Source of the DNA: Anaerolineaceae bacterium
Lineage (GTDB): Bacteria; Chloroflexota; Anaerolineae; JAAYZQ01
Assembly: GCA_012514775.1 (NCBI GenBank)
Contig: JAAYZQ010000261.1
Coordinates: 1-33,799, forward strand
Reading direction: 5' to 3'
Length of the DNA stretch: 33,799 bases
Positions 1-33,799 of the stretch are shown here, in pieces (position 1 is the first letter of the stretch; each line of letters begins with the position of its first letter). A model generated the notes under the pieces. It was not told the DNA's origin. It ran no database searches and was given only the letters and a program-made list of their open reading frames with translations. The translations under genes and the position numbers were made by a program.

Positions 1-1265
1 GTGCCCGGCTCGTAGACGGGTGCCTCCTGGAACCACTGGGCCTGCAGGTTGCCGGAAGACGTCACCACGATGGCATCCCGATCGAGAAAGCCGCGCACCT
101 CGGCAATGAGCCGGGAGATGGTCACCGGCACGTGGTCGGAAGTGGCCTGCTCACGCACGGCCGACAGCCACGCCTCCCGCTCCTGCTGCACCTCCCGGAA
201 ATAGGCCGACGCGGCATAGTCCTTCGGGGGGTGGTGCTCTCGCAGCCAGGTCAGCATCGCCTCCAGTGTCGCCCCTGCGTCCGCGGCGATGCCCACCGCC
301 GCCGGATAGTTCTTGCCGATCTCGGTCGGGTCGATGTCGACGTGGATCAGCCGCGTCGGGGGGATGGCGAAACTGGCGCCTGCCCGATACGACGACGCCG
401 TCTCGTCGGCAAAACGGGCGCCGACAGCCAGCAGGACGTCGGCCCTCGCCGCCAGGCGGTTGCCGCACGTGGTGCCTTTCGAGCCGGCGTGCATGGCCGA
501 CAGGGGGTGATCCTCGGGAAAGGCCCCCTTGCCCATCATCGTCGTGATGACCGCGGCGCCGGTGTACTCGGCCACGGCCCGCAGCCCGGTCCAGGCCCGG
601 CCGCTGATGACCCCACCGCCGGCCAGGATCACCGGCCGCTCCGCGCCGTAGAGCATCGTCGCCGCGCGGGCCGCCAGGTCCTGGTCGGGCAAGCATCGTC
701 CGGCAGCCCGATACTCGACAGGCTCGAGGAGTTCCACCTCGGCCGCGTCGCATTGCACGTCCATGGGCAGATCCACGGCCACGGGGCCCCGCCGGCCGGT
801 CAGCATCTCGGCAAACGCCCGGCGCAGGATGCGCGGCAAGCGGTCGACCCGATCCGCCCGCCAGGTACGCTTGGCGATGGGAGCCAGGACGGCAAGGGAG
901 TTGGCGTCGGCGGCCCGCTCGATCTCTTGCAGAACACCCCGGCCGGCCATGTGGGTGTGGCTGTTGCCTGTCAGAACCAGCACCGGGATCGAGTCGACGT
1001 AGCAACTGGCCACGCCAATGACCGTGTTCATCGCCCCGGGCCCGATGGAGGTAAAGACGGCCAGGGGCACCCCCGCCACCCGGTAGTAGGCATCGGCCAG
1101 GTGCACGGCCGCCTGTTCGTGCCGCACCTGGATGGCGTGGACGCGGTCCTCGCCGATGAGCGCATCAGACAGACCCAGGGTCCCGTGACCCGGGATGCCA
1201 ACCAGGTAAGGGACGCCCTCCCGCACGAGGGTCTCGACGACGATCTGGCCTCCGGTTAGCTTCAT
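1..1265 (-). CDS. ThDP-dependent acetolactate synthase-like enzyme (partial, C-terminus outside the window)
   Basis: The frame is open from an ATG at 1265 through the left edge, giving about 421 residues of a family that is usually 550-600 long. The N-terminal ThDP (PYR) domain is complete: it starts MKLTGGQIVVETLVREGV, the catalytic glutamate is E50 in VRHEQAA, and SIGPGAMNT follows around residue 73. A central TPP_enzyme_M domain follows, with PVILAGGGVISG and a DIDPTEIGKN segment. The C-terminal PP domain with the metal-binding GDG motif lies mostly outside the window. The GHGT, SIGPGA.N and VLQEIE segments resemble the inositol-pathway enzyme IolD as much as true acetolactate synthase, so the substrate is open. 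Its ATG overlaps the stop of the upstream sugar symporter by 4 bp (ATGA), and GAGGTG sits 5 nt before the start. Coupling to a sugar transporter argues for a catabolic rather than a branched-chain amino acid role (inference). Confidence 0.9.
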   Translation of the reverse strand, partial: MKLTGGQIVVETLVREGVPYLVGIPGHGTLGLSDALIGEDRVHAIQVRHEQAAVHLADAYYRVAGVPLAVFTSIGPGAMNTVIGVASCYVDSIPVLVLTGNSHTHMAGRGVLQEIERAADANSLAVLAPIAKRTWRADRVDRLPRILRRAFAEMLTGRRGPVAVDLPMDVQCDAAEVELLEPVEYRAAGRCLPDQDLAARAATMLYGAERPVILAGGGVISGRAWTGLRAVAEYTGAAVITTMMGKGAFPEDHPLSAMHAGSKGTTCGNRLAARADVLLAVGARFADETASSYRAGASFAIPPTRLIHVDIDPTEIGKNYPAAVGIAADAGATLEAMLTWLREHHPPKDYAASAYFREVQQEREAWLSAVREQATSDHVPVTISRLIAEVRGFLDRDAIVVTSSGNLQAQWFQEAPVYEPG

Positions 1266-2617
1266 GGCTGCACCTCGGTTTCTCTCGCCGCCAACTGGCT
1301 CCGGATCCCGGCGTGCGCCTGCCGGGTGATGGGATACCAGATGAGCAGCGGCAAAGCGATGACGAAAAAGATCAGCGGCACCGGCCCAAAAAAGAGGCGA
1401 ATGCCGAGCAATGTCTCGGCGCTCTGCTCGACGTTGGGCACGTAACGATACAATTGCAGGATCCAGCCGGACGCAGCGATACCCAGCGCCTCCGACAGTT
1501 TCGTGGCCAGGCCCCACACGCCGTAGTACATTCCCCCACGATACTCGCCCGTCGCCAGCCGGTCGTATTCGACCACGTCGGGGACCATCGCCCACGGAAA
1601 GACCCAATTGGCGGAAAACCCGATGCCGGCGACGACGGCAATCACGTACACCCACGGCGTGGGCTCGTGGGGCAGGAAGAAGGTCAGGGCGACGGCCAGG
1701 CCGCCGATGGCCAGGCCCAGGGCATAGGCCGGCCCCTTGTTCCACCGCTCGGAGAGCATCTTCCACGGAAAAAGGAACAGGGCGACGAACAGCAGCAGCA
1801 TAAACATGACCACGGGCACCTGGTCCTTCATCCCGAGTTGATAGGTGAGAAAGTAGGCCAGCAGGGTCTTGACCAGGGCAAATGCCATGTTGGCCACCAG
1901 GTAGGCGGCGAGCAGCCGGAGGAACGGCCGGTTTTTCAGCGCATCCAGCAGGGATCGCAGCGGTTGCGCCTCGGACCTGCTCTCCGCGACCTTTTTCCGC
2001 TCCCGCAGGCCGGCGGCGGCGATCCAGAGAGCAACGGCCGCCAGGATCCCGTAAAAGACCCCGACCATGCCATAGCCCGTGGCCTTGGTGGCAAACAGCC
2101 CGACGAGGATCGGTGTGACCGCCGCGCCGACCATGTAGCCCGGCACGCCCAGGACCATGCGGTAGGCCGTGATGCTGGCCCGCTCGTCATAGTCGTCGGT
2201 CAGCTCGGCGGTCAGCGCATAGTACGGCACGTTGGTCGCGGTCCACACGGTGTCAAAGAGCAGGAATGTCCCCGCAATCCAGGCAAAGGTCCCCACGTCC
2301 GAGAGCCCGCCCGGTACCCGCCACAGCAGCATGATGGCCACCGCCAGGGGCAGCGCGCCAAAGATCATCCACACCCGCCTCTTGCCGAACCGCGATCGGG
2401 TGCGGTCCGACAGCCAGCCGCACAGGGGGTCGTTCACGGCGTCCCACACCTTGCCGATCAACAGGGCGCTGGAGGCCAATGCCGGCGCGATCAGCGCGCC
2501 GTCGGTGTAGAAAATCAGGAGAAAGAACTGGATGGCCGAGTTGACGACGGCGTTGCCCACGTCGCCCACCCCGTAGAGGAGCTTTGTCGTCTTTGGCAGC
2601 CTTTGGTTCGCGACCAT
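1262..2617 (-). CDS. GPH-family sugar:cation symporter (MFS_2)
   Basis: The protein has 451 residues and about 12 hydrophobic segments. It is an inner-membrane secondary transporter of the glycoside-pentoside-hexuronide family (melibiose/xyloside-permease type). The diagnostic N-terminal block is present: FFLLIFYTDGA, then GKVWDAVNDPLCGWLSDRTRSRFGKRRVW, the conserved TM2-TM3 loop with acidic residues on the cation path. The start ATG at 2617 is preceded by AAAGGAG with a 9-nt gap. It is the first gene of a two-gene operon and overlaps the ThDP enzyme by 4 bp, so the imported substrate is probably used by or upstream of that enzyme. The substrate (glycoside, pentose, hexuronate or cyclitol) cannot be told from sequence. 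Confidence 0.93.
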   Translation of the reverse strand: MVANQRLPKTTKLLYGVGDVGNAVVNSAIQFFLLIFYTDGALIAPALASSALLIGKVWDAVNDPLCGWLSDRTRSRFGKRRVWMIFGALPLAVAIMLLWRVPGGLSDVGTFAWIAGTFLLFDTVWTATNVPYYALTAELTDDYDERASITAYRMVLGVPGYMVGAAVTPILVGLFATKATGYGMVGVFYGILAAVALWIAAAGLRERKKVAESRSEAQPLRSLLDALKNRPFLRLLAAYLVANMAFALVKTLLAYFLTYQLGMKDQVPVVMFMLLLFVALFLFPWKMLSERWNKGPAYALGLAIGGLAVALTFFLPHEPTPWVYVIAVVAGIGFSANWVFPWAMVPDVVEYDRLATGEYRGGMYYGVWGLATKLSEALGIAASGWILQLYRYVPNVEQSAETLLGIRLFFGPVPLIFFVIALPLLIWYPITRQAHAGIRSQLAARETEVQP

Positions 2618-2932
2618 ACTTTCGCACTCCTTTGTGGCGATTCAAAGAGCGATCTTCCGGGCCGTCCCCTGTGGCCGATTGTACCACGTTTGCTCATTGG
2701 TTACAACTGCAATGGAGACGATTTCGGGCTTTCCGCCGGGCCGGGTCCCGGCTCCTCGTGCTTGCCGCTCCACCCTTGCTTCTTGCACGCTGCGAGTCAC
2801 ATGTGCCATAAACAACACAACATCATAACACTCACGGTCGGAAAGGTGCTGGCGGAGCTCCTCGCCGGGCACCGAAAATCGCGGGATCGTGAACCAAGAG
2901 CCCGCTGCCTGCGTTGTCTTTATGGAGGCCAG
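2618..2932. other. Divergent intergenic region (315 bases)
   Basis: This region lies between the minus-strand symporter and the plus-strand ABC permease genes. It holds the symporter promoter (2678-2706). On the plus strand only a weak candidate is visible: TTGCAC at 2783-2788 and CATAAA at 2807-2812 with an 18-nt spacer, leaving a leader of roughly 110 nt to the ATG at 2933. No small gene with a convincing ribosome-binding site is seen. The open frame that runs into the permease from 1313 is antisense to the symporter and is not coding. Confidence 0.5.
2678..2706 (-). promoter_or_regulatory. sigma70 promoter for the symporter / ThDP-enzyme operon
   Basis: Reading the minus strand, TTGTAA (2706-2701) and TACAAT (2683-2678) are separated by 17 nt. 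The start would fall near 2671, about 55 nt before the ATG at 2617. The -10 matches 5 of 6 and the -35 matches 4 of 6 consensus positions. Confidence 0.6.
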
Positions 2933-3979
2933 ATGCTAAAATACGTTGTACGCAGGCTGTTGATCCTGCCCGTGGTCCTGTTCGTCGTCACCCTGGTGTT
3001 GTTCGTCCTGTTCCTCCAGGTGCCCGCCGAGCAGCGGGTGCGCGTCTATCTGCCCTCGAGTCGCCCGAACTTGTCGGGCGAACCAAGTGAAGCGCTGATC
3101 CAGGCCACCATCGAGCGCTATGGCTTGAACGAGCCCCTGTCGGTGCAATACCGGAAGTGGGTCACGAGCCTCCTGGAAGGAGACTGGGGTTACTCTCCAA
3201 CGTGGAGGGAGCCCGTCCTGGAGGGCCTTCTACGGCGGGTTCCGGCAACGCTCGAGCTGGTATCGTTCGCCCTGGTGCCGGCCATCCTGCTGGCCGTGGT
3301 CCTGGGCAGGGTCGCCGCCCAGCGTAGGGGAGCCATGCCGGATCACCTCGTCCGCTCGGCAGCCTTCCTCGGATGGGCGTTCCCGCCATTCATCCTTGCG
3401 CTGGTGCTCCTCAACGTCGCGTATGCCCGGACCGGCTGGTTTCCGCCGGAGCGGATGAGCATCTGGGCCAGTCCCATCGTCAACGGCGACGAATTTCGAG
3501 CCTACACGGGGCTGCTCACGGTCGACGCCCTTCTCAACGGCCAGCCGCGCATCTCCTGGGACGCCATCCGCCACCTGGTGCTGCCGGCCACGTGCCTGGC
3601 CCTGGCGGAATGGGCGCTGCTGACCCGCGTCATGCGCGGTTCGCTGCTGGACGTTCAGCACCACGACTATATCACCACTGCAAGGGCCAAGGGTCTCTCC
3701 GAAACCCAGGTGGTCAGGCACCACGCCACGCGCAACGCCCTGCTGCCCTTGATCTCGACTGTCGGAGTGACGCCTCCCCTGCTAATTACCGGGGTGGCCG
3801 TGGTCGAAGTCGTGTTCCATTTCAACGGCGTGGGCCGTTGGGCTGTCGAGGGCTTTCTCAATACCGAGTTTCCCGTCACCGTAGGCTTTGCCCTGGCCAG
3901 TTGCGTTGTCACCATCCTCAGCAGCCTCCTGGCCGACATCCTGTACGCGGTCGTCGATCCGCGTGTCAGGCTATACTGA
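2933..3979 (+). CDS. ABC transporter permease, DppB/OppB type
   Basis: The protein has 348 residues. The start is set by ATG at 2933 with GGAGG at 2924-2928, although the open frame extends much further upstream. The N-terminus MLKYVVRRLLILPVVLFVVTLVLF is the first membrane helix typical of dipeptide/oligopeptide/nickel permeases. The periplasmic segment ends in the usual ERYGLNEPLSVQYRKW, and the BPD_transp_1 domain covers roughly residues 115-345. The cytoplasmic EAA loop reads DYITTARAKGLSETQVVRHHATRNALLP, the docking site for an ATPase. The partner DppC-type gene begins 14 nt downstream. No substrate-binding protein or ATPase lies in the window, so those partners must be encoded elsewhere or beyond these genes. 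Confidence 0.93.
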   Translation: MLKYVVRRLLILPVVLFVVTLVLFVLFLQVPAEQRVRVYLPSSRPNLSGEPSEALIQATIERYGLNEPLSVQYRKWVTSLLEGDWGYSPTWREPVLEGLLRRVPATLELVSFALVPAILLAVVLGRVAAQRRGAMPDHLVRSAAFLGWAFPPFILALVLLNVAYARTGWFPPERMSIWASPIVNGDEFRAYTGLLTVDALLNGQPRISWDAIRHLVLPATCLALAEWALLTRVMRGSLLDVQHHDYITTARAKGLSETQVVRHHATRNALLPLISTVGVTPPLLITGVAVVEVVFHFNGVGRWAVEGFLNTEFPVTVGFALASCVVTILSSLLADILYAVVDPRVRLY

Positions 3980-3993
3980 GCAAAGGGGTGGCC

Positions 3994-4926
3994 ATGTTGG
4001 ACATTGCAGTGTCAGGGAGAAGACCACGCCGGCTCCTACGGCCCTCGCTGCTGGCCGGTGTGCTCATCATCCTCGGCTTCCTGGTGGTGGCGATTGCCGC
4101 GCCGGTCATTGCTCCGAGGCAGGGCGAGAGAAATGAGGAATCCTACCGTGTCGCCAGCATGAGGCCGCTCCCACCCAGCCATGAGCATCCACTGGGTATG
4201 CTGCCAGGCGAAGTAGACATCCTGCAAGGCATAGTCTGGGGCACCAGGGGCGTATTCCGCGTCGGGCTGGTCGTGGTTGCGGCGCGCGCCCTCATGGGCA
4301 TCGCCATCGGCCTCGTCGCCGGCTACGCGGGCAGGTTCGTCGATGCCATTCTAATGCGCATCACGGATGGCTTTCTCGCTTTTCCCATGATAGCCGCGGC
4401 CATGGTCATGCTGGCCGTCCTGGGCTTCGGCTCCGATCCGATGGCGAGATTCCTGCCCGATTACATTCCCACCCGGCAAGAAGCGACGATCCAGGCAGCA
4501 CTCATCCTTTTCGGCTGGATGACCTATGCCCGGCTAATTCGCGGCAACGTCCTGGCCGAGCGCGAGAAGGATTATGTGACTTCGGCCCGCGCCAGCGGCA
4601 TCGGGCATGGGCGCCTGGTCTTTCGTCACCTGTTGCCCAACTCGACCCAGGGCCTGCTGGTGATGATGGCCTCCGACGTCGGCGCCGTGGTCGTTACGCT
4701 CCTGGCCTTTGTCTTTATCGGCCTCGTGTCCTTTAGCAGGGACAGGCTCGTCCAGGCCGATTGGGGGCAGATGCTCGTCGCCGGACGAGACTGGATTGTG
4801 AGCGGGCAGTCCTTTGCCTATTGGTACGCTTATCTCCCGCTGAGCCTCGTCATCGTCCTCTTTGCGGCCGGCTGGAACCTCATCGGGGATGGTCTGCGCG
4901 ACGCCTTCGACCCCAGGCTGCCCTGA
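3994..4926 (+). CDS. ABC transporter permease, DppC/OppC type
   Basis: The protein has 310 residues. The start ATG at 3994 follows GGGGTGG after the upstream stop, which fits a coupled permease pair. There is an N-terminal helix (LLAGVLIILGFLVVAIAAPVIAP), a periplasmic segment, and then the BPD_transp_1 domain with EAA loop DYVTSARASGIGHGRLVFRHLLPN around residues 195-220. It ends GWNLIGDGLRDAFDPRLP, the signature C-terminus of DppC/OppC proteins. The usual HPLGTD..GRD motif near residue 65 is changed to HPLGMLPGEVDI, so this pair is not a typical dipeptide transporter. It would form a heterodimeric channel with the preceding protein. The gene converges on the receiver-domain gene at 5064. 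Confidence 0.93.
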   Translation: MLDIAVSGRRPRRLLRPSLLAGVLIILGFLVVAIAAPVIAPRQGERNEESYRVASMRPLPPSHEHPLGMLPGEVDILQGIVWGTRGVFRVGLVVVAARALMGIAIGLVAGYAGRFVDAILMRITDGFLAFPMIAAAMVMLAVLGFGSDPMARFLPDYIPTRQEATIQAALILFGWMTYARLIRGNVLAEREKDYVTSARASGIGHGRLVFRHLLPNSTQGLLVMMASDVGAVVVTLLAFVFIGLVSFSRDRLVQADWGQMLVAGRDWIVSGQSFAYWYAYLPLSLVIVLFAAGWNLIGDGLRDAFDPRLP

Positions 4927-5008
4927 GGGCAAATCGCCCCTGCACTGCACGCAGGACGGCGAACACAGGACTGGTTCGTCGCGGAAAAGCCAGGCTGTAG
5001 GCATTGCG

Positions 5009-5033
5009 AGGCCAGGGGAACAGCCCCTGGCCT
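5009..5033. terminator. Stem-loop between convergent genes
   Basis: A perfect 10-bp GC-rich stem (AGGCCAGGGG / CCCCTGGCCT) has a 5-nt loop AACAG. It lies 82 bases after the permease stop and 30 bases before the end of the convergent receiver gene. Neither strand has a T-run after it, so it is a transcript-end or stabilising hairpin rather than a textbook intrinsic terminator. Confidence 0.4.
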
Positions 5034-5063
5034 GGGATCAAGTGTGCGGACCTGAGCGGCCGG

Positions 5064-5531
5064 TCAGGGCCTGATGTCCTCGAACGCGCGCTGGCGGGCC
5101 ATCTCGATGGGCAGGCCGGGCTCCTGTATCAGGCAGCGGACCAGGGCCTGGCGGCGGCTTTCACGGGCGTCGCTGTCGAGGGCAAAGGCAACCGCCTCCC
5201 GCAGTTCGGCCGCGGTGCAAGGCTTGGGAACAAAGTCGACGGCCCCCAGGTCCAGGGCCTGGCGCGCCCGCTCGGGAGCCCCTTGGGCGGTGATCACCAG
5301 GGAAGGCAGCGACAGGTTCGAGTTTCGAACCGACTGGAGAAAGGCCATGCCGTCCATGCCTTCCAATTGGAGATCGACAACGAGGAGATCGGGCGGCTCC
5401 TGCTCCACGTGGGTCAGGCCGCTCTCTGCATCCGGCAGATCCGTCACTTCGTAACCAGCTCGCCCCAGTACTTCTGCGATGAAGAATCGTACCAGCGCAT
5501 CGTCCTCGATTACCAATATCCTGGCTGCCAT
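5064..5531 (-). CDS. Stand-alone response regulator receiver (CheY-like)
   Basis: A single REC domain covers residues 5-122 (numbering from the upstream GTG at 5540), followed by about 35 residues of unassigned tail with no DNA-binding domain. Visible key residues are the acidic pocket in VIEDD (D13, D14), phospho-acceptor D56 in LLVVDLQLEGMDG, T84 in LVITAQG and K106 in FVPKPC. I prefer the ATG at 5531 (155 aa) over the GTG at 5540, because GAGGGG lies 8 nt before the ATG but abuts the GTG. No histidine kinase or output partner is encoded nearby, so it is an orphan regulator acting by protein-protein contact. It has its own promoter and is separated from the downstream genes by convergent transcription. 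Confidence 0.9.
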   Translation of the reverse strand: MAARILVIEDDALVRFFIAEVLGRAGYEVTDLPDAESGLTHVEQEPPDLLVVDLQLEGMDGMAFLQSVRNSNLSLPSLVITAQGAPERARQALDLGAVDFVPKPCTAAELREAVAFALDSDARESRRQALVRCLIQEPGLPIEMARQRAFEDIRP

Positions 5532-5566
5532 TTCGTCCACCCCTCGCTGTCTGATCGGACCGACTC

Positions 5567-5595
5567 ATTGTAACACATAGAACCGCACACTGCAA
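5567..5595 (-). promoter_or_regulatory. sigma70 promoter for the receiver-domain gene
   Basis: On the minus strand, TTGCAG (5595-5590) and TACAAT (5572-5567) are 17 nt apart, about 35 nt upstream of the ATG at 5531. The spacing is ideal and the -10 is strong. Confidence 0.65.
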
Positions 5596-5716
5596 GCCGG
5601 GGCTCCTTCCAGCCAGGGTTGCAGAGTCGGCTACTCCCCATCAAGGTCGCCTGGCATCGTCAGATGCCCGGGCTTGGGCGGTCCGGTTGGCCTGTTCCGG
5701 GCCTGGAGAAGGGTCG

Positions 5717-7555
5717 TTAGTTCAGGCTGTCCAGCAGAGAGCTTTTTTGCGTGCGCTGCCGGCTCCGCTGCTCGCGCAACGTCAGCCAGCGTGGCTCGTC
5801 CTCGAATTGGGCGTCGTTCAAGTGCCGGTAGAGCCCGTCGCGGGCCATGAGCTCCTCGTGGGTCCCCTTTTCCACGATACGCCCGTCTTCCAGGACGACG
5901 ATGGCATCGGCGCTGCGGATGGTGGACAGGCGGTGGGCAATAATGATCGTGGTGCGGCCCACCATCAGCCGCTCGAGGGCTTGCTGGATCAGCAGCTCGG
6001 TTTCCGTGTCCACCGACGAGGTAGCCTCGTCCAGGATCAGGATCGGCGCGTCTTTGAGCACCGCCCGGGCGATGGCCAGTCGCTGCCGCTGCCCGCCCGA
6101 GAGCTTGACGCCGCGCTCGCCAATGAGCGTGTCGTATCCCTGGGGCAACTGGACGATGAACTCGTGGGCGTTCGCCACCCGGGCAGCCTCGATCATCTCT
6201 TCTTCCGTGGCGTCGGGCCGCCCAAAGAGGATGTTCTCGCGGACCGTTCCGTGAAAGAGGAACACGTCCTGGAGCACAATACTGATCTGCCGGCGCAGGC
6301 TCGCCAGGGTCAGATCCCGAATGTCGACGCCGTCGAGGGTGATGCACCCCTGGCACACGTCGTAAAAGCGAGGGATGAGCATGGCCAGGGTCGTTTTGCC
6401 GACACCCGTGGGTCCCACCAGGGCGACGACAGAGCCGGGTGCCACGTCGAGGTCAATGTCCTCCAGCACCCTCTCGCCCTCCGAGTAGCGAAAGCACACG
6501 TCCTGCAGGGACAAGGCGCCCCGGGCCCGTCCGGTCAACTCGATGGCCCCCGGCCGGTCGGCCACGTCGGGTTCCTCCTGCAGCAACTCGGCCACCCGCT
6601 CGGCCCCGGCAAGGGCCTGCTGGACGCTCTCCCACACGCCGCTCAGGGCGCGCACGGGCTGGTAGAGCAACTCCAGGTAGAGAAAGTAGGCCACCAGGTC
6701 GGCGAGGGGCAGCGTCTGGTTGAGCACCAACTTCCCGCCAAAGTAGATGAGCACGATGGTGCCCAGGGCCGAGGCAAACTCGACAAACGGGTGAAACATG
6801 GCCATCAACCGCAGGGCGCGGAGGAGCGAATCGCGGTAACGGACGATGCGCCGCCAGATGTGCGAGGCCTCGGCGTCCTCCCGCGTAAAGGCCTTGATCT
6901 CGCGGATGCCCGACAGGTTGTCGTTGAGGGCCGCGTTCAGCTCTCCCAGCTCCACCTGGCGCTGGCGAAAGGCCGGCCGCACATAGTGGGCAAAGCCGCG
7001 CATGGCCAGCACGATGAGGGGAATGGGAATCAGGCTCAGCAGGGCCAGCTGCCAGCTCATGCTCACCAGCACGGCCATGACGCCGACCAGCATCAAGACG
7101 TTGACCAGCACGTCGGGGATGGCGTGGGCGATGAGCTGCTCGATGAGGTCCGAGTCGTTGACCATGCGCGACATCAACTGGCCGGTCTGCCGGTTCTCGT
7201 AGAACCGGAGCGACAGGCGCTGCAAGTGCCGATAGATCTCGGATCGAACGTCGGCCACGACGTTCCAGCCGGCCACGTGGGCCATGTAGCTGCGAACGAA
7301 CTGCAAGCCGGTGCGGGCCAGGTAAATGGCCAGCGCCATGAGCGCCAGCCGGGTAATGATGCCCATCGCTTCCGGCCCCGCCTCCGGGTCGGTCACGGTG
7401 GCAACCATGGTCCTGACCAGCCAGGGCGCCAGCAACTGGATGCCCACCAACAGGAGCATGCTGGCCACGGTCGCTGCCAGCGGCACCTTGTATTTCCGCG
7501 TATACTTGAACACAAACTCGAGGGACTTCACCGTCCTCTGCTGGCCTCCAATCAT
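5717..7555 (-). CDS. ABC exporter half-transporter (TMD-NBD fusion)
   Basis: The protein has 612 residues, the normal length for a MsbA/LmrA-type exporter that works as a dimer in the inner membrane. Six membrane helices span roughly residues 25-305, with the conserved RTGQLMSR-type intracellular segment (RQTGQLMSRMVNDSD). The ATPase domain follows: Walker A GPTGVGKTT (381-389), Q-loop Q429 in VLQDVFLFHGT, signature LSGGQRQRLAIARA (from 485), Walker B ILILDEATSSVD (D509, E510) and switch H541. All catalytic residues are intact. No partner half-transporter is adjacent, so a homodimer is likely. The ATG at 7555 has no upstream ribosome-binding site; a GTG at 7531 sits just after GGAGG and AGAGG, so the true start may be 8 codons later. 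Substrate (lipid, drug or peptide) is unknown. Confidence 0.95.
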   Translation of the reverse strand: MIGGQQRTVKSLEFVFKYTRKYKVPLAATVASMLLLVGIQLLAPWLVRTMVATVTDPEAGPEAMGIITRLALMALAIYLARTGLQFVRSYMAHVAGWNVVADVRSEIYRHLQRLSLRFYENRQTGQLMSRMVNDSDLIEQLIAHAIPDVLVNVLMLVGVMAVLVSMSWQLALLSLIPIPLIVLAMRGFAHYVRPAFRQRQVELGELNAALNDNLSGIREIKAFTREDAEASHIWRRIVRYRDSLLRALRLMAMFHPFVEFASALGTIVLIYFGGKLVLNQTLPLADLVAYFLYLELLYQPVRALSGVWESVQQALAGAERVAELLQEEPDVADRPGAIELTGRARGALSLQDVCFRYSEGERVLEDIDLDVAPGSVVALVGPTGVGKTTLAMLIPRFYDVCQGCITLDGVDIRDLTLASLRRQISIVLQDVFLFHGTVRENILFGRPDATEEEMIEAARVANAHEFIVQLPQGYDTLIGERGVKLSGGQRQRLAIARAVLKDAPILILDEATSSVDTETELLIQQALERLMVGRTTIIIAHRLSTIRSADAIVVLEDGRIVEKGTHEELMARDGLYRHLNDAQFEDEPRWLTLREQRSRQRTQKSSLLDSLN

Positions 7556-7623
7556 GAAATGCCCGCGGCAGGGATGGACTCCTGGCGCGTGCTCGCGCCC
7601 ATGACAAAAGAGGGCGCGGCTGA

Positions 7624-7651
7624 ATTATAGACAGGGTCCGGGCTTTGTCAA
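7624..7651 (-). promoter_or_regulatory. Consensus sigma70 promoter for the ABC exporter
   Basis: On the minus strand, TTGACA (7651-7646) and TATAAT (7629-7624) both match consensus perfectly, with a 16-nt spacer. The start would fall near 7617, about 60 nt before the coding region. It lies in the short gap after the CHAT gene. Confidence 0.8.
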
Positions 7652-7679
7652 GCCACGTGACGGGCAGGGCCGCCCACCC

Positions 7680-9056
7680 TCACGGCACGCGACCGATCCT
7701 GATCCCAACCAGGTTGCCCGCCACCGTCCCGACCTTTTGCTTCACGTGGAACGACAGCGTCCCGTCCAGAACCTCGGCGTCGATGCCAACGACCTCACCG
7801 GTCTCGGCAATGGTATCGATGGTCTGCTGGATCGTGGTCCGCATCTGCCGGGCCGTCTCTGTATCGCGGGCGGCCAGCTCGGGCAGAATGGTTCCACCGG
7901 GCAGGCGGCTGTAGAGAACCGGCACGCCCCACTCGAGATTGACCGCCTCGTCGGGCCCGGCTCCTGTCTCCCGGAGCATTGCCAGCCGGCCGAGGGTCAT
8001 GGCTTCGTCGAGGGAGAGCCCGGCGGCCAACGCGCCATAGAAGGACTGGCTGAAGCGGACGGCCATAGTATCGATGACTTCGTACTGCATGGTGACCGCA
8101 GCCGGGATTCCCCGGGCGGCCAGAGCACCGGCCACGCTGTCCCATGGATACCGTTCGCTGCGCAGGCCAGAGTAGCAGGCGCCCAAGACCGCCAGCCGTA
8201 CGGCAGCCTGCTGCAGGAGCCTGGCCAGATCATCGGCCCGCACCTCGGCCTGGCTGTTCGCTGCCTTGTCACCGACGAAAAAGAGGACACCCTCCTCGCG
8301 CATTGCGTCCCGGCTGAAGGGGTCCGCCGTGGCCCTGGCGGTGCCGTGGCCGATAAAGTGAAAGATGGTGGCCGAGCCCACCCCGCGCAGGACGTCGGCC
8401 ACCTCCAGGGGCGTGGCGCCCATGAGCACCGGCTCGGGGCTGACGCGCACCCCCTCCACGTTCAGGCCCTCCAGGGCATCGCGGATGATCTGCACCTCTC
8501 GCTCCAACTGCAGGGGCAGTTGCTCCCTGGGAGAGGCAGCAGCCACGACCATGGGCAGCCGGGCGGGGACAGCGCCCGGGGCAGAGCCGGGCAGCACCGG
8601 ATGGGCGAACGGCAAGGGCTCGTGGCGCACGATGGACACCCGCGGCTCCAGGGCCAGGAACCCCCGCAACGACGGGGGCCCGCCGAGGGGATCAAAGTAG
8701 GCATACTCCCAGGGCCAGCGCTTCAGTTCGTGACCGGCGATGATGAGCCGCAGCCGCACGCCCCCTTCGTTCCCTGCCCGTTTGAGCGCCTCTTCGAAGA
8801 GCTTGCGGACCTCCCCCTCGGGCAGCAGCCAGTTGGCCAGGCCCTGGCCCAGGGCCACGATCTGCCGCCAGGTGACGCTCTTGGCCGCCAGGAAGGGGAG
8901 CAGGTCGGCCGGGGGTCCATCGCCGGCCGGCACGGTAATGGGCATCATCGACTCGCCCACCTCGGGCGTCGGAAGCAGGGCCACCTGGCAGCCACCCTGC
9001 CCATTGGGAGCCGGCGCAAGGTAGAGCTTGAAGTCGATGTATTCTCGAGGCTTCAT
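7680..9056 (-). CDS. CHAT-domain (caspase-fold) protein
   Basis: The protein has 458 residues. The ATG at 9056 is preceded by AAAGGGGG with a 7-nt gap; the open frame extends upstream but has no start signal there. The C-terminal half contains a CHAT domain, a clan CD cysteine-peptidase fold: predicted catalytic H237 in FHFIGHGTA and C294 in LAVLGACYSGL, both intact. The N-terminal ~130 residues include a segment around WPWEYAYFDPLGG seen before CHAT domains in many bacteria. After the protease domain a 70-residue tail (from about 388) has a short helix and a glycine/valine-rich beta-like segment with GEVVGIDAEV and GTVAGNLVGIRIG; I do not recognise it. CHAT proteins often act in conflict or programmed-death pathways, processing partner proteins when triggered. 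No STAND ATPase or substrate is fused here. A metacaspase lies 4 kb upstream. Confidence 0.9.
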   Translation of the reverse strand: MKPREYIDFKLYLAPAPNGQGGCQVALLPTPEVGESMMPITVPAGDGPPADLLPFLAAKSVTWRQIVALGQGLANWLLPEGEVRKLFEEALKRAGNEGGVRLRLIIAGHELKRWPWEYAYFDPLGGPPSLRGFLALEPRVSIVRHEPLPFAHPVLPGSAPGAVPARLPMVVAAASPREQLPLQLEREVQIIRDALEGLNVEGVRVSPEPVLMGATPLEVADVLRGVGSATIFHFIGHGTARATADPFSRDAMREEGVLFFVGDKAANSQAEVRADDLARLLQQAAVRLAVLGACYSGLRSERYPWDSVAGALAARGIPAAVTMQYEVIDTMAVRFSQSFYGALAAGLSLDEAMTLGRLAMLRETGAGPDEAVNLEWGVPVLYSRLPGGTILPELAARDTETARQMRTTIQQTIDTIAETGEVVGIDAEVLDGTLSFHVKQKVGTVAGNLVGIRIGRVP

Positions 9057-9077
9057 GGCACATCCCCCTTTGTGCTG

Positions 9078-9106
9078 ATTATAACATGCCCGAACCGGCC
9101 GGTCAA
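9078..9106 (-). promoter_or_regulatory. sigma70 promoter for the CHAT gene
   Basis: On the minus strand, TTGACC (9106-9101) and TATAAT (9083-9078) are 17 nt apart, only about 21 nt from the ATG at 9056. The CHAT gene is therefore likely transcribed independently of the dehydrogenase that ends at 9130. Confidence 0.78.
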
Positions 9107-9129
9107 CAGGCACGGAACCTGCCCTGGCG

Positions 9130-10191
9130 CTACGCGATGCGGTACAATAGGGGGCGCCCCTCGAGGAGGCGCAGGATATTCTCATAATCCTGCCGCCGGT
9201 CGGTCCGCCAGGCGTTGTCTTTCCAGCCGCCGGCCGCCACGTGGGGCGTGAGAAGCACGTTTGTCTGCGGATCGCGGGCCAGGGGAAGCAGGGGATTGTC
9301 GGGACGAATCGGCTCCCACTCGAAGGTGTCGAGGGCGGCGCCCGCCAGGTGGCCGTCGCGCAGCGCCGCGGCCAGGGCCCCTTCGTCGACGACGCTGCCA
9401 CTGCCGGCGCTGACGAAAAAGGCGCCGGGCTTCATGCCGGCCAGGAACCGGGCATTGATGAGCCCATCGGTCCCGGCCGAGTAGGGTAGCAGGTTGCACA
9501 GGAAGTCGCTTTCAGGCACGATCTGCTCCAGCGAGGCATACGAGATCCGCAGCTCTTCCTCGGCACCGGGCGGCAGGGGGCGCCGCTTGTGGTAGAGGAT
9601 CCGCGCCGGAGCCAGGCCGCCCACGCGGCGGGCAAGCTCGGCGCCGATCTCGCCAAAGCCCAGGATGCCCACCGTGCTCTCGTACACCGCCTCGATGCCC
9701 TGGCGCAACGACCAGTCGTAGGCAAAGGTGTCCTCGTCAGTACGCTGCGCCGGCAGGCCCCAGTCCCCCGCCTCATTGGCCACGGCGGCCAGCTCCTTCA
9801 GTCGCCGGGCCAGGGCCAGCATCTGCAACAGCACGTGCTCGGCAACCATGATGGCCGGCCGCACGGGCCATGCCGAGACGGCGACGCCCGCTACCCGGGC
9901 CGCCACCACGTCGATGTCGTACGTAAGAGAGCCGAGGCGCTGGATCAGGCGCAGCCTGGTCCCCACCGCCATCATCCCGGCGTCCACCGCTCCCGATCGC
10001 TCGCTGATCAAGAACTCGACCCCGGGCAAAAGGCGCAGCAACTCCTCCCGGGAGGGCCGGCGAACCATGATGACGTCCAGTTCGGGTGGCGCGGCCTCCA
10101 GGGCAGCAGCCTGGTGTCGCTGGCCGCGGTCGGTGACAAAGAGCACGCGGTGTTTGCGCTGGCTGGCGTTCACGTTGCCGATTCCCTCCAT
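9130..10191 (-). CDS. D-2-hydroxyacid dehydrogenase homologue lacking the catalytic arginine
   Basis: The protein has 353 residues, in the usual length range. Nucleotide binding is intact (VGILGFGEIG, about residues 174-183), as are the later active-site residues: E293 in LDTFEWEP and H317 in LLTPHVAAGG. The segment that normally reads N-x-x-R-G is here SAGSGSVVDE, putting Ser264 (codon AGT, 9400-9402) where the substrate-binding catalytic Arg should be. Normal 2-hydroxyacid/2-ketoacid reduction is therefore doubtful; the protein may bind NAD and a different ligand. Start choice is uncertain: the ATG at 10191 has no good upstream site, whereas a GTG at 10173 lies 10 nt after GGAGGG. An intrinsic terminator lies just upstream at 10254-10280, and no promoter is seen between it and the gene. 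Confidence 0.9.
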   Translation of the reverse strand: MEGIGNVNASQRKHRVLFVTDRGQRHQAAALEAAPPELDVIMVRRPSREELLRLLPGVEFLISERSGAVDAGMMAVGTRLRLIQRLGSLTYDIDVVAARVAGVAVSAWPVRPAIMVAEHVLLQMLALARRLKELAAVANEAGDWGLPAQRTDEDTFAYDWSLRQGIEAVYESTVGILGFGEIGAELARRVGGLAPARILYHKRRPLPPGAEEELRISYASLEQIVPESDFLCNLLPYSAGTDGLINARFLAGMKPGAFFVSAGSGSVVDEGALAAALRDGHLAGAALDTFEWEPIRPDNPLLPLARDPQTNVLLTPHVAAGGWKDNAWRTDRRQDYENILRLLEGRPLLYRIA

Positions 10192-10526
10192 TGCTGATCC
10201 TGCAGCTTGCCGCCCCGGCAGGGCAAAGAAGCGGACGGCCGCACCAGAAAAAAGTGCCAGGCATACGAGATGCCTGGCACTAGATCGTTCGCCAGCCCTG
10301 CTACTACGAGGCTTCTATGCGCTGGCTTGTGCCAGCAAAAGCTCGACGATGGTTCGTTGTGCTGGCAGAGTCCCGCCCCTCGCTGTGATGGACCTGTATC
10401 GACGGGGCGGGTGCCGGCCACACCTGCGACAAAGCTACGTTGGTGGCCGGCGAGCCGGCCATGGCGGCAATGGAGCTACGTTCAAGGCTGCAACGGGACT
10501 GCTTGGGCCGGCCAGTGTGTGCCCCT
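10192..10526. other. Non-coding stretch with stem-loops (335 bases)
   Basis: Besides the terminator at 10254-10280, the minus strand carries a small hairpin GCTGGC-ACAA-GCCAGC (10336-10321), another GCCAGC (10366-10361), and GCCGGC repeats near 10448-10462. CTGGCAC at 10335-10329 can also pair with the 5' arm of the terminator (GTGCCAG, 10280-10274), giving a possible antiterminator. No open frame here has a ribosome-binding site, and I find no clear promoter for the dehydrogenase. Confidence 0.5.
10254..10280 (-). terminator. Intrinsic terminator or attenuator upstream of the dehydrogenase gene
   Basis: A perfect 11-bp stem (GTGCCAGGCAT / ATGCCTGGCAC) with a 5-nt loop is followed on the minus strand by six Ts (complement of A10248-A10253). 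It is the cleanest rho-independent terminator in the window. It ends transcripts coming from the gene at 10527-10925, or acts as a leader attenuator, because it sits 63 bases before the dehydrogenase ATG. Confidence 0.85.
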
Positions 10527-10925
10527 CTAGAGCAAGGGCAGGAGCAGCATGACCACGATCAGGGCAATGTCGACGAGGACTATGATGCCCACAGTCAGCC
10601 AGAGGCCCGAGCTGCTGCCCACACGTTCGGGGCGATTGTAAGGGTCGACTCGTTCGTCGACTCGCTCGGAACGATTGAGCGGGTCCACTCGATCTTGTAC
10701 GCGATCGCCCATCCGATCGACGCGCTCGCCAACTCGCTCGCCAGCGCGCTCTATTCGCTCGCCCGTGCGGTCCACCGTTTCGCGGCCCTCGTCGACGAGG
10801 TCGTCGAGGCGTCCACGGCCAACAACAGGCTCGTCGTGGCGCTCGTCCCTCGGCTCTAGCGTCTCTCTCTCCATGCGTTCCCGACGTTCAGCTTCGCGAC
10901 GCTGCTCTCGGTCATAGTCTGTCAT
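10527..10925 (-). CDS. Small highly charged tail-anchored membrane protein
   Basis: The protein has 132 residues from the ATG at 10925, chosen because GGGAG lies about 8 nt upstream; the frame continues to 10979 without a start signal. Residues 1-100 are almost wholly charged and hydrophilic, with degenerate repeats of a short unit (DRTGERIERAGERVGERVDRM..., then NRSERVDERVDPYNRPERVG) that predict a long amphipathic helix or coiled coil. The C-terminus is a single hydrophobic segment, GLWLTVGIIVLVDIALIVVM, ending in LLLPLL, so the protein should be anchored by its tail with the charged part in the cytoplasm. I do not recognise a family. It sits between the dehydrogenase homologue and the PHP hydrolase, preceded by an AT-rich promoter region. 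Confidence 0.75.
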   Translation of the reverse strand: MTDYDREQRREAERRERMERETLEPRDERHDEPVVGRGRLDDLVDEGRETVDRTGERIERAGERVGERVDRMGDRVQDRVDPLNRSERVDERVDPYNRPERVGSSSGLWLTVGIIVLVDIALIVVMLLLPLL

Positions 10926-11027
10926 CTCATCACTCCCTTTCTGGTAGACGCGAACAACACCTGTGCCCACGTCGAACAACCAGTCATACTGCTAACAATA
11001 GGGTAACACAGGCTGCGAAGCATGTCT

Positions 11028-11076
11028 ATGTATCCAGATACAGATATCGGATACATTTGGGGATATAGTTCTATAT
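11028..11076. repeat. AT-rich island with two inverted repeats
   Basis: ATGTATCC (11028-11035) and GGATACAT (11049-11056) form an 8-bp perfect inverted repeat with a 13-nt spacer. Immediately after it, ATATAG-TT-CTATAT (11063-11076) is a second palindrome. The segment is far more AT-rich than the window average. It lies upstream of the small membrane protein gene, just past the end of the PHP gene, and is a candidate operator or upstream promoter element. Confidence 0.5.
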
Positions 11077-11098
11077 GGAAATGCCCGGGTTGGAGCCG

Positions 11099-13042
11099 TC
11101 AATCGAACGAGACCTGGATACGCCGGACCTGACCGTCCGCGACCCGCAGCCAGACCGGATTGGTGAAGCAGCAGAAGCCTTGACCCTGGGGGCCGAGGCT
11201 CCGGGCCTGCAACCGGCAGTACCCCTGGCGGCCGTCCAGGTCCAACACAGCCCGGCCGCCGGCCTTGACCACCGTATGGCGCGGCTCTCGTCCTGTCTGG
11301 CCGTGCCAGTAGCTCACGATCTCGACCTCGCGCACGGGTCCAAACTCGCCCGTGGTATGAGATGTGGCCCGCAGTGACACGGGTGCAGGCCTGCGCACCA
11401 ACAACAGGTCCCCCAGGTGCGCGACCCGGCCGTCCTGCTCCAGGCAAAACTCCACGAGGGGTCCGTCGGTGGCCACGCAGGCGCCCTTTTTCAGGGCGGC
11501 CAGGATGCGGGCCACGGGCGGAACCCCGTCCTCCCCGCCTTCCGGCACGTACACAGCCGTTCGAGCGCGGCCCAGTGCATTGTCGTTGACCTCGAAACGG
11601 CGATAGTCCCACGCCCAGCCCACGTGATAGTTAAAGTCGCAGTGGGCGTCGCTGCCGGCGATGAGGACGGGCCGCCACGGTGGCAGCTCCTGGCGTGCAG
11701 GCCAGTTGCGCACCCCCCGCTGCAATTGCGGATCCCATCGTTCCGCGGCCCGTTGCCACAGCTTCTCGATGCGATCCTGGTCCGCCCGGGCCAGGGCGCC
11801 GGAATCGGTCCAGCGTGCAAAGGGATTGGTCGTCATGCCTGCCCTGGCCCGGCTGCGGCCGTTCCAATACTGATAGCCCGTCAAGCGCGGATGGGCCAGG
11901 TCCTTGCGCGACCATCGGGCAGGGGGTACCTGGGCCGCGTCAAAGGGGTGCGCGGCAAAGGCCAGCGCTCCTTCCGGCAGCCGGGACATCACCTCCTCCA
12001 GGGTCAGCACGGTGCCAAAGAGCCTGTCCGGGATGTCGGCACTGTAGCCGCGGCCCACCTCCACGATGACCTCCAATGCCCTGCGGGCCAGGACCATCTC
12101 GGTCGCGTTCGAGTCGGCGGGCAAGAAGGCGCCCTCGATCATGTCCTCCAGAGCGCCCAGGGCCAGCATGTGCAGCGGCCATCCCCCGGAGCCCAGGAGG
12201 GTGATCTCTTCGCCGAGGATCCAGCGCAAGTTCTCGTCCGAGATGGCTGGCGAGGCAACGTCGTCCACCAGGCGGTCCCAACGGCGTCGCCCCCCGTGCC
12301 CGGCGGCTACCTCATCCAGGTCGGCGGAGTGGTCGGTGACGACGAGCCAGTCGAGCCCCACCGCCTGCCCCGCCCGACGCGCCTCCAGGACGGCGCCGCC
12401 AAACTCCTTCAGGTCGTTCGTGTAGGCCGAGTGATAGTGGGTATCGCCGTAGAACCAGTGCCGCGGCCCGCTGCCAGCGGCTGCCCGTCCCTGGGGCAGG
12501 CCCTCCCGGGTCAGCAGCACCTCCAGGTGAATCTCCACGTTAGCGGCCTCGTCGTAGGGGGCAAAACTGCCCAGGAAGAGACCCCGCAGGTGAACTTTCT
12601 GGCCGCGCACGGCTCCCTGCACCCTGGACAGGGGAACCGACGTGCCATGAACCCAGAAGTCCGAGAGGCTGAAACCCTGCTCGTCGACGCCCGGCAGGTC
12701 GGCGGGCAGCAGCACGGCCAGTTTGTGCCAGTTGCCACCGGGCAACAACTGCTCCACGCGCAGCATGTCCAGGCGCCACGGCCCCCGGCCCGGGGGTTGC
12801 AGGTTTGCGTCGCGCACGTGAAAAGAGACCGGGATACTGTCCTGGTCCGGCTCCAGGCGCCAGGGAGCATCGGCCCAGAACTCGGGCTGGTTCTGGAGGT
12901 GCATGGCGCCCGACATCTTGGGCGCGGCGCCCTCGGGCGTCCGGCCCAGCCGCTCGAACTCTTCCCGCGGCAGGCCAAAGATGTTGGCAAAAAAGCGGGC
13001 GACCTGCCCCTTCTCCCCTCCGGTCTTGGTCGTGCGACCCAT
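11099..13042 (-). CDS. PHP-domain metallohydrolase (CehA/McbA-like)
   Basis: The protein has 647 residues. The N-terminal ~190 residues look like a beta-rich accessory domain. The PHP domain follows: metal ligands H202 and H204 in GDTHYHSAY, D237-H238 in VVTDHSADL, E278/E279 in ILGEEIT, H291 in WPLHML, H365 in FAAHPFD and D465/H467 in IAGSDAHCD. All positions expected for a trinuclear metal centre are present, so a phosphoesterase or other hydrolase activity is likely. The substrate is not evident. The C-terminal ~140 residues (beta-rich, after VYVPEGG) are typical of CehA-type proteins. The start ATG at 13042 is preceded by GGGAGG. It follows the metacaspase stop by 79 bases on the same strand and is probably co-transcribed with it. 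Confidence 0.88.
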   Translation of the reverse strand: MGRTTKTGGEKGQVARFFANIFGLPREEFERLGRTPEGAAPKMSGAMHLQNQPEFWADAPWRLEPDQDSIPVSFHVRDANLQPPGRGPWRLDMLRVEQLLPGGNWHKLAVLLPADLPGVDEQGFSLSDFWVHGTSVPLSRVQGAVRGQKVHLRGLFLGSFAPYDEAANVEIHLEVLLTREGLPQGRAAAGSGPRHWFYGDTHYHSAYTNDLKEFGGAVLEARRAGQAVGLDWLVVTDHSADLDEVAAGHGGRRRWDRLVDDVASPAISDENLRWILGEEITLLGSGGWPLHMLALGALEDMIEGAFLPADSNATEMVLARRALEVIVEVGRGYSADIPDRLFGTVLTLEEVMSRLPEGALAFAAHPFDAAQVPPARWSRKDLAHPRLTGYQYWNGRSRARAGMTTNPFARWTDSGALARADQDRIEKLWQRAAERWDPQLQRGVRNWPARQELPPWRPVLIAGSDAHCDFNYHVGWAWDYRRFEVNDNALGRARTAVYVPEGGEDGVPPVARILAALKKGACVATDGPLVEFCLEQDGRVAHLGDLLLVRRPAPVSLRATSHTTGEFGPVREVEIVSYWHGQTGREPRHTVVKAGGRAVLDLDGRQGYCRLQARSLGPQGQGFCCFTNPVWLRVADGQVRRIQVSFD

Positions 13043-13121
13043 GGGACCTCCCTTCGCTCTTTGAACCAGGCGGCGGCGACGACGCCTCGCCCAGGATGAT
13101 ACGCCCCAGCCCTACACAGCC

Positions 13122-13937
13122 TCAGGCAAAGATCTGCCCTTTCTTGTTCCCGGAGCGTCCCTCCAACTGCGGGTGCTGGGGATAGCCGGCCTCTTCGACG
13201 AGAAACGCCAGGCGGCTCTGCAACTGGCGGTAGGTCAGGGCATAGTTGGCCTCGCGAATGGCCTGCAGGGCAAAGTAGGTCATGGCGCCGTGGTACACTC
13301 CCCCGATAAAGGCATCGTAGGAGTATTCCTTGTCGGTGCAGCCGGTCAGCAGCACCTCCTTCATCTTGGACTCGGGATATTTGACCCTGCCCTTGGGCTT
13401 GGCCTTCCAGGGGTTCTCCAGCACCACGCCACGTCGCAGCGACGGGCTCAAGAAGCGCACGCGCCGGTCGTCGGGCGTCCGCAAGCCGGGGAGGATCTCA
13501 CCCACGGCCACCCGGGTGACGGTCCCGGAGAAGCAAGAGTCCGAGATGATGGTCAGGCGCACGCCCTGGGGCAGATCGGCGAACAGCTCTCGCAGCTCGT
13601 CGTCGACCAGCAGGTTGTCGGCGCTGTCGTAGGGGCACAGGGCCTCGTCGTACATCGGCTCGTCGCCCGACGTGTCGGCGATGTAGGTGCCGTGGGACGA
13701 GTTGGTAAAGACGAGGGTGTCTCCCTTGCCCGCGCCCGCCAGCAGCGCCTTGAGGCCGTCCAGCATGTTGGCCTTGGTTGCCTCGGCATCCAACAACAGC
13801 TTTACGTCTGGCTGAACAAAATCATAGTGGGCCACGAGAAGCTCCGCCCACGCCCGGGCGTCGTTGACGCAGCCGTTCAGGTCGCTGCCGTCGTAAGGAT
13901 AATCGTTGATCCCAACACAGAGTGCCTTTTTCGCCAT
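13122..13937 (-). CDS. Metacaspase (peptidase C14 family)
   Basis: The protein has 271 residues, essentially a bare caspase-fold p20/p10 unit without prodomain or repeats. It begins MAKKALCVGINDYPYDG, the standard first strand; catalytic H82 is in FTNSSHGTY and catalytic C135 in IISDSCFSGT, and an acidic pocket segment MYDEALCPYD lies between. Bacterial metacaspases cleave after Arg or Lys, often with calcium dependence. There is no signal peptide, so it should act in the cytoplasm. The ATG at 13937 is preceded by AGGAGG with a 5-nt gap. It is the promoter-proximal gene of a unit that continues into the PHP hydrolase. Confidence 0.93.
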   Translation of the reverse strand: MAKKALCVGINDYPYDGSDLNGCVNDARAWAELLVAHYDFVQPDVKLLLDAEATKANMLDGLKALLAGAGKGDTLVFTNSSHGTYIADTSGDEPMYDEALCPYDSADNLLVDDELRELFADLPQGVRLTIISDSCFSGTVTRVAVGEILPGLRTPDDRRVRFLSPSLRRGVVLENPWKAKPKGRVKYPESKMKEVLLTGCTDKEYSYDAFIGGVYHGAMTYFALQAIREANYALTYRQLQSRLAFLVEEAGYPQHPQLEGRSGNKKGQIFA

Positions 13938-14123
13938 CGGTTCCTCCTGAATGGTCCTGCCCAGACCCGAACGGCCTGGAGCACTAGCGTGGTCGACGCT
14001 CAGCGGTCACACAGAAGTGCGGCGGGCCTGGGCCGCCAGGCACCGGTCCGGCCCGGCGGGGCACAGACGGTTCCCGGCGTCAAGCCCGGGGAATGGTATG
14101 TGCGTGCTGCCCCGCCGCGGGGA

Positions 14124-14152
14124 ATTATAGCAGAGTTGCAGATGGAAGTCAA
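14124..14152 (-). promoter_or_regulatory. sigma70 promoter for the metacaspase-PHP unit
   Basis: On the minus strand, TTGACT (14152-14147) and TATAAT (14129-14124) are 17 nt apart. The start would be near 14117, giving an unusually long leader of about 180 nt before the ATG at 13937. Confidence 0.75.
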
Positions 14153-14203
14153 CAGGTTTTTGAAGCCCTTTGAAGGCGGCCGTGACTTGACGGCCGGCAC
14201 GCT

Positions 14204-14233
14204 TTGACAGGCGGCCTGGTCCTGTGGCACAAT
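14204..14233 (+). promoter_or_regulatory. sigma70 promoter for the mutarotase-like gene
   Basis: TTGACA (14204-14209) and CACAAT (14228-14233) have an 18-nt spacer, followed closely by the ribosome-binding site at 14249 and ATG at 14258, so the leader would be only about 18 nt. Confidence 0.65.
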
Positions 14234-14257
14234 AGACCGAGCCTGCCCGGAGGAAAC

Positions 14258-15175
14258 ATGCTCAAGACAACCAGATTCCTCGGTCTCGACTGCGTGCAAC
14301 TGGAAAACGCCACCCTTTCCTTGCTGGTGACGCGCAGCACAGGCCCTCGCGTGCTCCGCCTACAAATCCGCGGCCGGGAAAGCCTCTTTGCCGAGGTGCC
14401 CGACTTCACCCTCGAGCATCCCGGGGGTGGCCTCTTTCACGTCTGGGGCGGCCACAGGCTGTGGCACGCACCCGAGCTGGCCCGCCGTACCTACCTGCCC
14501 GACGAGGCGCCGTCCGAGATCGAGGAGGTGGAAGGCGGCATGGTGGTCACCCAGCCGGCAGAGCCTGCCACCGGCCTGCAAAAGTCGATGCGCATCACGC
14601 TGCCCGGCGACGAGGCCGCCGTCGTCGTGGACCACGTCCTGACCAACCACGGGTTGTGGCCGGTCAAGACCGCGCCGTGGGCCATCACCCAGCTCAAGCT
14701 TGGGGGGGTGGCCATCCTCCCCCAGGGTGGGGGACCGGCCGGGGCGGGTAGCCTGCTGCCCAACCGTCAACTGGCACTCTGGCCTTACACCGACGTCCGC
14801 AGCCCGCACCTGGTCTGGGGCAACGACCATATCCTGGTGCACGCCACGCTGCGCGGCGGCGCCCTCAAGGTCGGATTTCCCAACCCCCGCGGCTGGCTGG
14901 CCTACCACCTGGGCGAGAGCCTGTACGTCAAGAGGGCGCGCTTTGAAGCGGGCAGGGAGTATTTCGACCTGGGCAGCTCCAGCGAGTGCTACTGCAACGA
15001 CCGCTTTTTGGAGCTGGAGACCCTGGGGCCGGCCGGCATCGTCGAGCCGGAGTGCAGCGTCTGCCACCGGGAGGTGTGGCAGGTATTTGACCGGGTCTCT
15101 TTCACGGCCGAGGAAAGGGCCGTCCAGGCCCTCATCGAGGCCTACGGCCTGGACGAAGAGTCGCCCTTTTTGTAG
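14258..15175 (+). CDS. Mutarotase-like beta-sandwich protein of unknown role
   Basis: The protein has 305 residues from the ATG at 14258, with GGAGG 4 nt upstream; an in-frame upstream GTG/ATG at 14204 falls inside the promoter and is rejected. The sequence is a succession of beta strands without signal peptide or membrane helices. Segments such as STGPRVLRL near the N-terminus, HVWGGHRLWHAPE around residue 70, a central TNHGLWPVKTAPWAITQL and C-terminal EYFDLGSSSECYCNDRFLELETLGP resemble aldose-epimerase/DUF4380-like carbohydrate-binding folds. I place it in the galactose mutarotase-like superfamily by pattern only. It could be a sugar epimerase or a carbohydrate-binding protein. It stands alone on the plus strand and converges on the transketolase genes. 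Confidence 0.8.
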   Translation: MLKTTRFLGLDCVQLENATLSLLVTRSTGPRVLRLQIRGRESLFAEVPDFTLEHPGGGLFHVWGGHRLWHAPELARRTYLPDEAPSEIEEVEGGMVVTQPAEPATGLQKSMRITLPGDEAAVVVDHVLTNHGLWPVKTAPWAITQLKLGGVAILPQGGGPAGAGSLLPNRQLALWPYTDVRSPHLVWGNDHILVHATLRGGALKVGFPNPRGWLAYHLGESLYVKRARFEAGREYFDLGSSSECYCNDRFLELETLGPAGIVEPECSVCHREVWQVFDRVSFTAEERAVQALIEAYGLDEESPFL

Positions 15176-15179
15176 CTCG

Positions 15180-15212
15180 GGCCGGCCCCGACACCCGATG
15201 CGGGGCCCGGCC
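15180..15212. terminator. Stem-loop between convergent genes
   Basis: GGCCGGCCCCG (15180-15190) pairs with CGGGGCCCGGCC (15201-15212) with one bulged C, in the 39-base gap between the mutarotase-like gene and the transketolase operon. The plus-strand tail GTCTATTTC is mildly T-rich and the minus-strand tail is not. It could end both transcripts. Confidence 0.45.
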
Positions 15213-15214
15213 GT

Positions 15215-16162
15215 CTATTTCAGGCGGGCCAGGATCCGGCTCGCCATCTGCTTCGGTGTCAGCTCGTAGTGCTCCAGCAACTCGTCGGCGCTGCCCGACA
15301 GGCCAAAACGGTCGTCGACGCCGATGCGCAGCAGCGGAGGCATGATCCCCGCATCGCTCAGGCTCTCGGCCACGGCACTGCCCAGCCCGCCCACGATCCA
15401 GTGCTCCTCCATCGTCACACACAGGCGCTTGCCCCGGGCCGGGCTCGCAATCTCGGCGGCGGAGAGGGGCTTGAGGGTCGGCACGTTGAGCACCGTGGCC
15501 TCTACCCCCTTGCGGGCCAGGAGGTCAGCCGTCTCCAGGGCCATGGCGGTCATGATGCCCGTGGCATAGAGGACCACGTCGCCGCCCTTGCGCATCTCCC
15601 GGGTCTCACCCACCTGAAAGGCGGTGTCCTCTCCAAAGAGGACCGGCGTCGGGTAACGTCCCATGCGCAGGTAGACCGGGCCGGGAACGTCGGCGGCGGC
15701 CAGGACCGCCTGGTAGGCTTCCGTAGCATCCGCCGGCACGATAACCGTCATGCCCGGCAACATGCGCGTCAGGGCCACGTCATCAAGGGATTGGTGCGTG
15801 GCGCCGTCGGGCCCCTGGGTCAGGCCCGCGCTGACGCCCACGATCTTGACGTTTGCCTGGCCGTATGAAAGCTGCAGGCGGATCTGATCGTAGCAGCGGC
15901 CGGGGACAAACATGGCAAAGGAGCTAGCAAAGACGGTCATGCCGGTGGCGGCCATGCCCGCCGCCGTGGAGATCATGTCGGCCTCGGCGATGCCCATGTC
16001 AAAGAAACGCTCGGGGTGCGCCTGCCCAAAGGCATAGGTCTTGTTCGAGCGCTGCAGGTCCGAGTCCATGACCACCACTTCGGGCCGCTCCCGGCCGAGG
16101 GTCAGCAGGGCCTCGCCGTAGGCGTTCCGGGTTTCGACTCGGTCTCCCACTTGCCACTTCAT
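15215..16162 (-). CDS. Transketolase, C-terminal subunit
   Basis: The protein has 315 residues and corresponds to the PYR and C-terminal domains of transketolase/DXP synthase. The PYR domain contains RFFDMGIAEADMISTAAGMA, with the catalytic glutamate that activates ThDP, and LTQGPDGATHQSLDD, a very typical transketolase segment. The transketolase C domain starts near residue 190 (GGDVVLYATGIMTAMALE) and ends in GRFGLSGSADELLEHY-like sequence (DDRFGLSGSADELL). Its ATG overlaps the stop of the N-terminal subunit by 4 bp, so the halves are made in equal amounts and should assemble as an alpha2beta2 enzyme. It is the last gene of the ten-gene array. Split transketolases are known in dedicated sugar pathways (for example apiose and sulfoquinovose catabolism); here no sugar kinase is present. 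Confidence 0.95.
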   Translation of the reverse strand: MKWQVGDRVETRNAYGEALLTLGRERPEVVVMDSDLQRSNKTYAFGQAHPERFFDMGIAEADMISTAAGMAATGMTVFASSFAMFVPGRCYDQIRLQLSYGQANVKIVGVSAGLTQGPDGATHQSLDDVALTRMLPGMTVIVPADATEAYQAVLAAADVPGPVYLRMGRYPTPVLFGEDTAFQVGETREMRKGGDVVLYATGIMTAMALETADLLARKGVEATVLNVPTLKPLSAAEIASPARGKRLCVTMEEHWIVGGLGSAVAESLSDAGIMPPLLRIGVDDRFGLSGSADELLEHYELTPKQMASRILARLK

Positions 16163-17010
16163 CGTGCCACCTCCACCGCCTCAGCCCCGGGCGCCAGGAG
16201 GCGCATGGCCTCCTGCCACTGCTCTTCGCTGATGGGCGCGTTGTGAAACTGGAACTGGCCCTCCATAAAGGGTACGCCCTTGCCCTTCACGGTGTTGGCC
16301 ACGATGGCCACCGGGCGACCCTTCACCTTTTCGGCCTCGTCCAGGGCGTTGCAGATCTGCCGCAGATCGTGCCCGTCTACGGTCATCGCCTCCCAGCCAA
16401 AGGCCCGCCACCGGTCGGTCAGGGGCTCCAGGGGCTTGGCCTCGTCGACCAGGCCCTGGCTCTTGAGCCGGTTGCGGTCCACGATGGCCACCAGGTTGTC
16501 CAGCCTCTGGGCGGCAGTGCCCATGGCCGCCTCCCAGACCTGTCCCTCGTGCAGCTCGCCGTCGCCCAGCAGGCAGTAGACGCGGATGGACAGGCCGCGA
16601 ATGCGGGCCGCCATGGCAATGCCGTTGGCGAAGGAGAGGCCCTGGCCCAGGGAGCCGGTGCAGGCCTCCAGCCCGGGCGTCATGCAAGCATTGGGATGCC
16701 CCTGCAAGATGCTGCCCAGGCGCTTGAGCGTTGCCAGCGACTCCATGGGGATCACACCCAACCTTGCCAGCGCCGCGTATTGCGTCGGCACGGTATGTCC
16801 CTTGCTCATCACGAAGCGGTCGCGCTCCTCCCAGCGTGGATTCGCCGGGTCGTAGCGCATCTTGTAAAAGTAGAGGGCGGTGACCAGCTCCACAATGGAC
16901 AGGGAGCCACCGAAGTGGTGGGCCTTGCCCGCGCCCATCATGCGCACCACCTGGTACCGCAGGTCGCGGGCGATGTCCTCCAGTTTGGCCAGCTTTTGGT
17001 CGTCGATCAT
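16159..17010 (-). CDS. Transketolase, N-terminal (ThDP-binding) subunit
   Basis: The protein has 283 residues from the ATG at 17010, with AAGGGAG 9 nt before it; the frame is open to 17067 but that part overlaps the previous gene. It carries the diphosphate-binding domain of transketolase: GKAHHFGGSLSIVELVTALYF near residue 30, SKGHTVPTQYAAL, GSLGQGLSFANG, and the Mg/ThDP motif GDGELHEGQVWEA ending in VAIVDRNRLKSQG. The C-terminus has NTVKGKGVPFMEG. Together with the next gene it transfers a two-carbon ketol group between sugars or sugar phosphates. It lies 53 bases after the zinc dehydrogenase, consistent with the same transcript. Confidence 0.95.
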   Translation of the reverse strand: MIDDQKLAKLEDIARDLRYQVVRMMGAGKAHHFGGSLSIVELVTALYFYKMRYDPANPRWEERDRFVMSKGHTVPTQYAALARLGVIPMESLATLKRLGSILQGHPNACMTPGLEACTGSLGQGLSFANGIAMAARIRGLSIRVYCLLGDGELHEGQVWEAAMGTAAQRLDNLVAIVDRNRLKSQGLVDEAKPLEPLTDRWRAFGWEAMTVDGHDLRQICNALDEAEKVKGRPVAIVANTVKGKGVPFMEGQFQFHNAPISEEQWQEAMRLLAPGAEAVEVAR

Positions 17011-17063
17011 CCTCGTGTCTCCCTTCTCAGTGTGCCGCGGCCATCCCCAAAAGGCCCGCCGCA

Positions 17064-18101
17064 TCACACCGGGAACAGCAGGATCTTGTGGGCCTCCAGG
17101 GCCTCCAGCTTCTCAAAGGCCTCCTGCCAGCGGGTGATGGGCCAGATCTCGCTCACCAGGGCCTCGGTCTCGATCTTTTTCTGGCGCATCAGCTCCAGGC
17201 AGGTCTCCCACGTGGTCCACGTGTGGGAAAAGGCCCCCTGATAGGTGATGACCTTGGCCACGATCTCGTCCATGGTGAGGTTGACGGGCTGCAGCGACCA
17301 GCCGACCTTGGTCACCTGGCCGTTGCGCCGCACCAGCTCCAGCGACTGCTTGATGGCCGGCGGGACGCCGGCGCAGTCGATGACCAGGTGCGCCCCCAGC
17401 CCATCGCCGATGCCGCGCAGAACCTCGGCCGGGTCTTGCTCCGTGACGTCAAGGGCGAGGTCCGCGCCCAGCTTCCTGGCCAGCTCCAGCCGTTTCCGAT
17501 CGCGCGGGGTGCCGGTGACGATGAGGGTTCCGGCGCCCGCCAGGCGCGCGACCTGGAGGGCGAACAAGCCCACGGGCCCCGGGCCGATGACCACCACGGT
17601 GTCGCCCGGGTTGACGTGGCTCTTTTCCGCCACGGCGTTGTAGGCCACGCAGATGGGCTCGGTCATGGCCGACGTCTCGTAGCCGACGCCCTGGGGCAGG
17701 TGGTGAAGCCTCTGATACCTGGCCTTCACGTACTGGGTAAAGGCCCCGTCCACGGCAAAGCCAAAGGCCCGGCGCTCGGGGCAAACGTTGTACGCTCCCG
17801 AGCGGCACAGGGCGCACACGCCGCACGTCTCGGCTGCCGTTTCGCAGGTGACGCGGTCTCCGACGGCAAAGCCCTCGACCCGCTCTCCGACCTGGACGAC
17901 CTCGCCGGACCATTCGTGCCCCAGGACGACCGGGGGGCGGGCGAGGAGCGTGAGCTGGCCGTGATACATGTGCGGCTCGCTGCCGCAGATGCCGCAGTAC
18001 TTGACCTCCACCAGGCACTCCTCGGGACCGATGGCCGGCACCGGCACGTCGCGCAGCTCGACGCACCGGTCCCCTTTGTCGTACAACACTACTGCTTTCA
18101 T
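17064..18101 (-). CDS. Zinc-dependent medium-chain dehydrogenase (sorbitol/threonine dehydrogenase-like), copy 1
   Basis: The protein has 345 residues. It oxidises an alcohol with NAD(P). Catalytic zinc ligands are C39 in CGICGSE, H62-E63 in GHEWSG and a TEP glutamate near 150. The structural zinc cluster is complete at C93, C96, C99 and C107. The Rossmann motif is VVVIGPGPVGL. The normal CGxCGSD motif is CGSE here. It is closely similar to the dehydrogenase at 24573-25604, with identical zinc-ligand spacing and the same VTCET segment, so the two are paralogues in one regulon. The ATG at 18101 follows AAAGGA and lies 11 bases after the SDR stop. Confidence 0.93.
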   Translation of the reverse strand: MKAVVLYDKGDRCVELRDVPVPAIGPEECLVEVKYCGICGSEPHMYHGQLTLLARPPVVLGHEWSGEVVQVGERVEGFAVGDRVTCETAAETCGVCALCRSGAYNVCPERRAFGFAVDGAFTQYVKARYQRLHHLPQGVGYETSAMTEPICVAYNAVAEKSHVNPGDTVVVIGPGPVGLFALQVARLAGAGTLIVTGTPRDRKRLELARKLGADLALDVTEQDPAEVLRGIGDGLGAHLVIDCAGVPPAIKQSLELVRRNGQVTKVGWSLQPVNLTMDEIVAKVITYQGAFSHTWTTWETCLELMRQKKIETEALVSEIWPITRWQEAFEKLEALEAHKILLFPV

Positions 18102-18112
18102 GGCGAATCCTT

Positions 18113-18916
18113 TCAGGCCGCCGTCCAGCCGCCGTCGACGTAGAGCGTCTGCCCGGTCACAAAATCAGAGGCACGGGAGGTGAGAAAGATGACTGCGCCA
18201 AAGAGATCCCAGATCTGGCCCACGCGGCCCATGGGGATGCGGCTCAACACCCATTCCCTGGTCTTGTCATCGTCGAGCATGTAGGCATTAAGGTCGGTCC
18301 GGATAAAGGTGGGGGCGATGGCATTGACGTTGATGCCCTCCTGCGCCCACTCGATGGCCAGCGACTTGGTCAGGAGGTTGATGGCGCCCTTGCTGGCGGG
18401 ATAGGCCGGGTCGTTGGCCCGGCCCTGCAGGCCCCGCACCGACGACATATTCACGATCTTGTGCACGGCCGTCCCGTTCGCGGCCAGCATGGCCCTGCCG
18501 ACCTCTTTGCAGCAGATGAATGTGCCCCGCAGGTTGACGTCAAGGATTTGCTGCCACTCTTCGACGGGGAACTCGATCGTCGGCTTCAGGCTCACAATGC
18601 CTGCCGAGTTGATGAGTATGTCGACGTGCCCCATCTCGTCCACCACGCGCCGGACCATCGCCTGGACGCTGGCCTCGTCCGTCACGTCGGCGGCGACGGG
18701 CAGGGCGCGGCGCCCCAGGGAGTGGATCTCCTCGGCTACAACCTCCAGGTCCGACAGGGTGCGGCTCACCGGGGCCACGTCGGCGCCCGCCGCAGCCAGG
18801 GCAAGGGCCATGCCGCGTCCCAGCCCCCGGCTGCCGCCCGTCACCACTGCCACCCGCCCCGTCAGGGAGAACATGGAGAGCACTCCTTCCAGCTTTTCCC
18901 TGGGAATCTGTTCCAT
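18113..18916 (-). CDS. Short-chain dehydrogenase/reductase, copy 1
   Basis: The protein has 267 residues. The cofactor motif is TGGSRGLGRG near residue 27, the NAG-type motif is INSAGIVS, and the catalytic serine-tyrosine-lysine set is represented by NMSSVRGL and AYPASKGA. It ends with the standard C-terminal FVTGQTLYVDGGWTA. It would oxidise or reduce a secondary alcohol, as in gluconate 5-dehydrogenase-like SDRs. The ATG at 18916 is preferred over the TTG at 18919 because AGGAGG lies 6-7 nt before it. It sits 11 bases before the zinc dehydrogenase, so a two-step oxidation pair is likely. Confidence 0.93.
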   Translation of the reverse strand: MEQIPREKLEGVLSMFSLTGRVAVVTGGSRGLGRGMALALAAAGADVAPVSRTLSDLEVVAEEIHSLGRRALPVAADVTDEASVQAMVRRVVDEMGHVDILINSAGIVSLKPTIEFPVEEWQQILDVNLRGTFICCKEVGRAMLAANGTAVHKIVNMSSVRGLQGRANDPAYPASKGAINLLTKSLAIEWAQEGINVNAIAPTFIRTDLNAYMLDDDKTREWVLSRIPMGRVGQIWDLFGAVIFLTSRASDFVTGQTLYVDGGWTAA

Positions 18917-18959
18917 CAATTACCTCCTGCCAATTTCTACTCAGGTCCTACGAACAAGA

Positions 18960-18979
18960 TGCCGGGCAGTCGCCCGGCA
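18960..18979 (-). other. Intercistronic stem-loop downstream of the cyclase gene
   Basis: TGCCGGGC-AGTC-GCCCGGCA is a perfect 8-bp stem with a 4-nt loop in the 97-base gap between the cyclase and SDR genes. There is no T-run on the minus strand (TCTTGTTCG follows), so it is more likely an mRNA-stabilising or processing hairpin than a full terminator. Confidence 0.5.
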
Positions 18980-19013
18980 CCTTTGCCGTCGAATCTCTCA
19001 TGCCTGCAATCCG

Positions 19014-19721
19014 TCAGTCTTCCTCTTCCAGGAGGGCGACAGCGCGGATGGGCGAGCCACTGCCGCGCCGGATGCGCAGCGGGAAGCCCATGTAGCGAAA
19101 GCGCTTGCCGGCCACCGGCCGCAGGTCGCCCAGGTTCTCGGTGTTCAGCGTCTGCATCTCGCGGCAGACCTGGTGCGCGGGATAGCTCGTCGTCCCGGCG
19201 CGATCGTGGCTGGGCGCGTCCTGCCCGATGTTGACCACACCCTGGCCGTAGATGAACTCGGCGGCCTCGCGGCCCAGCCCGGGATACTCTGTCAGCCAGT
19301 CGGGCGTGCCCCACGTCCGCACATAGTGGCCGGAATAGAGCAACACCGTGTCGCCCTTCTTGATCTCCAGGCCGTGCTTGTCCAGGGCCTCCTTGATCAT
19401 CTCTACCGTGTACTCGGTGCGGGGCGGGATGTGAGACAGATCGAGGCAGATCGCATCGGTGTAGAACCAATCCAGGGGCAGCTCGTCGATGGAGGGCGCC
19501 CCCGGAGTAGGATCGATGTGGCTGATCGAGTCGGTGTGCGTCGTGCCGTGGGTGCTCATTGCGATCTTTTCAGCCGTGTAGGAATAGTTCTCGGTAAAAC
19601 GTCCCGATTTGACCGTCTCCTCGTGGGTCGCCACGACGTCGACGCGGGTTTCGGGATGACCGGGCCACACTGGTGCCCCGGTATAGATCTCCTGGCTCAA
19701 GTCTATCAGCTTGAAGGCCAT
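19014..19721 (-). CDS. Cyclase / kynurenine-formamidase-like metal hydrolase
   Basis: The protein has 235 residues in the cyclase family (PF04199 type), which includes kynurenine formamidase and isatin hydrolase. The metal-binding signature HGTTHTDSISH is at 58-68 (H58, H62, D64, H68), in place of the usual HxGTHxDxPxH, so the third position is a Ser-Ile instead of Asp-x-Pro. Family members hydrolyse amide bonds or lactone-like rings, so this step may open a ring formed upstream. The ATG at 19721 has GAGG 5 nt before it; the frame continues further upstream without a start signal. It is the sixth gene of the array. Confidence 0.9.
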   Translation of the reverse strand: MAFKLIDLSQEIYTGAPVWPGHPETRVDVVATHEETVKSGRFTENYSYTAEKIAMSTHGTTHTDSISHIDPTPGAPSIDELPLDWFYTDAICLDLSHIPPRTEYTVEMIKEALDKHGLEIKKGDTVLLYSGHYVRTWGTPDWLTEYPGLGREAAEFIYGQGVVNIGQDAPSHDRAGTTSYPAHQVCREMQTLNTENLGDLRPVAGKRFRYMGFPLRIRRGSGSPIRAVALLEEED

Positions 19722-19920
19722 GCGTTCCTCACTTTCAACGTTTCCAGATGCTCCGGCCCCCGGCCCGGCCCTGTGGGCGTAGCGTGAGCCTCGCCCAGGC
19801 CACGGCATCCTGTTGCCCCGGCGTGCCAGATGGGCCGCGCCGGTTACCACGGGCTTGCAATTCCCCCATGGCGCGGCGCCATCCTGCCCGCGACGTCAAG
19901 AGGAGTGGTGCCGGCGGCCG

Positions 19921-19941
19921 CAGACGGCTTCAGGCCGTCTG
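19921..19941 (-). other. Stem-loop overlapping the VOC stop codon
   Basis: CAGACGGC-TTCAG-GCCGTCTG is a perfect 8-bp stem; its loop contains the stop codon of the VOC gene (19930-19932). No T-run follows. It marks the 3' end of the VOC cistron within the array. The remaining 200 bases up to the cyclase start contain nothing else I can assign except a 15-bp palindrome at 19868-19882. Confidence 0.45.
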
Positions 19942-20370
19942 GATGATCTCGAGCGATACACCATCCGGATCGAAAAAGTAGGTCCAGCGCCAGCCGGCCA
20001 TGGGACCGGCCGGGATGGTGGCCGGCGGCGCCGTAAAGCGCACGCCGTGGTCCACCATGCGCCGGTACACCTCGTCTATGTTCTCCACCTGAAAGGCAAT
20101 GTGCATGGCCCCCACGTCGTTGACCTGGCGGTCGTAGGGCCGCCCCCCGGCGGTGACGTATTCGATCAGCTCGACCCGCGCCTCGCCCGCTTTCAGGATA
20201 GCCAGCTTGACCTTGGCCCCGGCGATGCCCAGGGCCCGCGAGCGGTCATCCTGGCTGCGCTCGCTCTCCTCGGTAAAGAGCAGCTCCAGCCCCAGAAAGT
20301 CGCGATAGAACGCGATGGACCGCTCCAGGTTGCTGACGGTGATGCAGGTGTGATGGACGCCTCGGATCAT
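19930..20370 (-). CDS. VOC-family (glyoxalase/dioxygenase-fold) protein
   Basis: The protein has 146 residues, a single two-module VOC fold. It begins with the canonical GVHHTCITVSNLERSIAFYRDFLG and ends WTYFFDPDGVSLEIIQ. Metal ligands expected from the fold are visible: H7, a glutamate in ARVELIEY (E67), H90 in AMHIAFQV and E141. Such proteins include glyoxalase I, methylmalonyl-CoA epimerase and extradiol dioxygenases; a lactoylglutathione-lyase or epimerase-like activity is plausible. The ATG at 20370 follows GAGGGGG by 4 nt. It sits between the molybdenum hydroxylase genes and the cyclase, flanked by stem-loops on both sides. Confidence 0.9.
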   Translation of the reverse strand: MIRGVHHTCITVSNLERSIAFYRDFLGLELLFTEESERSQDDRSRALGIAGAKVKLAILKAGEARVELIEYVTAGGRPYDRQVNDVGAMHIAFQVENIDEVYRRMVDHGVRFTAPPATIPAGPMAGWRWTYFFDPDGVSLEIIQTA

Positions 20371-20405
20371 GGTTCCCCCTCTGCCCGGTAACGGTTCAGG
20401 AGGGG

Positions 20406-20431
20406 GGACGGGGCACGGCTGCGCCCCGTCC
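20406..20431 (-). other. Intercistronic stem-loop after the molybdenum subunit genes
   Basis: GGACGGGGC (20406-20414) pairs perfectly with GCCCCGTCC (20423-20431) across an 8-nt loop. It lies in the 111-base gap between the second molybdopterin gene and the VOC gene, with no T-run on the minus strand. It divides the array into a hydroxylase part and a downstream part. Confidence 0.5.
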
Positions 20432-20481
20432 TCGCTCCCCGGCTCGCCGTTGAGCCGTTCCGGGCGCGGTGCCGCCTGGTC

Positions 20482-21486
20482 TCAGGCAGCCTCCAGCGCT
20501 CTCAAGATGTCCTCGCGCGATACCGGATAGTGATCGAACCAGACGCCGATGGCATCATAGATGGCATGCGCAATGGCAGGCGGCGGCGCGTTGGTCGAGC
20601 CTTCCGAAAAGCCCTTGGCTCCCTTGACGCCGGCCGGATGAGGCACTTCGACAAAACCCCACTCCAGCTTTTCCGGATAGTCCTCGAACGTCGGCACGGC
20701 ATAGTCCGACAGGTTGTTGGGCGCCCAGTCCGGATTGGGGTAGTAAGGGAAGGCGTTTTCGATGAGCGACGTCCCCATGCCACACTGGACGCCGCCGTTG
20801 ATCTGCTGGCGAACAAGCAGCGGATTGACCGCCTTGCCGACTTCCCAGACCTGGGTCATGCTGAGGACTGCCACCTCGCCGGTCTCGGTATCGACTTCGA
20901 CCTCGCAGGTGCAGCACCCGAAAGAGATGGCACCCACGGCGGGCATGGCCCCCGTCTCCAGATCGTGGGGATGGAACCTGTCGGGCTGCCAGGCGCCGGT
21001 GCCGACCAACAGCGCCGGGTCGGCGCCCCCGCCAAAGGCCGCGGCCCCACCCACCTGTGCCAGGGTCAGGGACCGGTCGGGCACGCCCTTGACCGATACC
21101 TTGCCCTGGGAATACTCCAGGTCGTCGGGATTCGCCTCCAGCAGGTCGGCGGCATACTCCTTGATCTTTTTCTGAAGGTCCTGGGCTGCGTTCTCTACCG
21201 CGTGGGGATCGATTAGCGTGACGCGGCTGGCAAAGCTGCCCAGGCTCAGCGGAGCAAAGTCGTCCGCAAAGTTGCTGGCAAAAACGTGCTCGATGGGCAC
21301 TTCCATCAGGTCGGCGCAGAACTGGCGCAGGATGGTTGTCGAGCCCTGGCCGAGGTCGACGGCGCCCACCAGCAGAACCAGGGTGCCGTCGGGCTTGAGC
21401 TGGATCGCTGCATTGCTCGGATCGCCCGCACCCTTGTTGCCGGTGGGATGCAGAACGAGAGCCATTCCTTTACCTTTTTTCTTCAT
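20482..21486 (-). CDS. Molybdenum hydroxylase, molybdopterin subunit, C-terminal half
   Basis: The protein has 334 residues and matches the second molybdopterin-binding domain (MoCoBD_2) of xanthine dehydrogenase-type large subunits. Visible features are GAVDLGQGSTTILRQ near residue 41, SLGSFASRVT near 81, and GVKGAKGFSEGSTNAPPPAIAHAI, in which E295 is the expected catalytic glutamate beside molybdenum. It starts cleanly: the ATG at 21486 is 5 nt after the stop of the N-terminal half, with GGGAGG just before that stop. A full-length subunit would be one chain of about 770 residues. The same division occurs in Eubacterium barkeri nicotinate dehydrogenase (NdhL/NdhM), so this may be a natural four-subunit enzyme rather than a broken gene. 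Confidence 0.92.
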   Translation of the reverse strand: MKKKGKGMALVLHPTGNKGAGDPSNAAIQLKPDGTLVLLVGAVDLGQGSTTILRQFCADLMEVPIEHVFASNFADDFAPLSLGSFASRVTLIDPHAVENAAQDLQKKIKEYAADLLEANPDDLEYSQGKVSVKGVPDRSLTLAQVGGAAAFGGGADPALLVGTGAWQPDRFHPHDLETGAMPAVGAISFGCCTCEVEVDTETGEVAVLSMTQVWEVGKAVNPLLVRQQINGGVQCGMGTSLIENAFPYYPNPDWAPNNLSDYAVPTFEDYPEKLEWGFVEVPHPAGVKGAKGFSEGSTNAPPPAIAHAIYDAIGVWFDHYPVSREDILRALEAA

Positions 21487-21491
21487 AGCCG

Positions 21492-22796
21492 TTACCTCCC
21501 ACGTGAGCTCATGGCCAGGAGATGATCCGGCAACTGGATTCCGGACATCTCTGCCGTCGCCTTCATGGCTTCCAGGGCACCCGCTCCCCGGACCACGTAC
21601 CGCGACGCACCGATGTCACCATCACGCCAGGCATTGATAAAGCGCAGCTCCCAGGGATCCATGCCCAGTGCCTGGGCGACCTTGTGCATCTGCAGCTCCA
21701 TGGGGAACTGGCCATTCATGATGGTAAAGCCGCGCATCGAGCTGGAGCCGGCCTTGTTGGTCAGCACGCACTTGCCCTCGATGCGGATGTTGGGAATGTG
21801 GTACGGGCCACAAGCGAACATGCTACACTTCTCGACGCCGTAGGGCGAAAAGCCGCCGTAGGCGCCGGCATCGTGCCAGACATTGATATGGTTGGCCACG
21901 ATGCGGCCGTCCTTCTTGAAGCCGGTCTTGTAGTCAAAGATGAACACACCGCGCTTGGTGGAGTAGAGCAGGTCTTCGCGCCGGCTCATGCGATACTTGA
22001 CGGGCCGGCGGAACTTGAGCGCCGCCAGGCCGGCATGGTGATCGGCGTGGATGTGGTTCTTGCCGCCGAATCCGCCGCCCACGACGCCGCCCACATAGCG
22101 GATCCTGCTCATGGGCAGGTCAAAGATGGCCGCAAGCTGTCCCAACTGGAAGTAGAGGCACTGGCTGTGGGTGTGGATCACCAGGCGCTCGGCGCTGTCA
22201 AAGTAGGCGACCGAGACCATGGGCTCCATGGACGCGTGGTCCTGCTCGCCCGTCTCGTAATGCCCCTCGACGACGTCGTCGGCCTCTTTGAAGCCGGCAT
22301 CCGCGTCGCCGATGTACATCACGCGGGTCGTGACCCCCGGGGCATACTCCCAGAGGTTGCTCTTGAGGCCGGGACGCACCAGGGGAGCATCGGGCTCCAT
22401 GGCCTTGAACATGTCAAAGACCGGCTCCTGCTCCTCGATGTCCAGCTTGACCTTCTCGATGGCCTCCATGCAGGTGTCTTCGTCCACGGCCACCACGACG
22501 GCCAAGACCTCGCCCTTGTAGCTGATGGCGTCCTTCACCATCACCGGTTGGTCGCCACATGCTCCAAAGAGCTTGGCACCGGGAATGTCATCGTACGTGA
22601 CAAAGCCGACTACGCCGGGTGTAGCCTTGGCGGCCGAAAAGTCCATCCCGCGCAGAATGCCCTTGTGGACGGGGCTGCGCACGGCCTTGGCGTAGAGCAT
22701 GCCCGGGAGCACAAAGTCATCCACGAATTTGGTCACGCCTGTCACCTGGCCGAGACCGTCGTAGCGTGGCATTGCCATACCAACATATTCGGTCAT
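21492..22796 (-). CDS. Molybdenum hydroxylase, molybdopterin subunit, N-terminal half
   Basis: The protein has 434 residues from the ATG at 22796, with AAGGAG 8 nt upstream. It contains the a/b hammerhead domain (starting GQVTGVTKFVDDFVLPGMLYAKAVRS) and the first molybdopterin-binding domain. Motifs: the ETGEQDHASMEPMVSV segment near residue 181, the molybdopterin GGGFGGK at 240-246 and SSMRGFTIMNGQF at 352-364. It ends at TAA after LLAMSSRGR, in the linker that normally joins the two cofactor domains. With the next gene it makes a complete large subunit of 768 residues. The enzyme hydroxylates a heterocycle or oxidises an aldehyde using water as oxygen source; which one is not clear. Confidence 0.93.
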   Translation of the reverse strand: MTEYVGMAMPRYDGLGQVTGVTKFVDDFVLPGMLYAKAVRSPVHKGILRGMDFSAAKATPGVVGFVTYDDIPGAKLFGACGDQPVMVKDAISYKGEVLAVVVAVDEDTCMEAIEKVKLDIEEQEPVFDMFKAMEPDAPLVRPGLKSNLWEYAPGVTTRVMYIGDADAGFKEADDVVEGHYETGEQDHASMEPMVSVAYFDSAERLVIHTHSQCLYFQLGQLAAIFDLPMSRIRYVGGVVGGGFGGKNHIHADHHAGLAALKFRRPVKYRMSRREDLLYSTKRGVFIFDYKTGFKKDGRIVANHINVWHDAGAYGGFSPYGVEKCSMFACGPYHIPNIRIEGKCVLTNKAGSSSMRGFTIMNGQFPMELQMHKVAQALGMDPWELRFINAWRDGDIGASRYVVRGAGALEAMKATAEMSGIQLPDHLLAMSSRGR

Positions 22797-22810
22797 TGTT
22801 CCTACTCCTT

Positions 22811-23275
22811 CTACTTGCCAGCAGCCACTGCCTGGATAGCTTCGATGACTTCTTCGTAGCTTCCGCAGCGACACAGGTTGCCCGCCATGTGCTCCCGAAT
22901 CTCCTGGCGGGAAGGATTGGGATTGTGATCCAGCAATGCCTTGGCCGACATGAGCATGCCGGGGGTGCAAAAGCCACACTGAAAGGCACCGTGCTCGTGG
23001 AAGGCCTTTTGCAGAGGATGAAGTTCGCCGTCGGGGCTCAGGCCCTCGGTCGTCAGGACTTGTTTGCCCTGCACGGTCAAAGCGATGGTCAGACAGGAGC
23101 GTGTCGGCTCACCGTCGATCAGGACGGTGCAGGCACCGCAGTCGCCATCGTCGCAGCCACGCTTGGGGCTGGTCACACCCAGCTTTTCCCGCAGGACGTC
23201 CAGGAGTGTCTCGGTTGGGGTCACGACGACGTCCACCGGCGAGCCATTCAGGGTGAACGATAGAATCTGCTTCAT
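22811..23275 (-). CDS. Molybdenum hydroxylase, 2x[2Fe-2S] small subunit
   Basis: The protein has 154 residues, the normal length. The plant-type ferredoxin cluster is bound by CDDGDCGAC plus the cysteine in TRSC (C41, C46, C49, C61), and the second cluster by QCGFCTPG and LCRCG. It passes electrons from molybdenum to the FAD subunit. The ATG at 23275 is preceded by GAGGAGG. It lies 18 bases after the FAD subunit and 14 bases before the molybdopterin subunit, so the subunits are stoichiometrically coupled. Confidence 0.96.
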   Translation of the reverse strand: MKQILSFTLNGSPVDVVVTPTETLLDVLREKLGVTSPKRGCDDGDCGACTVLIDGEPTRSCLTIALTVQGKQVLTTEGLSPDGELHPLQKAFHEHGAFQCGFCTPGMLMSAKALLDHNPNPSRQEIREHMAGNLCRCGSYEEVIEAIQAVAAGK

Positions 23276-23293
23276 GATCGGTTAGCCTCCTCG

Positions 23294-24145
23294 CTATCTC
23301 TGGATGCCGGCCGCCTGGGCCAATGCCCGGGCGACGAGGGCCTTGCCGGCCTTCTGCCGGTACCAGGCGGTGGCTCGTTGATCGTCGATGGGGCTCGTCT
23401 CGGCGATGGCCTGGGCGGCGCATTCCTCGATGGCGGCCTGGTCGAGGGCCTTGCCCTTGATGAGCGCCTCGGCCTTTTTGCAGCGCAGGGGTGTCGGGGC
23501 CATGGAGCCCATCACGATGCGCGCGTCCTGGCAGACGTTGCCGGCCATCACCAGTCGCACCGCGGCGGAGGCAATGGAGCAGGTTTGCGCTTTGCGAAGG
23601 CCCACCTTCTGGTAGGCAGTGTTGCCGGCAGCCAGCGGCACGCGCAGCTCGACGATGAGTTCGTCGGGTTTGCGGACCGTCTTTTGCGGCCCGGTAAAGA
23701 ACTCGGCCACGGGCACTACACGCTCACCCGCGGCATTGGCCAGGACGACTTCCGCGTCCATGACCATGAGGGGAGGCAGCAGGTCGCCGGCCGGCGAGCC
23801 GGTCCCCACGTTGCCGCCGATGGTGGCGGCGGTGCGGACAGCCGGGCTGCTGTGCTTCTTGATCGCCTGGAGTAGAACGCCAAACTTCTGGGCAATGACC
23901 TCGCTGGCCAGGAGATGCGCCAGGGTCGTGCCGGCACCAATGATCAGCTTGCCATTCTCCTCTTTGATATAGTCCAGAGCCAACCCGCCGATGTACAAAA
24001 GGGCGGAGGGCTTGATCTCGTAGTAGTTCAGCGCGGGAACGAGATCCGTGCCACCAGCCAGGACTGCCATCTTCTCGCCATGTTCCGCGAGGAGCCTGAC
24101 CGCTTCGCCGATTTCTGTTGGAGCGAAATAGCCAACGTCTCTCAT
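23294..24145 (-). CDS. Molybdenum hydroxylase, FAD-binding subunit
   Basis: The protein has 283 residues, the size of CoxM/XdhB/NdhF-type subunits. FAD-binding motifs are AGGTDLVPALN near residue 30 and TIGGNVGTGSPAGDLLPPL near 107. The C-terminal CO dehydrogenase flavoprotein domain begins near YQKVGLRKAQTCSIASAA. No 4Fe-4S insertion, as in 4-hydroxybenzoyl-CoA reductase, is present. It is the first gene of the ten-gene array; its ATG at 24145 has GGGAGG 8 nt upstream and is preceded by a leader of about 225 nt carrying a GntR operator. Confidence 0.95.
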   Translation of the reverse strand: MRDVGYFAPTEIGEAVRLLAEHGEKMAVLAGGTDLVPALNYYEIKPSALLYIGGLALDYIKEENGKLIIGAGTTLAHLLASEVIAQKFGVLLQAIKKHSSPAVRTAATIGGNVGTGSPAGDLLPPLMVMDAEVVLANAAGERVVPVAEFFTGPQKTVRKPDELIVELRVPLAAGNTAYQKVGLRKAQTCSIASAAVRLVMAGNVCQDARIVMGSMAPTPLRCKKAEALIKGKALDQAAIEECAAQAIAETSPIDDQRATAWYRQKAGKALVARALAQAAGIQR

Positions 24146-24353
24146 AGGGTATACCTCCCTTTTCTCCTTAAGCAGGGACTAGGTTCGACTCAGCACGAGG
24201 TCTTGCGGTTAAACGGACGTTTGCGGCCTCACCCCCTTTCTCCAGTCCACGGCCCTGGCGACCAGTTCCCCGGCACGATTCTCGCCCGGACTGGTTGCCG
24301 GCGAGTGGCAGGCAAGAACAGGCTCGTAGGATGGATTTCTCCACGACATTGAT

Positions 24354-24368
24354 AACCGATAATCGATT
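24354..24368. promoter_or_regulatory. GntR operator A (hydroxylase array)
   Basis: AACCGATAATCGATT matches 14 of 15 positions of the perfect palindrome at 26782-26796. It lies 10 nt downstream of the -10 box of the array promoter, across the predicted transcription start, so bound protein should block initiation. Confidence 0.8.
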
Positions 24369-24378
24369 GCGCGAGTGG

Positions 24379-24407
24379 ATTCTACCACAGCCACCGGATG
24401 GTGTCAA
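24379..24407 (-). promoter_or_regulatory. sigma70 promoter for the ten-gene hydroxylase-transketolase array
   Basis: On the minus strand, TTGACA (24407-24402) and TAGAAT (24384-24379) are 17 nt apart, a near-consensus promoter. Operator A starts 10 nt after the -10 box. Confidence 0.85.
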
Positions 24408-24451
24408 ATCGGAGCGGCGCGTGGTGAGGGCATCGCTCCGGCGGCTCGCGG

Positions 24452-24480
24452 TTGACAGCCCGCGCCAAGTGGCGTACAAT
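24452..24480 (+). promoter_or_regulatory. sigma70 promoter for the plus-strand zinc dehydrogenase
   Basis: TTGACA (24452-24457) and TACAAT (24475-24480) have a 17-nt spacer. The start near 24487 leaves an 86-nt leader to the ATG at 24573. No operator copy overlaps it; operator A is about 84 bases upstream. Confidence 0.8.
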
Positions 24481-24572
24481 CCATTGGCCGCCGTCCTGCA
24501 GGGCAGGCTGAGGGCTTGCCCCGAACACGTGGGCAGCCTATCCAACAACGGGACAGTGCGAGGAGGGACGCG

Positions 24573-25604
24573 ATGAAAGCCGTCGTCAAGTATGCAGCGG
24601 GCGAGGGGAACGTCGAGCTCCGGGACGTGGCCGAGCCGGTGCCCGGCCCGAAACAGGTCAAGGTCGAGGTCAAAGCCGCCGGCGTGTGCGGCTCGGACCT
24701 GCACATCTACCACGACGAGATTGCCATTCCCGTGCACCCACCGGTGATCATGGGCCACGAGTTCGCCGGGGTCGTGGTCGCCGTGGGCGAGGGCGTGGAG
24801 GGCGTGCAACCGGGTGACCGGGTGACCTGCGAGACGACGGCCTGGTTCTGTGGGCGCTGCCTGGCCTGTCGCGCCGGGCACTATAACATGTGCGCCGAGC
24901 GCAAGGTCGTGGGCTATGCGATTGACGGCTGCTTTGCTCGCTATTGCCTCGTCCACGAGAGACAGGTCCACCTCCTCCCCGAAGGCGTAGATTTTGTCGC
25001 CGGGGCCCTGACCGAGCCCCTGGCTTGCTGCGTTCACGCCGTGCTGGAGCTGACGTCCGTCACCGCCGGCGACCTGGTGGTCGTTGCCGGCCCGGGCTCC
25101 ATCGGCCTGCTCTGCATGCAAATTGCCCGCGCAGCCGGCGCCACGGTCATCATCGCAGGCACGACGAGCGACGCCGAGCGTCTGGCCCTGGCAAAGCGCC
25201 TCGGCGCCAGCATGGCCGTCGATCTCACCAGCCAGGATCTGCCCCAGATCGTCGTCGGCCTGACCGCCGGACAGGGCGCCGACATCTACTTCGAGTGCTC
25301 GGGCGCCCCTGCCGCCGCCCGCCAGGGGCTGACCCTCACCCGCCGGGGCGGCCAGTACACCCAGGTGGGCCTCTTTCCCGGGCCTTTTGAGCTGCCCTTT
25401 GACACCATCGCCTATAGGGAGCTGCGCGTCACCGGCTCCCTGGGGCAGCGCTCCAGCTCCTGGCGCCGCGGCCTGGCACTCCTGGGCCAGGGCCTGGTCG
25501 ATACCCGCTCCCTGGTGAGCCATATCCTGCCCCTCGACTCCTGGCAGGAAGCCTTCCGCCTGGCCGAGTCTCGCCAGGGGCTCAAGATCGTCCTGGAGCC
25601 CTAG
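24573..25604 (+). CDS. Zinc-dependent medium-chain dehydrogenase, copy 2
   Basis: The protein has 343 residues. The ATG at 24573 is preceded by AGGAGGG. Catalytic zinc ligands are C39 in CGSDLH, H62-E63 in GHEFAG and a TEP glutamate near 148; structural zinc cysteines are C93, C96, C99 and C107. The Rossmann motif is VVVAGPGSIGL. It shares long stretches with the dehydrogenase at 17064-18101 (MKAVV start, VTCET segment, CR.GHYN.C.ER pattern), so it arose by duplication. The two probably oxidise related alcohols in one pathway. Its stop codon overlaps the stop of the convergent SDR gene within a single CTAG (25601-25604), leaving no room for a terminator. Confidence 0.94.
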   Translation: MKAVVKYAAGEGNVELRDVAEPVPGPKQVKVEVKAAGVCGSDLHIYHDEIAIPVHPPVIMGHEFAGVVVAVGEGVEGVQPGDRVTCETTAWFCGRCLACRAGHYNMCAERKVVGYAIDGCFARYCLVHERQVHLLPEGVDFVAGALTEPLACCVHAVLELTSVTAGDLVVVAGPGSIGLLCMQIARAAGATVIIAGTTSDAERLALAKRLGASMAVDLTSQDLPQIVVGLTAGQGADIYFECSGAPAAARQGLTLTRRGGQYTQVGLFPGPFELPFDTIAYRELRVTGSLGQRSSSWRRGLALLGQGLVDTRSLVSHILPLDSWQEAFRLAESRQGLKIVLEP

Positions 25605-26347
25605 TCGATAAGCAGGCCGCCGTTGACGTCGACGATCTCGCCGGTGATAAAGCTCGCTTCGTCCGAGACGAGAAAGACGACCGCGCCGGCCACGTCCTCG
25701 GGCGTTCCCAGCCGGCCCAGGGGCGTGCGCAGGCGAAATGCCTCGTTCTCCTCGTCCGAGGCGAGGTGGATCATGGGCGTATCGATGCGGCCGGGGGCCA
25801 CCGCGTTGGCGGTGATGCCGTGGGGCCCTAGTTCCCGGGCAAGCTGCTTGGTCAGGCAGATGACGCCGGCCTTGGAGACAGCATAGTGCGCCCCCGACAG
25901 CGTGCCACCGCTCTTGCCCGCCGACGAGGCCATGCTCACGATGGTGCCGCTCCCCTGCCGCTTCATGGTCGGGATGACCGCCTGGCAGCACAGGAAGGCG
26001 CCCTTGAGGTTCACGGCCAGCACCCGATCCCACTGCTCCTCGCTGATGGCTTCAATGGGCAGCACCTCGTAGATCCCGGCATTGTTGACCAGGATGTCGA
26101 TCCGGCCCCACCGTGCCAGAACCTGTCCGACGGCCTCCTGGATCTGCTCCTTGCGTGTCACGTCCACAGACAGGGCCAGCATCTCGCCACCCCGGGTGCG
26201 CACCTGGCCCACCAGGTCGTCGAGCTGGACAAGGTCCAGGTCCAACGCCGCGACCCGCGCCCCTTCTCGGGCAAGGGCCACGGCGATGGCGCGTCCGATG
26301 CCCCGCGCCGCGCCGGTGACGATGGCCACCCTGTCTTTCAGCCTCAT
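25601..26347 (-). CDS. Short-chain dehydrogenase/reductase, copy 2
   Basis: The protein has 248 residues, typical of FabG/gluconate-5-dehydrogenase-type SDRs. The cofactor motif is TGAARGIGRA near residue 11, then NNAGIYEV, catalytic MASSAGKSG and YAVSKAG, and the C-terminal FITGEIVDVNGGLLID. It begins only 4 nt after the cupin stop, so the two are co-transcribed from the GntR-controlled promoter. It is a paralogue in function of the SDR at 18113-18916. Its end shares a CTAG with the end of the convergent zinc dehydrogenase gene. Confidence 0.94.
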   Translation of the reverse strand: MRLKDRVAIVTGAARGIGRAIAVALAREGARVAALDLDLVQLDDLVGQVRTRGGEMLALSVDVTRKEQIQEAVGQVLARWGRIDILVNNAGIYEVLPIEAISEEQWDRVLAVNLKGAFLCCQAVIPTMKRQGSGTIVSMASSAGKSGGTLSGAHYAVSKAGVICLTKQLARELGPHGITANAVAPGRIDTPMIHLASDEENEAFRLRTPLGRLGTPEDVAGAVVFLVSDEASFITGEIVDVNGGLLID

Positions 26348-26351
26348 GGCC

Positions 26352-26732
26352 TCAGTCCTTGAGCAGGTGGTCGCGGCGATATTTCTCCGGAATGAACGGC
26401 GGCGCCACGGCCGAGACCACCTTCAGGATCTCGTCGCCGTCGTTGATCAACTGGTGTACGCTCTTGGGCGGGCAAAAGACCGTCGCGCCCGGCTCCAACG
26501 GCATCTCCTCGTCGTCGACGCGGATGCGGCCGCGGCCCTGAACGCAGTAAAAGACCTCTTCCTGATCCTCGTGGGCATGGGCATTGCTGGTAAAACCCGG
26601 GTCGACGGAGCTGGTTCCCAGCCAGAGGTACTTGCTGCCCATGTTCTCCGGCGTCACCAGGTGGCGGATCACGCGCTGGTTCGGAGGGCCGATGCGATCA
26701 CCCTCCACGTCCTGCTCACGGATATAATGCAT
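26352..26732 (-). CDS. Single-domain cupin
   Basis: The protein has 126 residues from the ATG at 26732, which is preceded by a strong AAAGGAGG; the open frame continues to 26816 but crosses the promoter. The cupin motif 1 metal ligands are H52 and H54 with a glutamate at 58/59 in NAHAHEDQEEVFYCVQGRG, and motif 2 contributes H93 in PPKSVHQLIN. Small cupins of this kind are isomerases, dioxygenases or sugar-binding helper proteins in catabolic operons. It is followed after 4 nt by an SDR gene and controlled by operator B. Confidence 0.9.
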   Translation of the reverse strand: MHYIREQDVEGDRIGPPNQRVIRHLVTPENMGSKYLWLGTSSVDPGFTSNAHAHEDQEEVFYCVQGRGRIRVDDEEMPLEPGATVFCPPKSVHQLINDGDEILKVVSAVAPPFIPEKYRRDHLLKD

Positions 26733-26781
26733 CTCGTTCCTCCTTTGAAGGATTTTACCGGCCGAAACGGCGCCAGAAGTA

Positions 26782-26796
26782 AATCGATAATCGATT
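26782..26796. promoter_or_regulatory. GntR operator B (cupin-SDR operon)
   Basis: AATCGATAATCGATT is a perfect 15-bp palindrome about a central A. It starts 8 nt downstream of the cupin-operon -10 box, on the predicted transcription start, and is the best-conserved of three copies. Confidence 0.88.
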
Positions 26797-26804
26797 GCAA
26801 CTTT

Positions 26805-26832
26805 ATTATACTCCATGCCACCCTGCTGTCAA
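26805..26832 (-). promoter_or_regulatory. Consensus sigma70 promoter for the cupin-SDR operon
   Basis: On the minus strand, TTGACA (26832-26827) and TATAAT (26810-26805) both match consensus exactly with a 16-nt spacer. Such a strong promoter is consistent with control by a repressor bound at operator B. Confidence 0.88.
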
Positions 26833-26864
26833 ATTGGCTGCCCCGCCCTGCCGATAGCGCATCC

Positions 26865-26892
26865 TTGACAAGGCCGGAAAAGCTGGTAAAAT
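26865..26892 (+). promoter_or_regulatory. sigma70 promoter for the gntR-lpd-MFS operon
   Basis: TTGACA (26865-26870) and TAAAAT (26887-26892) have a 16-nt spacer. The start would be near 26899, overlapping operator C, which points to autoregulation. The leader to the ATG at 27022 is about 120 nt. Confidence 0.82.
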
Positions 26893-26901
26893 ATTGGCAA
26901 G

Positions 26902-26916
26902 AATCGATAATCGTTT
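26902..26916. promoter_or_regulatory. GntR operator C (autoregulation)
   Basis: AATCGATAATCGTTT matches 14 of 15 positions of operator B and lies 9 nt downstream of the regulator's own -10 box. Spacing to the promoter is the same as at operators A and B. Confidence 0.83.
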
Positions 26917-27021
26917 CTTGCCCGCCGCTCCACGTTATGCTGCAGTCGTCGGCGCCAGAAGCGACGGAGCGCCTCGAGGCGATTCGGCGCACAACTCAAC
27001 TGGCCAAGGCCGGAAGATAGG

Positions 27022-27702
27022 ATGAATGGGATGAACACCCAGCTAGACATTGAGACGGAAAACAAGCACGTTCCCCGCGTCGTACTCAGCGACCGGGTGA
27101 AGCAATACATCGTCGAAGCCGTCCTCAGCGGCGAGCTAAAGCCAGGAGATCGCATCGTCGAGAATGCCATGGCCCGCCTCCTGGGTGTCAGCCAGGCACC
27201 CGTGCGCGAAGCCATCCGCGACCTGGTCCTCCTTGGCTTCCTGGAGACCGAGCCCTACAAGGGAACCTCTGTGCGCTCGTTTACCCCCGAAGAGCTGTGG
27301 GAGACGTACATGGTGCGCGCTGCCCTGGAGTCGCTGGCGACGCGCCTGGCAGCCACGCGGCTGACCGAGGACGACGCCGCCACCCTGCAGCGAATCCTCG
27401 ATTCCATGATGGAAGCGGCTCGCAACCAGGATCGGAACCGCGTGGTGCAGTTGGACAATGCCTTTCACGAGGCCATCCTGAAGTTCTCCCGGAATCAGAC
27501 CCTATACCAGTTGTGGAAGAGCCTCGAGTATGGAATCTGGAGCATTGTTACCTACCGCAAGTCGGACCTCGACCCCGAGTACCTGGCCGCCCGCCACGAA
27601 GAGCTTCTGGAAGCCCTCAAGAGCGGCGATCCAGAGCGGGCGACGCGCGTCATGCAGAACCACATCGAGGAAATGGGCAAGCCCCCCGAAGGCGGGGAAT
27701 AG
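27022..27702 (+). CDS. GntR-family transcriptional regulator, FCD subfamily
   Basis: The protein has 226 residues. The N-terminal winged helix spans about residues 20-85 (RVKQYIVEAVLSGELKPGDRIVE, then LGVSQAPVREAIRDLVLLGFLE, the recognition-helix signature of GntR). The C-terminal FCD domain has the metal-ligand set D145, H149 (DNAFHEAI), H192 (RHEELLEAL) and H214 (QNHIEEM), which binds a small carboxylate or sugar acid effector in this family. The start may be the ATG at 27022 or the one at 27031. It most likely binds the AATCGATAATCGATT sites at 24354, 26782 and 26902, including its own promoter, and releases when the pathway substrate is present (inference). Confidence 0.95.
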   Translation: MNGMNTQLDIETENKHVPRVVLSDRVKQYIVEAVLSGELKPGDRIVENAMARLLGVSQAPVREAIRDLVLLGFLETEPYKGTSVRSFTPEELWETYMVRAALESLATRLAATRLTEDDAATLQRILDSMMEAARNQDRNRVVQLDNAFHEAILKFSRNQTLYQLWKSLEYGIWSIVTYRKSDLDPEYLAARHEELLEALKSGDPERATRVMQNHIEEMGKPPEGGE

Positions 27703-27774
27703 AGCCCTGAGGATAAACGATACAACAGCGCCGCGCTGCCGGGGCATAACAAAAGAACTCGCCAGGAGAAAGAG

Positions 27775-29184
27775 ATGAGCCAAGAACGCTACGACGTGAC
27801 CGTCATCGGCGGAGGACCGGGGGGCTACGTAGCCGCCATCCGCGCCGTACAGCTCGGCTTGAAAGTTGCCCTCGTGGAGAAGGAGAACCTGGGCGGTGTC
27901 TGCCTGAACTGGGGCTGCGTCCCCACCAAGGCGCTGCTGCGCAATGCTGAGGTCATTTCTCTCCTGGGCAAGGGCAAGGAGTTTGGCTTTCGCCTGGAAG
28001 GGGGCTTTCAGGCCGACTATGGCGCCGCCGTCGACCGCAGCCGCCAGGTATCGGAGCGGCTGGTCAAGGGCGTCAGCGTCCTCATGCGCGACAACGACGT
28101 CGAGGTCGTGGAGGGCACTGCCTCGCTGCAGGCCGCCGGCGAGGCCCTGCGTGTGGACGTGGCCCTCAACGCCGGCGGCAGCCGCACCCTGGAGACGCGC
28201 AACGTGATCCTGGCCACCGGCGGCCGGGCCCGCTCCGTGCCCGGCATCGTGCCCGACGGCGAGCGAGTCCTGACCTACCGCGAGGCCATCGTCCTGCGCG
28301 ACCTGCCCGCTTCGGCGGTCATTGTCGGCGCCGGCCCCATCGGCATGGAGTTTGCCCAGGTGTGGCAGTCCTACGGCTGCCAGGTCACCGTCGTGGAGAT
28401 GCTGCCCCGAGCCCTGCCCCTGGAGGACGAGGAGGTCAGCAACGTCGTGACCCGTGGCTTTAAGCGACAGAAGGTCAAGTTGCTGACCGGCACCCGCCTG
28501 GAAGGACTGGAGATCACGGAGGGCGGGGTGCGCGTGCGCGCCTCGAACAAGAAGGGCGAGCAGATCCTCGAGGCCGAGCGGGTCCTCGTGGCCATCGGCA
28601 TCCAGCCCAACAGCGAGAACCTGGGGCTGGAGGCCGCGGGTGTGCGCGTCGAGCGCGGCTTTGTGCAGGTGGACGACGCCATGCGCACCAACGTGCCGGG
28701 TATCTGCGCCATCGGAGACGTGACGGGCAAGCTGGCCCTGGCCCACGTCGCCTCGGCCCAGGGCATTGTCGCCGCCGAGTCCATCGCCGGCGTCGAGACC
28801 CGCCGTCTCAACTACGAGACCATGCCGCGCTGCACCTACTGCCAGCCACAAGTCGGCAGCTTTGGGCTCAGCGAGGCCCAGGCCGCCGAGCGAGGCTACG
28901 AGTTCAAGGTCGGCAAGTTCTTTTTCCTGGCCAACGGCAAGGCCCTGGCCCTGGACGAGCGGGACGGATTTGTCAAGATCATTGCCGAGGTGAACAGCGG
29001 CGAGATCCTGGGCGCCCACATGGTCGGCCCCGAGGTGACAGAGCTGCTGCCCGAGCTGGCGCTGGCCCGCACCTGGGAGCTGACCCCCGACGAGATTGCC
29101 CGCACGGTCCACGCCCATCCAACGCTGAGCGAAGCCGTGATGGAGGCAGCCCACGGGGTCTTTGGCAAGGCCATTCATGCCTGA
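27775..29184 (+). CDS. lpdA: Dihydrolipoamide dehydrogenase (E3)
   Basis: The protein has 469 residues. FAD binding: VIGGGPGGYVAAI (10-22). The redox disulfide is C43 and C48 in GGVCLNWGCVPTK. NAD-binding motif IVGAGPIGMEFAQ is near residue 176, and the C-terminal His-Glu dyad is in HAHPTLSEAVMEA. All catalytic parts are intact. The ATG at 27775 follows AGGAG. It reoxidises protein-bound dihydrolipoamide in 2-oxoacid dehydrogenase or glycine-cleavage complexes, but no E1, E2 or lipoyl protein is in the window, so its partner must be elsewhere or it may act on another disulfide. It is probably in one operon with gntR (72 bases upstream) and the following transporter. Confidence 0.94.
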   Translation: MSQERYDVTVIGGGPGGYVAAIRAVQLGLKVALVEKENLGGVCLNWGCVPTKALLRNAEVISLLGKGKEFGFRLEGGFQADYGAAVDRSRQVSERLVKGVSVLMRDNDVEVVEGTASLQAAGEALRVDVALNAGGSRTLETRNVILATGGRARSVPGIVPDGERVLTYREAIVLRDLPASAVIVGAGPIGMEFAQVWQSYGCQVTVVEMLPRALPLEDEEVSNVVTRGFKRQKVKLLTGTRLEGLEITEGGVRVRASNKKGEQILEAERVLVAIGIQPNSENLGLEAAGVRVERGFVQVDDAMRTNVPGICAIGDVTGKLALAHVASAQGIVAAESIAGVETRRLNYETMPRCTYCQPQVGSFGLSEAQAAERGYEFKVGKFFFLANGKALALDERDGFVKIIAEVNSGEILGAHMVGPEVTELLPELALARTWELTPDEIARTVHAHPTLSEAVMEAAHGVFGKAIHA

Positions 29185-30397
29185 GAACCCCGCCGGGGAA
29201 AAACTGGCCGCGAGCCAGCCCCCAGCGCCGGTCACCGGTGGCTGGCTCGCGGCCGGCAGCCGCCGAACCCTGCTGGGCATTTACATCGCTGTCTCTTTTC
29301 TGTACGGGCTGTGCCTGTACGTCTACATGCCGACGCTGCCCACTTACGTCCAGAGCAAGAGCCAGGACCTGGCGCAGGTGGGGGTCATCCTGGCCCAGTA
29401 CGGTCTGTGGCAGGCCATCGTCCGCTGGCCCCTGGGCATGGCCGCCGACTGGGTAGGCCGGCGCAAGCCCTTTATCTTTGCCGGGCTGCTCATCGCTGCC
29501 GTGGCCGCCTGGATGACCGGCGCCGCCCAGGACGCCAATGGGCTGCTCGTCGGCCGGGCCCTCACCGGCGTGGCAGCCAGCACCTGGGTGCCCATGACCG
29601 TCCTCTTTAGCAGCCTCTTTCCACCGCGCGAGGCGGTGCGCGCCACATCGATCCTCACCGCCACGATCTCGGTGGGGCGCATGGTGGGCACCAGCAGCAC
29701 GGGCACGCTGAACGGCATCGGCGGCTATCCCCTGGCCTTTTACGTCGCCGCCGGGGTCGCGGCTGCCGGGGCGCTCGTCCTGCTCCTTGCCCGCGAGACG
29801 CCCCACCCACCCCGGAGGCCCTCACTCCAGGCGGCGGGCCGCATCCTTACCCGCCGCGACGTGCTGCTGCCGTCGGTCCTATCGGCTGTGGGCCAGTACG
29901 CCACCTGGGCGGTGCCCTTTGGCTTTCTGCCCCTCGTCGCCGACCAGCTCGGCGCCACGCCCGTGGAGCAGAGCATGTTCCTCACCTTTAACATCGTCCT
30001 GGTCACGCTGGGCGGTCTGGCCGCGGCGGCGCTGGCCAACCGCATCGGCGCCGGCAGGATGGTGCGCGTCAGCTTTGTCCTCCTGGCCATCGGCATCGCC
30101 ATCGGCGCCCTGGCCGGCTCCATCGCCGTGCTCTGGATCGCGCACCTGTTCATCGGCGTTGCCCTGGGCATCAGCTACCCGGTCCTCATGGGCCTGAGCA
30201 TTCGCGAGGTGGGCGAGACCGAGCGCAGCACCGCCATGGGCCTGCACCAGGCCGTGTACGCCGCCGGCATGTTTGCCGGGCCCTGGCTGAGCGGCATCCT
30301 GGCCGATGCCATGGGCTTGCGGCCCATGCTGGGCGTCACCGCTTTTGCCTGCCTGGCCGTGGGCACGGTGCTGGCCGGCTGGTGCGACGACCGATAG
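29177..30397 (+). CDS. MFS transporter
   Basis: The protein has 406 residues with about 12 membrane helices. The signature loop between helices 2 and 3 reads RWPLGMAADWVGRRKPF, and the start of helix 1 is LLGIYIAVSFLYGLCLYVYMPTLPTY. The N-terminal 35 residues are hydrophilic. The ATG at 29177 lies inside the last codons of lpdA (8-nt overlap) and has no strong ribosome-binding site, so it depends on translational coupling; an earlier in-frame TTG at 29162 is less likely. As the last gene of the gntR operon it may import the pathway substrate or export a product. Confidence 0.92.
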   Translation: MPENPAGEKLAASQPPAPVTGGWLAAGSRRTLLGIYIAVSFLYGLCLYVYMPTLPTYVQSKSQDLAQVGVILAQYGLWQAIVRWPLGMAADWVGRRKPFIFAGLLIAAVAAWMTGAAQDANGLLVGRALTGVAASTWVPMTVLFSSLFPPREAVRATSILTATISVGRMVGTSSTGTLNGIGGYPLAFYVAAGVAAAGALVLLLARETPHPPRRPSLQAAGRILTRRDVLLPSVLSAVGQYATWAVPFGFLPLVADQLGATPVEQSMFLTFNIVLVTLGGLAAAALANRIGAGRMVRVSFVLLAIGIAIGALAGSIAVLWIAHLFIGVALGISYPVLMGLSIREVGETERSTAMGLHQAVYAAGMFAGPWLSGILADAMGLRPMLGVTAFACLAVGTVLAGWCDDR

Positions 30398-30472
30398 CAC
30401 CGCTCACGCGCGGCCAGAGGGGAAAGCGCCTCGTCGATCGAAAACGCCAGGTTCCAACGCCCGTCTGCAGCG

Positions 30473-30931
30473 CTACTTGAGCGGGAATACCACCTGAGTC
30501 TGAAGCTCCTCCGGAGGCGTTGTCTGGGGATCGTTCAGGTAGAACTCGTACGCGACCCCCGTGGGCACGTATCCGTTTGCCTGCATCCACCCCTGGAGGC
30601 CTTCGTACGCAGCCCCCAGTTGATCGTAAGGTCCAACGTGCAGGCAAGAGGCTGCTTTCCCACCCGGAATCTCGCCGGCGAGGACGTTGCCACTTCCCTC
30701 CAGTCGCTGCTCAAAGGGGAAGCCGATCTCAAGGTCCAGGTCCTCCATGTCCATGTTGTAGTAGGCCACGAAGGGAGCGCCCATTGGCAGGACCCCCAAC
30801 CGGCCGGCGTGCTGCATGATGGCACCATAGGCCTGTCCAATGACTTGCGGCAGGTTATCGGCCGGTGTGCGCGTGCGGACAGAGAGTGTAGGCTGCGCTG
30901 GGCGATCCAGCAGCTCGAAGCGATACGCCAT
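30473..30931 (-). CDS. GyrI-like / AraC effector-binding-domain protein
   Basis: The protein has 152 residues, one SHS2-type small-molecule-binding domain as in GyrI/Rob C-termini. Typical features are FELLDRPAQPTLSVRTRTP at the N-terminus, GAPFVAYYNMD, an aromatic-lined EIGFPFEQ strand, ASCLHVGPYDQLGAAYEGLQGWMQANGY and a terminal FYLNDPQTTPPEELQTQVVFPL. There is no DNA-binding domain, so it acts as a free ligand-binding protein, perhaps for toxic hydrophobic compounds. It has its own promoter and converges on the MFS gene. Confidence 0.9.
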   Translation of the reverse strand: MAYRFELLDRPAQPTLSVRTRTPADNLPQVIGQAYGAIMQHAGRLGVLPMGAPFVAYYNMDMEDLDLEIGFPFEQRLEGSGNVLAGEIPGGKAASCLHVGPYDQLGAAYEGLQGWMQANGYVPTGVAYEFYLNDPQTTPPEELQTQVVFPLK

Positions 30932-30965
30932 GGTCGGGTCTCCTTATCGATCGGGATTACAGGCG

Positions 30966-30994
30966 ATCATAGCACGCCCCTGAAATCAAGTCAA
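30966..30994 (-). promoter_or_regulatory. sigma70 promoter for the GyrI-like gene
   Basis: On the minus strand, TTGACT (30994-30989) and TATGAT (30971-30966) are 17 nt apart, followed by an AAGGAG ribosome-binding site and the ATG at 30931. Confidence 0.75.
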
Positions 30995-31094
30995 CCCCAC
31001 CGGGAACGGCGACCGGTGGCCCGCCCATATAGGGCTCGGCGTGAGGCGAAACCCGCTTTCGGTATGAGCGGCGCGTCATTCACGCCAGACAGGA

Positions 31095-31133
31095 AGAGGG
31101 CCTGCGGCGGTCAATGGCCTCCGCAGGCCCTCT
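31095..31133 (-). terminator. Stem-loop downstream of the ilvD-ulaG operon
   Basis: A perfect 13-bp stem (AGAGGGCCTGCGG / CCGCAGGCCCTCT) with a 13-nt loop begins about 50 bases after the UlaG-family stop. The minus-strand tail TCCTGTCTGG is only mildly T-rich, so it is probably a terminator but not a textbook one. Confidence 0.6.
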
Positions 31134-31183
31134 GTGGTTCACTTCTCCACCGGGCGCGGCGCGCCTGCGCCCGGTTCACCGCC

Positions 31184-32263
31184 CTACCAGGCGTCGGGCC
31201 CGTACTCGACGCTCTTGGTCCAGTCGGTCCGCTCCCGCCAGTCGGGGTACGTGTAGCGGCCCATGTTCATGTCCGTCGGGTGCTCGTAGCGCGCCCCCGC
31301 GTACAGGACCACCGGGCGCAGGTCGATGCCCTTCTCCTTGGCCTTGCGGTTGACGATATACTCCAGGTAGGAGGGGTCCTCGTAGCAGTTGGCCCAGTTG
31401 TCGTGGTGCATGGGGATGACCACCTTGGCGTTCAAGGCCTCCGCGATGCGCCACAGGTCCCAGGGCGACATCTTGTCGGTGTAGCCCGGCGCGTTGTTGC
31501 CCATGTTCATCGTGCAGACGTCCACCTTGTACTTCTCGCCCACCATGCGGTAGCCGTTGTGATACAGGGTGTCGCCCAGGAAGGCCACGTTGCCACCCTC
31601 GGTGTTAAAGATAAAGCTGGTGGCCACCTCTTCGTAGGGCGCCGGCGTGTCAAAGCCCGTCTTGGTGGCAATGATGTCAAAGTTGGGCGCAAAGTCGATG
31701 CGCATATCCTCGATCTCGATGTGCTCGCCCACCCGGGCCACGATCATGCGCTCCTCGGGAACGCCCATGTTCTTCATCATGCGCCGGGCCGCCTCGGGCG
31801 GCGCCACGAACTTGCAGTTGGTCGTCTGCAGGGCAGCGCTGATGGTGTAAAAGTCCATGTGGTCCTGGTGGTGGTGCGTAACAAACACCGCGTCCAGGCG
31901 CTCGAACTTCCAGGGGTCGATGACGTGGGGGTTGAGGCGCATCCACCACAGCTTGTCGGCGCCGCTGGTACGGCACACGCCGCAGTAGGATTCGTCGGTA
32001 AAGATGCTCGGTCCGGCATAGAGGTCCACGGTAAAGACGGCGCCGGCGCGGGACTTGAGCGCCCATGACGGCCCGCCAAAGTACCACATCGCCCCCGTGC
32101 CCGGCTTGACGTCAAAGTGGGCGATCTCGTAGTTGAGGAAGGTGCCCCACTCCGGAAAAACCTCCTGCAGCCAGATGTCACGCGACATCGGCCGCGGCTT
32201 GCCAATGGTGCCACCGTCCATGACACCCATTTCGTCGTACTTGACCACACGCTCGTCGCTCAT
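31184..32263 (-). CDS. ulaG: UlaG-family metallo-beta-lactamase-fold hydrolase
   Basis: The protein has 359 residues, close to E. coli L-ascorbate-6-phosphate lactonase (354). Shared features include the N-terminal IWLQEVFPEWGTFLNYEIAH, the following PGTGAMWYFGG, the metal motif H130-H-H132-Q-D134-H135 and the C-terminal TDKMSPWDLWRIAEALNAKVVIPMHHDNWAN. In UlaG the Mn-dependent enzyme opens a lactone; here the substrate may be another sugar lactone because no PTS genes are adjacent. The ATG at 32263 is preceded by GAGG. It lies 57 bases after the ilvD stop and is probably co-transcribed with it, which would fit lactone opening and then dehydration of a sugar acid, although true ilvD function is equally possible. 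Confidence 0.9.
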   Translation of the reverse strand: MSDERVVKYDEMGVMDGGTIGKPRPMSRDIWLQEVFPEWGTFLNYEIAHFDVKPGTGAMWYFGGPSWALKSRAGAVFTVDLYAGPSIFTDESYCGVCRTSGADKLWWMRLNPHVIDPWKFERLDAVFVTHHHQDHMDFYTISAALQTTNCKFVAPPEAARRMMKNMGVPEERMIVARVGEHIEIEDMRIDFAPNFDIIATKTGFDTPAPYEEVATSFIFNTEGGNVAFLGDTLYHNGYRMVGEKYKVDVCTMNMGNNAPGYTDKMSPWDLWRIAEALNAKVVIPMHHDNWANCYEDPSYLEYIVNRKAKEKGIDLRPVVLYAGARYEHPTDMNMGRYTYPDWRERTDWTKSVEYGPDAW

Positions 32264-32320
32264 TCGTTTCTTCCTCTCTATCTATTAGATTGCGAATTCA
32301 CGGTTCCCAAAATCAAACGC

Positions 32321-33799
32321 CTACCAGCTCAGGATCGCGCCGGTGCTCGCCGACGTCACCATGCGGGCGTAGCGGGCCAGGTAGCCCGTCTGGACTCGCA
32401 GCGGGGGCGGGGTCCAGGCCGCCCGGCGGCGGTCCAGCTCCGCCTCGTCCACCTCCAGGGTCAGGGAGCGGTTGGGGATGTCGATCAGGATCGTGTCGCC
32501 CTCGGCCACCAGGGCGAGGGGCCCCCCGTCGGCCGCTTCGGGAGAGACATGCCCGATAGAGGCACCGCGGGTTACCCCCGAGAAGCGCCCATCGGTGACG
32601 AGGGCCACTTCCTCACCCAGGCCCATGCCCTGGATGGAGGCGGTGGGGGCCAGCATCTCGCGCATGCCCGGCCCACCCTTGGGCCCCTCGTAGCGGACCA
32701 CGACGATATCGCCAGGCACGATGGCGCCACCCAGGATGGCCTCCACGGCATCCTCCTCCCGGTCAAAGACGCGGGCCCGGCCCCGCCGCTGGCGCATCTG
32801 CTCGGCCACGGCCACCTGCTTGACCACCGCCCCATCGGGCGCCAGGTTGCCGTACAGGATGGCGATCCCGCCCTGCTCGTGGATGGGCCGCTCAAAGGGC
32901 CGCACGATCTCCTCGTCGCGGACGACGGCCGACTGCAGGTTCTGGCCCAGGGTCTGCCCCGTGACCGTCAGCACGTCCAGGTCCACAAGCCCTCGCTCGG
33001 CCAGGCGCAGCATGACCCCCGGCACGCCGCCCGCACGGTCCAGGTCGTCCAGGTGGTGGGGCCCGGCGGGGCTCATGTTGACCAGGTGCGGCACCCGGTC
33101 GCTCACCTCCTGGAAGAGCTGCTGCGGGATCTGGATGCCCGCCTCGTGGGCGATGGCCGGCACGTGCAAGATCGTGTTGGTCGAGCAGCCCAGGGCCATG
33201 TCCACGGCGATGGCGTTCATGAACGCCGCGCGGGTGGCTATCTGCCGCGGGCGAACGCCGGCGGCCAGGAGCTCCATGACCTTGATGCCCGCCGCCTTGG
33301 CCAGGCGCAGCCGGGCGGCGCTCACGGCCGGGATGGTGCCGTTGCCGGGCAAGGCCAGCCCCAGGGCCTCGGCCAGGCAGTTCATCGAGTTGGCGGTAAA
33401 CATGCCGGCGCACGAGCCGCAGCCCGGGCAGCACGCCTCCTCCAACTCGACCATCTCTTCCTCGCTCATGGTGCCCGCCGCCACCTGGCCGACCCCCTCC
33501 CAGACGGTCAGGAGGTCGGTCTCGCGACCCCGCCACTCGCCGGCCAGCATGGGGCCGCCGCTGAGCACCACCGACGGCACGTCCAGTCGCAGGGCGGCCA
33601 TCATCATCGCCGGCGTGATCTTGTCACAGTTGGTGACCATCACCAGGGCGTCAAAGGGGTGGGCACAGGCCATGACCTCCACCGAGTCGGCAATGAGCTC
33701 CCGGCTGGCCAGGACGTAGCGCATACCATCGTGGCCCATGGTCAGCCCGTCGCAGATGCCGATGGCCGGAAAGACCACCGGCGTGCCGCCGGCCATGGA
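32321..33799 (-). CDS. ilvD: Dihydroxy-acid dehydratase IlvD/Edd family (partial, N-terminus outside the window)
   Basis: The 491 residues from [24 protein letters not shown] to the stop cover all but about the first 70 of a protein of roughly 560. Conserved IlvD segments are [12 protein letters not shown], the cluster motif [41 protein letters not shown], and [21 protein letters not shown] near the C-terminus. It dehydrates 2,3-dihydroxy acids; in branched-chain amino acid synthesis the product is 2-oxoisovalerate or its homologue. The family also includes aldonate dehydratases, so the link with a UlaG lactonase-like gene leaves both roles open. The frame is open at the right edge. It precedes the ulaG-like gene by 57 bases on the same strand. 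Confidence 0.93.

Follow-up and report, generated by a model that had tools for sequence, protein, structure and literature searches.

A palindromic ATCGAT-based operator at three promoters of a Mo-hydroxylase gene cluster and its candidate FCD-type GntR repressor

Known GntR systems and the regulator of this locus

The operators of uncharacterised GntR regulators are seldom predictable from protein sequence. FadR, LldR, and PdhR are described members of the FCD/FadR subfamily and combine a winged helix-turn-helix (wHTH) with an FCD domain. The protein encoded at 27022 of the window (the whole stretch of 33,799 bases that was analysed) has both domains, an N-terminal GntR wHTH that matches PF00392 with 51.8 bits (cut-off 27) and a C-terminal FCD domain that matches PF07729 with 103.5 bits (cut-off 24.3), and the GntR-FCD assignment made in an earlier sequence-only reading is correct. 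It is the sole transcription factor among the 30 window ORFs scanned with Pfam, out of 152 listed ORFs of at least 80 amino acids, many of which overlap one another. The FadR/FCD subfamily features a metal/effector site of one Asp and three His, and D143, H147, H190, and H212 of the window regulator, which are invariant across 23 aligned sequences, are taken by position only as candidate metal ligands. The locus also resembles the FadR subfamily in its odd-centred palindrome and in having sites at the regulator's own promoter and at adjoining catabolic genes. The nearest solved structure, PDB 7xp0, which we take to be MpaR of Pseudomonas aeruginosa, is of the GntR type and matches over both domains (E 5e-24); its helix starts with SRGPLREA and carries the canonical Arg, whereas the window regulator has SQAPVREAI. 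The closest NCBIfam model is PhnR of Burkholderia (TIGR03338), however, the score of 123.2 bits is far under the cut-off of 271.5 and the regulator is not a member. A PRK11414 identity was likewise rejected on its NCBIfam score.

According to PMC4494728, operators of the FadR family usually feature a TKGT/ACMA consensus, which is not obligatory (NanR and BioR are the named exceptions), and weaker extra half-sites are located 7–12 nt from the site centre. The operator described here, ATCGATNATCGAT, departs from the typical TKGT/ACMA pattern and has TCGATNATCGA in place of that consensus. The same text gives Arg-45 as the residue making the main Arg–G base contact in FadR, whereas Gln is found at the equivalent position 38 of the HTH in the window regulator and in 22 relatives (A1 alignment), the two positions being equated by eye with the numbering of Table 1 of that paper.

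AphS and BphS are repressors of the GntR family that control the breakdown of phenol and biphenyl, and their operator consensus is AwATATCGATATwT (PMC6449761). Compared by operator alone, the two systems share an ATCGAT core and multiple sites; the AphS/BphS operator as printed there has one ATCGAT core flanked by ATAT, whereas the window sites consist of 7-bp-phased units and do not have ATAT flanks. An ATCGAT-cored operator is thus already known, and the 7-bp-phased array is a variation on it. Neither ATCGATAATCGAT nor the combination of GntR, FCD, and ATCGAT was found in the open-licence papers searched, and among the matches listed there for related sequence strings the titles appear unrelated.

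Operators and promoters in the window

The exact palindrome AATCGATAATCGATT occurs at the cupin-SDR promoter and single-mismatch copies occur at the hydroxylase-array promoter (AACCGATAATCGATT) and the gntR promoter (AATCGATAATCGTTT) (Table 1). When up to three mismatches are allowed, these remain the only three places in the window (6 strand-matches), while the shuffled window gave a mean of 0.13 matches and a count of 6 was reached in 0 of 100 shuffles; the scan and the shuffles bear out the three copies, one perfect and two with a single mismatch, of the sequence-only reading. AATCGATAATCGATT is an odd palindrome of the form 7-1-7 with A/T at its centre. A 7-bp phase test showed that the operator is built from the self-palindrome ATCGAT arrayed at a 7-bp phase, and the site at 24354 consists of three such units, ATTGAT-A-ACCGAT-A-ATCGAT, spanning 24348-24367. 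Each ATCGAT unit may be used as a left or a right half-site, so that operators could lengthen by single units.

Table 1. Positions of the operators, promoters, and genes in the window
Feature	Position	Strand	Remarks
Operator O1, hydroxylase-array promoter	24348..24368	-	three 7-bp-phased units; core 24354-24368, 1 mismatch to 15-mer
Operator O2, cupin-SDR promoter	26782..26796	-	exact 15-mer
Operator O3, gntR promoter	26902..26916	+	1 mismatch to 15-mer
Hydroxylase-array promoter	24379..24407	-	TTGACA-17-TAGAAT; hexamers conserved in G001 and G007
Cupin-SDR promoter	26805..26832	-	TTGACA-16-TATAAT
gntR-lpd-MFS promoter	26865..26892	+	TTGACA-16-TAAAAT
FCD-type GntR regulator, candidate binder of O1-O3	27022..27702	+	PF00392 6.5e-14, PF07729 1.4e-29; helix start SQAPVREAI
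Dihydrolipoyl dehydrogenase (lpd)	27775..29184	+	TIGR01350, 545.9 bits (cut-off 408.8)
MFS transporter	29162..30397	+	PF07690
Cupin protein, first gene of cupin-SDR operon	26352..26732	-	PF07883; scanned as 26352-26735, ATG start taken from sequence
Short-chain dehydrogenase SDR2	25601..26347	-	PF13561
Divergent zinc alcohol dehydrogenase ADH2	24573..25604	+	own promoter 24452-24480
Mo-hydroxylase FAD subunit, first of ten-gene array	23294..24145	-	PF00941, PF03450
Mo-hydroxylase [2Fe-2S] subunit	22811..23275	-	PF01799, PF00111
Mo-hydroxylase large subunit, part 1	21492..22979	-	PF02738, PF01315; true start probably lies inside this open frame
Mo-hydroxylase large subunit, part 2	20482..21486	-	PF20256
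Glyoxalase-fold protein	19930..20370	-	PF00903
Cyclase-family protein	19014..19850	-	PF04199
Short-chain dehydrogenase SDR1	18113..18919	-	PF13561
Zinc alcohol dehydrogenase ADH1	17064..18101	-	PF08240, PF00107
Transketolase N-half	16159..17067	-	PF00456
Transketolase C-half	15215..16162	-	PF02779, PF02780

The operator starts 10 nt after the -10 box in the hydroxylase array, 8 nt after it in the cupin-SDR operon, and 9 nt after it at gntR, which agrees with the 8–10 nt spacing from near-consensus promoters that had been read from the sequence. Between 15.0 and 30.7 kb, four promoters match the consensus at 11 or more of its 12 bases in a promoter scan, and three of these promoters carry the operator. 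The fourth, on the plus strand, precedes the divergent zinc alcohol dehydrogenase ADH2 and is without an overlapping operator, therefore control of ADH2 is uncertain.

Judging from the sequence and its comparison with relatives, the FCD-GntR encoded at 27022 is very probably a local, autoregulated repressor that acts through ATCGAT-W-ATCGAT at the three promoters and co-induces three units. A GntR dimer would bind this 7-1-7 palindrome with its self-palindromic half-site and, being located just downstream of the -10 box at three strong promoters, would block RNA polymerase until an intermediate, probably a carboxylate, occupies the FCD domain. Induction would then be common to all three predicted transcription units, namely gntR-lpd-MFS, cupin-SDR, and the Mo-hydroxylase array of ten genes. 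It is very unlikely that the GntR protein binds these sites and activates transcription or is a dual regulator; BphR1 of KF707 is described as a GntR-family activator in PMC10282184, however, an operator that starts 8–10 nt past the -10 box and lies over the start site is in the classical position of a repressor.

The operator in related genomes

In two related genomes, G001 and G007, each of the three promoters retains the operator. When these genomes are aligned with the window, the promoter hexamers and the operator form aligned blocks, with very little alignment in the intergenic DNA around them. A third, G002, retains it at the hydroxylase promoter, and the extended three-unit O1 block aligns in all three relatives. 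Directly upstream of gntR the site is absent in six of seven close orthologues (eight Anaerolineae genomes). A site directly before gntR is also absent in the Chloroflexota relatives L002-L008, and it is present in only one of four non-redundant relatives with at least 60% identity.

An extra copy of the operator precedes 2-oxoacid dehydrogenase genes in two relatives, E1-alpha/E1-beta-like genes in G001 and E2-E1 genes in L002. The operator would thereby join the Mo-hydroxylase array, the cupin-SDR operon and, in relatives, the 2-oxoacid dehydrogenase as one catabolic unit, and this shared operator unit offers a handle on the pathway substrate. Four further sites, two at L101 in G001, one at L100 in G003, and one at L102 in G006, have no recognisable promoter and were left unassigned. 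The L100 site stands ahead of a short ORF and of a gene for a protein kinase; the four scanned ORFs flanking the L101 and L102 sites gave no Pfam match. At L104 and L151 the sites do not serve the lactate-racemase and aminotransferase genes, as the promoters face the other way. Matches with at most one mismatch in G003, G004, and G362 sit on contigs other than that of gntR.

Judged from the relatives' genomes, the operator appears to be specific genome-wide. A search of the 4.5 Mb genome of G001, the nearest relative, revealed only five places with at most one mismatch, four of them inside this cluster. Across the class (Anaerolineae) 137 of 396 genomes have a match at this threshold. These comprise 10 of 10 sampled genomes with a close GntR and 127 of the 386 that have no close GntR (Fisher p = 2e-5). 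The proposed co-occurrence with gntR is therefore found, but with background matches in 127 genomes, and co-occurrence of the bare 15-mer is informative but noisy. Many of the listed background matches have a G/C centre. The core is short and AT-rich, which together with these 137 genomes would suit a chance repeat or a general genomic motif such as a methylation or uptake signal; however, the shuffles, the conservation at three orthologous promoters, and the concentration of G001 matches in the cluster make this scarcely conceivable.

FCD-GntR relatives and the recognition helix

The core motif (at most two mismatches) is found within 300 bp upstream of 33 of 75 non-redundant GntR relatives (80 less the near-duplicates L005, L047, L067, L077, and L078) and 42 are without it. 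Random windows gave a mean of 2.44 and a maximum of 9 in 200 draws, and four control palindromes were found upstream of 0–1 of the 75. The three orthologous promoters and these relatives support the earlier proposal of one repressor, most likely the 27022 GntR. The best unbiased palindrome upstream of the relatives is the even-centred ATAATCGATTAT (38 of 75). An EM motif model placed sites in 59 of 76 sequences, a count that was discarded, the model being too permissive and several of its assignments with low scores resembling noise; the model was also undecided between an odd and an even centre because the two frames overlap within the 7-bp-phased array.

Operators of the LacI family often have a central CG. 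The CG-centred ATCGAT and the even centre of ATAATCGATTAT would fit sites that belong to a regulator encoded elsewhere, for example of the LacI family, with GntR a mere neighbour or co-target. Additionally, in six site-bearing genomes without a close GntR all 20 FCD-GntR loci typed, among 27 matches, are non-SQ, so some matches are due to chance or to another factor. Such a regulator is nevertheless very unlikely, as the motif tracks FCD-GntR genes through Chloroflexota, Bacillota, Spirochaetota, Desulfobacterota, Planctomycetota, and Actinomycetota, and the genes that carry it are mainly of one HTH class.

The operator tracks regulators with Gln in place of the canonical recognition-helix Arg. 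Outside the first set of relatives, a site with at most one mismatch is located upstream of 3 of 10 SQ regulators and 0 of 151 others, and with up to two mismatches only 2 of the 151 non-SQ genes have one. The FCD genes were sampled as 30 of 45 in one listing and 140 of 194 (60 + 80) in another, and 13 plasmid records were hand-picked for taxonomic spread among 40 listed of 1032, blind to helices and upstream DNA. Eleven loci that the first set already represented, or that are orthologues of the query, were removed before pooling and five more before the final SQ versus non-SQ count; one of 103 loci in one set and 5 of 80 in another were left out (helix untypable or upstream DNA too short). 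We tentatively propose a recognition code, which may well hold although we stop short of calling it probable, whereby FCD-GntR proteins with an S-Q-x-P helix start would read 7-bp-phased ATCGAT arrays in many phyla, the arrays being extendable unit by unit into overlapping dimer sites with graded or cooperative repression. If true, the regulons of many unstudied FCD-GntR proteins could be read directly from genomes, and a single residue would be a testable specificity switch.

A recognisable promoter is absent at 9 of 25 sites examined. At the other 16 the -10 box ends 0–18 nt ahead of the operator, an arrangement found at 132 of 20,000 random positions.

Operator copies, promoters and genes in the window

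The 15-mer, an odd palindrome of the form AATCGAT-W-ATCGATT, occurs at exactly three places in the window and at none further with up to three mismatches, a count that was reached by 0 of 100 shuffles. The copies start 10, 8 and 9 nt past the -10 boxes of three near-consensus promoters (see table). The sequence-only reading had described these three copies and their promoter geometry, and both are confirmed. A neutral scan of 15.0-30.7 kb of the window, with a threshold of at least 11 of 12 consensus bases, revealed four promoters, three of which bear the operator. The fourth is operator-free and precedes the divergent zinc alcohol dehydrogenase ADH2, which is therefore doubtful as a regulon member. 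The protein at 27022 had been assigned to the GntR family, and this holds, as it features a GntR winged helix-turn-helix and an FCD domain; it is the sole transcription factor among 30 window ORFs scanned with Pfam. Strand and spacing suggest that each of the three gene sets is one operon.

Features of the window and of loci in relatives
Feature	Coordinates	Promoter	Operator after -10 (nt)	Strand and genes, or remark
Operator, hydroxylase array	24354-24368	TTGACA-17-TAGAAT	10	minus; ten genes: FAD, [2Fe-2S] and two-part molybdopterin subunits of xanthine-dehydrogenase-like hydroxylase, glyoxalase-fold, cyclase-family, SDR1, ADH1, two-part transketolase
Operator, cupin-SDR	26782-26796	TTGACA-16-TATAAT	8	minus; cupin, SDR2
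Operator, gntR-lpd-MFS	26902-26916	TTGACA-16-TAAAAT	9	plus; gntR, dihydrolipoyl dehydrogenase, MFS
Three units, hydroxylase promoter	24348-24367			ATTGAT-A-ACCGAT-A-ATCGAT
Leader, hydroxylase array	24145-24372			
Molybdopterin large subunit, two ORFs	20482-21486; 21492-22979			
CHAT-domain protein and caspase-domain peptidase	7680-9401 and 13122-13937			
Extra operator, G001	L105:13350			E1-alpha, E1-beta-like
Extra operator	L002 5880			E2-E1
Operator-bearing promoters facing other genes	L104 451 and 11544; L151 4874; L005 2209; L099 5377			relatives with GntR about 61-63% identical
Two-mismatch site, G001	L106 12985			second cyclase-SDR pair
Operator-bearing segments, G001:C216	L101 2120 and 4523			
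Tandem hydroxylase genes, G007	L149 1495-8983			

The molybdopterin large subunit is encoded by two adjacent ORFs, with the hammerhead and MoCoBD_1 domains in one and MoCoBD_2 in the other. In the relatives G001 (L105) and G007 (L149) the second part likewise has an ORF of its own, which makes a sequencing error an unlikely cause of the split. The nicotinate dehydrogenase of Eubacterium barkeri has a four-subunit layout. A leader of about 225 nt, which aligns poorly with relatives, separates the predicted start site from the FAD gene. A CHAT-domain protein and a caspase-domain peptidase are encoded near the cluster.

Conservation and co-occurrence in the Anaerolineae

The nearest relatives compared, G001 (Anaerolineae isolate B4-07) and G007, encode GntR proteins that are 74% and 72% identical to that of the window. 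Both keep the cluster, and in both the hydroxylase, cupin and gntR promoters each have an operator copy, with two mismatches at gntR in G007; G002 retains it at the hydroxylase promoter. The intergenic DNA aligns with that of the window at TTGACA, at a TA...T hexamer and at the operator, and shows little conservation elsewhere; this amounts to a phylogenetic footprint at each of the three promoters. Further copies, each following a near-consensus promoter, lie upstream of E1-alpha and E1-beta-like genes in G001 and of E2-E1 genes at locus L002, and the window lpd would encode the matching E3 of an E1/E2 complex of this kind. In G005 and G045 (GntR 61-63% identical) promoter-borne sites precede a gene whose product has a PEP-utiliser mobile domain, and in G005 also an SDR gene whose product is 38% identical to SDR1, so the predicted regulon differs between relatives. 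In G004 (L099) the operator-bearing promoter points off the contig end.

The promoter geometry was also compared at 25 hand-listed sites (up to two mismatches; Anaerolineae loci and window; overlapping array units counted once). A promoter with its -10 ending 0-18 nt ahead of the operator was found at 16, versus 132 of 20,000 positions drawn at random from these loci; nine sites have no such promoter.

Abundant genome-wide copies are contradicted in G001, where 4.5 Mb hold five places with up to one mismatch, four of them inside this cluster. The co-occurrence check proposed in the sequence-only reading was made on 396 sampled genomes of the class: the site (up to one mismatch) is present in all 10 with a close GntR (E of at most 1e-45) versus 127 of 386 others (Fisher p = 2e-5). 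Site and gntR sit on different contigs in G003, G004 and G362. The background of matches in genomes lacking a close GntR is not small. In six such genomes the 20 FCD-GntR loci typed (of 27 matches) are all non-SQ, that is, their recognition helix does not open with Ser-Gln, so the site matches there are due to chance or to another factor.

Upstream of the second cyclase-SDR pair of G001, on the same contig, the two-mismatch site has no recognisable promoter; this pair is a possible further regulon member. A 4.9-kb contig of G001 holds two near-identical operator-bearing segments, and two flanking ORFs scanned gave no Pfam match. G007 features two tandem copies of the hydroxylase genes behind a single operator-bearing promoter.

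The operator array upstream of related regulators

A GTDB genome scan with a 23-sequence alignment gave 80 loci, of which 75 non-redundant ones were used. When all 6-base inverted repeats (spacers 0-5, 200 bp upstream) were counted without bias, ATAATCGATTAT ranked first (38/75) and ATCGATNATCGAT second (32/75), each with about 1 in shuffles; the two represent alternative frames of a single array. Within 300 bp upstream, ATCGATNATCGAT was found in 33 of the 75 relatives with up to two mismatches and in 25 with up to one, versus means of 2.44 and 1.14 (maxima 9 and 5 in 200 draws) in random windows of the same loci and 0-1 for four control palindromes. The matches span Paenibacillus, Clostridia, Desulfobacterota, Planctomycetota, Spirochaetota and Actinomycetota. 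Speaking against a link to the regulator, the site is absent directly upstream in 42/75 (up to two mismatches, 300 bp), including L002-L004 and L006-L008; among those lacking it there, G005, G045 and G006 carry one elsewhere on the gntR contig.

Eight Anaerolineae genomes gave 30 FCD loci (of 45 FCD genes), and a site with up to two mismatches lies upstream in one of seven query orthologues (G007) and in none of 23 other paralogues. Six of seven close orthologues therefore lack the site directly before gntR, which slightly lowers confidence in the 27022 protein as candidate regulator of the three promoters, a well-supported reading that is very probably correct.

G001, G007 and G002 likewise have a third unit at the hydroxylase promoter. 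Among 50 partly phylogenetically dependent sites (33 upstream sites of relatives and 17 hand-listed), 28 have a further ATCGAT (at least 4/6 matches) exactly 7 bp away, compared with 0-7 sites at 16 offsets between 3 and 20 and 11 sites at offset 14. The operator thus appears to be an array of self-palindromic ATCGAT units at a 7-bp phase. The GntR/FadR family is described as having additional, weaker half-sites at a distance of 7-12 nt from the centre of the site (PMC4494728); the third unit in the window is centred 10.5 nt out. The AphS/BphS repressors use multiple copies of AwATATCGATATwT operators (PMC6449761), which share the ATCGAT core, so this core is already known within the GntR family. 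The search, which covered open-licence papers only, found no precedent for the phased array or for the SQ link.

Recognition-helix type and the operator

The usual FadR-type operator consensus is TKGT/ACMA, and the main base contact of FadR is recognition-helix Arg-45, HTH position 38 (PMC4494728). Alignment by eye places Gln at Arg-45 and Ala at Thr-46 in the window GntR (SQAP). SQ is absent from the four closest solved structures for which the alignment was examined. Because the GTDB scan searched with QAPVREAI, its matches mostly share the SQ helix by construction; FCD genes were therefore gathered by other routes, from eight Anaerolineae genomes, ten varied genomes and 13 plasmid records, and typed. 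In the first 102, which overlap the relatives set, 7/16 SQ types versus 1/86 others have an upstream site (up to two mismatches). Removal of the overlap left 10 SQ types and 151 others, with upstream sites in 3 versus 0 at up to one mismatch (p = 2e-4), 4 versus 2 at up to two (p = 1e-4), both p values ignoring kinship, and 7 versus 26 at up to three. No convincing upstream site was found for three of the ten SQ types (L318, L321, L338). Given the small numbers and ignored kinship, a code linking the SQ helix to the ATCGAT-array operator is a strong lead, not proof. In one plasmid of Corynebacterium (L187, SQAP) the array closely follows gntR and precedes the next gene, and a Mesorhizobium locus (L237), whose SQGTIRAA helix shares little beyond SQ, has a one-mismatch site.
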